Positions 1 through 51,270 of a stretch of 51,270 bases of DNA are shown here, in pieces. Below the pieces are notes generated by a model, which did no database searches, had not been told where the DNA came from, and saw nothing but the letters and a program-made list of their open reading frames with translations. This stretch comes from an uncultured Clostridia bacterium (GTDB lineage Bacteria > Bacillota > Clostridia > Oscillospirales > Oscillospiraceae), in assembly GCA_946411475.1 (NCBI GenBank), contig CAMKED010000003.1, forward strand, positions 1 to 51,270. Reading direction: 5' to 3'. Position 1 is the stretch's first letter; every line of letters starts with the position of its first letter. The position numbers were made by a program, and so were the translations under genes.

Positions 1-58
1 CGCGCCATGGCCGCGCAGGTGCGCGGCCACTACGGAGCAGGGGCGACTGAATAGACAC
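1..58. repeat. Dispersed palindromic intergenic repeat (copy 1), core GGCCGCGCA-GG-TGCGCGGCC type
   Basis: cgcgccatggccgcgcaggtgcgcggccactacggagc...gactgaatagacac is nearly identical to 25311-25368; the core is present in inverted form at ~5452-5476 and ~25264-25291. Confidence 0.85.
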
Positions 59-190
59 GTTTTTTGTTCATCGTTCAGTTTCCTGTTTCCTAATATGGTG
101 TATTGTCCTCCAGGAAACAATCTGGAAGTGCAGAGCCAAAAAGATGCGGTGGCAGCACGAAAACGTCCCCTGAATTCTCATGGGGACCGC

Positions 191-2326
191 CTATTTCTGA
201 TCCTTCGGCAAGGCCGGGACTTTTATCTTTCTCAGGAAACAGCCAACACCCCTGAGCAGGTGGCCGTTGGTCAGCTCTGCAAAGCCCTGCGCATAATTGT
301 AGGGCATGGACTTCCCTGCCGTCATGGACATGGAGCGCAGGGAGTTGCTCTGCAGGATACGCTTGAGAAACTGGGCGTTTTTTCGCCTGTTCTCTTTTTC
401 CGGGCCGTCCGGGAGCTTTTCAGCGGCCTTCGCCTGCTTGACTGCGACGCGCAGCACTGCATTGTACAGAATGCGCCCCAGGAAGGACTGCCGCAGATCG
501 GTAAAGCGGGATTCCAGCGTGACGGGGTATTTCTTCGGTTCGTCCGGAATTGTCAGCGTATCGGGATAGTCGTTCGGATCGACCGGCTCCGGTAGGATCG
601 CAACGGTTGCGCTTTCGCCGGGCGCAAGCCACACTTTTTGGAAACCGCGGAGTTCGCCGTCAAGATAAAGCTGCGCGACTTCCGCGCCGTAACGGTCGCC
701 GGTATTGGTGATCGTCTGGGTCCAGCGTTCGCCGTCCTTCGTCCAGCCCGTTTTTGCAAAGCTCGTATAGCTCAGCCCGAAGCCAAACGGGAAGCGGACG
801 GGAAGGCCGTGCTTGTTGTAGTATCGATAGCCGATCTCGCAGCCTTCGGCGTAGACCTCATTGACGCCCTTGCCGAAGGTTTTATGACTTGGTACATCCT
901 CATAGCGGATCGGCCAGGTCTCGGCCAGCTTGCCGGATGGGTTCTTTTCGCCGAACAGGAGCTGATACGTCGCCGTGCCGCCGTTCTGCCCGGGCAGATA
1001 CATATTAAGGATCGCGCTGATGTGATCCATGAACGGAAGCTCCACGGGCGAGCCGCCGAACAGAATGAGTACCACGGGCTTTCCGCTTCCGCATATCGTC
1101 TCGATCTCGCGGAGCTGTTCTTCCGGCAGCTTCATGTTCTCCCGGTCGCAGCCCTCGGATTCGTATTCGTCGGTGAGACCGGCGAAGTAAAGAATCTTGT
1201 CGCAATCGGAAAGGCTGCAGCTGTGGATCCCGTGGGCGGCAAAGGCATCCTTCGGCGTTGTGAGCCGCGCAGGGTTGATCATCGAGCTGCCCGCGCCTTG
1301 GTAGCGCATGTTTTCAAACAGCTTGCCGCAGATGTGGAGCCTGTCTTTTTCAGTCAGCGGAAGCACACCGTCGTTCTTCAGCAGCACTGCGCTGTCCGCA
1401 GCGATCTCGGCGGCAAGCCGGTGATGGGCTTCCCAATCGATTGGGGTTTTGTCCGCCCTCTTCGCGTATTTGTCCACCCATCGAAGGATATTCCGACAGG
1501 CGGCGTCCAGCTTCTCCATCGGAAGCGAGCCGTCGGCGATCCCGTCCAGAATCCACCTTCGGCAGATCGCCGTATCGCCCGGCATTTCCAGGTCAAGCCC
1601 GGCCTTCAGGCTGGCGACCCGGTCGTGTATGGCACCCCAATCAGTCATGACCACGCCGTCAAAGCCCCATTCACGGCGCAGAACGTCGGTCAGCAGCCAT
1701 TTGTTTTCCGAGCAGAAGACGCCGTTGATTTGATTGTAGGCGCACATGACGGTCGCGGGCTTCGCGGCCTTCACAATGTATTCAAAGGGTCTGAGGTAGA
1801 GCTCTCGCATGGTCTTCTCCGAGGCTGCGGAATTGCCCATGAAACGGTAGTTCTCGGAGTTATTTAGTGCAAAGTGCTTGACCGAAACGCCTACGCCGCC
1901 GGACTGAACGCCCTCGACCTCCGCTGTGCCCATTACGCCGGCGAGCAAGGGGTCTTCGCTGAAATATTCAAAGTTCCGGCCGCAAAGCGGATTTCGCTTG
2001 AGGTTCACGCCGGGTCCGAGCAGGGTGTGGACGCCGTAGTGGCGGCATTCCTCCGCGATGGCAGCACCCATTTTTCGGGTGTTTTCCGGATTCCAGCTCG
2101 AGGCGGTTGCCGCTGCCGTGGGAAAGGCAGTCGCAGGCTCGGATTGCGGCATGCCATTTTTGACGCTCCCGATCTGCTTGCGCAGGCCGTGCGGTCCGTC
2201 CGCCATACAAAGCGACGGGATACCAAGCCGGGGGATCGGGTTCGTGTACATAAAATCCGTTCCGGATACCAGCGCGGCCTTCTCCTCTGCGGTCATTTCT
2301 GCAATCAGCTTTTCAATGTGCAACAC
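191..2326 (-). CDS. Glycoside hydrolase family 3 beta-glucosidase
   Basis: 711-aa ORF with GH3 features (MADGPHGLRKQ, GPGVNLKRNPLCGRNFEYFSEDP, KHFALNNSE, VMTDWGA, FGFGLSYTSF). Confidence 0.93.
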   Translation of the reverse strand: MLHIEKLIAEMTAEEKAALVSGTDFMYTNPIPRLGIPSLCMADGPHGLRKQIGSVKNGMPQSEPATAFPTAAATASSWNPENTRKMGAAIAEECRHYGVHTLLGPGVNLKRNPLCGRNFEYFSEDPLLAGVMGTAEVEGVQSGGVGVSVKHFALNNSENYRFMGNSAASEKTMRELYLRPFEYIVKAAKPATVMCAYNQINGVFCSENKWLLTDVLRREWGFDGVVMTDWGAIHDRVASLKAGLDLEMPGDTAICRRWILDGIADGSLPMEKLDAACRNILRWVDKYAKRADKTPIDWEAHHRLAAEIAADSAVLLKNDGVLPLTEKDRLHICGKLFENMRYQGAGSSMINPARLTTPKDAFAAHGIHSCSLSDCDKILYFAGLTDEYESEGCDRENMKLPEEQLREIETICGSGKPVVLILFGGSPVELPFMDHISAILNMYLPGQNGGTATYQLLFGEKNPSGKLAETWPIRYEDVPSHKTFGKGVNEVYAEGCEIGYRYYNKHGLPVRFPFGFGLSYTSFAKTGWTKDGERWTQTITNTGDRYGAEVAQLYLDGELRGFQKVWLAPGESATVAILPEPVDPNDYPDTLTIPDEPKKYPVTLESRFTDLRQSFLGRILYNAVLRVAVKQAKAAEKLPDGPEKENRRKNAQFLKRILQSNSLRSMSMTAGKSMPYNYAQGFAELTNGHLLRGVGCFLRKIKVPALPKDQK

Positions 2327-2475
2327 AATCGCCTCCTGTTCGACCCTTTCAGAAAATAGTATACCATATCGTTAAGGTTATACAAGGTGCAAGATGGATA
2401 TTCCCATGGATATTTTTTTCGGGGCCCTCGAAAGACCTGGGAAAAACAAGGGTTTTTGAGATGCAGGAGGTCGTC

Positions 2476-2520
2476 CTGCAAAACCGTCATTCACCAGTTC
2501 AAATCTGGTCGTCACCTCCA
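2476..2520 (+). pseudogene. 3'-half fragment of a tRNA-Cys (anticodon loop CTGCAAA, variable loop, T-arm, acceptor 3' strand, T73, CCA); 5' half absent
   Basis: CTGCAAA-ACCGT-CATTC-ACCAG-TTCAAAT-CTGGT-CGTCACC-T-CCA; the required 5' acceptor GGTGACG and D-arm are not found upstream. Confidence 0.75.
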
Positions 2521-2556
2521 AAAAGAAAAAGTCGCTTGCGGCTTTTTCTTTTTGTT
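2521..2556 (+). terminator. Rho-independent terminator downstream of tRNA fragment
   Basis: GAAAAAGTCGCttGCGGCTTTTTC hairpin followed by TTTTTG. Confidence 0.6.
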
Positions 2557-2583
2557 TTTCTCTCTCCTTTCTCTTCTCTAAGA

Positions 2584-2612
2584 TTGATTTCCATCCCTGC
2601 GATTGATATAAT
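2584..2612 (+). promoter_or_regulatory. Sigma-A-type promoter for luxE-like gene
   Basis: TTGATT-N17-TATAAT; implies the true start is GTG 2650 rather than ATG 2461/2611. Confidence 0.65.
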
Positions 2613-2649
2613 GTTGACGAATAAACCAAAGCAGAAAGGGTGTGAAGCC

Positions 2650-3771
2650 GTGAGGGCCCGGAGAAAACTGTTCGGACATTCCGATCCCTATGATACCGCA
2701 GGTACGGAAGAATTGTTCCTGACCGCGGCCCGTGAAAACTGCGCCTATGCGTATTCCCATTGCCCGGAGTACAAAACGATCCTGGACGCAGAGGGCTTTT
2801 CACCGGAGCGGCTGCAAAGCATTGATAATCTGGCTGACCTTCCGTTTTTGCCGACGGCGCTGCTCAAGCGCCGCAGGATGCTCTCCATGTCCCGCCGCAG
2901 ACTGCCTGTGGTGGTGACCTCCTCGGGCACCAGCGGGAACGCCAGCGAGATCGGGTTTTCCTTCGGAGACCTTTGGGCGGGACTGAAAATGGTCCTTCGC
3001 GTTTGCAGGCAACGACACTTAATCTCCCCGAAACCCTGTCACTATGTCGTCTTTGGCTATCAGCCAAATCGGAAAAATCGCACCGGCGCTTCGAAGACAG
3101 CCTTTGGCGTGACCCTGTTCACCCCTGCGCTCAGCCGCACCTACGCGCTGCGCTGGAAGGACGGAAACTATGTTCTCGATCTCAAAGCTGTGCAGGAGGC
3201 CATCGTCAGGCACAGCCGGTCCCGGTTTCCCCTGCGGTTTATGGGCTTTCCGGCCTACGCCTGGTTTTTGATGAAGCAGATGGACGAGCAAGGGATCCAT
3301 GTGCAGCTTCCGAAGGGCTCCAAGCTGATGCTGGGCGGCGGCTGGAAGCAGTTCTACACCGAAGAAGTCGACAAGCCGGTGTTTTACGCTCTGGCAAGGA
3401 AAGTGCTGGGGCTGGAAGAAACGGACATCATTGAATTCTACGGCGCGGTGGAGCACCCAGTGCTCTACTGCGACTGCGAGCAGCATCATTTTCATGTTCC
3501 GATCTACAGCAGGGTGCTGATTCGGGATGTCCGGACGCTGAAGCCGGTGCAAAACGGAACGCCCGGCCTGGTCAATCTGATTACCCCCATGGTTTGCGCA
3601 ACGCCGCTGCTGTCCGTCATGACCGACGATCTCGGCGTGCTGCATGAGGGCTGTGCCTGCGGCAGACGCTCGCCCTACCTGGAAATATTGGGGCGGGTCG
3701 GCTTGCAGGACGTCAAAACCTGCGCCGCCGGTGCGGCGGAGCTGCTAAACAGGACGGAGGTGTCGCTGTGA
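2650..3771 (+). CDS. LuxE-family acyl-protein synthetase / acyl-activating enzyme
   Basis: In-frame GTG start after RBS AGAAAGGG within ORF 2461..3771; motifs VVVTSSGTSGNASEIGFS, EFYGAVEHPVLYCDCEQHHFHVP, LITPMVCATPLLSVMTDDLG. Confidence 0.8.
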   Translation: MRARRKLFGHSDPYDTAGTEELFLTAARENCAYAYSHCPEYKTILDAEGFSPERLQSIDNLADLPFLPTALLKRRRMLSMSRRRLPVVVTSSGTSGNASEIGFSFGDLWAGLKMVLRVCRQRHLISPKPCHYVVFGYQPNRKNRTGASKTAFGVTLFTPALSRTYALRWKDGNYVLDLKAVQEAIVRHSRSRFPLRFMGFPAYAWFLMKQMDEQGIHVQLPKGSKLMLGGGWKQFYTEEVDKPVFYALARKVLGLEETDIIEFYGAVEHPVLYCDCEQHHFHVPIYSRVLIRDVRTLKPVQNGTPGLVNLITPMVCATPLLSVMTDDLGVLHEGCACGRRSPYLEILGRVGLQDVKTCAAGAAELLNRTEVSL

Positions 3772-5075
3772 TTCTGGCGAACGGAAAACGCTTCGACAGT
3801 TCCATGCAGGACAGCATTCTGGAGGGACTGGAGGCACGGCTGAATGAGACGCTGGCAAAGCCCGCCCCGAAACCGGAAACCGTGATTGCCGCCATTGACG
3901 CGCTGGGCCGTCGGGCCGCAGAGGGCGCTTTTGACGAACAGATCGCAGCGCTGCAGATCGACGGTGCAGAACAGTACAAAGAGCTCGCAGCCCGCTTGCT
4001 GCGGCGGGACTATCTGGAATTCAAGGTCCGCACGGAGCTTGGTCAGGACTTTTGCGCAGACAGCGTAACGGAGCCGCCCGCCGGTCTGGTAAAGCTGCGC
4101 GTCCTCACGCGGCCGCTCGGCGTCCTGCTGCACATCGCGGCCGGGAATGCGGACGGACTCCCGGCCTTCTCGGTGGCAGAGGGCCTGGTCACCGGAAATA
4201 TCAACCTGCTGAAGCTCCCGCAGGCGGACAACGGCCTGTCCTTGGCCATCATCGAAGCGCTGCTGGAGATCGAGCCAAGCCTCTCCGATTATATCTATGT
4301 GTTTGATACTCCGTCGACCGACCTTGCCGCAATCAAAGAGATGGCGAATCTCAGCGACGGGGTCGTGGTCTGGGGCGGAGAAACCGCCGTTGCGGCAGTA
4401 CGGCGCTTTGCACATCCCGGAACAAAATTGATCGAATGGGGACACCGGCTCAGCTTTGCTTATCTTTCGGGCAATATCGCCGAAGAGGAGCTGGAAGCGC
4501 TGGCAGAGCATATCGTTACCACGCGGCAGCTGCTCTGCTCCTCCTGTCAGGTTATTTATCTGGACACCGCCGACATGGGGCAGATTCGCAGCTTCTGTGA
4601 TTTGTTTTATCCCATGCTGGAGGCGGCAGCGCTGCGGCATCAGCCCCAAACCATCGGCGCCGTCGCGGCACTTACGCTCCGAAGCCGCACGGATCGCCTG
4701 GAAGCGCTGCTGGATCCGAAGACCGCAAGGCCGTGGTCGTCTCCGTTGTGCTCTCTGATCCCGAAGGAGGATTCGGTGCTGGAACTCTCGCCGATGTTTG
4801 GGAACGTGTTTGTAAAGCCCCTGGCGCGGGAACAGCTTTTGCCCGTGCTGCGCCAGAAGAAGCAATACCTTCAAACAGCAGGGCTTGGCTGCAATCCGGA
4901 GGACAGGGAAGCGCTCACGCAGCTGCTTGTCCGTGCCGGCGTCACCCGGGTCACTTTCCCCGGCTCCATGTCCGCCTCCCTTCCCGGAGAAGCCCACGAC
5001 GGAGAGTATCCGCTGCGAAGATACCTGAGCACGGTCAATGTGGAACTGAAAGACTCGTGGGATTCAGAGTTCTGA
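3768..5075 (+). CDS. LuxC-family acyl-CoA reductase
   Basis: 435 aa; PLGVLLHIAAGNADGLPAFSVAEGLVTGNINLLKLP, VVWGGETAV, CSSCQVIYLDT; start overlaps luxE-like stop (GTGA). Confidence 0.85.
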   Translation: MILANGKRFDSSMQDSILEGLEARLNETLAKPAPKPETVIAAIDALGRRAAEGAFDEQIAALQIDGAEQYKELAARLLRRDYLEFKVRTELGQDFCADSVTEPPAGLVKLRVLTRPLGVLLHIAAGNADGLPAFSVAEGLVTGNINLLKLPQADNGLSLAIIEALLEIEPSLSDYIYVFDTPSTDLAAIKEMANLSDGVVVWGGETAVAAVRRFAHPGTKLIEWGHRLSFAYLSGNIAEEELEALAEHIVTTRQLLCSSCQVIYLDTADMGQIRSFCDLFYPMLEAAALRHQPQTIGAVAALTLRSRTDRLEALLDPKTARPWSSPLCSLIPKEDSVLELSPMFGNVFVKPLAREQLLPVLRQKKQYLQTAGLGCNPEDREALTQLLVRAGVTRVTFPGSMSASLPGEAHDGEYPLRRYLSTVNVELKDSWDSEF

Positions 5076-5135
5076 TGCTCCAATGGCATCTTTTTTGACC
5101 GCCTGTTCCACGTCGGAGCAAGCTCCGCACGGCTC

Positions 5136-5171
5136 AAAAACGGCAATCGCTTATAGCGGTTGCCGTTTTTT
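5136..5171 (+). terminator. Rho-independent terminator after luxC-like gene
   Basis: AAAAACGGCAATCGCttatAGCGGTTGCCGTTTTTT. Confidence 0.8.
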
Positions 5172-5451
5172 CGGCTGTGCTTCGCTGCGCCTCCTTCTCC
5201 CCATCGAAGCGCGCTTCGATGGGGTCCCCGGAAGCCGATCACGAAAGTGGTCGGGATTCGTTGTTTTTCACCCTTTTGGGGTGAAAAACAGGCACTTTTC
5301 GGACGATTTTTCGTCGAGGTGTCGCGTGGAGCAACCTCGTAAAAGTCCGGGTTTTGTACGCCTCAAGTCCCACAAAGTCCCCTGAAATCCCACATGAACC
5401 ATGAAAAATGGATATTTTCATGGTTATCTGCGGGCGTGTTTTTGACCCCGT

Positions 5452-5476
5452 AGTGGCCGCGCACCTGCGCGGCCAT
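5452..5476. repeat. Dispersed palindromic repeat (copy 2)
   Basis: gtagtggccgcgcacctgcgcggccat; inverted relative to copy 1. Confidence 0.8.
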
Positions 5477-5516
5477 GCCTTCCGGATTTTGGCCACTACA
5501 GGCGGCGTCTCGTCTC

Positions 5517-5648
5517 TCAGATCACGAAATCCCGGATGCTCTGCTCCATGAATCGGTCCGATGTAGTCACGTAGACCCGTTCCGTCAGATTGGAAATGCT
5601 GTGGCCCAGGTAGTCCGCTGCCAGCTTTCGGTTGCCGTTGGTGTAATA
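5517..5648 (-). pseudogene. C-terminal remnant of a tyrosine recombinase/integrase
   Basis: Minus-strand reading YYTNGNRKLAADYLGHSISNLTERVYVTTSDRFMEQSIRDFVI* with the typical LGH...Y integrase tail; no catalytic domain upstream. Confidence 0.7.
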
Positions 5649-5758
5649 CGAAAGCTCTGCTTGCAGTCCCGTTGACACTGTAAGCAGAGCTTGTTGTAGG
5701 TGATTCGATTTCGTTCATTGAGGAAGAAACCCCATTCCTCGTTCCTCTTCTTGCTCAT
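5648..5758 (-). pseudogene. N-terminal remnant of a small Cys-containing protein (MSKKRNEEWGFFLNERNRITYNKLCLQCQRDCKQSFR) fused out of frame to the integrase remnant
   Basis: ORF 5585..5785(-) N-terminus; reading switches frame at CKQSFR into integrase tail. Confidence 0.5.
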
Positions 5759-6104
5759 CCTCGGCACGCCAACACCTCCTTCCAACGGCCTTTCCGGGGA
5801 ACTTTTGATTAAGCCTGTTAATTAGCAAAGTCTCGGGGCGAAAAACGCCCTTCTTTTTGCCTGTGATCAACATCTTCGAAAAGGGTAACGCAGCATTACT
5901 TTCCCTGCTCTGTTCGTTCGTCTACAGCCTACAACATAGAAAATAATCCAACCTTCCATCAACAGTGTTTGGACTATAGCACAAGGTTTTCTTTCAACTT
6001 CTGAACGATAATATTTGCATGCTATTGCAATTATACACAATCTATGCTATGGTGGAAGCAGAACGCAAGTCAAACTGTGAATCCGAAAAACAGGAGGCGA
6101 TGGG

Positions 6105-7082
6105 ATGAACTGCCCAAACTGCGGCGTGCTACTTCCGGATGGCTCCCGCTTTTGCACACGTTGCGGAACGCGGATGACAGCGACTGCACAAACAGCCCAA
6201 TATTGTCCGGCCTGTGGAGCGACGGCCAAACCCGGTGCGGGCTTTTGCACTGCCTGCGGACAGCCCTTTGACAAAAGCAGGCTCTCCGCCCGGACGAAGA
6301 TGCAGCAGAGCGTCTCTTCCTCGGTGGAGGCGAAACCGATGACCCCGCCTTCTGCGGAGCGCACGCCGCCGCCTCTGACGGAGCAGGAACAGGCAGCCCC
6401 GGAGATGGCCGGGGAGTTTTCCTGCGCGGAACGCGAAGCACAGGAGGAAGCGGGACGGAGTCCCAACTATCTTCAGCGGCTGCTGAATATTCTGAAGCAG
6501 CCCCGGACCCTGATCCCACTTGCGGCCCTTCTGGCCTCCTGGATCGGTTTGAGCTTTGCCCGGGATACGCAGAATATTGCGGTGAAGCTGCTGTCCTGGC
6601 TGAGCTTTGCTCGGGGCGGCCTGGGCCGCGGATTCCCCGGCAATCTGGGCGGATTGCTCGGCAAGACTGCCGTTGGGACCGCACTTCTGGGACTCTGCTC
6701 CGGTTCACTGGGCTCCCTGCGGGTCGGCATTCGTTCCTTCTTTGGGCAAATAAGGAACATCTTTTCCGGCAGAGGCGGCGCGGCGGGTATCGTCGGTGCT
6801 GTTCTTGGCCTGCTGCTGGGAGCGGGCGTCTATATGATTTTTGCCGGCATCAAGACCGCCGATTGGGAGAGCAGTATGTCCGGTGCGGCCGGGGCGCTTC
6901 TCTCCCTTGGCGCCCTCGGAAGAAGCGCGATCTCCCAAACTCCGGGCAGAGCCGCAGCGCCGGCGGCCGGCGGCGGGAAGGGCGTCGGATCGGCGCAGAA
7001 AGGCACGGGCTTTTTGCCGGCCCTGCTGGCAGGGCTTGCGGCGGGCTGTCCGCTGTGCGCCTTGGTGCTGAGCGTCGTATAA
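6105..7082 (+). CDS. Double zinc-ribbon membrane protein
   Basis: CPNCGVLLPDGSRFCTRCG and CPACGATAKPGAGFCTACG followed by hydrophobic segments. Confidence 0.75.
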   Translation: MNCPNCGVLLPDGSRFCTRCGTRMTATAQTAQYCPACGATAKPGAGFCTACGQPFDKSRLSARTKMQQSVSSSVEAKPMTPPSAERTPPPLTEQEQAAPEMAGEFSCAEREAQEEAGRSPNYLQRLLNILKQPRTLIPLAALLASWIGLSFARDTQNIAVKLLSWLSFARGGLGRGFPGNLGGLLGKTAVGTALLGLCSGSLGSLRVGIRSFFGQIRNIFSGRGGAAGIVGAVLGLLLGAGVYMIFAGIKTADWESSMSGAAGALLSLGALGRSAISQTPGRAAAPAAGGGKGVGSAQKGTGFLPALLAGLAAGCPLCALVLSVV

Positions 7083-7095
7083 GGAGGGCGGAACG

Positions 7096-10000
7096 ATGAA
7101 ACAAAATCTGAAGCGGCTTTCTGCCCTGCTCCTTTGCACGGTGCTTCTGCTGTTCCTGACGCCGTCGCTCCTGCCTCCCGCCCTGGCAGAGGACGGAGAC
7201 GATGACGACATCCCCTTCGGCGGCGTTGGCATTGTGTTGCCCACCGAAGCCACAGCGGAGGTCTACAAGGATGAGGCCCCCCGCAGCGGTGTCAACTACT
7301 ATGACTTTGGGGACGGCGACTTTATGAAGTCCATCTATCTGGAATACTCCGTCATGGGTGGAAGGAACTTCACAAAGCGCTTCGTGAACACAGGCCCAGC
7401 CACCCTGGTGGCCTCTCCCGGCGAAACGATCACCATCACCTTTACCACGGAGCCGGACTGGCCCTTTGCGATCCCCTGGGCAAAAGAGAATGAGAATTCC
7501 CCGGATTTTACGGACCTCTATACCTTTGAGAACTACGTGGAAACCTATGCCTATTATATCAGCAATACTCTGAAGCCGGAGTACGTGGACAGAGAGGTCT
7601 ATTGGGACTCCGCCTCGGCTTATGAAGAGGCCTATCTGAGCCCCAAGCAGCAGACGGTTTTTTCCGGAAAAAGCTACAGCGGCTCCATCTCCATTCAGAT
7701 CCCGCCGGACATCGACGAGCGAATCTTTATTCCCAACAACGACACGCCCCCCTCGATCCGTATGTGGGTCCAGGGCGTATGCCATCTCAAGCCCTTCGGC
7801 GAGGACGTCGATCGCCTGGAGGGACGCAGCGGTGTGGGCCTTGGCCTGACGATCTATCTGGACTTTGAATACAAGGAGCCGGTTTCCGGCCTGGTTCAGG
7901 AAGAGGCCGTCCCGGCGGAGACAGGCCCCGGCGAGGATAAGGGCACCGTTATCAACCAGGATATCGTGGAGGGCGGCGAGAACAAGACCACCATTCCCGA
8001 GGCCCTGTTGGTCAGCATCGGCGGCATCGGCGGCTCCGCTGCCGCGGCGGCCCTGTTTGGCGGCGACGACAAGAACGGCAAAAAGAAAAAGCGCTCCACC
8101 TATAAAATGCACATCAACAAGAACTTCAGCAACGTCATCAAAAAAGGCGGGTCTCCCTGCTGGGTCTACGCCCGCATCATTGAGACGGCTCCGGACGGCA
8201 GGGAGCGGGAGCGACCGGACCTGACAAAGCTCATTGTGCCATTCTCCGGCGACGGGAATCTCACGGTGGAGAGCGGGGGCATGACCTCCAACGGATATAT
8301 GGCTGCTCGCGTTACGGCCCCCAAGGGAACCACGGGCTCCACGGGTCGGGTCAGCTTCCAGTTCCAGGGTAAGGGCGGTTATTTCACCGAGCATGTGATC
8401 TTCTCCCTTACCGAGGCGAAGATCAATTTCGGCCAGGAGAATCTCGGCCTTCCCGCTCACTATGACAAGAAGGTCTATCTCTTCTTCACGGTTTCCAACA
8501 TGCCGGAAAACATGCAGGTCACAGCGGAATTCCCAAAGGAGAGCAAGGCGCCCTACAAGGTCCAGCTCCTGCAGGATCCCAAGGAACCGCGCTGCTTCTG
8601 CGCGGTGCTGGAGGACGTCTCGCCCAAGGACGAGGCGGAGCCCGGCACGACCCGGACCTACCGGCTCAAGGTTCGGGCGCAGGCCCGCGTCACCGGCCCA
8701 GACGGAAAGACAGAGTTGGAGGAGGTTGAGCGGGATTTTGACGTTCTGCGGATCTTCATGGGTCTGGTGCTGCAGCTTGAAGGCGACGCCATCGGCTGCT
8801 ACCTGAAGATTAAGGACGGAAGGCAGGAGATGGCATCCAAGCGAGCCGCAGGTTCCAATCTGGGCCTGGATCTCACTTCGGGAGCGGCGGCGATCAATCC
8901 CATGAACACGATGATCAACGCCGGCATGGACGCGATGATCGGCGCATCGGTCGCCAACGATATCCGTGACGAGGACAAAGAGCCCTGCTACACCCAGGGC
9001 ACACTGCTACTGCTGAACTGGAACGATGAGACGCAGCAGATCGAGCGGATCGCGGTGCTGCCGCAGCCGAAGGTGGAGGTCAAGGCCCTGCGGGTGGACA
9101 ACGACAAAAACTCGATGATCGGCGCTGCCGAGGAACGGCACCAGGAGCTTGTCAAGAAGCTGGACATTCAGATCTTCTGCCGCGAGGTGGATCAAGAGAC
9201 CGGCGGCCGAAAGGTCTGGCTGCTGGCCACCAAGGCGGGTCTGGACCGGCCCACCCGCCTGCGGGCGGAGCTGACGGTCCGCGCGGTCTACAACAAGCAG
9301 AGCTACGAGGTCAAAAAGAAGGTGCTGCTCCACAGCATGCCCTTCCGGGCCTATGTCAACGAGACCGCACGGCAGCAGCAGCTCGGCTATGACGAGCGGG
9401 TCAGGAAGTTCCTGGAGAAGATGTGCGACGAGATCTGGGATCACTATATGAACCGGCTTTCCTCGCTGTACTATCTGGCAAGACGGATGATGGACGGCTA
9501 CGACAAAAACTTCGGCTACGATCAGAAGCAACTGGACCGGGTCTGCGACTACTGGATCAAATTCCGCCGGGGCCAGGTGGAAGGCAAGAACGGCGAGACC
9601 TATAAGGTCAGTATCCAGGACGACCTGGCCGCCTGCGTTGCCTTCGTGGAGGGCATGCGGGACAACGGCGGCATCATCGGCCGCATTGCCCTGGGCGTCT
9701 GCACAGCGGGTTACTCGGAGGTCCTGTTCTTTGGCATGGATCTCCACGACAAAATGAAGGAGGCAGTCTTTGCCTGCAAGGAGAATGACTTCGGATTCTG
9801 GGACGGCGTGGCGCTCGGTGTAAAGGAGTACGAGAAGCAGGTGGCCATGGAGCTGCTGGTGGGCGGCGCATTGAAACTGGGCAACTACGGCGTCGGCAAG
9901 CTCACCGGCGTAGACCTTGGCGCCACTATCACAAAGAATTGGCGCGGCGCCATGGATGCGGCGGACAAGGCCCTGCGCGGCAGCAGCAAGCTCTACAAGT

Positions 10001-11298
10001 TCGGAGCCAGGACCCTGGACGGGATCCAGGCCTTTACCAACGGCGGGGCCGCGGCCTACAAGGAGGCCATGGAGCGCGCCGCCCGGGAGGATCTTGCCGC
10101 CGAGGCCAAGGCTACCACCATCGCCCAGCGGCGCATGGGCGACCTGGGACTGAGCCCGGAGCAGATGCGGTCTTTGGAGATCCACGACCTTTCCATGAAG
10201 CGGGGCATGGATAACCTCAACGAGCTCTGGGCCCGCCAGAGAGAACTGGCCGTGGCCAGAAAGGCAGGAAACCTGGCGGAAGCCAAGGCGGCCTACGAGG
10301 AGGCGTGGCTCAAGGCAAAGTACGACAAGAACACCTTTAAGCAACTGAAAAACTATACCGGACCCGAGGGCCAGACGATTCGCGCAAAGTTCACGGAGGT
10401 TCGAAAAGCCCACGACGCCCGCATTATGGAACGTATTTTGGATGACGTCAGCGCAGAGACCGGCATCCCCCGGAATGAGCTTTACATCGAAACCGTCAGC
10501 GGTCACGCGGATGCCTGGAAGGAAACAGCAGGTCTGACGCTCTCGGAGGACGTGGATATGAACGTCCGGCAGATCGTCTACTCTGGACGGGACGGCCTGG
10601 TCACGGCTCCCAACGCCAACTATTCTGCCGGCACGCAGGATATCATCGTAGCCCAGAAGATCGGCGAGAACGCTATGGCCCGAAACGTCTACAAGGAATT
10701 CCACGGAGGCATGGATGCGCCGAGCATCGAGGTCGCCAAAGAGTTTACAGCCCAGATGGACTACACCTATGTCCAGCCCTGGCAGGGTCTGGAGGGCGAT
10801 CTGGAGATCACCTTCAACCAAGAGGCCTATATCGAGCTGGATAAGGTGATCAATCCGTCCCACTTCGGCGAGTCGCTGGACGCCAAGCGGATGAATCAGC
10901 TCACCGTGGAGCACAAGGCCATGGAATGGAAGCAGCGGGCGGAGAAGCTGCAGGCCCGGGCGGACGGCCTGGAACAGGAAGCCGCCTCGCTCACCGGAGA
11001 GGCGAAGCTTGCCAAGCTGGAAGAGGCCACGGATCTGCGCTGCACGGCCCACGGCCAGGAGGTCGAGTCTATCCGCCAGCTCACCAAGGCCGGCGACAAC
11101 ACCATCGGCCCGCGCAGCGAGTACCGCGACGGTCAGGGCTTGGGCGCCAGCTATACCACCGAGGCCAAGGACATCGTGGCTCTGGGCAAGGAGGTCCAGA
11201 AGGGCATGGATCCCCACGCCTACTTCGACCAGCTACAGATCGATCACGGCGTCGACTACAGAGGCGCCGTGCGGGAGGTTGCTGCTTGTCTGGAGTGA
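7096..11298 (+). CDS. Large secreted/membrane-anchored protein of unknown function
   Basis: 1400 aa, N-terminal signal peptide (LKRLSALLLCTVLLLFLTPSLLPPALAED), hydrophobic segment ~aa 303-322, Ig-like beta-rich middle, helical C-terminal region; RBS AAGGAGGGCGG. Confidence 0.85.
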   Translation: MKQNLKRLSALLLCTVLLLFLTPSLLPPALAEDGDDDDIPFGGVGIVLPTEATAEVYKDEAPRSGVNYYDFGDGDFMKSIYLEYSVMGGRNFTKRFVNTGPATLVASPGETITITFTTEPDWPFAIPWAKENENSPDFTDLYTFENYVETYAYYISNTLKPEYVDREVYWDSASAYEEAYLSPKQQTVFSGKSYSGSISIQIPPDIDERIFIPNNDTPPSIRMWVQGVCHLKPFGEDVDRLEGRSGVGLGLTIYLDFEYKEPVSGLVQEEAVPAETGPGEDKGTVINQDIVEGGENKTTIPEALLVSIGGIGGSAAAAALFGGDDKNGKKKKRSTYKMHINKNFSNVIKKGGSPCWVYARIIETAPDGRERERPDLTKLIVPFSGDGNLTVESGGMTSNGYMAARVTAPKGTTGSTGRVSFQFQGKGGYFTEHVIFSLTEAKINFGQENLGLPAHYDKKVYLFFTVSNMPENMQVTAEFPKESKAPYKVQLLQDPKEPRCFCAVLEDVSPKDEAEPGTTRTYRLKVRAQARVTGPDGKTELEEVERDFDVLRIFMGLVLQLEGDAIGCYLKIKDGRQEMASKRAAGSNLGLDLTSGAAAINPMNTMINAGMDAMIGASVANDIRDEDKEPCYTQGTLLLLNWNDETQQIERIAVLPQPKVEVKALRVDNDKNSMIGAAEERHQELVKKLDIQIFCREVDQETGGRKVWLLATKAGLDRPTRLRAELTVRAVYNKQSYEVKKKVLLHSMPFRAYVNETARQQQLGYDERVRKFLEKMCDEIWDHYMNRLSSLYYLARRMMDGYDKNFGYDQKQLDRVCDYWIKFRRGQVEGKNGETYKVSIQDDLAACVAFVEGMRDNGGIIGRIALGVCTAGYSEVLFFGMDLHDKMKEAVFACKENDFGFWDGVALGVKEYEKQVAMELLVGGALKLGNYGVGKLTGVDLGATITKNWRGAMDAADKALRGSSKLYKFGARTLDGIQAFTNGGAAAYKEAMERAAREDLAAEAKATTIAQRRMGDLGLSPEQMRSLEIHDLSMKRGMDNLNELWARQRELAVARKAGNLAEAKAAYEEAWLKAKYDKNTFKQLKNYTGPEGQTIRAKFTEVRKAHDARIMERILDDVSAETGIPRNELYIETVSGHADAWKETAGLTLSEDVDMNVRQIVYSGRDGLVTAPNANYSAGTQDIIVAQKIGENAMARNVYKEFHGGMDAPSIEVAKEFTAQMDYTYVQPWQGLEGDLEITFNQEAYIELDKVINPSHFGESLDAKRMNQLTVEHKAMEWKQRAEKLQARADGLEQEAASLTGEAKLAKLEEATDLRCTAHGQEVESIRQLTKAGDNTIGPRSEYRDGQGLGASYTTEAKDIVALGKEVQKGMDPHAYFDQLQIDHGVDYRGAVREVAACLE

Positions 11299-11453
11299 CA
11301 GTGCCTCGGCCCGTCAGAGTATGGACCAGAACAGAAGTCAGCAGACTTTCTGTGCGTGATTTTTCATTATGATTTGAAAGTGCGAATGTCTGTTCTAATC
11401 CTTTTTTGAATTTGCGCAATTCATCACACCTTATCCATTTTTCGAAAAACAAA

Positions 11454-11499
11454 AAGCGGTCCGGCAGGGGAGTGTGGGTGCCTCCCTGCCGGGCCGCTT
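11454..11499 (-). terminator. Terminator downstream of tyrS
   Basis: AAGCGGtCCGGCAGGG...CCCTGCCGGGCCGCTT with T-rich tract on minus strand. Confidence 0.8.
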
Positions 11500-11534
11500 C
11501 AAGCTCAGTGCTGCGGTTTTCCCGGTGCAATCAT

Positions 11535-12785
11535 TTATACAAAGCGAACTTTCAGATAGTTCTTTTTGCCCTTCCGAAGAAGCACATAGTCCTTGTCTGG
11601 CGGCCGACTGATCACGGCGTCTACCGTTTCACACTTTTTCCCATCCACGTAGACGCCATTCTGTTGAATCAGGCGGCGCACCTCGCTGGTGGAGGCCGCG
11701 AAGCCGGAGCTGCAAAACAATTCGACGACGCCGATGGAATCGCCGGGGATTCGGAACTCGCTTTCGGGCGCGTTTTCCCCGGCCGTGCCGTTCTGAAACA
11801 GAGAGCGGGCTGTTTCGGCTGCGCGATCCGCCTCTTTGCGGCCGTGCACCAGGGCGGTGATCTCCTGCGCCATCACCTGCTTTGCGCGGATGATATCGTC
11901 CGCAAGCAGAGCCTTGATTTCGTCGGCAGGCAGGCGCGTAAACAAGAGCAGCAGCTTTTCCACGTCCGCGTCGTCCACGTTGTAGAAGTATTGATAGAAG
12001 TCAAAGGCCGTCGTTTTTTCGCGGGCAACCCAAAGCGTTCCCGATTCCGTCTTGCCCATCTTCTTCCCCTCCTTCGTCAGGAGCAGAGGGCAGGTTAGGC
12101 CAAAAATGCGGTCCTCTTCCTCCATGGGCTCCGCGCCTTCGTTCAGAGCGTGCAGCTTCCGGTGAAGCGTCGTGCCGGCAACAATGTTGCCCCACTGGTC
12201 GCTTCCGCCGATCTGGAGCACGCAGCCGTACGTTTCATTGAGATGGACGAAGTCGTAGGCCTGCATCAGCATGTAGCCCATCTCTAAAAACGTGAGGCCG
12301 CCCTGCTTGAGCCGATTGGCATAGGCCTCGGCGGCGAGCATGGTATTCACGTTGAAGTGGACGCCGACCAGGCGCATGAAATCGACGTAGCTGTATTCGT
12401 CCATCCAGTCCGCATTGTTCAAGATGAGGGCGGGATTCTCACCTTCGGTGCGGACAAAGCGCTTGACCACCTGTCGGACCTCCTCTAAATTGTGCCTGAC
12501 CTGCTCGCGCGACAGCATTTTGCGCATATCGCACTTTCCGCTTGGATCGCCGATCATGGCCGTGGCGCCGCCGATCACCACGATCCCGTGGTGACCGGCA
12601 TCCTGGAGATAGCGGAACATCATCAGCGCAAAGAAATGGCCGATATGCAGGCTGTCCGCAGTCGGGTCAATGCCGAGGTAAAACGTGATTTTCTGCTCCG
12701 ATTCCAGCAGGGCTTTGACCGCTTGCAGATTGGTACACTGGTAGACGTACCCGCGCTCCCGGAGTGTTTCAAACAGAGAATTCAT
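11535..12785 (-). CDS. tyrS: Tyrosyl-tRNA synthetase
   Basis: FYLGIDPTADSLHIGHFFALMMF, GGSDQWGNI, LLLTKEGKKMGKTESG, C-terminal S4-like domain. Confidence 0.98.
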   Translation of the reverse strand: MNSLFETLRERGYVYQCTNLQAVKALLESEQKITFYLGIDPTADSLHIGHFFALMMFRYLQDAGHHGIVVIGGATAMIGDPSGKCDMRKMLSREQVRHNLEEVRQVVKRFVRTEGENPALILNNADWMDEYSYVDFMRLVGVHFNVNTMLAAEAYANRLKQGGLTFLEMGYMLMQAYDFVHLNETYGCVLQIGGSDQWGNIVAGTTLHRKLHALNEGAEPMEEEDRIFGLTCPLLLTKEGKKMGKTESGTLWVAREKTTAFDFYQYFYNVDDADVEKLLLLFTRLPADEIKALLADDIIRAKQVMAQEITALVHGRKEADRAAETARSLFQNGTAGENAPESEFRIPGDSIGVVELFCSSGFAASTSEVRRLIQQNGVYVDGKKCETVDAVISRPPDKDYVLLRKGKKNYLKVRFV

Positions 12786-12837
12786 AAAATGGGCCTCCCT
12801 TCAATTCATGGATGTGATATGATTCCTATGATTTCAC

Positions 12838-13092
12838 TTATGCGGTGATCTTTGCCTGAAAGGGATCGTTGCAGACGATAATGTCGTCAACACCAACACC
12901 CAGAGCAGCCGCCAGAATTACGATGTTATCCAGTGTCGGCATCGCCTGTCCGCGCTGCCACTTGTAAATTGCCTGCGGGTTGCTGAATCCGAAGATATCC
13001 TGTAGATCCCGAACCGTCATCCCCGCCTGCTTGCGCAGACGAACGATGTTTCTTCCGGTTGCGGTCATATCAACGATCGGCCATGTGTTCAT
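12838..13092 (-). CDS. XRE-family helix-turn-helix regulator
   Basis: 84 aa; GRNIVRLRKQAGMTVRDLQDIFGFSNPQAIYKWQRGQAMPTLDNIVILAAALGV. Confidence 0.85.
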   Translation of the reverse strand: MNTWPIVDMTATGRNIVRLRKQAGMTVRDLQDIFGFSNPQAIYKWQRGQAMPTLDNIVILAAALGVGVDDIIVCNDPFQAKITA

Positions 13093-13136
13093 GGTGTTTT
13101 CGCTCCTTTCCGGCCGCTTGGCCGGAGGAGTCCAGC

Positions 13137-13214
13137 TTACGCGGCCTGATTGATTGGGTGACTGACGAACGCCTGATAAAAGGATTCGCCTGATTTTTCA
13201 TAACTGGTTTCCAT
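13137..13214 (-). CDS. Putative small ORF (25 aa) METSYEKSGESFYQAFVSHPINQAA
   Basis: ATG with strong RBS (AAAGGGGG, 8 nt spacing) directly upstream of xre. Confidence 0.4.
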   Translation of the reverse strand: METSYEKSGESFYQAFVSHPINQAA

Positions 13215-13240
13215 TCAATTTTCCCCCTTTGCATACGAAA

Positions 13241-13272
13241 AGGCCGCCTGCCTCATACAAGACAAGCGGCCT
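13241..13272 (-). terminator. Terminator/attenuator-like hairpin upstream of small ORF-xre-tyrS
   Basis: AGGCCGC...GCGGCCTTTT on minus strand. Confidence 0.65.
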
Positions 13273-13289
13273 GATACTCCGGATTTTCC

Positions 13290-13421
13290 CTACGGGCATT
13301 CCGGACGGTCGTAAAGAATTGTCTCATACGGGCGCGCCAAAGGACCGTGCACGCCATAATAATAGCTGCACAGGGAATGCTCCAAATATTCTTTAGAAAA
13401 AAGCTTCTGAATACGGATCAT
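13290..13421 (-). CDS. Putative 43-aa Tyr-rich leader peptide or small protein (MIRIQKLFSKEYLEHSLCSYYYGVHGPLARPYETILYDRPECP)
   Basis: ATG with RBS GGAAAGG; upstream TTTACA-N17-TATATT promoter-like sequence at ~13471-13500(-). Confidence 0.5.
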   Translation of the reverse strand: MIRIQKLFSKEYLEHSLCSYYYGVHGPLARPYETILYDRPECP

Positions 13422-13524
13422 TTCGTTTTCCTTTCCGGGCGGCTGCCCTGTTTGTTCTTGCGCCCAATATAGCACAACGATCCGGATTTGTAAAGTAACT
13501 TGTGGTTTAATTTTTCGTCTGCGT

Positions 13525-13962
13525 TCAAGTGTGAAGCGCCTGATAGGCTGCAAGCTCCTGATTGAGCTTTTTTGCCTCTGCAGTATCCTTCCACCATAGA
13601 AACAGATTTGCCAACGCAAAGATTACGAGTACGCTGCCTGCGATGACGAGGACGACTTCGATCCGGTCGGTGTCGATGGCGTCGCTTGTAAACGCGATCA
13701 GGAGGATCGCAGCTTCGAGAAGCAAAAGCATCAAGGCTTTCCGAAAAAGCATCTGCTTCGGAGAAAGTTCGTGCCTCGCGTACATTACAAGCGACGGCAG
13801 CATGCACAACGCAGCGTATCGCATCGGCGTCAGCATATCCCGGTATCCAAGCTGGGCGTCGCCGTCGAAGGCGGAGCCGATCAATGAGACCGCTGCCGTG
13901 ATCAGCGTCGAAAGCAGAAAAAACAGGATCAGCTTATTAACGAAAAACTTTTTGAGTTCCAT
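13525..13962 (-). CDS. DUF3021-like membrane protein
   Basis: 145 aa with several TM segments, directly downstream of LytTR gene as in typical LytTR-DUF3021 pairs. Confidence 0.75.
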   Translation of the reverse strand: MELKKFFVNKLILFFLLSTLITAAVSLIGSAFDGDAQLGYRDMLTPMRYAALCMLPSLVMYARHELSPKQMLFRKALMLLLLEAAILLIAFTSDAIDTDRIEVVLVIAGSVLVIFALANLFLWWKDTAEAKKLNQELAAYQALHT

Positions 13963-13965
13963 ACG

Positions 13966-14406
13966 CTATTCTCCCTTCAACGCAGCCTTGAGCGCTTTGA
14001 CGTAGCTTCTTGAAATGATGATCTTCTCCCCGGAATGCAGAATCGCCAGAAAGCGCCCGTTAAAGGCCGGCTGAATCGACTGAATCTTCATCAGATTGAC
14101 CAGCATCGGCTTCGAGATGCGGAGAAAATGCTTTGACGCAAGCAGCTCTTCCAGTTCGTAGAGGCGGTAGGCGGTCTCAAAAACCCGGTCGTTCGTATAG
14201 AGAAAGGTCTTTCCGTCCACAGATTCGATATAACAGACGTCCGTCACCGCAATCTCGTATTGCTTTTCGTCCGCGATGCCGGAGAGGCTGCCCTGCCGGG
14301 ATTTGACAAAGCGCTCGATCTCCCGGACCTCTTCCGTGATCTCGCGGCAGCGGATCAGGACCAGCTCCTCGCCCCTTGTTCCGACCTGTTCGATACGCAC
14401 GTCCAT
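13966..14406 (-). CDS. LytTR-family DNA-binding transcriptional regulator
   Basis: IAVTDVCYIESVDGKTFLYTNDRVFETAYRLYELEELLASKHFLRISKPMLVNLMKIQSIQP. Confidence 0.9.
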   Translation of the reverse strand: MDVRIEQVGTRGEELVLIRCREITEEVREIERFVKSRQGSLSGIADEKQYEIAVTDVCYIESVDGKTFLYTNDRVFETAYRLYELEELLASKHFLRISKPMLVNLMKIQSIQPAFNGRFLAILHSGEKIIISRSYVKALKAALKGE

Positions 14407-14422
14407 GCTTCATGCCGGGCGG

Positions 14423-15484
14423 TCAATAGATCTTCTGAACCGTAAAGACGCCCTCACCTTTCAGATAGCAGTTCAGGAATTCCAGCACGAGCGAATTGAC
14501 GATCTTCATGGCCTCCGCGGTGTCACGCGCACCTTTTCCGAGCCGCTTCCCCAGGAAGGGAGAGAACAGGGGCAGATCGGTGAAATCCATGTGCTTTGTG
14601 TCGCGGATCGTGGTGAAGAAACCGGCAGCGGCGCCGCGGATCAGAACGTCGTTCGGATAGCGCTCGCCCTGTGCCAGGGATTCCTGAACCTTATTATACT
14701 GATCCCAGCCGCAGAATTCAAGTACCGGAACCGGAAAAGGATCCTCACGGAACGTGAGTTTCCCGTTTTCCGCGCCGTTGTACTCTCCCAGCATGGTTCC
14801 GTCAAGGTCAATGACGGCGGAAACGTCGCTGCGCTGTCTTCCGATCTCTACCGCTGTGGCGCCGCCCAGGGAGTGCCCCATGACGGCGATCTTTTCGGCG
14901 TCCAGCAGCTGCGGCACAGACCGGACGGATTCGCCCTCCTGCTCGGAGACGAACCAGCTTTCGTCCGTCACGCCGCTCTGCGTGGCAGCCTTCAGCGTGT
15001 CGATGACGAAGCTCACGTCAGACGTCCGAAGCGCGACCCAGCCGGAATAGAGCTCGTACTCCTCCCGGGCTTCGGGCTCGCCGCCTCGCCCGGTCACGGC
15101 CCGGATAAAGGCCCTGCCCACGAAAACACGCTTGCCGCGGGAATTCTTCGTGAAGAAGGCGTGATGCGGATGATCCAGTGCTGCGACGACGTAACCGTTG
15201 CTCGCGAGCTCCTGGTAGGTGGAGTAGTTGCTCTTGTGGTAACCGAACGCGCCGTGGGAGAAGATCACGAGCGGGAAGCGCTCAGGATGCGCCGCGTCTT
15301 GCTCCGGATAGAAGAAGTGCACGGGCACCTCGCGGAAAGCGCCGCCCTTCTCAAAGGGATCGGTCCTCGAACGGTCGATCAGGATAGCGGCGGCCTCTTT
15401 GACCTGGAACGGGCCGCTGACGGGCAGGCCCTCATAGTCGGTGAACAGGATCGGCTTGAGCAGTTTGTTGTAAAGAAAACCCAT
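14423..15484 (-). CDS. Alpha/beta hydrolase (PAF-acetylhydrolase/dienelactone hydrolase-like)
   Basis: FPLVIFSHGAFGYHKSNYSTYQELASNGYVVAALDHPHH, VMGHSLGGATAVE. Confidence 0.8.
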   Translation of the reverse strand: MGFLYNKLLKPILFTDYEGLPVSGPFQVKEAAAILIDRSRTDPFEKGGAFREVPVHFFYPEQDAAHPERFPLVIFSHGAFGYHKSNYSTYQELASNGYVVAALDHPHHAFFTKNSRGKRVFVGRAFIRAVTGRGGEPEAREEYELYSGWVALRTSDVSFVIDTLKAATQSGVTDESWFVSEQEGESVRSVPQLLDAEKIAVMGHSLGGATAVEIGRQRSDVSAVIDLDGTMLGEYNGAENGKLTFREDPFPVPVLEFCGWDQYNKVQESLAQGERYPNDVLIRGAAAGFFTTIRDTKHMDFTDLPLFSPFLGKRLGKGARDTAEAMKIVNSLVLEFLNCYLKGEGVFTVQKIY

Positions 15485-15559
15485 GATATGACTCCTCGCT
15501 TTCAGAGATTGTAGATGAATTGATTTCTTCGGACAGCAGCTGGCGAACGGAGTGCCCTG

Positions 15560-16303
15560 CTATGCCCGGTATTCTTTTTTTGCAAGCCAGCCCCGGAAGA
15601 GGCCGCCCTCGAACAGGGAGATGATGACAAAGAAGATGTCGGCGAACAGGATGAAGACAAAGGACGGGATCAGGATCCGCGTATATCTCTTCCCGCTGAA
15701 GGATCTCCTGCGGATGCAGCGGCCCATGCGGGCGAGATAGAACAGCACGCCGAGATTGAAGAACAGCAGCAGGGCTGTGTTCTCCCCAAAGCTGATCCAG
15801 GCGCCCCTGGAAAAGAAACTGCCGGTGTTTACCACGCTGAGTACGGTGTTGAGAAGCAGCAGGGCGATATCCACGAGGAACAGAATGCGGGTCACGTTCA
15901 GCATCACGCCGCCGCCGATCCCGACGCCGCCGCCCCAGGAAAGCCCGGCGCGCGTGCAGAAATGCTCCAGGCTTTGCATCAACGGCTCATTCTGCTTTCC
16001 CTCGATGAAGCCGTTGTTTGCGATTGCGTAGACGTTCAGATGCAGCTTGTTTTCTTTGCAAAAAAGCTCCGTCTGCTCCAAAAAGCGAAGTATATGCGAG
16101 GGGATTCCGTCCACGTAGAGCGGCAGAGCGAATACCACGGTGTCCGCGTCTTTTAGCTGTTCCAAAATCCGGACGTGATCTGCCGGCGTTCGCAGATGCT
16201 CAGTCAGCTTCTTCCCGCCCACGAACAGACGCTGTAACGCGATGAAATAGGCCGAGGCGCAAAAGCGCTTTTTCGGGCTGCAATTGATGAAAACCGTTTT
16301 CAC
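15560..16303 (-). CDS. NAD(P)H-dependent flavin reductase/flavodoxin-like domain with C-terminal TM segments
   Basis: MKTVFINCSPKKRFCASAY...ADTVVFALPLYVDGIPSHILRFLE; hydrophobic C-terminus. Confidence 0.7.
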   Translation of the reverse strand: MKTVFINCSPKKRFCASAYFIALQRLFVGGKKLTEHLRTPADHVRILEQLKDADTVVFALPLYVDGIPSHILRFLEQTELFCKENKLHLNVYAIANNGFIEGKQNEPLMQSLEHFCTRAGLSWGGGVGIGGGVMLNVTRILFLVDIALLLLNTVLSVVNTGSFFSRGAWISFGENTALLLFFNLGVLFYLARMGRCIRRRSFSGKRYTRILIPSFVFILFADIFFVIISLFEGGLFRGWLAKKEYRA

Positions 16304-16788
16304 AGCAATCCCTCCAATTCCACGAGATTTTGCAGGAATAACACTTCGGATCGTGCGTAGCCGTCGTTGATCGCGTTCCGCTCCGCGCGGAAGCGGAAAG
16401 TGTCTTTCTCCGGCTCGGTGATCTCACCGTAGACGATGACCTTCCACAGATCGTGCTTCCCGTAGCGCAGCGTGTGGTGCATCTGCCTGCCGCGATAGGT
16501 GGAAAACGGCGTGGACGTTCCGATCGCACGGTCCAGCACGTTTTTGACAGCGGGGCTGTATTCTCCGTAGAGGTTCTTTGTGACGATTACCAGCTCGTCG
16601 GCCCGGCCGATTTCGCGGCAGACCTGCTGCAGCTTGTCCTTCATTTGGCACTCCGCCGGATGCTTGGTCCAGCAGCCGAAGCAGCCCTGGCAGGGAGCGT
16701 ATTTTCCGTCGGCTGAAATCATCCGGTCGCAGTTGGCCTCGATGATCTTGCCATAGGATTGATCCAGATCGTGCAGAATGACTTTCAT
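16300..16788 (-). CDS. Flavodoxin-like NAD(P)H oxidoreductase
   Basis: In-frame ATG at 16788; MKVILHDLDQSYGKIIEANCDRMISADGKYAPCQGCFGCWTKHPAECQMKDKLQQV. Confidence 0.75.
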   Translation of the reverse strand: MKVILHDLDQSYGKIIEANCDRMISADGKYAPCQGCFGCWTKHPAECQMKDKLQQVCREIGRADELVIVTKNLYGEYSPAVKNVLDRAIGTSTPFSTYRGRQMHHTLRYGKHDLWKVIVYGEITEPEKDTFRFRAERNAINDGYARSEVLFLQNLVELEGLL

Positions 16789-16820
16789 GTATATCACCCT
16801 CATTTCGTTTACTTGACTGC

Positions 16821-16849
16821 ATTGTAAGCGCTTGCCTTCGACTTTGCAA
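16821..16849 (-). promoter_or_regulatory. Promoter of the flavodoxin/hydrolase/LytTR operon
   Basis: Minus strand TTGCAA-N17-TACAAT, spacer partly contained in GCTTGC-N10-GCAAGC inverted repeat. Confidence 0.5.
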
Positions 16850-16859
16850 GCCCTCGGAG

Positions 16860-16890
16860 GGTAAGATGCATTTTTGCGCGGTAAGATGCA
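16860..16890 (-). promoter_or_regulatory. Tandem direct repeats upstream of operon promoter (candidate LytTR operator)
   Basis: TGCATCTTACC repeated exactly with 20-bp periodicity on minus strand, ~46-76 bp upstream of predicted TSS. Confidence 0.45.
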
Positions 16891-16938
16891 AAACCGGCGA
16901 GCACAGCGAAGAATTTTCACGTTGTGCTCGCCGGTTTC
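16891..16938. terminator. Strong intergenic hairpin
   Basis: AAACCGGCGAGCACA...TGTGCTCGCCGGTTT. Confidence 0.6.
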
Positions 16939-17007
16939 CATGCTTTTCCAACGGGATGATGTCCCTGTTTTGTGTGGCATACAGGGCCGCGCCAAAAAAG
17001 AAAACGT

Positions 17008-17156
17008 GTTAGTTGCAATTTGAGGACCTCAAAGACACAATTACACGGTGCGCTGTACGTACCGGGCAATAGTGACTAGTGACTAGTGACTAGTCACTGG
17101 TGCTTTCTTCGGCGTAGATGTATTTCCACGAAATAAGTCCTCACTTTGCGACTAAC
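17008..17156. repeat. ~149-bp structure bounded by 20-bp imperfect terminal inverted repeats, with internal GTGACTA heptamer repeats
   Basis: GTTAGTTGCAATTTGAGGAC ... GTCCTCACTTTGCGACTAAC (17/20 complementary). Confidence 0.6.
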
Positions 17157-17211
17157 GCCAAAGAAAAAGCTATACTTATAATAGTGTATATCTATGTAAC
17201 ATAAATAATAC

Positions 17212-17240
17212 TTGACAAATATGATATGTTATGATAAACT
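17212..17240 (+). promoter_or_regulatory. Sigma-A-type promoter of the RiPP cluster
   Basis: TTGACA-N17-TAAACT. Confidence 0.6.
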
Positions 17241-17325
17241 CACTGCAGAACGCGGGAGCATCTGAAAGAAAAGATGATATTTGAGCAAAAACTGATTCTA
17301 AGTTCGAATATAAGGAGAAAAACGG

Positions 17326-18675
17326 ATGATGGACTACAAGCTTTCAAGGTATAATTTTACCTTTCCCTATCCCAAGCACGGCGAGGAGCAGGAACAGACG
17401 GTCCTTTATAACACGCGGACCGGCTCGATTGCCCTGATCGAGGCGGACAAATATGAACAGTACAAGCAGTTTGAAGAGCGCGGAATTCCCATGGCGGATG
17501 AGGAACTTTTGGGGAATCTCAAGCTGGGCGGCTACGCAGTGGACAGCGATTTTGATGAGCTGGCCGCGATCAAGTACAATCTTTATGCCACCCGGTTTGC
17601 TACCAATGCGCTTGCGCTTACGATCGCGCCTACGTCCAACTGCAATTTCCGCTGCATCTACTGCTATGAAAAAGACAGCATCAAGCCGATCACCATGTCT
17701 GAACAGACGCAGGAGGACCTGATTGCTTTCGTAAAGCAGTATCTGCCGGTCATCAAGCACTTTCACGTGACCTGGTATGGCGGCGAACCCTTGATGGCCA
17801 TGGACATCATCGAGAAACTGAGCGCTGCGTTCCTGAAAATGTGCGCAGAGCACAGTATCAAGTATACCGCTTCCATGGTGACCAACGGTTATTTGCTCAC
17901 GCGTGCGAATGCAGAAAAGCTTCGCAAGCTGCAAATCGACAGCATCCAGGTTACGCTGGATGGCGCTGCGGAGGATCACGACAAGCGGCGCTTCCTGAAA
18001 GGCGGGCTGCCTACCTTTGACCGGATTATTGAGAATCTCTGCGCGTCGAAGGATATTCTTCCGCAAAGAGTTTCCATTCGCATCAATGCGGACCGGCATA
18101 ATATCGACCGGGTGGATAACGTGGTCAGGATTCTGCGGGAAAAGGGCCTGGGGGACAAGGTTCAGCCCTACTTGGCGATGGTTGAAAACAGCAACGACGC
18201 CTACAATGACAATTCCTGCATGCACACCAATGAGTTTTCCAAGTGTGAATTTGATTTCATCATGCGCAACGGGCTGAACATTGTGGGGCGCACCCCGAGC
18301 CAGACCGGTAATTTCTGCGGCGCTGACCGGCGCGGGAGCTTTGTCGTGAACGCTGACGGCCGTCTCTACCGGTGCTGGGATGATTTGGGTGTTGAAGCCT
18401 GCAGCGTCGGCACCCTCAAAGACGGTGCGAAGGACTGCCCCCAGATGTTTGCCTACATGCTCTACGACGCGACGGAAGATCCGGAATGTCGGGACTGCAA
18501 GTTCCTGCCCGTTTGCATGGGCGGCTGCCCGCATCAGAGACTCCAGAATCCGAAGATCCGCTGCACCGGAATGAAGTACGGTCTGAATTCTTTTATGAGC
18601 GTGATTCCGGAGCTGCTGGAACGGCAGATGAACGAAGCGAAGCAGATGGAGAATAACGGAACCGCCCTCGACTGA
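17326..18675 (+). CDS. Radical SAM/SPASM peptide maturase
   Basis: CNFRCIYCYE (CxxxCxxC), WYGGEP, TNGYLL, SPASM-type C-terminal Cys set NFCGADRRGSFVVNADGRLYRCW...CRDCKFLPVCMGGCPHQR...C. Confidence 0.92.
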   Translation: MMDYKLSRYNFTFPYPKHGEEQEQTVLYNTRTGSIALIEADKYEQYKQFEERGIPMADEELLGNLKLGGYAVDSDFDELAAIKYNLYATRFATNALALTIAPTSNCNFRCIYCYEKDSIKPITMSEQTQEDLIAFVKQYLPVIKHFHVTWYGGEPLMAMDIIEKLSAAFLKMCAEHSIKYTASMVTNGYLLTRANAEKLRKLQIDSIQVTLDGAAEDHDKRRFLKGGLPTFDRIIENLCASKDILPQRVSIRINADRHNIDRVDNVVRILREKGLGDKVQPYLAMVENSNDAYNDNSCMHTNEFSKCEFDFIMRNGLNIVGRTPSQTGNFCGADRRGSFVVNADGRLYRCWDDLGVEACSVGTLKDGAKDCPQMFAYMLYDATEDPECRDCKFLPVCMGGCPHQRLQNPKIRCTGMKYGLNSFMSVIPELLERQMNEAKQMENNGTALD

Positions 18676-18835
18676 CAGCAGAAAAAACGAAAGCAAGAGG
18701 GAACGGAAAACTCCGTCTGATATCATTTGTGAACGCCACGTCTGCAGATGGAAGGCCCAATCGGGGTTTCCTCTGCGAATGTGTGTTCAAACATAATTTG
18801 CCTGTGGCAAAAATTCGAAGAAAGGAGAAAGCGTC

Positions 18836-18949
18836 ATGAAGTTTTTGGTTCTGAATCAGCCCAAGAGCGAGACCCCCAACTGGGCTTGCCTGGCGAAGCT
18901 GGTTTGCGAGTACAAGATTAACTACTGCATTACTCTGACCGACAAGTAA
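18836..18949 (+). CDS. Predicted RiPP precursor peptide (37 aa): MKFLVLNQPKSETPNWACLAKLVCEYKINYCITLTDK
   Basis: ATG after AAAGGAG RBS, between radical SAM maturase and ABC exporter; three Cys (C18, C24, C31); below ORF-track length cutoff. Confidence 0.85.
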   Translation: MKFLVLNQPKSETPNWACLAKLVCEYKINYCITLTDK

Positions 18950-18972
18950 TCCGAAAACCTTCTAAACCCAGG

Positions 18973-19012
18973 AAGAGACGATATACGGCTACCCGGTATC
19001 GTCTCTTTTTTT
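18973..19012 (+). terminator. Terminator/attenuator between precursor and transporter genes
   Basis: AGAGACGATA...TATCGTCTCTTTTTTT. Confidence 0.85.
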
Positions 19013-19021
19013 GAATGTGCT

Positions 19022-20656
19022 ATGAATAAAATATTATCTTTTGCCGGCCCTTATATAAAACAATACCGGGGGCGTCTGGCGCTGTTAATCTTTTTGTATA
19101 TCGTGCTGGGCTTTGGGGGTATGATCATGCCCTGCGTGTTCGGCAAGTTTGTCGATGCGTTGATTACCGGCTCCGCCTCGGCGAAAATGAAGGACTATAT
19201 TGCCCTGATCGCCGCGATTGGCACGATCGAGCTTGTTCTGAACTACGTCTGCGAGCGTCTTTATATTTCCGTGCAGTGCAGAAGCGGTCACGCCCTGAAC
19301 ACGGCCGCGATTCACCGGATCCAGAATATGTCGTTCGGCTTTATGCGCGACAAAAACGCGACGTTTCTGAACCGGCAGATCAACAACGACGCCAATGCAG
19401 TCGTGATTTTCAGCATTACGGTCCTGGAGAACCTGATTACGAATGTCTGCACGTTGTTGATCCCGCTGGCGCTGCTTAGCTGCCTGGAGCCTTGGCTCGG
19501 TCTGGCGGTGTTTGCGGTCAATTTGCTCTACTTTGCACTCTATCAGCTCCTCCGGGGCGGGGTGTACCGTGCACAGCGGGAGTTCCTGAACGAGCAGGCA
19601 GACTATTTTGCCAAGCTCGGGACACAGCTTTCCAACGTGAAATTTATCCGGACCCACGGCCTGGCAAGCGGATTTATCACGCGGCTTTCCGGAAGCCTGG
19701 AAAAACTGATTCATGCCGCATCTCGATCCCAAAAGGCGCGGTATATGTTTTCCGGCGCTGACGTAATTATCAAATACGGCGCGTCCATTCTGGTGTTTCT
19801 TCTCGGCGGCTATGCTGTCATCCGCGGGAAAATGACGCCGGGCGAGTTTACGGTCACGCAGAGCTACTTTACGATGACGCTCGGCGCGACGCAGTATTTC
19901 TTCTCTCTTGGAAAAGAGATTCAAAGCACCCGTGTCTCCTGCGACCGGCTGCAGGCCATTTTTGACGAGCCGGAGCAGACAAACGGCACGCGGAAGATTT
20001 CGGATATCGAGCGCATCGCGTGCGAGGGCGTCAGCTTCCGCTACGATGAAGCAAAGGTGCTTTCCGACCGGAACGAGACCTTTGAGAAGGGAAACATCTA
20101 CGCCTTCGTCGGAGAAAACGGAGCGGGAAAGAGCACCTTTATCAACCTCCTCATGGGCCTGTTTATCGACCGCTACGAAGGAAGCGTCCGCTATGACGGG
20201 GTCCCGATCGAGGAACTGGATATGCGCGCCGTCCGGCGGGAACTGGTCGGCGTGAGCGAACAGGAGCCCATGCTGCTGGAGGATACGCTTCGTTTCAACC
20301 TGACCTTTGACGATCAGGCGACGGTCGATGAATCGGAGTTCCGGACGCTCTGCGAGATCCTCAATTTGGACAGCTTCATCCGCCTGCTGCCTGACGGGTT
20401 GGATACGGTGGTGCGGGAAGGAAGCAGCAATCTGTCCGGCGGAGAGAAGCAAAAAATCTCCATCATTCGCGCGCTTCTGAAACACCCGAAGCTCCTGGTG
20501 CTGGATGAACCGACATCAGCGCTCGACCGTGAAAGTAGGCGCAAATTCGTTGAATACCTTGCTGAAATCCGAAAGGATAAGATTATTTTGGTTTCCACGC
20601 ACGACGAGGAACTTTTGCGCATTTGCGCAGAAACGGTTTCCCTGGTGAAACAGTAG
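19022..20656 (+). CDS. ABC transporter, fused TM and ATPase domains (putative RiPP exporter, no C39 peptidase domain)
   Basis: GENGAGKSTFINLLMG, LSGGEKQKISIIRALLKHPKLLVLDEPTSALD; six-TM N-terminal half. Confidence 0.93.
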   Translation: MNKILSFAGPYIKQYRGRLALLIFLYIVLGFGGMIMPCVFGKFVDALITGSASAKMKDYIALIAAIGTIELVLNYVCERLYISVQCRSGHALNTAAIHRIQNMSFGFMRDKNATFLNRQINNDANAVVIFSITVLENLITNVCTLLIPLALLSCLEPWLGLAVFAVNLLYFALYQLLRGGVYRAQREFLNEQADYFAKLGTQLSNVKFIRTHGLASGFITRLSGSLEKLIHAASRSQKARYMFSGADVIIKYGASILVFLLGGYAVIRGKMTPGEFTVTQSYFTMTLGATQYFFSLGKEIQSTRVSCDRLQAIFDEPEQTNGTRKISDIERIACEGVSFRYDEAKVLSDRNETFEKGNIYAFVGENGAGKSTFINLLMGLFIDRYEGSVRYDGVPIEELDMRAVRRELVGVSEQEPMLLEDTLRFNLTFDDQATVDESEFRTLCEILNLDSFIRLLPDGLDTVVREGSSNLSGGEKQKISIIRALLKHPKLLVLDEPTSALDRESRRKFVEYLAEIRKDKIILVSTHDEELLRICAETVSLVKQ

Positions 20657-20701
20657 CAAGTCGATCAAGGATCCGGAAAACGACGGTATCGTGTTACAAA
20701 A

Positions 20702-20732
20702 GGAGCCGCTGCGGAATCTCCGCAGCGGCTCC
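20702..20732. terminator. Hairpin between convergent ABC exporter and histidine kinase genes
   Basis: GGAGCCGCTGCGGAatcTCCGCAGCGGCTCC. Confidence 0.6.
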
Positions 20733-20976
20733 CGGTCATTTATGTCGTTTTGCGTTTCCAACCGTCTCCGTACGGTATTGCAAGAAAGCTTCCGAATTGA
20801 TTCCTGCGATTGCAGGTTGTAAAAGCAGGTTACGGCAGGATTGCCGGATGACGGATCCATAGAAATTCTATCACGGGATGTATAAAAATGCAAGTATTCG
20901 GATTATGAAAGTTCGGTGAAGCGTGTGCCAATACGCCCCGAGCCTGGGCAAAAAGCAGCCCTAAACGTGAAACCGG

Positions 20977-21981
20977 TCAGGGCTTCGCGGCAGGCGTGTG
21001 TTTTGCATAAAACCGGATTGTAAACAGTGCGCCGTGCGGCGTGCGGTTGGCGGCTTTCAGGTTGCCGTCCTGTGTGGAGACGACCTTTTTGGCAAATGCA
21101 AGCCCGATGCCGAAGCCGTTTTTGGTGTATTCCGAGGAACGGTAGAAGCGCTCGAAGATATGCGGCAGCTCCTCCTCCGGAATGCCCTCGCCGGTATCGG
21201 CGATTGAGATGCTCGTTGAGACGGCGTTTCCCTTTGCGTGGACGGTGACCGTGCCGCCCTCCGGCGTGTGCTCCACGGCGTTTTTCAGTAAATTGATCAG
21301 TGCCTCGGAGGTATAGCGCAGATCGCCGACGAAGCTCGGCTCGTCCTCGAGCACCGTTCGGATCTCGACGCCCTTCAGCTCCGCGGTGACGGAGACGGTG
21401 TCCACGGACTGCTCGATCAGCTCGCGGCAGGAGACGGGCTCGCTGGCAAAGCGCACCGCCCCGGCCTCGATCCGGGAGAGGCTCAGCATCGTTTCAATCA
21501 GCCATTTCATGCGGGAGACCAGCTCGAACAGCTCGCGCAGGTATTCCCTGCGGCTTTCGCCCGGCAGGCTCGGCGCGCGCATCAGGTCAAGGATCATCAT
21601 AACGGAGGTCAGCGGGGTCCGGAGCTGATGGGAGATGTCCTCCAGCGCTTCCTTGGCGAACTGCTTCTCGTTCAGCAGCGCCGCGTTCTGCTCACGCAGG
21701 CGGATCGTCATTTTGTGGATCTCGGCGGCCAGAACGCTCAGCTCGCCCTCCTTGTATTCGTCAAAGCGAATGACGTCCTCCCCGCGCAGGATCCGATCCA
21801 CGTCGTCGCAGAGCCGTTCCGCAATGCGCTGCCGCTTCTCCAGCAGCCCCTCGTAGAGCGCGAGAAGGAGCGCGGACAGGGCAATCACCATGGCTGCGCA
21901 GGGAAGACTGAAAAACCCGCAGAATACGGCGGCGGCCACGGTCAGCAATCCGTGGAACAGGCGGCGGTTTCGTTTGCTCAT
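20977..21981 (-). CDS. Sensor histidine kinase
   Basis: DISHQLRTPLTSVMM (H box), NLLKNAVEHTPEGG, DTGEGIPEEELPHIFERF, GFGIGLAFAK; two N-terminal TM segments. Confidence 0.93.
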   Translation of the reverse strand: MSKRNRRLFHGLLTVAAAVFCGFFSLPCAAMVIALSALLLALYEGLLEKRQRIAERLCDDVDRILRGEDVIRFDEYKEGELSVLAAEIHKMTIRLREQNAALLNEKQFAKEALEDISHQLRTPLTSVMMILDLMRAPSLPGESRREYLRELFELVSRMKWLIETMLSLSRIEAGAVRFASEPVSCRELIEQSVDTVSVTAELKGVEIRTVLEDEPSFVGDLRYTSEALINLLKNAVEHTPEGGTVTVHAKGNAVSTSISIADTGEGIPEEELPHIFERFYRSSEYTKNGFGIGLAFAKKVVSTQDGNLKAANRTPHGALFTIRFYAKHTPAAKP

Positions 21982-22652
21982 CCGTCCACCGCCTTATAGC
22001 CGAGCCCGCGGACGGTCAGAATGATTGCGGGATTCTGCGCGTCGTCCTCGATCTTTTCGCGCAGCCGCCGGATATAGACGCTCAGCGTGTTGTCCGAGAC
22101 GAATTCCTTCGTCATCACCCAGAGCTCCTCGGCGATCCGGTCCCGGGAGAGCATCTGGTTTTTGTTTGAGATGAACACCAGCAGCAGGCGGTATTCGAGC
22201 GCGGACAGGGTGAGCTCCCGTCCGTTTTTGAACACGAGGCCCTTGATGGGGTCGACCGTAACGCTGCCGCATTGGAGCAGTGGCGTGAATTTTTCATGCT
22301 TCCGCATGGCGTTTTTCATGCGTGCCAGCAGCTCGCGGGTGCCGAAGGGCTTGCCGATATAGTCGTCCGCGCCCATTTCAAACCCGGCCACCGTGCAGGC
22401 CTCGTCGGCGGAGGCCGTAATGAAGATCACGGGGGTGTCGCTTGCTTTTTTGATGGCCGCGCAGACGGAATAGCCGTTTCCGTCCTTCAGGGAAATATCC
22501 AGCAGCACGCAGTCGTAGCGGCTTTCCTCAAACAGCCGCAGTCCTTCCCGCTGGCCGCTGGCGTGAGAGGTCGCGTAGCCCTCGGAGTTGAGAAAGCGGA
22601 TCAAAATACTCGCAAGCTGCTCGTCGTCCTCAATCAGCAGAATCTGGGACAT
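21978..22652 (-). CDS. OmpR-family response regulator
   Basis: LLIEDDEQLASIL, DCVLLDISLKDGNG, winged-helix C-terminus; overlaps HK gene. Confidence 0.95.
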   Translation of the reverse strand: MSQILLIEDDEQLASILIRFLNSEGYATSHASGQREGLRLFEESRYDCVLLDISLKDGNGYSVCAAIKKASDTPVIFITASADEACTVAGFEMGADDYIGKPFGTRELLARMKNAMRKHEKFTPLLQCGSVTVDPIKGLVFKNGRELTLSALEYRLLLVFISNKNQMLSRDRIAEELWVMTKEFVSDNTLSVYIRRLREKIEDDAQNPAIILTVRGLGYKAVDG

Positions 22653-22689
22653 CCTATCACCTCCTGACAGCTTTTATCTTAGCATGATT

Positions 22690-22722
22690 TTACACAAAAA
22701 GCAAGCGGCCGGTTCCCCCGAC
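22690..22722 (-). terminator. Terminator between response regulator and permease genes
   Basis: AAAAAGCAaGCGGcCGG...CCGcCTGCTTTTT. Confidence 0.65.
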
Positions 22723-22737
22723 CGCCTGCTTTTTAAT

Positions 22738-22840
22738 TGACAATTGACAAGTGACAGGTGACAATTGGAGGTATCCCTTCGGGATTATTTGAAATATTCC
22801 TTCAATTGTCAATTCTCAATTCTCACCTGTCAATTGAATC
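22738..22840. repeat. Heptameric (TTGACAA-type) repeats arranged as a long inverted repeat
   Basis: ttgacaattgacaagtgacaggtgacaattgg...ccttcaattgtcaattctcaattctcacctgtcaattg. Confidence 0.75.
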
Positions 22841-25213
22841 TCATTCCGCGTTCCGGATCCGCTCGGCGAGGCTCTGCTTGCCCTGCGAGCGGAGCATGAA
22901 AACGGAAGCCGCGCAGCCGGCCGCGAAGGCCGCGGCGGAGGCCAGCGTGATCCTGACGGCAATCACGGCGAAATCCAGCTTTGCCATATCGAGGATCTGT
23001 TGGAAGCCGCTAAACATCTCCCCATAGCGCCCTAATATGACCTTCGGGATCAAATACTGATTGAAGCCGACGACGATCAGTCCGCAGATCAACATGGAAG
23101 CCAGGAAAGCCTTCGCGACGTATTGCATGCACTCGATCAGCGTCAGCCGGAGCAACTGCCCGTCCGTCATGCCCACGCATTGCAGGGAGGCCAGCTCGCT
23201 GCGGCGGTTGGCGATGCCGGTGGAGATGATGTTCAGCAGGTTGACCAGCGCAGCCAACGCAATGATGCAGTTCAGGAACAGCACCCCGGCGCGCAGCGCG
23301 GCCATCGTGTCCTGCGTTTCCAGTCCCTCCGAATAGCTGTCGCCCCAGACCTCGAACTGATCGGAATTTGCCCGGAAGAAGGCCTCGATTTTTTGATAGG
23401 CCGCCTGGCTGTATCCGTTCTCCTCTCCGACAAAAAGGGAAATACTGACAGTATAATCATAATCGAGCTCCGATTTATCTGTGTCTTTGAGCAGCTCGTC
23501 CTGAATTTCCAGATAAGTTTCAAGGGTACCGATCAAACAACCGCCATATCCGTAATAATGATAGTCATCCGACGGCTGCTGCTCGATGATTGCATACAGC
23601 GTGAATTCGTGCGGACGCCGTTCGATCACAGGCTTTTCCTTACTGGGATCTGCTACCAGCTCCCAGGGATCATATTCCGGCTGATGGTAGGAATTCAACG
23701 TGATCGTTCCGGGTTCCCCGTCGGAAAGCAACGGCCGATATACGTCGGTACGCTTCTGAAAATATGCGGATGCTGCTTCATTTTGGGAAACAGCATCAAT
23801 ATACACGACGCCGGCGTTGCCTGCGAGCGTCTCATAGGGGATTGCCGGGTCGTCGCCGAATATCTGCCGATATTCTGCCGGATTGACAAAAATCAAGCTC
23901 TGTAAGAGCGAGCTCAGTTCATTGGGCAATGCGTCTTCCAGGGGATATTCCAGGGACTCGCTTATTTCAACGCGGGTCTCCTGAAACAGATCGCTGTTTT
24001 CCAGCAGCTCCACCACATCGCGCAGATCCGCGTTTTTCTTCGGCATGATGAAAAAATCGGAGCCGTTGTAGGAGTCTTCCCGGATTGACGCCAGCATGGT
24101 GTTCTCCACGGCGGTCGCCAGAGAGCTAAAAATTGCAAACAGCGTAATGGACACCGTCAGCGTGAGCACCGTGATGCGGAAGCGCTTCTTCTGCCGTCTG
24201 GCGTTGCGGTAGGCGATGCGGCCGGACAGGCCGAAGAACAGGCTGGACAGCGGCCCCAGAAGCGTGAGCTCCCGGGACAGCTTTCCGCCGTTGACCCGTT
24301 TTGCCCGCGCCGTGATGGCGTCCATCGGGGCCTTGCGCACCACGCGAAGTCCTACGCCGTAGGCCGAGAAGAAGGTCCAGATCACGCCGACCCCTGCGGA
24401 GACCAGAAGCATCCTCGGCTGCACGAGAAAGCGCGGCTGGAACGTGCCGCCTGTACTGCTGCGAATCAGATTGGACAGCCCTGCTGAAAGGACTGCGTGA
24501 TACATGCCGAAGGCGAGCAGCACGCCGAGCGCCACACCGAGCGGGACGGCGACGACGCAGAGCCGCAGCCCCTCCCGCGTGATGATCCGCACGATCTGCT
24601 GCGGCGTCGCGCCGATGGCCTGCAGCATGCCGTAATGCTGTTCCCGCTCCTTGGAGGAGACCTCAAAGGCGGAATCCACGACAAGCCGGATTGCGAGGGA
24701 GATAAACAGGGCAAACAGGGAGAACAGCGCGAACAGAAACAGTCTTGCGACAATGCTCTCGTTGCCGATCCCGTCCAAGAGCATCAACGTCCCGTTCCAT
24801 TCGAATAAATCCTGGGCATATTTGCCGTCCCCGTCGGGCAATGAAACTTCCCGGTATATTTCCGCACCGCATTCGTACGCCAAAAGACTCAACCAGTCTT
24901 TCGGGTTGTCCAGACCCATCCGAAATGTGACTTTGGCGGCCAGGAATCCGTCTCCCGCGGGCTCGAAGCTGACAGATTTGACGTGCTTGTCACTGCGCAG
25001 GGCGGTGGCCTTGTTTTCCGGCCATTCATAAATCAGCAGGTGATAGGGCGCTTCCTGGTAGGCGGCTGCTCTCGCATTCCCCAGAAGCACGCCGTAGAAC
25101 ACGAAGAAAACGGTCAGAACCGCAACTGCGACCGCAATGCTGAGCAGTGTAAAAATCGACTGCCGCTTCTGTGCCCTGATATACCGGGAGGCCAACAGAC
25201 TTTCATAGCGCAT
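22841..25213 (-). CDS. FtsX-like ABC transporter permease (copy B)
   Basis: 790 aa; MRYESLLASRYIRAQKRQSIFTLLSIAVAVA; C-terminus matches adjacent paralog. Confidence 0.88.
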   Translation of the reverse strand: MRYESLLASRYIRAQKRQSIFTLLSIAVAVAVLTVFFVFYGVLLGNARAAAYQEAPYHLLIYEWPENKATALRSDKHVKSVSFEPAGDGFLAAKVTFRMGLDNPKDWLSLLAYECGAEIYREVSLPDGDGKYAQDLFEWNGTLMLLDGIGNESIVARLFLFALFSLFALFISLAIRLVVDSAFEVSSKEREQHYGMLQAIGATPQQIVRIITREGLRLCVVAVPLGVALGVLLAFGMYHAVLSAGLSNLIRSSTGGTFQPRFLVQPRMLLVSAGVGVIWTFFSAYGVGLRVVRKAPMDAITARAKRVNGGKLSRELTLLGPLSSLFFGLSGRIAYRNARRQKKRFRITVLTLTVSITLFAIFSSLATAVENTMLASIREDSYNGSDFFIMPKKNADLRDVVELLENSDLFQETRVEISESLEYPLEDALPNELSSLLQSLIFVNPAEYRQIFGDDPAIPYETLAGNAGVVYIDAVSQNEAASAYFQKRTDVYRPLLSDGEPGTITLNSYHQPEYDPWELVADPSKEKPVIERRPHEFTLYAIIEQQPSDDYHYYGYGGCLIGTLETYLEIQDELLKDTDKSELDYDYTVSISLFVGEENGYSQAAYQKIEAFFRANSDQFEVWGDSYSEGLETQDTMAALRAGVLFLNCIIALAALVNLLNIISTGIANRRSELASLQCVGMTDGQLLRLTLIECMQYVAKAFLASMLICGLIVVGFNQYLIPKVILGRYGEMFSGFQQILDMAKLDFAVIAVRITLASAAAFAAGCAASVFMLRSQGKQSLAERIRNAE

Positions 25214-25263
25214 GGTTTATTCCCTCCGTAAACTGTCAATTTTCGTATCTGTTCAGTAGGGTT

Positions 25264-25368
25264 GTAGTGGCCGCGCACCTGCGCGGCCATATAGTTCTGA
25301 AAGAGCGATACGCGCCATGGCCGCGCAGGTGCGCGGCCACTACGGAGCGGGTGCGACTGAATAGACAC
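25264..25368. repeat. Dispersed palindromic repeat copies 3 and 4 in head-to-head arrangement
   Basis: gtagtggccgcgcacctgcgcggccatatag...cgcgccatggccgcgcaggtgcgcggccactacggagcgggtgcgactgaatagacac. Confidence 0.85.
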
Positions 25369-25390
25369 ATATCTTCTTTCAATTCGTTTT

Positions 25391-27715
25391 TTATTCTGCG
25401 TTTCGGATCCGCGCTGCGAGGCTCTGCTTGCCCTGCGAGCGGAGCATGAAAACGGAAGCCGCGCAGCCTGCCGCGAAGGCCGCGGCGGAGGCCAGAGCGA
25501 TTCTGACGAAAATCACGACGGAATCCAGCTTGACCAGATTCATGAGGATTTTTCCTTCTTCTGTATCCGCATAAAGGATCCAGTCCGCTCCGAAGCTGAG
25601 CTCCATGATCCCCGGAAGCAGCAGTTGCTCGAAACCGACGATGATCAGCCCACAGATCACGGCCGTAATCAGGGCTGCCTTCATGACGTATTGCAGACAT
25701 TCCGCCAGCGTCATGCGGAGCAGTTGCCCGTCTGTCATGCCCACGCATTGCAGAGAGGCCAGCTCGCTGCGGCGATTGGCAATGCCGGTGCAGACGATAT
25801 TCAGCAGGTTGATCAGCGCGGCCAGTGCGATAATGCAGTTCAAAAACAGGATACCGGCCCGAATCGCGGCCAAGGCATTCAGAATGATCATATACTCCGC
25901 GTAATTGTCCCAATCGTGCACTATGAGGTTGGAATGCGCCCGGAAGAACGACAGGATCTTTTGATAGGTTGCCTGGTCGTCTTTGCCGGTCATGTGGGCT
26001 TTCAACTGAGCGACTATATATGTGGTGCCGAACCAGTCGTCTTTGATTGCTATGTAAGTGTCCATCGTGCCGACCAAACTATGCCAGGACGCTGGTTCGG
26101 CCACCGCGCACACCGTGATCTCATGCGGACGCAGTTCGGGCTCGGACCATACATAATTGGGGTTTTGCAGTTCCTGCTCGGTCGGTTCTTTTTGGTACCG
26201 AGAGCATACGGAGACTGTTCCCGATTCTGCGTCCAAACGGAAGTCGGCCATCCAGGCCGCCTCCTCCTGCGGGATCTCATAGTCGGAAGAGCTTTGTGCG
26301 GGAATATACACGAACCCGCCGAGCTTTGTAAGTTCCGCATAGCTGATCGGCGGATTTTCTCCGAACAGGGATTGGTATTCCGCCTGATCGACGAAATGTG
26401 CTGCTATCCCGCGATATTCATACTCACCCTGAAAACTTGGGTCGTCGTGACGGTATTCCGTTTGAAAGCTCTCATAGGCATATAAATGGACCTGATCAAA
26501 CAGATCGGAGGCGTAAACCAGATCCAATGTGTCAGAGACAGTCTTGCCGGAATCCGAATCGCCCCGCAAGGAGACGTCAAAAGAGAGATATCCATCGTAT
26601 TGTTTGAAGAAAATTTGTTTCAGAAAGTTCTCCGCGTTGTCCACAATGGCAGTGAAGATCGCAAACAGCGTGATCGAGACGGTCAGCGTGAGGACTGTAA
26701 TGCGGAAGCGCTTTTTCTGCCGTCTGGCGTTGCGGTAGGCGATGCGGCCGGGCAGACCGAAGAGCAGACTGGAAAGCGAGCCAAGAAGCGAGAGCTTCCG
26801 GCTCAGCTTGCCGGAGCGCTTGGCTTTTTTTGCCGTTTGTACCCGGGCGGGCCGGGCCGTGATGGCGTCGATCGGTGTTTGTTTCACGACGCGCATTCCA
26901 ACGCCGTAGGCCGAGAAAAATGTCCAAATCACGCCGACTACGGCGGCGACGAGCAGCATCAGCGGACGAACGGAAAAGCGCAGCTCCAGCTCCGCGTATT
27001 CCACTTGGTTCAGAAGCTCGGACAGACCGCCATCCATCACCGCGCGGTACATGCCGAAGGCAAACAGGAGCCCGAGCGCAAGCCCGATCGGGACGGCGAT
27101 CACGCAGAGCCGCAGCCCCTCCCGCGTGATGATTCCCACGATCTGCTTGGGCGTTGCGCCGATGGATTGCAGGACGCCGTAGTGCCGCACCCGTTCCTTG
27201 GCCGAGACCTCAAAGGCCGTATCCACCACGAGCCGCAGCGCGAGTGCAAACAGGAGGACAAAGACGAGAAAGATCCCAAAATACAGGAATTTCTTGACGA
27301 TCGCGTCGCTGCCGATCCCGTCGTAGAACATCAGATCCCGGTTCCAGTCATACGAAATCCGGTCACTCTGGATTTTGGCGATGAGACTGTCTACCCAGGA
27401 AGACGGATCGCTGATGTCGTTTTTCAGCATGATGCTGGCCGTCAGGGAACCCGTGTCATGGCGCTCAAAGCGAACGGATTCGACGTACGCATCATTCCGC
27501 AGCACGGAAGCCTTGTTCTCCGGCCAGTCAAAGATGATCACGTGATAGGGCGCCTGATTGTACGCGTTCGTTCTCGCATTGTCCGTGAACGTGCCGTAGA
27601 GCACGAAGAGCATGGTCATGACCGCGACCGCGACCGCGATGCTGATCAGCGTAAAGATTGATTGCCGCTTCTGCGATTTGATGTACCGGGAAGCGAGCAG
27701 GCTTTCATAGCGCAT
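25391..27715 (-). CDS. FtsX-like ABC transporter permease (copy A)
   Basis: Start MRYESLLASRYIKSQKRQSIFTLISIAVAVAVMT at 27715; paralogous to 22841..25213. Confidence 0.88.
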   Translation of the reverse strand: MRYESLLASRYIKSQKRQSIFTLISIAVAVAVMTMLFVLYGTFTDNARTNAYNQAPYHVIIFDWPENKASVLRNDAYVESVRFERHDTGSLTASIMLKNDISDPSSWVDSLIAKIQSDRISYDWNRDLMFYDGIGSDAIVKKFLYFGIFLVFVLLFALALRLVVDTAFEVSAKERVRHYGVLQSIGATPKQIVGIITREGLRLCVIAVPIGLALGLLFAFGMYRAVMDGGLSELLNQVEYAELELRFSVRPLMLLVAAVVGVIWTFFSAYGVGMRVVKQTPIDAITARPARVQTAKKAKRSGKLSRKLSLLGSLSSLLFGLPGRIAYRNARRQKKRFRITVLTLTVSITLFAIFTAIVDNAENFLKQIFFKQYDGYLSFDVSLRGDSDSGKTVSDTLDLVYASDLFDQVHLYAYESFQTEYRHDDPSFQGEYEYRGIAAHFVDQAEYQSLFGENPPISYAELTKLGGFVYIPAQSSSDYEIPQEEAAWMADFRLDAESGTVSVCSRYQKEPTEQELQNPNYVWSEPELRPHEITVCAVAEPASWHSLVGTMDTYIAIKDDWFGTTYIVAQLKAHMTGKDDQATYQKILSFFRAHSNLIVHDWDNYAEYMIILNALAAIRAGILFLNCIIALAALINLLNIVCTGIANRRSELASLQCVGMTDGQLLRMTLAECLQYVMKAALITAVICGLIIVGFEQLLLPGIMELSFGADWILYADTEEGKILMNLVKLDSVVIFVRIALASAAAFAAGCAASVFMLRSQGKQSLAARIRNAE

Positions 27716-28415
27716 TGCCGTCGGCCTCCTTTGGGGCGCCCTTTGTCTCGTCGGAAATGATCTTCCCGTCGTGCAGCACGATGATCCGATCACACTGCTC
27801 GGCGAGGCTCTCGTCGTGGGTGACCATGAGGATGGTCTGCTTCAGCTCGCGGTTCGTCCGGCGGAAGAGCTCCATGATCTCGGCGCTGTTCTTGCTGTCG
27901 AGGTTGCCGGTGGGCTCGTCCGCAAGGATGATCTGCGGCGCGGTAAAGATGGCCCGGCCGATGGCGGCGCGCTGCTGCTGACCGCCCGAGAGCTGAGAGG
28001 GCAGGTGGTTTCTGCGCTCCTTGAGCTCCAGCATATCCAGGATCTTTTCCAACTGAGCCTGATCCGGCTTCCGCCCGTCCATAAGGACCGGGAGCACGAT
28101 GTTCTCCTCTGCGGTCAGCACGGGGTTCAGATTGTAGAACTGATAGATCAGCCCGACCTGCCGTCTGCGGAAGATGGCCAGCTCTTTTTTATTGTGCTTG
28201 AACACGTCCTGCCCGTCGAGCCAGACCTTGCCGGAGGTAGGCTGATCCACCGCGCCGAGCAGGTGCAGCAGGGTAGACTTGCCCGAGCCGCTCGCGCCGA
28301 TGATGGCGACCATCTGGCCCTTCGGGACGCTGAACGACACGCCGTCCACGGCGCGCACTTCGTTTTCGTCCTTGCCGTAGACCTTGCAGAGCTCTTCCAC
28401 TTTCAATAATTCCAT
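27705..28415 (-). CDS. ABC transporter ATP-binding protein (LolD/MacB/BceA-like)
   Basis: GASGSGKSTLLHLLGAVDQPTSG, LSGGQQQRAAIGRAIFTAPQIILADEPTGNLDS; likely start MELLKVEELCKVYGK. Confidence 0.95.
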   Translation of the reverse strand: MELLKVEELCKVYGKDENEVRAVDGVSFSVPKGQMVAIIGASGSGKSTLLHLLGAVDQPTSGKVWLDGQDVFKHNKKELAIFRRRQVGLIYQFYNLNPVLTAEENIVLPVLMDGRKPDQAQLEKILDMLELKERRNHLPSQLSGGQQQRAAIGRAIFTAPQIILADEPTGNLDSKNSAEIMELFRRTNRELKQTILMVTHDESLAEQCDRIIVLHDGKIISDETKGAPKEADGNAL

Positions 28416-28579
28416 TTCTGTTCTTCCTCCCAATTTTTAGTATCCGCTTTTCGCTAATTCTATCATAGCATGCTTTCCTGACAATTCCATTATCCGAATC
28501 TTACAATATTGTCACACGGCTTGCTATTTTGCCGGGGATAGATTATAATTGCCTTACAAGCAACAAGGAGGAAGACAGC

Positions 28580-29407
28580 ATGAAACCGATCCGTATCGCA
28601 ATCATCCAGGCGCTCCTGCGCGGCTCCGCAGAGGAGCGGGGGAGGCAGCTTCGTGCGCTGGTCAGACAGGCTGCGGCACAGAAGCCGGATCTGATCACTC
28701 TGCCGGAGATCTGGAACGGGCCCTATCAGCAGGATCTGTTTCCGAGCTTTGCCGAGCCGCGCTTCGGCCCGTCCTGGCAGCTTTTGTCAGCGCTTGCCTC
28801 CGAGTACGGGATCTGGCTCTCCGGCGGCTCCATCGCCGAACGCGAGGACGGCAGGGTCTACAACACGGCCTACGTCTTCGACCGCGCCGGCAACGAAGCG
28901 GCGCGGCACCGCAAGATGCACCTGTTCGACATCAACGTCACGGGCGGCCAGCACTTCCGGGAATCCCAGACGCTGACGGCCGGCAACGAGGTGACGGTCT
29001 TCGATACGGAGTTTTGTCGGATGGGACTCTGCATTTGCTACGATATGCGCTTTCCGGAGCTGTCCCGGCTGATGGTGGACCGCGGCGCAAAGCTGATCCT
29101 GGTGCCTGCGGCCTTCAATATGACCACCGGTCCCGCCCACTGGGAGCTGCTGTTCCGGCAGCGTGCGGTGGACAATCAGGTCTACTGCGTCGGGACCTCT
29201 CCCGCCCGGGACGAGGCGGCGAGCTATCACGCCTGGGGCCATTCGATCGTGACGGATCCCTGGGGCCGGGTCGTGACGCAAATGGATGCGGCCGAGGAGA
29301 TTCGCGTCGCGGAGCTGGATCTGGACCTGGTGGACCGGATCCGCGCCGAGCTGCCCCTCCTGGCTCACCGCAGGACCGACGTCTATCGGCTCGAACTGAC
29401 CGTTTGA
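28580..29407 (+). CDS. Carbon-nitrogen hydrolase (nitrilase/omega-amidase-like)
   Basis: LPEIWNGPY (E), RKMHLFDI (K), GLCICYDMRFPELSR (C); start MKPIRIAIIQALLRG. Confidence 0.92.
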   Translation: MKPIRIAIIQALLRGSAEERGRQLRALVRQAAAQKPDLITLPEIWNGPYQQDLFPSFAEPRFGPSWQLLSALASEYGIWLSGGSIAEREDGRVYNTAYVFDRAGNEAARHRKMHLFDINVTGGQHFRESQTLTAGNEVTVFDTEFCRMGLCICYDMRFPELSRLMVDRGAKLILVPAAFNMTTGPAHWELLFRQRAVDNQVYCVGTSPARDEAASYHAWGHSIVTDPWGRVVTQMDAAEEIRVAELDLDLVDRIRAELPLLAHRRTDVYRLELTV

Positions 29408-29423
29408 ACAAGGAGGTATCGCC

Positions 29424-30161
29424 ATGCTGGAAGTCAGCCACTATACCAAACGCTACGGCAAAACGCTTGCCTGCGACGATTTGAACTTTTTCCTGCCGGA
29501 CGGCAGCATCACGGTCCTGCTCGGCCCAAACGGCGCGGGCAAGTCCACGCTGATGAAGGGCATCACCGGCTTTCTGCGCTTTGAGGGGCAGATCCGGATC
29601 AACGGCATGCCGAACACGGAGCTCGCCAGCCGCCGTGCGCTGGGCTATATCCCCGAGATCCCGTCCTTTTACCCCAACCTCACGGTCTGGGAGCATGTCG
29701 AATTCGTCGCTCGCGCCTACAAGCTCCGGGACTACGAGACCCGAGCGGCCGAGCTGTTGGAGCGCTTCTCTCTGACGGAGCACCGGAAAAAGCTGGGCGC
29801 CTCGCTCTCCAAGGGGATGGCGCAAAAGCTGAGCATCTGCCTGGGCCTGTTCACACAGCCCACCGTGCTGCTGCTGGACGAACCGTTCATTGGACTGGAT
29901 CCCCATGCCATCAAGGAGCTCAAGCACCTGATGGAGGAGCTGCGGGATCAGGGCGCGACGCTCCTGGTCAGCACGCATATCATCGAATCCGTCGATATGC
30001 TCTGGGATCGGGCGATCATCATGCAGAAGGGGACCATTCGCAGAACCCTGACCCGGGAGGAGCTGAATCAAAGCGGCGTTTCCCTTGAAGAGCTGTTTTT
30101 TGCGACGACGGAAGGGGAGAGCGCCGCTGCGGAGACGGCGGGTTCCGGGACGGAAGCATAG
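29424..30161 (+). CDS. ABC transporter ATP-binding protein
   Basis: GPNGAGKSTLMKGITGF, LSKGMAQKLSICLGLFTQPTVLLLDEPFIGLDP. Confidence 0.95.
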   Translation: MLEVSHYTKRYGKTLACDDLNFFLPDGSITVLLGPNGAGKSTLMKGITGFLRFEGQIRINGMPNTELASRRALGYIPEIPSFYPNLTVWEHVEFVARAYKLRDYETRAAELLERFSLTEHRKKLGASLSKGMAQKLSICLGLFTQPTVLLLDEPFIGLDPHAIKELKHLMEELRDQGATLLVSTHIIESVDMLWDRAIIMQKGTIRRTLTREELNQSGVSLEELFFATTEGESAAAETAGSGTEA

Positions 30162-30173
30162 GAGGACCGGGCC

Positions 30174-32762
30174 ATGCGGATGTTTTTCTTCTACTTTTTC
30201 CATACCGCCTGGAATCAGCTCCGTTCCTTTCTGCGCACCTGGGCGTTCTATCTGGTCCTTGCGCTGGTCGGGGTCGGCGGGATCCTCTGGTACGGCCTGC
30301 GCTGGTATCTCCGTCGTCTTGCCGCAACGAACGCCGAGCTGCCGACGAATGCGGCGGAGTTTTTCAAAACTACCGGCATGACCGGGCTCAATCTGCTGGA
30401 GCTTGGGGCGGGGATCGCGATCCTTGGCCTGCTGGTCATCCAGATCGTCGGCGCGGAGCGCAGTGTCTCCACAATGTTCAAGCACGCGGACGTCAATCTG
30501 CTCTTTGCCAGTGACCTGTCTCCGCAGAAGGTGCTGGCCTTCCGAGTGACCAATACGCTGGAGCTGCCTATTCTGGCGGGTTTGTTCCTTGCGATCCGGC
30601 TGCCGTTTCTGGCCGGAAAGTACGACCTGTCGTTCTACGGCGCGATTTCCATCCTGCTGGCCTGGTTTTTGCTGCTGGGCTTCTGTGTGCTGCTGAAAAT
30701 CATCATCTACGAGCTGGGCAGCCGCCACCCGCTGTTCCGAAAGAGCGTGCGCTGGGTCGTGATCGGGCTGCTTGCGGTGATGTGCTACGCCTTCTACCGG
30801 ACCTACCAGGTCACCCTCAATACCAACGGGCAGAAGGACTTCTTCCTGACGGCGCAGCGCTTCTTCAACGCGCCGGCAACCTGGTGCATTCCTGTCTGGG
30901 GCTGGATCAAGGGCTTTATGCTCTTCGCATTGGAGGGAAACCCGCACGACTCCGTCGTCATGCTCGGCTGCTGCGTTACGCTGCTCTCCGTACTCGGCCT
31001 GATCGCGTGGAAGCTTCCTGCGGACTATTATGAAGAGACGCTTCACTCGGCGCAGGAGACCTCTCTCTTGCAGGAGGCCGTAAACAGCGAAGGCGCGGCC
31101 CTGCTCGTTACGCGAACCAAGGAGCGGACGGTGAGCTGGGACGGCTTCCGCCACGGCTGGGGCAGCCGCGTCTATTTCTTCCGGGTCTTCCACAACCGCT
31201 TCCGCACCTCCCGGTATTTTATCTCCAAAACCATGCTGACCTACTGCTTTGCGGCGCTGGCCGGCGGACTGTACGTCCGGCATTTCCTGGATGAACCGAT
31301 CGATTATATCCCGGTCCTGGTGCTGGGAGGCATGGTCTTTTTCCGCACGATCGTCTCCCCGGTCACGGAAGATATTCGCAAGGATACCTTCCTGCTGCAG
31401 CCGGAGCCGATCTGGTCGAAGCTGTTCTTCTCTCTGCTGGGCGGAAGCTGCAACTGTGCGGTGGACGTTTTTCTGCCGCTGATGATCGGCAGCGCCGCGG
31501 CCGGTTTTTCTCCGCTGCACGGTCTGGCGTATCTGCCGGTGCTGATGTCGCTCGACTTCTTTGCCAGCGCCTCCGGCGTGTTCACAGACGTGTCGATCCC
31601 GGCCTCTGTCGGCGTCAGCTTCAAGCAGGTGATCCAGATCATCATGCTGTACGTCGGCCTGATCTTTGACGGCGTAGTGCTGAGCTTTGGAATCAACCAC
31701 GACTACAACGCGCTCGGCTTCATTTTGGTGACCGTGCTGGACCTTCTGTTCGGCGCGATGTTCTTAGGCTTGACCGGCATCTGGCTCTATCCCTGCAAGG
31801 GAAAAGCGGTCCGGGACGAAACGCGCACGCCGGACAAAAAGCGCGTCCGGCGCGCCTATACGAGGGTCGGCCTCGCATTGACCTGCATGTTTCTCGCCAT
31901 CCGAATCGCCCAGTTCGTGCTGAGCAATGTGGGCTGTAGCCAGCTTGTGGCCCTGTATCTGCCGACTTATCTGATCGGCCTGCCGGTGTTTTTGTTGACG
32001 GTCGGCCGTCCGGCGGAGAGGCAGCGGCCGGATGAACACAGGCTGAGCTTGCGGGGCTTCCTTGTTTTGATCCCGGCCTGCTTTTTCGTCATGTATACGG
32101 GGAATATCGTCGGCCTGCTGCTGGATCGGATTCTGGAGACGCCCATGTTCCTGTTCTTGGATTGGTTCGGCTTTGACTTTAATCCATTTCAGATTATGTA
32201 CATGGGGGAGGCGCCGAATCCGATCGTCGAGGCCCTGATCCTGGCGCTGGCCGCCCCGGTGACGGAGGAATTCGTCTTCCGCCGCTGCTTGATCGATCGG
32301 CTGCGGCCCTACGGCGAGAAAGCGGCGCTGATCGTCTCTTCATTGTGCTTCGCGCTGTTCCACAGCGCCGTGAACCAGGCCTGTTACGCTTTTCTGCTTG
32401 GCCTCGTGTTCGGCTACGTCTATCTGCGCACCGGGCGGCTCCGCTATTCCATGCTGCTGCATATTCTCATCAACAGCATGTCGGCGATCGTGCTGCCGCT
32501 GCTCATGATGAATGTGGACTACCGATACTATTATGATCTTGGAGACGAGCTGATCGACTTGCTCACCGACCCGGCGGTGCTGGGTCTGCTGCTCTACGTG
32601 GCGACGGTGTTGATCCTCGCCCTGTTCGGCGCCGTCGTGTTCTTCTTCGGCCTGCGGGAGCGGGAGCTCTCTCCGAACGGCACGCGCGTCAAAACAGCGC
32701 TTTCCGCCTGGGGCATCGTGCTCTTCCTGGTGATCAGCGTGGCGCTGTTTCAGTTGTTTTGA
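30174..32762 (+). CDS. ABC exporter permease fused to a CPBP-family intramembrane protease domain
   Basis: 862 aa continuous ORF; C-terminal APVTEEFVFRRCLIDRL, SSLCFALFHSAVNQ, MLLHILINSMSAI (EExxxR/FxxxH/HxxxN). Confidence 0.82.
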   Translation: MRMFFFYFFHTAWNQLRSFLRTWAFYLVLALVGVGGILWYGLRWYLRRLAATNAELPTNAAEFFKTTGMTGLNLLELGAGIAILGLLVIQIVGAERSVSTMFKHADVNLLFASDLSPQKVLAFRVTNTLELPILAGLFLAIRLPFLAGKYDLSFYGAISILLAWFLLLGFCVLLKIIIYELGSRHPLFRKSVRWVVIGLLAVMCYAFYRTYQVTLNTNGQKDFFLTAQRFFNAPATWCIPVWGWIKGFMLFALEGNPHDSVVMLGCCVTLLSVLGLIAWKLPADYYEETLHSAQETSLLQEAVNSEGAALLVTRTKERTVSWDGFRHGWGSRVYFFRVFHNRFRTSRYFISKTMLTYCFAALAGGLYVRHFLDEPIDYIPVLVLGGMVFFRTIVSPVTEDIRKDTFLLQPEPIWSKLFFSLLGGSCNCAVDVFLPLMIGSAAAGFSPLHGLAYLPVLMSLDFFASASGVFTDVSIPASVGVSFKQVIQIIMLYVGLIFDGVVLSFGINHDYNALGFILVTVLDLLFGAMFLGLTGIWLYPCKGKAVRDETRTPDKKRVRRAYTRVGLALTCMFLAIRIAQFVLSNVGCSQLVALYLPTYLIGLPVFLLTVGRPAERQRPDEHRLSLRGFLVLIPACFFVMYTGNIVGLLLDRILETPMFLFLDWFGFDFNPFQIMYMGEAPNPIVEALILALAAPVTEEFVFRRCLIDRLRPYGEKAALIVSSLCFALFHSAVNQACYAFLLGLVFGYVYLRTGRLRYSMLLHILINSMSAIVLPLLMMNVDYRYYYDLGDELIDLLTDPAVLGLLLYVATVLILALFGAVVFFFGLRERELSPNGTRVKTALSAWGIVLFLVISVALFQLF

Positions 32763-32787
32763 ACATTCTCCCCAAAACGGCCGGCGC

Positions 32788-32836
32788 AAAGCCTTCCCCT
32801 TGAGGGGAAGGTGCCTCCGAAGGAGGCGGATGAGGC
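32788..32836. repeat. Dispersed-type intergenic palindromic element
   Basis: aaagccttccccttgaggggaaggtgcctccgaaggaggcggatgaggcggt: two successive hairpins and a GGATGAGG tail. Confidence 0.5.
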
Positions 32837-32877
32837 GGTGTCCCGACAACAGACTACTGCCGACTACCTTACCAAAC

Positions 32878-32919
32878 ACGCAGGCCGACGGCCCGAGCTT
32901 TCGGGCCGTCGGCCTGCGT
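32878..32919. terminator. Perfect 19-bp stem hairpin (terminator-like, U-tract absent on +)
   Basis: ACGCAGGCCGACGGCCCGAgcttTCGGGCCGTCGGCCTGCGT. Confidence 0.6.
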
Positions 32920-32956
32920 ATGGGAAAAAATCCTTCCAAATATCGAACATTTGTTC

Positions 32957-32985
32957 TTGAAAAACGGGCTGATTTGTGGTATAAT
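32957..32985 (+). promoter_or_regulatory. Sigma-A-type promoter for 78-aa ORF
   Basis: TTGAAA-N17-TATAAT. Confidence 0.7.
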
Positions 32986-33026
32986 ATAGTTGCCGAAGGG
33001 TTGCTTCTTTTTTCACATGGGGGTAT

Positions 33027-33075
33027 CTTAAAAAGTATATAAAATGAGCGATAGTGCATTTTATATACTTTTAAG
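33027..33075. promoter_or_regulatory. AT-rich 19-bp inverted repeat in the 5' UTR of the 78-aa ORF
   Basis: CTTAAAAAGTATATAAAATG-agcgatagtg-CATTTTATATACTTTTAAG (one-base bulge). Confidence 0.7.
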
Positions 33076-33126
33076 AGTGAAAATGGAAGCTTTCTGCAAA
33101 AAATTCAAGAAATGGAGGAAACGCAA

Positions 33127-33363
33127 ATGGCATTGCTCAGAGCGGAACTGAAGGGAGAGGGCCGGATCAACTATCACAGACAGGCAGGAGCGGACCCGAA
33201 GCCCGGAATTCTCGGCCTCTATGAAGGGATCGTCGAGACCGCGTCCGATCTTACGCTGCCGCGTCTGGAATCGTTCGATCCCGGCAGCATGCTGTATTGC
33301 ATGGAAAACAACAGCATCTACATCAAGAACAGCCAGGGCGTCTGGACGGCGTTGAACGTCTGA
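33127..33363 (+). CDS. Small hypothetical protein (78 aa)
   Basis: RBS GGAGG then ATG; MALLRAELKGEGRINYHRQAG...MLYCMENNSIYIKNSQGVWTALNV. Confidence 0.75.
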   Translation: MALLRAELKGEGRINYHRQAGADPKPGILGLYEGIVETASDLTLPRLESFDPGSMLYCMENNSIYIKNSQGVWTALNV

Positions 33364-33373
33364 TCCGAAAAAA

Positions 33374-33399
33374 CAGGGCCTTCCGCACGGAAGGCCCTG
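33374..33399 (-). terminator. Terminator of the Ni/Co ECF operon (possibly bidirectional)
   Basis: CAGGGCCTTCCGcacGGAAGGCCCTG with U-tract on minus strand. Confidence 0.75.
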
Positions 33400-33420
33400 C
33401 CCTGTCTATCTGGGAGTAGT

Positions 33421-34092
33421 TTAGATGCTGCGTTCAAGCGTATAAACGCGGGCGTCAAGGCTGCTGCGGAGCATGTCGTCGTGTGTGGCAATCAGAAGCG
33501 TCTTGCCTGCCTGCCGAAGTTCCGACAAAAGCTGCACCAGCCGTGCCCTGGTCCCGCGGTCAAGGCCGGCCAGGGGCTCGTCCAGAATCAGCACCTCCGG
33601 GTTCAGCGCCAGCACGGCTGCCAGCGCCGCCTGTTTTTTCTGACCGCCGCTCAGATGATAGGGAGCCTTGTCCGCCAAAGACTCCAGATCAAAGAGGGCC
33701 AGGCAGTCGGAAACCCGGCTTGTGATTTCATCCTCGTTCAACCCCATCTGTCGCGGGCCGAAGGCGATCTCCTCCCGGACAGAGGCGTTGAAGAGCATCA
33801 CGTCAGGATTTTGAAAGAGGTAACCGACCCGCTTGTGGAAGCGCTTTGCCCAACGCTGATTTTTGAGCAGGGATGCGGTGACGGCCTCGCCGTCAAAGCG
33901 ATAGACGCCTGCCTGGGGCAGGGAGAGTCCGTTCAGCACCCGGAACAGCGTGGTTTTGCCGGAGCCGTTGTCGCCCTGCAGAACGAGACATTCCCCGGCC
34001 TCCACAGTCAGAGACAGATCCCGGAGCACGGGCGGCTCGTCCGGCGCGTAGGAAAAAGTGATATGATCCAACTCAATGATGCGCATTGTCAC
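33421..34092 (-). CDS. cbiO: Energy-coupling factor ABC ATPase, nickel/cobalt type
   Basis: LQGDNGSGKTTLFRVLNGLSLPQAG, LSGGQKKQAALAAVLALNPEVLILDEPLAGLD. Confidence 0.9.
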   Translation of the reverse strand: MTMRIIELDHITFSYAPDEPPVLRDLSLTVEAGECLVLQGDNGSGKTTLFRVLNGLSLPQAGVYRFDGEAVTASLLKNQRWAKRFHKRVGYLFQNPDVMLFNASVREEIAFGPRQMGLNEDEITSRVSDCLALFDLESLADKAPYHLSGGQKKQAALAAVLALNPEVLILDEPLAGLDRGTRARLVQLLSELRQAGKTLLIATHDDMLRSSLDARVYTLERSI

Positions 34093-34799
34093 AGCCCCTT
34101 ATAGTCGTCCGTAAAGCCCCGGCAGACCATGGCCTCCCAGGTCTCACGGCTGAGCGCCGACGCCCGCAGAAAGGTCACGCCCATCACGCCGCCCACGGAG
34201 CGGTATTTGTGCCGATCCCGCCCCACGGCACGGAGGCCTCTTGCGGTCAGCAAATCTGCAATCAGCCCGCCCAGCAGGACGACGTATTTCAGCGTCAGGT
34301 CCAGTACGAAGACAAAAACGCCGGGAACGTGGAGCTTCCGCAGCGCGCCGGTGATGCGGTTCCATTGTGTCCGGCGGTTGAAGATGCTTACCATCGTAAC
34401 GCTGAGAAAGACTTTCCCGATGACGATCCAATTATTTCCGGCCCCGGCGGGACGGAGCAGCATCGCGGGCAGAAACAGGACCAGGGAAAGGAGCGCTGCG
34501 CCGAACGCGGGCCGGAGCACGGCCAGCACGGTTCGGGCCGGGAGCAGACAGGTGTAGCTCAGCACCAGGGCGGCAATGGCAAGAAGCAGCAGTCGGTTCC
34601 GCGCCAGGGAGAGCGTTACGATCCCGAGAATCAGAAGCAGCAGCTTTATCACCGGCGGGATACGCAGCCCGTCCCGGCCGCGCTGAATCTGAAGCCGCGC
34701 CAGCGCGCTGCCGACGCTTCGCAGGGTGCGCATGGCAAATGCGCCGCCATCGCGTGGCGGCGCATAGGTATCCGATTGTGCCATCCAGGCGGGGATCAC
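34089..34799 (-). CDS. cbiQ: ECF transporter transmembrane protein CbiQ-type
   Basis: TM protein between cbiO and cbiM; C-terminal RASALSRETWEAMVCRGFTDDYKGL. Confidence 0.85.
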   Translation of the reverse strand: MIPAWMAQSDTYAPPRDGGAFAMRTLRSVGSALARLQIQRGRDGLRIPPVIKLLLLILGIVTLSLARNRLLLLAIAALVLSYTCLLPARTVLAVLRPAFGAALLSLVLFLPAMLLRPAGAGNNWIVIGKVFLSVTMVSIFNRRTQWNRITGALRKLHVPGVFVFVLDLTLKYVVLLGGLIADLLTARGLRAVGRDRHKYRSVGGVMGVTFLRASALSRETWEAMVCRGFTDDYKGL

Positions 34800-35830
34800 G
34801 AGGCCTTCCTCCGCCCCTTCATGGGGATGGAAATCAGTTTAAAAAGAATCAACAACAGCGCTACGCCGATGATGGCCGAGAGAATGTAGGCCAAAGTCTC
34901 GTTCATGCCTTCCAGCGCGTAGTCCGGCATGGGGACGTCGAGGGACCAGCCGGTTTCCAGACCGTTCGGCGTGTACCCCAGAGCCTTGCCGTCGGTGACG
35001 ATCTCCGCGATCTCGTCTGCGCCCCATTCGCCCCAGGCGGTGCCGGTGGCCAGCAGGCCGAGCGGGCAGGCCGCGATCAGCGCGGCAATGAGGGCAAAGA
35101 CAGGAATATATTTCTTCTTGCCGGCGGACGTGTCGGCGAGCATCCGGTCATAAGTCAGATCCGGCGCCGTTTTCCGTACCAGCGCAAAGACGGCCACGGT
35201 GAAGGCGGCCTCGACGAAGCCTGCGACCAGCAGGTGGGGGATCATCATGGCAGGAATGGCAATGCTCAGATCATAGGGGCAGTAGAGGGCGTTGCCGGCG
35301 GCGTCCTTGAACAGCATAGGCTGAACGCCGAATTCCACCGCGCAGCAAAGTGCGGCAGCCGCAAGGCCGACATAGGCGCCGATCGCGGCGGCAGCGTAAG
35401 GACGAATGCCGCCTGCCTGAAGCGTGTTTTCTCGGTTCTTACCCATAACGAGCCGGTAGACCGCATAGCCCACATAGGGCAAGACAAAGGCCATGTTGAA
35501 GCAGTTGGCCCCAAAGGCCAGCACGCCGCCGTCTCCGAAGATCACGGCCTGCAAAAGCAGCGCCACCGAAACGGCAATGCAGGCCGCGTTGGGACCGAAG
35601 AGCAGGGCAATCAAAGTGCCGCCTACGGCGTGGCCGGTGGTGCCGCCCACAAGGGGAACGTTGAACATCATGGCCAGGAAGGAGAAGGCTGCGCCCGCAC
35701 CGAGCAGGGGCAGTTTTTCCTTGGGCAGCTCTGCGTTGGTTTTTTTCACTGCGTGAACCCATACCGGGATCATTGCCGCACCCATAACGGCGCAGCTTAC
35801 AGGGGAGAGATAGTTCTCGGGAATATGCAT
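34796..35830 (-). CDS. cbiM: Ni/Co ECF substrate-binding component (CbiM with C-terminal CbiN/NikN-like region)
   Basis: MHIPENYLSPVSCAVMGAAMIPVW (MHIP/His N-terminus), GGTTGHAVGGTL; tail VTDGKALGYTPNGLETG. Confidence 0.9.
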   Translation of the reverse strand: MHIPENYLSPVSCAVMGAAMIPVWVHAVKKTNAELPKEKLPLLGAGAAFSFLAMMFNVPLVGGTTGHAVGGTLIALLFGPNAACIAVSVALLLQAVIFGDGGVLAFGANCFNMAFVLPYVGYAVYRLVMGKNRENTLQAGGIRPYAAAAIGAYVGLAAAALCCAVEFGVQPMLFKDAAGNALYCPYDLSIAIPAMMIPHLLVAGFVEAAFTVAVFALVRKTAPDLTYDRMLADTSAGKKKYIPVFALIAALIAACPLGLLATGTAWGEWGADEIAEIVTDGKALGYTPNGLETGWSLDVPMPDYALEGMNETLAYILSAIIGVALLLILFKLISIPMKGRRKAS

Positions 35831-35862
35831 GCAAAGCGCCTCCTCACGTCGAATATGGTATC

Positions 35863-35904
35863 ATTATACCGACGCGGGAAAACGCCTGCAAGCCCCCGGG
35901 GGGG
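35863..35904 (-). promoter_or_regulatory. cbiM promoter with G/C-tract operator candidate for CsoR/RcnR-family repressor
   Basis: Minus strand ACAACCCCCCCGGGGGCTTGCAG-N17-TATAAT; second IR GGTAT-N4-ATACC covers the -10. Confidence 0.55.
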
Positions 35905-35907
35905 TTG

Positions 35908-36192
35908 TCAAATGAACTTCTGTACCGCCTTTTGGAACTCCTCGACCAGCTCCAGATTTCCATCGGCGATGGCGTGCGTGATACAGTGGGTCATGTGTTC
36001 GTTGATGATCTCCTTGCCCAGACTCTTCAAGGCGGCGTTCACCGCGGAGAGCTGGGTCAGCACATCCGCACAGTCCTCGTCGTGTTCGATCATGGTCTGG
36101 ACGTGCTTGAGGTGGCCGATAGCCTTGGCCAGCCGGTTGAGCTGGCGCTTTTTTTCTTCGGGGTCGTGATGGTGGCTGTGTTGCGTTTCCAT
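35908..36192 (-). CDS. CsoR/RcnR-family metal-sensing transcriptional repressor
   Basis: METQHSHHHDPEEKKRQLNRLAKAIGHLKHVQTMIEHDEDCADVLTQLSAVNAALKSLGKEIINEHMTHCI. Confidence 0.9.
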   Translation of the reverse strand: METQHSHHHDPEEKKRQLNRLAKAIGHLKHVQTMIEHDEDCADVLTQLSAVNAALKSLGKEIINEHMTHCITHAIADGNLELVEEFQKAVQKFI

Positions 36193-36207
36193 GTCGCACC
36201 TTCTCTG

Positions 36208-37230
36208 TCAAAGCTTTGTGCTTCCGTCCAGAATGCTCCGGTAGTCGGCCAGGTTCTTGCGCAAAAGCTGCGGGATCTCCAGCCCGTAGGGGCAGCGGGT
36301 CATGCAGACGCCGCATTCCACGCACGCGTCGATCTTCGCCATCTCCGCCTGCCAGTGTTCGTTGAGCCAGGCGGCCGAGGGCGCGCGCCGCACCATTTGA
36401 GACATGCGGGCGCACTGGTTGATCACAATGCCCACGGTGCATGGCGCGCAGTAGCCGCAGCCCCGGCAGAATTCTCCGGCCAGCGCCTTGCGGTCGGCTT
36501 CGATCACAGCTTTCAGCTCCGGCGTCAGCGTTGGCTCCCGGTCGAAGAAGGCCAGCCATTGCCGCAGCTCTTCCTCCCGCTGAATCCCCCAGATCGGCAG
36601 TGCATTGAACTGCTGCATAAAGGCCATGCAGGCCTCTGAGTTGGTCAGCAGACCACCGGCCAAGCCCTTCATCGCGATAAAGCCCATGCCTGCCGCCTCG
36701 CAGGACCGGACCAGGGCAACTTCACGTTCCGTGGCCAGATAGGAGAAGGGGAACTGCAGGGTCTCATAGAGCCCGCTGGCCACGACCTCCTCGGCTACGC
36801 CGATCAGATGAGCCGTAATGCCGATGTGGCGGATCTTGCCCTGTGCCTTGGCTTCCTGCATGGCCTCGTACAGCCCGGTTCCGTCGCCGGGTCGGTAGCA
36901 CTGCTTGGCGCAGTGGAGCTGGTAGACGTCGATATAATCCGTTCGCAGGGTGTGGAGGCTGGTTTCCAAATCCTTCCAAAAGTCCTCCGGCGTCGTGGCG
37001 TGGGTCTTGGTGGCGAGGATGATCTTGTCCCGCATCCCGTCAAAAGCGGCGCCGACCTTGGCCTCGCTGTCGGAGTAGGCGCGGGCAGTGTCGAAGAAGC
37101 GCATTCCGCCGTCGTAGGCCAGACGGAGCAGCCGAATCGCGGTCTCGTCGTCCACCCGCTGGATCGGCAGCGCGCCGAAGGCATTTTGCGGTACCGTGAT
37201 CCCGGTGCGTCCGAGTTTCATCTGTTTCAT
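36208..37230 (-). CDS. Aldo/keto reductase with C-terminal 4Fe-4S-type Cys motifs
   Basis: MKLGRTGITVPQNAFGALPIQ; CRGCGYCAPC and CVECGVCMTRCPYG. Confidence 0.9.
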   Translation of the reverse strand: MKQMKLGRTGITVPQNAFGALPIQRVDDETAIRLLRLAYDGGMRFFDTARAYSDSEAKVGAAFDGMRDKIILATKTHATTPEDFWKDLETSLHTLRTDYIDVYQLHCAKQCYRPGDGTGLYEAMQEAKAQGKIRHIGITAHLIGVAEEVVASGLYETLQFPFSYLATEREVALVRSCEAAGMGFIAMKGLAGGLLTNSEACMAFMQQFNALPIWGIQREEELRQWLAFFDREPTLTPELKAVIEADRKALAGEFCRGCGYCAPCTVGIVINQCARMSQMVRRAPSAAWLNEHWQAEMAKIDACVECGVCMTRCPYGLEIPQLLRKNLADYRSILDGSTKL

Positions 37231-37413
37231 CGTGATATCCTCCCGGCATTTTTCTTCTATTCTATCAGAATAACCCGCCTATGTCAAATCCGAAGCAGCG
37301 TTTTCAAATTGTTCATTTTCGTTTAAGCTTCAACTAAGATTCTTTCGATATACTGACGCCAGAAAGAACAAACCGAGGTCATACAGACCTCACGCATGAA
37401 AGGAGCGATTCTT

Positions 37414-38763
37414 ATGAAACAGAACAATTTGAAAAAATACGCGGCCTTGCTGCTGGCCGTACTGCTGACCTTCTCTCTGGCAGCCTGCGCCGCCGACGCC
37501 TCTTCGAGCACGCAGACGAACGCATCCGCCTCCGCCAAAACCGGAACCCAGACGCAAAGCAATACGCAGACGCAAACCTCCACCCAGGCGCAGACGAACA
37601 CCCAGGCGTCCGCCGGTGCGTCTGCCGCCACCGCTTCCGCCTCCGGCTCCGGCGCCGCGGTGGTCACCACCGCGGCCGTCAGCTCCAACGGCGCCATCGA
37701 CACCTCCGAGCTCTTCTCCAAACGGGATCTCAAGCAGAGCGCCGACCTCTCCGAAGCGACCGCTTATACCGTCTCCGACGGAAAGGACGTCTCCATCACC
37801 GCCGAGGGCGTCTACGTGCTCAGTGGCAGCGCGAAGAACGTCACAATCGTCGTAGACGCGGGCGATGAGGACAAAGTCCAGCTTGTTCTGGACGGCCTGA
37901 ACGTTACGAATGACGACAGCCCCGTAATCTACGTCAAGAACGCGGACAAGGTCTTCGTCACCACCGCAGAGGGAACCGAAAACACGCTTTCCGTTACCGG
38001 CACCTTCACCGCGGACGGCTCCACGAATACCGACGCGGTCATCTTCAGCCGGGACGACCTGGTGCTCAACGGCCTTGGCACGCTGAATATCAGCTCCACT
38101 GACAACGGCGTCTCCTGCAAGGACGATCTCAAGATCACCGGCGGCGTCCTCAACGTGAGCGCCGCGGACGCGTGCATCGAGGCCAACGACTCCATCTCCG
38201 TCGCGGACGGCACGATCACCGTCAAGAGCTCGAAGAAGGACGGCCTGCACGCTGAAAACGAGGACGACGACAAGGAGGGCTGGATCTATATCTGCGGCGG
38301 CACGCTCAACGTCACCGCAGCCGACGACGGCATCCACGCAGTCAGCATCATCCAGATCGACGGCGGCACGATCAACGTCACCGCTGCCGAGGGCATCGAG
38401 GCCACCTGGGTCCAGATCAACGACGGCGAGATCACGATCAGCGCCACGGACGACGGCATCAACGGCGGGCAGAAGTCCAAGTCCTATACCGTCTGCGTGG
38501 AGATCAACGGCGGCAGCCTGAGCATTACGATGGGCCAGGGCGACACCGACGGCATTGACACCAACGGCAATCTTATCATCACCGGCGGTACGATCAGCGT
38601 GAACGCCCAGAGCCCCTTTGACTACGACGGCACCCTCACCCACACCGGCGGCACCATCATCGTCAACGGGACTGAGACCGACCAGATCACCAATCAGTTC
38701 GGCGGCGGCATGGGCGGCGGTCCCGGCGGCCAGGGCGGCTTCGGCGGAGGACGCAGACCGTAA
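37414..38763 (+). CDS. Lipoprotein with carbohydrate-binding-type beta-helix domain
   Basis: Lipobox TFSLAACAA; Ser/Thr/Gln linker; repeated GGTLNVTAADDGIHA / GGTINVTAAEGIEA / GDTDGIDTNGNLIITGGTI. Confidence 0.8.
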   Translation: MKQNNLKKYAALLLAVLLTFSLAACAADASSSTQTNASASAKTGTQTQSNTQTQTSTQAQTNTQASAGASAATASASGSGAAVVTTAAVSSNGAIDTSELFSKRDLKQSADLSEATAYTVSDGKDVSITAEGVYVLSGSAKNVTIVVDAGDEDKVQLVLDGLNVTNDDSPVIYVKNADKVFVTTAEGTENTLSVTGTFTADGSTNTDAVIFSRDDLVLNGLGTLNISSTDNGVSCKDDLKITGGVLNVSAADACIEANDSISVADGTITVKSSKKDGLHAENEDDDKEGWIYICGGTLNVTAADDGIHAVSIIQIDGGTINVTAAEGIEATWVQINDGEITISATDDGINGGQKSKSYTVCVEINGGSLSITMGQGDTDGIDTNGNLIITGGTISVNAQSPFDYDGTLTHTGGTIIVNGTETDQITNQFGGGMGGGPGGQGGFGGGRRP

Positions 38764-38830
38764 AACGATTGACGGTTGACAGGTGACGAACCCGCCTGTA
38801 GGGACAAGCATTGCTTGTCCGCCGAAACAG
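38763..38830. repeat. Intergenic GACAAGCATTGCTTGTC palindrome with adjacent TTGACxG heptamer-like repeats
   Basis: gattgacggttgacaggtgacgaacccgcctgtagggacaagcattgcttgtccgccg. Confidence 0.5.
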
Positions 38831-38886
38831 ATGACAGTCATACCCCATACCCCGCATCGGTGCTGCCGGAGCGGGGTATTTTGCGG

Positions 38887-38915
38887 TTGACGTGGCTGCA
38901 AAAGGGTAGTATAAT
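38887..38915 (+). promoter_or_regulatory. Sigma-A-type promoter for mntP
   Basis: TTGACG-N17-TATAAT. Confidence 0.65.
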
Positions 38916-38950
38916 AAACAAACATTTATACAGGAAAAGAGAGAAAACAA

Positions 38951-39538
38951 ATGGATGCAGCTTTTATTGCACAAAGCGCGCTGCTTGGCGTCGGTCTGGC
39001 AATGGACGCCTTTTCCATTTCGCTGGCAAACGGCCTGCGGGAACCGAACATGAACGGCGGCCGGATGGCAAAAATTGCCGGGGTCTACGGCGTGTTTCAG
39101 TATCTGATGCCCCTGCTGGGCTGGGTCTGCGTGCACACGGTGGTCAGCCTGTTCTCCTCGCTGGAAAAGATCATCCCCTGGATCGCCTTTGCCCTGCTGG
39201 GCTGGATCGGCGGCAAGATGCTCTGGGAGGGACTGCGGGAGCAGAAGGACCCGGACGCAGCCCCCACGGATCGCCGTCTGAGCGGAAAGGATCTGCTGAT
39301 GCAGGGCATTGCCACCTCCATCGACGCACTCTCCGTGGGCTTCACGATCGAGCAGTACAAATTCCGCGAGGCCAACGAGGCCTCCCTGCTGATCGGCGGC
39401 GTGACCTTTGTCCTCTGCATGCTCGCCCTGCTGATCGGAAAGCGCCTGGGCATGAAACTCTCCCGCTACGCTTCCATCCTGGGCGGGATCATCCTCGTCG
39501 CCATCGGCTTCAAGATCTTTCTGGGCGGGCTTGGTTGA
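38951..39538 (+). CDS. mntP: Manganese efflux pump MntP
   Basis: LLGVGLAMDAFSISLANGL...GIATSIDALSVGFTIEQ. Confidence 0.92.
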   Translation: MDAAFIAQSALLGVGLAMDAFSISLANGLREPNMNGGRMAKIAGVYGVFQYLMPLLGWVCVHTVVSLFSSLEKIIPWIAFALLGWIGGKMLWEGLREQKDPDAAPTDRRLSGKDLLMQGIATSIDALSVGFTIEQYKFREANEASLLIGGVTFVLCMLALLIGKRLGMKLSRYASILGGIILVAIGFKIFLGGLG

Positions 39539-39570
39539 GCGGCGCTGTTTCTGAAAAGGAGGGACGGCTT

Positions 39571-40248
39571 ATGCAAACGGAATCTCTGTCGAAGCTTCTG
39601 GGCGTCTGTCCCGGCCTGACTGCCATCGTCGGCGGCGGCGGGAAGACGAGCCTGCTTTACGCGCTGGCGCGGGAATTGCAGGCAAAAGGCCGTGTGATCG
39701 TCACGACTTCCACGAAGATCCGCCGCCCGACGCAGCTTCCCGTGGCTGACCCGGCCACGCCGGAGGAACTGCGGGCGACCATGCAAACGGCCTCGCCGCT
39801 CTGCTTAGGCAGCCCCTGGCCGGAGGACAAGCTGGCCGCGCCGACCCTGCCCTTTTCGGAACTGGTCCGCGCGGCGGACTACGTCCTGGTCGAGGCGGAC
39901 GGCTCCAGTGGTCTTCCCGCCAAGGCGCACGCGCCCCATGAGCCCGTGATTCCGGCGGAGGCCGGACAGGTGATTCTCGTTCTGGGCGCGGACGCCTTCG
40001 GCAAGCCGATTTCCGAAGTCTGTCACCGCCCGGAGCGCTTTGCGGTTCTGACCGGAACGAACCCCGCAGCCCTTCTGACCCCTGCCCTTTGGGCAGAACT
40101 GATCCGTTCGGAGGGTTACGGGAATATATATTATGTAAACAAATGTGAAAGCCCTGACGACTGGGAGAACGCTGCTGCTCTGGCCGCGCTGCTCTCCGTC
40201 CCCGTCGTGGCAGGCAGCCTGCGGGACGGGCAGTTTCGGAGCATGTGA
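39571..40248 (+). CDS. yqeC: Selenium cofactor biosynthesis protein YqeC
   Basis: AIVGGGGKTSLLYALARELQAKGRVIVTTSTKI, VLVEADGSSGLPAKAHAPHEPVIP. Confidence 0.88.
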   Translation: MQTESLSKLLGVCPGLTAIVGGGGKTSLLYALARELQAKGRVIVTTSTKIRRPTQLPVADPATPEELRATMQTASPLCLGSPWPEDKLAAPTLPFSELVRAADYVLVEADGSSGLPAKAHAPHEPVIPAEAGQVILVLGADAFGKPISEVCHRPERFAVLTGTNPAALLTPALWAELIRSEGYGNIYYVNKCESPDDWENAAALAALLSVPVVAGSLRDGQFRSM

Positions 40249-41060
40249 TGAAATTGATGAGCAACGAACACAATCTGATTTTGATCCGCGGCGCGGGGGA
40301 TCTCGCTTCCGGGATCGCGCTGCGGCTCTGGCGCAGCGGCTTCCGGGTCGTCATGACCGAGACGGCGCAGCCGACCACGATCCGCCGCACCGTGGCCTTT
40401 TCGCAGGCCGTTCTGGACGGGCAGACCGTTGTGGAGGGCGTGACGGCGCGGCGCGCCGAAAACGCAGCCGAGGCCCTGTCCCTGCTGGAACAGGGCATTT
40501 TGCCTGTGCTGGTGGACCCGGAGGCCCGCTGCCGGGAAACGCTGCGCCCCGACGCGCTGGTGGACGCCATTCTGGCCAAGCGAAACCTCGGCACCGCGAT
40601 CACAGACGCGCCGATCGTGATCGGCGTCGGGCCGGGCTTTACGGCGGGAATAGACTGCCACGCCGCTGTGGAGACCATGCGCGGGCATACGCTGGGCCGC
40701 GTGCTCTACGAGGGCAGTCCGCTGCCGAATACGAATATCCCCGGCCTGATCGGCGGCTTTGCGGGAGAGCGGGTGCTCCGCGCCCCTGCCGACGGGATCT
40801 TCCGGGCGGAACGCTGCATCGGCGACCGGGTCAAGACCGGCGACGTGGTCGGCTGGGTGGGGGAGAGCCCCATGTGCGCCACGCTGGACGGGGTGCTGCG
40901 CGGCCTGTTGGCCTCCGGCGTACCCGTTCACAAGGGCATGAAGGCCGGCGACGTGGATCCCCGCAACGACCCGTCCTACTGTCAGACCGCCTCCGACAAG
41001 GCGCTCGCCATCGGCGGCGGCGTGCTCGAAGCAATTCTGCATTTTCAAAGAATGGGGTAA
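40248..41060 (+). CDS. yqeB: Selenium-dependent molybdenum hydroxylase system protein YqeB (EF2563 family)
   Basis: LIRGAGDLASGIALRLWRSGFRVVMTETAQPTTIRRTVAFSQAV; ATGTGATG overlap with yqeC. Confidence 0.88.
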   Translation: MKLMSNEHNLILIRGAGDLASGIALRLWRSGFRVVMTETAQPTTIRRTVAFSQAVLDGQTVVEGVTARRAENAAEALSLLEQGILPVLVDPEARCRETLRPDALVDAILAKRNLGTAITDAPIVIGVGPGFTAGIDCHAAVETMRGHTLGRVLYEGSPLPNTNIPGLIGGFAGERVLRAPADGIFRAERCIGDRVKTGDVVGWVGESPMCATLDGVLRGLLASGVPVHKGMKAGDVDPRNDPSYCQTASDKALAIGGGVLEAILHFQRMG

Positions 41061-41064
41061 ACGA

Positions 41065-42102
41065 ATGGAAAACGAGATCAAACTGACCAAGCTGGCATCC
41101 TGTGCCGGCTGCGGCGCCAAGGTCGGCGCCGGTGTTCTGGCCCAGCTTCTGGGGGATCTGCACGTCCTGCACGATCCGAAGTTGTTGGTGGGTTTTGATA
41201 AAAGCGACGACGCCAGCGTCTACCAGATCACGGACGAGCTGGCGCTGGTTCAAACCGTGGATTTCTTCCCGCCGATCGCGGATGATCCCTACACCTTCGG
41301 CGCCATTGCCGCCACCAACGCCCTCTCGGACGTCTACGCAATGGGCGGCGAGCCCAAGCTGGCGCTGAATATTATGGCCGTTCCCAAGGATCTGCCGAAG
41401 GAGACCGTCCACGAGATCCTGCGCGGCGGCTACGAAAAGGCCTGCGAGGCGGGGGTCATTATCACCGGCGGCCATTCGATCCTGGATCCCGAGCCCAAGT
41501 ACGGTCTGGCCGTGACAGGCTTTGTCCACCCGCAAAAGGTATTGACCAACAGCGGCGCGCAGCCCGGTGACGTGCTGCTGCTCACGAAGCCCCTCGGCAT
41601 CGGCGTTCTGACCACGGCGAACAAGGCGGGCCTGCTTGAGCCCGAGACACTGGCCTATGCCAATCAACTGATGACGACGCTGAACAAGGTCGCCCGGGAC
41701 GTGATGGTGCAGTATCGCGTCCACGCCTGTACCGACGTGACGGGCTTCGGCCTCATGGGCCACGGCACCGAGATGGCGCAGGGCAGCGGCGTGGAGCTGC
41801 ATATCGACACGGCGGGCATTACCGTGATCCCGGCGGCCCTGGAATTTGCGCGGATGGGCGTGCTGCCGGAGGGTATGTACCGCAACCGCAGCTTTGCCGA
41901 GGCCCAGGTGGACCCCGGCGACGTCGCCCTTGCTCTGCAGGATCTGCTCTACGATCCCCAGACCTCCGGCGGCCTGCTGATGGCCGTCCACCCGGAGGAT
42001 GCGGACGCTCTGCTCGCGGAGCTGAGCGGGAAGGTCCCGGCTGCGCAGCGGATCGGAACGGTGGAGCCCTATCGCGGCGGAAAGCGGATTTTTTTGCGTT
42101 GA
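41065..42102 (+). CDS. selD: Selenide, water dikinase SelD (Cys form)
   Basis: KLASCAGCGAKVGAGVLAQLL, TVDFFPPIADDPYTFGAIAATNALSDVYAMGG, GHSILDPEPKYGLAV, CTDVTGFGLMGH. Confidence 0.96.
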   Translation: MENEIKLTKLASCAGCGAKVGAGVLAQLLGDLHVLHDPKLLVGFDKSDDASVYQITDELALVQTVDFFPPIADDPYTFGAIAATNALSDVYAMGGEPKLALNIMAVPKDLPKETVHEILRGGYEKACEAGVIITGGHSILDPEPKYGLAVTGFVHPQKVLTNSGAQPGDVLLLTKPLGIGVLTTANKAGLLEPETLAYANQLMTTLNKVARDVMVQYRVHACTDVTGFGLMGHGTEMAQGSGVELHIDTAGITVIPAALEFARMGVLPEGMYRNRSFAEAQVDPGDVALALQDLLYDPQTSGGLLMAVHPEDADALLAELSGKVPAAQRIGTVEPYRGGKRIFLR

Positions 42103-42243
42103 CTGCCGGAAGGCTCCCATTTTCCGGATGCGTTTGGCAAAAACCGACAATCTGAAAAAATTTCGATGAGTTGTCAACCGTTTATGCATCTGAATTGTCT
42201 AAGAAATTAGGACCAAAAATTTTTGAGAAACGGAGAGAACAAA

Positions 42244-44646
42244 ATGAGAGATCCCAAACGACCTGCAGCCCTGCTGCTTTGCATCTGCCTTTTGACCGGG
42301 CTGCTGTCCGGCTGCAGGAAGGACCCGGAAAAGCAAGGCGGCGAAACGACTTCCGCTTCCACCACGGAGGCCGCTGTTACCGTGACGGAGGAAGCGACCG
42401 TCCCAACCACAACGGAAGCTCCCGCCGACTATGCCGCCGACTATTTGGCTGCTCTGGCCGCCCTGGATGCGGAACCTGCCCTGACTGTCGTCACGGAGCT
42501 TGCCCAGACGGTTACCCTGGACGACGAGCCCATCACCGAGACCCAGACGGAAACCGTGCAATATCAGAACCGGGGCGGGGAAGACCTGATCGTGGCTTCC
42601 GACCGCAGCGTGAAGCTGGGCGCCAATACGTACAGCCTCGCGCAGACCTATTCCGCCGAAACCCTGTACAGCCAGATTGGGAATAACAAGTTCCGCGCCT
42701 CGGAAACTGCGGAATGCTTCCTTTCTCAGCAGACGCCGATTGCGCTGTTGGACCCCGCCAATTATGAGAGCGTTGAGCAGGAGGAAGGCGTCATTCGCTT
42801 TACCGGTGCGCTGTCCGCAGAGAGCTGGGCGATGCCCGAAGGGGCGGAGCTGGTGGAAGCTAAAGGCTCTGCAACCCTGGAAAACGGCGTTTTGACTGCA
42901 CAGACCTATCAGATCACGTTTCTTTACGCCGGAACGAAGATCGCCCGGAGCTGCGCTTCCACCCTCCGCGCAGGGACGGACGAAGAGCTCTCTGCGCGTA
43001 TTCCCGTCGAAGACGATGCGCCCGTCGAGCTGCAGAGCACCGAGGCCCTGCTGATCCTGCTTCGTGCGGAAAACTGCTTGAATCACCTCTACACGGTCAG
43101 CTTTGACATCAGCAGCACGGACGTTACCCAAGCGGCCAATTTCATTCTTTCACGGCAAGAGCATTCGTATCACTATGGAAAGAGCAGTGACATGATCTGG
43201 TCCTCTAAGCTGAGCGGAAAGGGCTATAACATGCTTGGCATCGAAAAGGAATCCTTCGGTCTGGAGGAATCCTTGGTGGATGGCGTCTATACCTATCAGG
43301 AGGACGGCGAAGAGGCGGAAACGTCCGAACTCAGCGCCTTTGAAAGAATCACCACGCTGAGATCCGTTTTGCAAGGCATGCGCACGGAGGTTGCGGAGAT
43401 GATCCCCGCACCGGCAGATCTGACTTCCGCTGCGGTTTATGATGTCGGGGATTATTATCTGGTGGAATTCACCTGCGGAGAGAAATTCGGCCGGATCATG
43501 GATCAGCGGACGAATCACGATTTATTCCAGGATGAGAACAAACTCATGGATCTGGCGGAGGCGTATGAGATCGACACACTGGAAGGGTATCTGGCTGTGG
43601 AGAAACATACCTGGCTCCCAACTTCTGTCGGGGTCAACTATTCTGCGGCTCATACCATTGAGGGCACAGACTATATGATCGCCCTGGAGCAACAGATCGG
43701 CATCCGCATCGGCGATCCGGAGATTTATTATGACATCACGGACAAGCCGCTGCCGGATATCGAGCCGGAAGAGAAGGCAACTCCTGTCTTCTATGAGGTC
43801 ACGGATGAAAACGGGGCAAAGCTCTGGCTCTTCGGTACGATCCACATCGGCGAAGATCGGACTGCGTATCTGCCCCAGGCCATCTATGACGCCTTTGACG
43901 CTGCGGACGCCCTGGCGGTGGAGTTTGACGACGCCGCGTTTGAGGAGCAGATTGAAAACGACCCCGAGCTGCTGCAAAAGGTCGCGGAAGCCTATTACTA
44001 TACCGACAAGACCCAAATTTCCGACCATCTGGAAGAGGACGTTTACGACGCCGCCGTTCGGTTCATGAAGATCATCGGTCAATACAACAGGCAGGCGGAG
44101 TATTTGCGGCCCTTTGTTTGGGGGAACGCCATTGAGAATTTCTATCGTGCGCAGGGCCGACGGCTGACCCCTTCCAAGGGCGTGGATCACAGGCTCATGG
44201 ACCGGGCCCGCGCGCAGGAGAAAGAGATCCTGAACGTGGAATCCGGCGAGGCCCAGGTCGGCATGATGGCCGGTTACTCTGACAAGCTCCAGCAGCTTTT
44301 GCTGGAAGAAGCGATGGGAACAACCCGCACAGAGTACCTTGACGGGATTAACGAGCTCTACGAGCTGTGGTGCGGCGGAGACGAGGCAGCCCTGATCGAA
44401 AGGCTGGCCGCTGCTGACGAAGAAGAACTGTCCGAGCTCACGGACGAGGAGAAGGAACTCTACGAGGAATACCACAGCGCGATGGAAACCAGCCGGAACG
44501 CGGATATGCTGGAAGTGGCAAAGGGTTATCTGGTCAGCGGAAAGACGGTCTTCTTTGCCGTCGGTCTGGCCCATCTGCTGGGCGACGGCGGTCTGGTCCA
44601 GGCCCTGCGCGATGCGGGTTATACTGTTACGCTGATTCAGAACTGA
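42244..44646 (+). CDS. Lipoprotein with C-terminal TraB/GumN-like domain
   Basis: Lipobox LLTGLLSGCRK; C-terminal GAKLWLFGTIHIGE...KTVFFAVGLAHLLGDGGLVQALRDAGYTV. Confidence 0.8.
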   Translation: MRDPKRPAALLLCICLLTGLLSGCRKDPEKQGGETTSASTTEAAVTVTEEATVPTTTEAPADYAADYLAALAALDAEPALTVVTELAQTVTLDDEPITETQTETVQYQNRGGEDLIVASDRSVKLGANTYSLAQTYSAETLYSQIGNNKFRASETAECFLSQQTPIALLDPANYESVEQEEGVIRFTGALSAESWAMPEGAELVEAKGSATLENGVLTAQTYQITFLYAGTKIARSCASTLRAGTDEELSARIPVEDDAPVELQSTEALLILLRAENCLNHLYTVSFDISSTDVTQAANFILSRQEHSYHYGKSSDMIWSSKLSGKGYNMLGIEKESFGLEESLVDGVYTYQEDGEEAETSELSAFERITTLRSVLQGMRTEVAEMIPAPADLTSAAVYDVGDYYLVEFTCGEKFGRIMDQRTNHDLFQDENKLMDLAEAYEIDTLEGYLAVEKHTWLPTSVGVNYSAAHTIEGTDYMIALEQQIGIRIGDPEIYYDITDKPLPDIEPEEKATPVFYEVTDENGAKLWLFGTIHIGEDRTAYLPQAIYDAFDAADALAVEFDDAAFEEQIENDPELLQKVAEAYYYTDKTQISDHLEEDVYDAAVRFMKIIGQYNRQAEYLRPFVWGNAIENFYRAQGRRLTPSKGVDHRLMDRARAQEKEILNVESGEAQVGMMAGYSDKLQQLLLEEAMGTTRTEYLDGINELYELWCGGDEAALIERLAAADEEELSELTDEEKELYEEYHSAMETSRNADMLEVAKGYLVSGKTVFFAVGLAHLLGDGGLVQALRDAGYTVTLIQN

Positions 44647-44660
44647 CTTCACAAGGCTTA

Positions 44661-44698
44661 GCGGCACAGGGAGACGCTTCCCTGTGCCGCGTTTCATT
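44661..44698 (+). terminator. Terminator after TraB/GumN lipoprotein gene
   Basis: GCGGCACAGGGAgacgctTCCCTGTGCCGCgtttcattt. Confidence 0.7.
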
Positions 44699-44702
44699 TG
44701 GA

Positions 44703-44731
44703 TTGACACCTGCTTCCGAAAATGCTATAAT
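44703..44731 (+). promoter_or_regulatory. Consensus sigma-A promoter for rodA/ftsW-like gene
   Basis: TTGACA-N17-TATAAT. Confidence 0.8.
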
Positions 44732-44765
44732 ACCTCCGTAATTACGTCGGATCGGGGGTGCGTTT

Positions 44766-45920
44766 GTGCGGCGAGTCTGGAACAAGATCACAGAGTTTTA
44801 CCGCCGGGGCGATCTGCTCCTGCTGTTTTTGTGCGTCGTCGCCACGATTTTCGGAATCGTGATTGTCGCCAGCGCAACCCGATACAGCGGCTCGTACCGC
44901 TTCCTGGTCGTGCAGAGTGCCGCACTGGTGCTGGGGGTCTGCCTGTACGTGGCCGTGTCCCTGCTGGACATTGAGATTCTGGCGGAGCATCGGGAGATGC
45001 TGCTGGCCTTCAACGTGCTGTTCATGTCCACCCTGCTCATTTGGGGCGTGGAGGGCAATACGGGCAACCGGGCCTGGCTGGACCTGCCCCTTCTTCCCGT
45101 CAATATTCAGCCTGCGGAGATCTGCAAGATCACCTTTGTCATTGCCCTGGCCAAGACCATGAGTAATCACCGCAGCAAGATTTCGTCCGTGAAGTCCGTC
45201 GCGCCGATCGTCATTCAGACCGTGGTTATGATGGGCCTGATCGTGGTGATTTCCCGTGACGCGGGCTCCGCCGTCGTCTTCCTGTTCATTTTTCTTGTGG
45301 TAGCCTACGTGGGCGGCGTGCGTTCCTGGTGGTTCGTGGCCGCGCTGGTTGTGGCCCTGGCGGTGTTTCCGATCCTGTGGCAGCATTTTATCCGGGCGGA
45401 CCAGAAGGAACGTATTCTGATGTTTTTTGACGAGACGATCGACCCGGATGGAACCGGCGTTCGCTGGGATACCAACCGCTCCGTTGCCATGCTCTCTGGC
45501 GGCGGCATTTCGGGCCAGGGCCTCTTCCACGGGACCATGCTACAGAACCACGCCATTGCCGCCCAGCATACGGACTTCATTTTCTCCGCAATCGGCGAGG
45601 AGCTGGGCATTCTGGGTTGCCTGTTTACCCTGCTGCTGCTGGTTGCCATCGTGGTCCGCTGTGTCCACGTCGGCCTGAAAACGCCGAATTATATGAACCG
45701 TCTGATCTGCATCGGCATCGCCGCGATGCTGATCTTCCAGATCGTAAGCAACGTCGGTATGTGTATCGGCGTATCGCCGGTTATCGGCCTTACGCTGCCC
45801 TTTATCAGCTATGGAGGCTCCTCGATCGTCACGCTCTTCCTGGCGATGGGAATCGTTTCCGGCATTCACATGCGTCCCGACCCGGATTCTCGATCACCGT
45901 ATATCCAGCCGCGGTATTGA
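44766..45920 (+). CDS. FtsW/RodA/SpoVE-family protein (RodA-like)
   Basis: GNTGNRAWLDLPLLPVNIQPAEICKITFVIALAK, DFIFSAIGEELGILGC, LPFISYGGSSIVTLFLAMGI. Confidence 0.93.
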   Translation: MRRVWNKITEFYRRGDLLLLFLCVVATIFGIVIVASATRYSGSYRFLVVQSAALVLGVCLYVAVSLLDIEILAEHREMLLAFNVLFMSTLLIWGVEGNTGNRAWLDLPLLPVNIQPAEICKITFVIALAKTMSNHRSKISSVKSVAPIVIQTVVMMGLIVVISRDAGSAVVFLFIFLVVAYVGGVRSWWFVAALVVALAVFPILWQHFIRADQKERILMFFDETIDPDGTGVRWDTNRSVAMLSGGGISGQGLFHGTMLQNHAIAAQHTDFIFSAIGEELGILGCLFTLLLLVAIVVRCVHVGLKTPNYMNRLICIGIAAMLIFQIVSNVGMCIGVSPVIGLTLPFISYGGSSIVTLFLAMGIVSGIHMRPDPDSRSPYIQPRY

Positions 45921-45935
45921 CAAGGAGGGGTTCGT

Positions 45936-46871
45936 TTGGCGTTTTTGAAAGCTCTGGAATCCATGCGCTTCCCGTTTCTGGACGGGCTCATGCAGACCTT
46001 TACGTTCCTCGGCGAGGAAACTGTTTTTATGGTTCTTGCCCTCGTCCTGTTTTGGTGCGTAGACAAGTGGAAAGGCTACTACCTGCTCTCCGCCGGCTTT
46101 TTGGGAACCATTCTCTCCCAGGCGATGAAGCTGATCTGCCGCGTTCCCAGGCCCTGGGTGAGAGATCCCGGCTTTACCGTGGTGGAATCGGCGAAGGCCG
46201 GTGCGACCGGCTATTCCTTCCCGAGCGGACATACCCAGGGCGCGACCTGCTCCTTCGGCGGCATTGCCCGGATGACAAAGCGGACCTGGCTGCGCTGGGC
46301 AATGGCGGGCTTGATCGTCCTGATCGGCTTTTCCCGGATGTACCTTGGCGCGCATTATCCCTCTGACGTAGGCGTCGGCCTGCTCGTCGGTTTGGCGGTG
46401 GTGCTGATCCTGTATCCCATCCTCCAGCGGGCAAAGGACAACGTGCGCGTCATGTACGGGTTCCTCGGCGTAATGCTGCTGCTTTCGCTTGGATACCTGT
46501 TCTTCGTCCGATTTGTAAAGTTCCCGGCGGACGCCTACGAGATCGACGTAAACACCAAAACCAGCAATTACGTCAACGCGCTGAAAAACGCCTGGTCCCT
46601 GCTGGGCTCTCTGCTTGGCATGATTGCGGCATTCACGGTGGATCAGAAAACGAAATTCTCCGAGCAGGCGCCTCTGCCCGGCCAGATCTGCAAGGTCGTC
46701 CTGGGACTTGCGATCCTCTTCGGGATTCGCGTTGGACTGAAATCCCTCTTCGGGATGATCTCCGACGCGCTGTTCTGGGATGCGCTTCGGTATTTTGCCA
46801 TGGTGTTCTTCATTGGCGGCGTATGGCCGCTGAGCTTCCCGTTCTGGGCGAAACTCGGCGCAAAGAAGTAA
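45936..46871 (+). CDS. PAP2-family phosphatase
   Basis: KLICRVPRPW, SFPSGHTQGA, GFSRMYLGAHYPSDVGVG; TTG start after AAGGAGGGG. Confidence 0.9.
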   Translation: MAFLKALESMRFPFLDGLMQTFTFLGEETVFMVLALVLFWCVDKWKGYYLLSAGFLGTILSQAMKLICRVPRPWVRDPGFTVVESAKAGATGYSFPSGHTQGATCSFGGIARMTKRTWLRWAMAGLIVLIGFSRMYLGAHYPSDVGVGLLVGLAVVLILYPILQRAKDNVRVMYGFLGVMLLLSLGYLFFVRFVKFPADAYEIDVNTKTSNYVNALKNAWSLLGSLLGMIAAFTVDQKTKFSEQAPLPGQICKVVLGLAILFGIRVGLKSLFGMISDALFWDALRYFAMVFFIGGVWPLSFPFWAKLGAKK

Positions 46872-46957
46872 GAAGTAAGAATTAAGAGGTAAGAGGTAAG
46901 AATGCGATCCATTTCTACCTCTTACCTCTTACTTTATTCCTCTTACTTTTTACTTTT
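46862..46957. repeat. Heptameric (AAGTAAG-type) repeats arranged as a long inverted repeat
   Basis: aagtaagaagtaagaattaagaggtaagaggtaagaatgcg...tctacctcttacctcttactttattcctcttactttttac. Confidence 0.75.
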
Positions 46958-48068
46958 CCCGGTAGCTCTGGTATAGCAGCTCGGCTGCCTGTTTGCGGGT
47001 CATTGGGGTCTCGCTGAGCGCTGCGAAGGCTGTGGGGAGCGCAAGCTCCGTGCCGCGGGCCTTGGCCACCAGCGCGGCGGCCTCGGCATCGGTGATCGGC
47101 TGATTGGGGCGGAAGACCAGACCGTCCGGCGTGGCCTCCCCCTGGATCAAACCCCGCCGCAGAGCGGAGGCCAGATAAGGCCGGAGCCAGGGAGCTGCGT
47201 CCTCAGCGTCCGCAAAACCGGAAACCTGAAGCCCGATTTCGGGATTTATGCCCTCCAACTTCATTACCATTGCCAGAAGCTCGCCGCGGCTGACAGGTTG
47301 ATCCGGCCCAAAGCTCAGCCGTTCGGAAATCAACTCTCCGCCGAAGAGACCGGCTTCGCGCATCCAAATCGCCTCGAACTGATCATCACGGTCCAGATCC
47401 GCAAAGGTTTGCGCGTCGGTGGGCTTCCGAATGCTGACCCGTACCGTGGCCGGCGCAGAGACCCGACCGGCTGCGTCGGTGACAGTGAACGTGAAGCTGT
47501 CCTCGCCCACCTTATTTTTCTTTGGAGTGTAGGTGAAGCTGCCGTCAGCATTCAGCTCCACGGTGCCGCGGCGCGGCCGGTTTTCCAGCCGGAAGCTCAG
47601 ATCCCCGACGCCGCTTCCTTTGAGCGTGCCGCTGTTTGGCAGGTTCCGCCAGGTCTCCAGAGAGCTGCTTTCCGCAGTGGGGGCCGCGTCCTCTACGGAT
47701 TCAAAGTGGAAGGTCATCACGGTTTCCTCTCCGAGACGGCCGTCCTCAAAGGGCAGAAAAGACAGACGGATTTCTCCACCGCACACGGGCTCCACGGTGA
47801 GGCGGAAGAGATCGGCGCGGGAAATTGCGTCACCGGTGCGCAGCACACGGCTGCCCAAGCACACCTTGGCCTGATTTGCTTCGGGAAGCTGCGTGAAGAA
47901 TACCCCGGTCAGCTCGGCGTGCGTATCCAGCTCTTCCCGGGAAAAGCAATAAATCCCGTCCTCGCGGATTTCCGCGTCTGCCGAGCTGTCAGCGGCGGCG
48001 GGAAGCACCAGAAGCAGGGCAGCCATCACGCCCAGTACCGGCCGAAGCAGCGAATGATTTGCTTTCAT
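46950..48068 (-). CDS. Secreted protein with cadherin-like/Ig module and S-layer homology domains
   Basis: Signal peptide; RGTVELNADGSFTYTPKKNKVGEDSFTFTVTD; SLH-like FADLDRDDQFEAIWMREAGLFGG..., PVSRGELLAMVMKL, PMTRKQAAELLYQSY. Confidence 0.82.
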   Translation of the reverse strand: MKANHSLLRPVLGVMAALLLVLPAAADSSADAEIREDGIYCFSREELDTHAELTGVFFTQLPEANQAKVCLGSRVLRTGDAISRADLFRLTVEPVCGGEIRLSFLPFEDGRLGEETVMTFHFESVEDAAPTAESSSLETWRNLPNSGTLKGSGVGDLSFRLENRPRRGTVELNADGSFTYTPKKNKVGEDSFTFTVTDAAGRVSAPATVRVSIRKPTDAQTFADLDRDDQFEAIWMREAGLFGGELISERLSFGPDQPVSRGELLAMVMKLEGINPEIGLQVSGFADAEDAAPWLRPYLASALRRGLIQGEATPDGLVFRPNQPITDAEAAALVAKARGTELALPTAFAALSETPMTRKQAAELLYQSYREK

Positions 48069-48149
48069 AAAAAAACTACCTCCTTCGTAGATCGTCGGAG
48101 GTAGTATTTGCGAGATTTGGAAAACTATGCGAATCCAAACATTGCCAAT

Positions 48150-49292
48150 TTAATTGAACTGTACGTCCGTCCGCTCCCAGGGCAGATCCAGGTCCGTGCG
48201 GCCGAAGTGGCCGTAGGCGGCGGTGGCCTGATAGATGGGACGGCGCAGATTCAGGCGTTCAATGATGGCGGCGGGACGCAGGTCGAAGCAGCGGCGCACC
48301 AGTTCGGAGAGCTCGCCGTCGGGGAGCTTGCCGGTCCCGTAGCTGTCCACCAGAACGGAGACGGGCTGCGCCACGCCGATCGCATAGGCCAGCTCGATCT
48401 GGCATTTCCGGGCCAGCCCGGCGGCGACAAGGTTCTTTGCAATATACCGGGCCATGTAGGCTGCGGAGCGGTCCACCTTGGTGGGATCCTTGCCGGAGAA
48501 GGCGCCGCCGCCGTGGGCCGCGTAGCCGCCGTAGGTGTCCACGATGATCTTCCGCCCGGTCAGGCCGGAGTCAGCCGCAGGGCCGCCGATGACGAAGCGG
48601 CCGGTCGGATTGACGAAAAACTTGGTATCCGCGTCCAGTAAACGCTTGGGCAGATTGGGGCGGATCACCGTGTCGATCACGGTCTGCCGCAGCGTGTCGA
48701 TGTCGATACTCTCCGCGTGCTGGGTGGAGACGACCACGGTGTCGATGCGTTCGGGGCGGCCTTCCTCGTCATACTGTACGGAGACCTGGCTCTTTCCGTC
48801 CGGCCGCAGCCAGGGCAGCGTGCCGTCCTTGCGCAGGGCGCTCAGGGCCCGGGTGAGGTTGTGCGCGTAGCCGATAGGAGCGGGCATGAGCTCCTCGGTC
48901 TCATCGCAGGCAAAGCCGAACATCATGCCTTGGTCGCCGGCGCCGATGGTCTTGTCGTCATAGGAGGCGTTCACACCCATGGCGATGTCCTTGGACTGCT
49001 CGTCGATGGCGGTGAGTACGGCACAGGTGTTGCCGTTGAAGCCTGCCTCGGGGGAGTTGTAGCCGATGTTGTTCAGCGTGCGGCGGACCACGTGCGCGAT
49101 GTCCACGTAGCAGTCGCAGGATATCTCACCGGTGACCAGCACCATACCGGTGGTAGCCACGGTCTCACAGGCCACGCGGGCCATCGGATCCTGTGCCAGA
49201 ATGGCGTCGAGCACGCCGTCGGAGATCTGGTCACAGACCTTGTCAGGATGTCCCTCGGTGACAGATTCAGAGGTAAAAATTCGTTTCAGCAT
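48150..49292 (-). CDS. metK: S-adenosylmethionine synthetase
   Basis: [68 protein letters not shown]. Confidence 0.98.
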
Positions 49293-49312
49293 TTGTAATC
49301 AGTCCTTTCGTT

Positions 49313-49347
49313 CAAAAAAAAAGCCCTGCCAAGAGGCAGGGAGGTCA
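49313..49347 (-). terminator. Intrinsic terminator of the SAM-I riboswitch expression platform
   Basis: CCCTGCCTCTTGGCAGGGCTTTTTTTTTG on minus strand. Confidence 0.85.
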
Positions 49348-49354
49348 TGACCGC

Positions 49355-49455
49355 AATCCTCATCTGCCGATTTTCTCGCCGGATTTGGCACCTTGCTTCT
49401 TTGCAGGTTGCCGGGTTTCACAGGGCCGTTCCCTCCACCGCTCTTGATAAGGCGT
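49355..49455 (-). ncRNA. SAM-I (S-box) riboswitch aptamer
   Basis: CTTATCAAGAGCGGTGGAGGGAACGGCCCTGTGAAACCCGGCAACCTGC...GGTGCCAAATCCGGC...AGATGAGG on minus strand. Confidence 0.95.
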
Positions 49456-49522
49456 GTTCAGTTGTGTCGTTATTATACACATTATTCCCAAAATGTCAAG
49501 CCCTTTTTTGAGACAATCGGCG

Positions 49523-49560
49523 CTGAAAAACCGCACCCGTTTTTCGGGTGCGGTTTTTCA
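49523..49560 (-). terminator. Terminator of rpoC
   Basis: GAAAAACCGCACCCGttttTCGGGTGCGGTTTTTC. Confidence 0.85.
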
Positions 49561-49569
49561 TGAAAAGCC

Positions 49570-51270
49570 TTATTTGGCCTCGTTGTCGATCATGTCGACG
49601 GTGACCTGCGACTCGGGGCAGGCGGTGAGGTTGTAGTCCCGATAGACGGTCAAACCGGAGCCGGCGGGGATGAGCTTGCCGATGATGACGTTTTCCTTCA
49701 GGCCGACCAGCTTGTCCACCTTGCCCTTGATGGCAGCCTCGGTCAGGACCTTTGTAGTCTCCTGGAAGGAGGCGGCGGAGAGGAAGGATTCGGTGGCCAG
49801 GGAGGCCTTGGTGATGCCCATGAGCATCAGCGTGGCGGAAGCGGGGCGCTTGAGCTCCAGATCCGTTTCGCCCGCGTCGATCCGGGCCTGAATGGCTTTG
49901 TTCTCGCGCTCGATCTTCTCGTTGGCTTCCTCGAATTCCACGACGTCCACCTGCGTCTCGGAGAGCAGCTCGGTATCGCCGGGATCGTTGACCTTGACCT
50001 TGCGCATCATCTGACGGATGATGACCTCAATGTGCTTTTCGTTGATGTCAACGCCCTGCTGACGGTAGACGGCCAAGACTTCCTGAGTCAGGTAGTCCTG
50101 CACCTTCTCCTCGCCGCGAATGCGGAGCACGTCATGCGGGCTCAGAGGACCGTCGGTGATCCGGTCGCCCTTGTGGACTTCCTTGCCGTTCTCCACGCGA
50201 AGGCCGACGGAGTAGGGAACCTGATATTCCTTGACCTCGCCGTCTTCAGAGGTGACGGTGATGGAGCGCAGGGCGGTGCGGTGACTTTCATCGACTGCCA
50301 CGACGCCGGTGGTTTCGGAGATGACAGCCATCTTCTTGGGCTTCCGGGCTTCGAACAATTCTTCGACACGGGGAAGACCCTGGGTGATATCGTCGCCGGC
50401 GACGCCGCCCGTGTGGAAGGTACGCATGGTAAGCTGGGTGCCGGGTTCGCCGATGGACTGCGCGGCGATGATACCGACGGCCTCGCCCGGATCGACCAGC
50501 TTGGAGGAGGCCAGGTTCATGCCGTAGCAGCGGGCGCAGACGCCGGACTTGGCGCGGCAGCCCAGCACGGAGCGAACGTAGACCTTGTCAATGCCGTGGG
50601 CCAGGAATTTCTTGGCGTCTTCCTCGTGGAGCATGACGTCCTTGCTGTGCAGGACCTCGCCGGTGACGGGATCGGTGACGTCATAGACGGGGAAGCGGCC
50701 GTGGATGCGCTCGCCGAAGGTGGAGATGGTCTGACCCTTCTCCACGATCTGAGACTTCCAGGAGCCCTTGGTGGTGCCGCAGTCGTCCTCGCGGATGATG
50801 ACCTCCTGGCTCACGTCCACCAAACGGCGGGTCAAATAACCGGAGTCAGCGGTACGCAGGGCGGTATCCGTCAGGCCTTTCCGGGCGCCTCTGGAGGAGA
50901 TGAAGTATTCCAGAACGCTCAGACCTTCACGGAAGTTGGCTTTGATGGGGATTTCGATGGTGCGGCCGGAAGTATCGGCCATCAGACCACGCATACCGGC
51001 CAACTGACGGATCTGGTTCATGGAGCCACGGGCGCCGGAATCCGCCATCATGAAGATGGGATTGAAGGTGTCCAGGTTGCTCTGCAGGGCGTCGGTGACC
51101 TTCTTGATGGTCTCTTCCCATTCCTTGACGGTGAGACGGTAGCGCTCATCGTTGGTAATGAAGCCGCGCTTGTACTGACGGTCGATCTTGACGACGGCCT
51201 GCTCGGCCTCGTGGACAAGCTGATATTTGCGCTCGGGGATCGCCATATCCGCGATGGAGACGGTGATGGA
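49570..51270 (-). CDS. rpoC: DNA-directed RNA polymerase subunit beta' (C-terminal part; 5' end outside window)
   Basis: [64 protein letters not shown]; frame stays open to window edge. Confidence 0.98.

What the first reader, a model, noticed from the sequence alone, without database searches (positions are those of the whole stretch)
18836..18949. Overlooked 37-aa precursor peptide with C-x5-C-x6-C spacing
Translation MKFLVLNQPKSETPNWACLAKLVCEYKINYCITLTDK is absent from the supplied ORF list because of the length cutoff. Cys at 18, 24 and 31 sit in a C-terminal half that also offers E25, N29, T33, T35 and D36 as possible thioether acceptors. The leader-like first ~15 residues contain no Cys. 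This spacing is not one I recognise from characterised sactipeptides or ranthipeptides.
Basis: partly seen in the sequence, partly recalled or inferred. Interest (0 to 1): 0.78.

Follow-up and report, generated by a model that had tools for sequence, protein, structure and literature searches.

The report
Short precursor of a crosslinked peptide
A gut (probably rumen) bacterium carries a tiny 37-residue peptide gene between the radical enzyme that very probably crosslinks it and an exporter; the gene is real and belongs to a known style of bacterial peptide factory, but the part of the peptide that becomes the product differs completely from species to species, so the noted cysteine spacing is private to this genome.

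Summary
The 37-aa ORF at 18836-18949 is real and is very probably the precursor of a radical-SAM RiPP (ribosomally made, enzyme-modified peptide). It has an AAGGAG ribosome-binding site 8 nt upstream and lies between a radical SAM/SPASM maturase (17326-18675) and an ABC exporter (19022-20656). Three other genomes of the genus carry the same three-gene cassette (69-75% protein identity), each with a Cys-rich small ORF in the same slot. All share the N-terminus M[KE]FL[VS]L. Against the closest, seven codons (MKFLVLN) differ at six nucleotides and no residue, which shows selection on the leader. The same leader type, M-x-[F/Y]-[L/I], opens nearly all of 23 precursors beside related maturases, including RefSeq-named Clo7bot peptides. 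The maturase model has an RRE-like N-terminal fold and matches the SCIFF ranthipeptide maturase CteB best. The core is hypervariable: length, Cys number and spacing (C-x5-C-x6-C here) are not shared by relatives, so the spacing defines no class and the proposed acceptors have no support from conservation. Neither maturase nor peptide passes a named NCBI model. Best filing: an unnamed, rumen-associated sister clade of the Clo7bot/TIGR04463 systems; thioether (ranthi-type) chemistry is likely but unproven.

The parts
17212..17240 (+). promoter-like TTGACA-17-TAAACT ahead of the maturase (consensus match only)
17326..18675 (+). radical SAM/SPASM peptide maturase, 449 aa: N-terminal RRE-like domain (about residues 10-90), CX3CX2C at C106/C110/C113, SPASM Cys C331, C350, C388, C391, C397, C401, C413
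18822..18827 (+). ribosome-binding site AAGGAG, 8 nt before the ATG
   Evidence: shuffle test
18836..18949 (+). 37-aa precursor peptide MKFLVLNQPKSETPNWACLAKLVCEYKINYCITLTDK
18836..18856 (+). conserved leader MKFLVLN, inferred to be the RRE-binding strand
18887..18946 (+). hypervariable core with Cys 18, 24, 31 (from Cys18 on); leader/core boundary not determined
18975..19005 (+). hairpin between precursor and transporter, followed by a T run in the window; conserved in position, with compensatory changes at 3 of 10 pairs across four genomes; terminator or attenuator (inferred)
19022..20656 (+). ABC exporter (membrane + ATPase domains, no C39 leader-peptidase domain), 544 aa

Best explanation
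The ORF encodes the precursor of a radical-SAM RiPP made by a three-gene cassette: maturase, precursor, exporter. Shown: gene order, ribosome-binding site, conserved leader, conserved cassette in four genomes of the genus, intact catalytic and SPASM cysteines in the maturase. Inferred: the extreme N-terminal leader (MKFLVLN) docks as a beta strand on the RRE-like N-terminal domain of the maturase; the radical SAM centre then abstracts hydrogen from acceptor residues and links one or more of Cys18, Cys24 and Cys31 to them as thioethers (non-alpha, ranthipeptide-type, more likely than sactionine); the ABC protein exports the product, with leader removal, if any, by a protease outside the cassette. 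A hairpin after the precursor probably lets precursor mRNA outnumber transporter mRNA. The product is most likely a secreted competition or signalling peptide whose core diversifies quickly. Estimated probabilities: genuine radical-SAM RiPP precursor about 0.93; thioether chemistry about 0.6.
For: Same slot holds a Cys-rich small ORF with the same N-terminus in L002, L003 and L004; maturase 69-74% and transporter 69-75% identical while the slot between (18656-18973) has no DNA match. Leader under purifying selection: 6 nucleotide differences, 0 residue changes over 7 codons against L003. Leader pattern shared by 23 precursors beside related maturases, position 4 always L or I, position 3 F or Y in 19 of 23, including RefSeq-annotated Clo7bot peptides MKFIKKP.../MKYIVKP.... 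Model of the maturase (pLDDT 88.5) has strand-strand-strand-helix-helix-strand-helix at residues 10-90, close to the three-strand, three-helix arrangement described for RREs (PMC8326336); best PDB matches by fold and sequence are CteB 5why/5wgg, in which the leader binds the RRE as a beta strand (PMC8326336). Conserved hairpin with compensatory changes.
Against: No expression or peptide data. No acceptor residue is conserved, so thioether chemistry rests on maturase kinship alone; sequence identity to CteB is only about 17-18%. Leader docking was not modelled with the peptide present. No peptidase lies in the cassette. The maturase is in only 4 of 23 genus genomes, and the 37-aa core has no homologue in the genomes searched.
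Confidence: 0.75

Rival explanations
1. Precursor of a radical-SAM peptide whose modification is not a non-alpha thioether (for example alpha-carbon sactionine links, C-C or C-O links, or epimerisation); in the last cases the Cys are free, disulfide-linked or metal-binding.
For: SPASM maturases of similar fold do other chemistry (TigE, SuiB, SkfB and EpeE are among the PDB matches). The core has W16, Y26, Y30 and K21/K27 as other targets. Acceptors are not conserved.
Against: Every precursor found beside a related maturase carries Cys, nearly all at least three, and the closest solved maturase by sequence and fold is CteB.
Confidence: 0.3
2. A decayed precursor: the cassette once encoded a longer (~53 aa) peptide as in L002/L003, and this copy is a shortened remnant.
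For: The three genus relatives have 47-54 aa and 4-6 Cys against 37 aa and 3 Cys here.
Against: No Cys-rich continuation after the stop; the stop is followed within 26 nt by the conserved hairpin, as in L003. Other intact loci have 28-43 aa precursors with 3-5 Cys (L028, L030, L033, L034). Maturase and transporter are intact.
Confidence: 0.07
3. Chance ORF in the gap between maturase and transporter.
For: An ORF of 30+ aa alone arises in 49% of shuffled gaps.
Against: Ribosome-binding site plus leader pattern arises in 0.02%; seven leader residues are identical to L003 despite six nucleotide differences.
Confidence: 0.02

Closest known systems
Clo7bot systems (peptide TIGR04333, maturase TIGR04334; ctpM in RefSeq)
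   Same: Maturase full-length homologue (303.7 bits to TIGR04334); N-terminal leader M-[KR]-[FY]-[IL]; Cys-rich variable cores; ABC transporter gene nearby.
   Different: Maturase far below the curated cut-off (303.7 of 600), 33% identical to the Paraclostridium example; peptide not matched by TIGR04333 though the Paraclostridium control peptides are; one precursor after the maturase instead of several before it.
TIGR04463 family radical SAM/SPASM RiPP maturases and the Cys-every-fifth CefA/CefB systems
   Same: Maturase 301.3 bits to TIGR04463 and 221.7 to NF038107; CefA of Methylomagnum also begins MQYLVQP.
   Different: Below both cut-offs (525 and 600); precursor 37 aa rather than hundreds; no regular Cys spacing; no partner C-methyltransferase in the cassette.
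SCIFF ranthipeptides (TIGR03973; maturase CteB/ScfB type)
   Same: Radical SAM + SPASM + RRE-like layout; CteB is the best PDB match; a Cys-to-acceptor distance of 5, as in CteA Cys32-Thr37 (PMC8326336), would be available at C24-N29 and C31-D36.
   Different: Different leader and core; the same genome has its own ordinary SCIFF elsewhere (contig C34) beside the other SPASM maturase, so this is a second, separate system.
PapB/freyrasin ranthipeptide (NF047865)
   Same: Related maturase (131.9 bits); PapB accepts Cys-Xn-Asp with n = 0-6 (PMC9413430), so irregular spacing is no obstacle to this chemistry.
   Different: Cut-off not met (340); no CX3D motifs; different leader.

Membership tests
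Radical-SAM RiPP system (general) | maturase with CX3CX2C and SPASM cysteines beside a small precursor | tested here: met
   C106/C110/C113 and SPASM Cys conserved in 17 homologues; precursor in the same slot in 4 genus genomes
Radical-SAM RiPP system (general) | RRE that binds the leader | tested here: inconclusive
   RRE-like N-terminal arrangement in a confident model and CteB as best fold match; leader binding itself not modelled
Clo7bot | maturase passes TIGR04334 cut-off (600 bits) | tested here: not met
   303.7 bits
Clo7bot | peptide matches TIGR04333 | tested here: not met
   no match; three Paraclostridium control peptides match
Clo7bot | leader M-[KR]-[FY]-[IL] at the extreme N-terminus (pattern read from RefSeq Clo7bot peptides here) | tested here: met
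   MKFLVLN against MKFIKKP/MKYIVKP
TIGR04463 maturase family | maturase passes cut-off (525 bits) | tested here: not met
   301.3 bits
Ranthipeptide | thioether from Cys to a non-alpha carbon of an acceptor | not testable with these tools
   needs mass spectrometry or NMR of the product
SCIFF | six Cys in 45 residues, TIGR03973 | tested here: not met
   three Cys in 37 residues, no NCBIfam match; the genome's SCIFF is on contig C34
Sactipeptide | Cys to alpha-carbon thioethers | not testable with these tools
   needs product chemistry

The most novel reading that the evidence does not exclude
A horizontally exchanged RiPP cassette in Oscillospiraceae of ruminants in which one conserved maturase and exporter serve cores that are replaced or diversified wholesale, so that each species makes its own crosslinked peptide from a shared seven-residue leader. 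Supporting signs: two genomes share the chromosomal site with 82-91% identical flanks, yet the cassette is only 73-77% identical there, and one of them has a cassette closer to that of a third genome at a site without matching flanks.
Probability: 0.3. Interest if true: 0.6.

Novelty: new variant of a known kind. Interest (0 to 1): 0.42.

Why it matters
The clade lies outside every named NCBI model, so its precursors are missed by routine annotation. A maturase that accepts such unlike cores behind a leader of about seven residues would be a useful test of how little leader these enzymes need, and a possible tool for crosslinking designed peptides. It also gives four natural enzyme-substrate pairs, 69-74% alike to the window's enzyme and unlike in core, with which to separate what the enzyme reads from what it tolerates.

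Tried and rejected
Spacing C-x5-C-x6-C as a class mark: rejected, absent from the relatives. Alignment column 'invariant C24' in A1: judged an artefact of aligning unlike cores. Acceptor prediction from residues around Cys across 23 precursors: C-x3-C and some N, S/T and aromatic offsets stand out, probably driven by repeats inside the longer peptides, and none gives a prediction for the window peptide. Search for the core itself in 401 family genomes: only chance-level matches. Other small ORFs in the gap (GTG at 18729, ATG at 18748): no convincing ribosome-binding site, rejected. Empty-site comparison: the matching flanks in G002 and G003 both break at window 21007 and the upstream flank is on another contig, so no empty site could be read. 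Viral contigs gave only distant maturases. Literature: no held paper mentions Clo7bot, TIGR04334 or TIGR04463. Loci L029, L031 and L032 were first read on the wrong strand and corrected.

Full report
What is there. The ORF 18836-18949 reads MKFLVLNQPKSETPNWACLAKLVCEYKINYCITLTDK, as reported. It has an AAGGAG ribosome-binding site 8 nt before the ATG. It sits between a 449-aa radical SAM/SPASM protein (17326-18675) and a 544-aa ABC exporter (19022-20656), all on the + strand. Its stop is followed within 26 nt by a hairpin and a T run.

Is it more than chance? An ORF of this size alone is not surprising: 49% of dinucleotide shuffles of the gap contain one of at least 30 aa. With a ribosome-binding site the figure is 2.6%, with three or more Cys as well 0.36%, and with a ribosome-binding site and the leader pattern of the relatives 0.02% (the pattern was drawn up from a set that includes this peptide, so the last figure is somewhat generous). 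The strongest evidence is comparative. Against the genus relative L003, the first seven codons differ at six nucleotides and no amino acid (0 of 100,000 simulations).

Relatives. The maturase was found in 4 of 23 genomes of the genus, in one further genome of 401 sampled from the family, in no other of 396 sampled from the order, and in five others of 399 sampled from the phylum. The three genus relatives are the same loci as L002 (water-buffalo rumen), L003 and L004 (goat omasum), all Oscillospiraceae MAGs. The window's own source is not named, so 'rumen' for it is an inference. In each, the slot after the maturase holds a small ORF with a ribosome-binding site: L002 MKFLSLGIIVPGERPDYKVALCKLEECIIVRDGCSQYGCSTNGPSCFCSGGFTN, L003 MKFLVLNGSNPKPGDSANSYVCNDEIGYCPTNRPGCTCWYANTWTCFLSKNSH, L004 MEFLSLGILNPGDRPNVMVNCPIADVGGGGGWGYCGCYAFSGCYWAK. 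The transporter follows in all (69-75% identity). DNA similarity runs through the maturase, stops near its end, and resumes at or just after the hairpin before the transporter; the window's precursor slot does not align.

Wider family. Precursors beside more distant maturases (Clostridium, Terrisporobacter, Paenibacillus, Alkaliphilus, Butyrivibrio and unnamed Bacillota) start the same way, and so do RefSeq-annotated Clo7bot peptides on a Paraclostridium plasmid and CefA of Methylomagnum. Over 23 such peptides, position 3 is F or Y in 19, position 4 is always L or I, and the first Cys falls at positions 15-24 (18 here). Lengths run from 26 to 76 aa and Cys counts from 1 to 10. Precursors of 28-43 aa with 3-5 Cys occur at other loci too, so 37 aa is not a sign of decay.

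Maturase. It has CX3CX2C at C106/C110/C113 and the seven SPASM cysteines, conserved across 17 homologues, C413 nearly so. Its best NCBI models are Clo7bot (303.7 bits, cut-off 600) and TIGR04463 (301.3 bits, cut-off 525); it passes neither. The genus relatives behave alike. An AlphaFold2 model from 17 sequences (pLDDT 88.5, pTM 0.85) shows three strands and three helices in residues 10-90 in the order described for RREs (fold description PMC8326336). The nearest solved structures are CteB, the SCIFF maturase. In CteB the leader binds the RRE as a beta strand (PMC8326336). The run M-K-F-L-V-L could form such a strand, but peptide binding was not modelled.

Mechanism. The best-supported account is: translation of the precursor from an operon with the maturase; docking of the N-terminal leader on the RRE; radical crosslinking of core Cys; export by the ABC protein. 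The operon and leader follow from sequence; docking, chemistry and export are inferred from family knowledge. The transporter has no C39 peptidase domain and no protease lies in the conserved cassette, so leader removal is open. Thioether formation is favoured by kinship to CteB and PapB. PapB tolerates Cys-Xn-Asp with n = 0-6 (PMC9413430), so irregular spacing is compatible with this chemistry. C24-N29 and C31-D36 give the Cys-to-acceptor distance of five reported for CteA (PMC8326336), but nothing conserved supports them.

Regulation. The hairpin 18975-19005 lies before the transporter in all four genomes, with all 40 cells paired and compensatory changes at 3 of 10 pairs (four sequences only). 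It looks like a terminator or attenuator that favours precursor over transporter transcripts (inference).

Evolution. L002 and L003 share a chromosomal site (flanks 82-91% DNA identity), yet their maturase and transporter genes are only 73-77% identical. L002's cassette is closer to that of L004 (79-81%), whose flanks do not match. The cassette therefore looks exchanged or fast-evolving, and the core is its most variable part. Whether cores are swapped in blocks or drift quickly is not resolved.

Verdict. The system is an unnamed sister clade of Clo7bot/TIGR04463 systems. The same genome has a separate, ordinary SCIFF locus.

Noticed in passing
window 17005-17163: A dispersed repeat of about 160 bp with inverted ends (GTTAGTTGCAA ... 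TTTGCGACTAAC), at least 8 copies in this genome at 76-100% identity, with a variable internal GTGACTA(G) tandem; MITE-like, directly upstream of the cassette promoter.
   Followed up: partly
window 20977-28433 (-): Two-component system (histidine kinase, response regulator) with two FtsX-type permeases and an ATPase, arranged like Bce-type peptide-resistance modules. The kinase/regulator pair is also in genomes G002 and G003, which lack the maturase, so it is not part of the cassette.
   Followed up: partly
L030, L033, L034 (genome G1077, contig C1 about 547-555 kb): Three related maturases within 8 kb, each with a short precursor-like ORF of the same leader type nearby (31, 43 and 28 aa).
   Followed up: no
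window 2461-5075: Adjacent LuxE-like acyl-protein synthetase and LuxC-like acyl-CoA reductase genes.
   Followed up: no
window 7096-11298: A 1400-aa ORF with no Pfam match, next to a zinc-ribbon protein (6105-7082).
   Followed up: no
L079, about 44 nt after the maturase stop at 4323 (Bacillus cereus plasmid): A 26-aa ORF MEYIVKPITLNPKDNSDRLECGIKFN with a ribosome-binding site and a single Cys after a related maturase, not in the record's gene table; possible minimal precursor.
   Followed up: no
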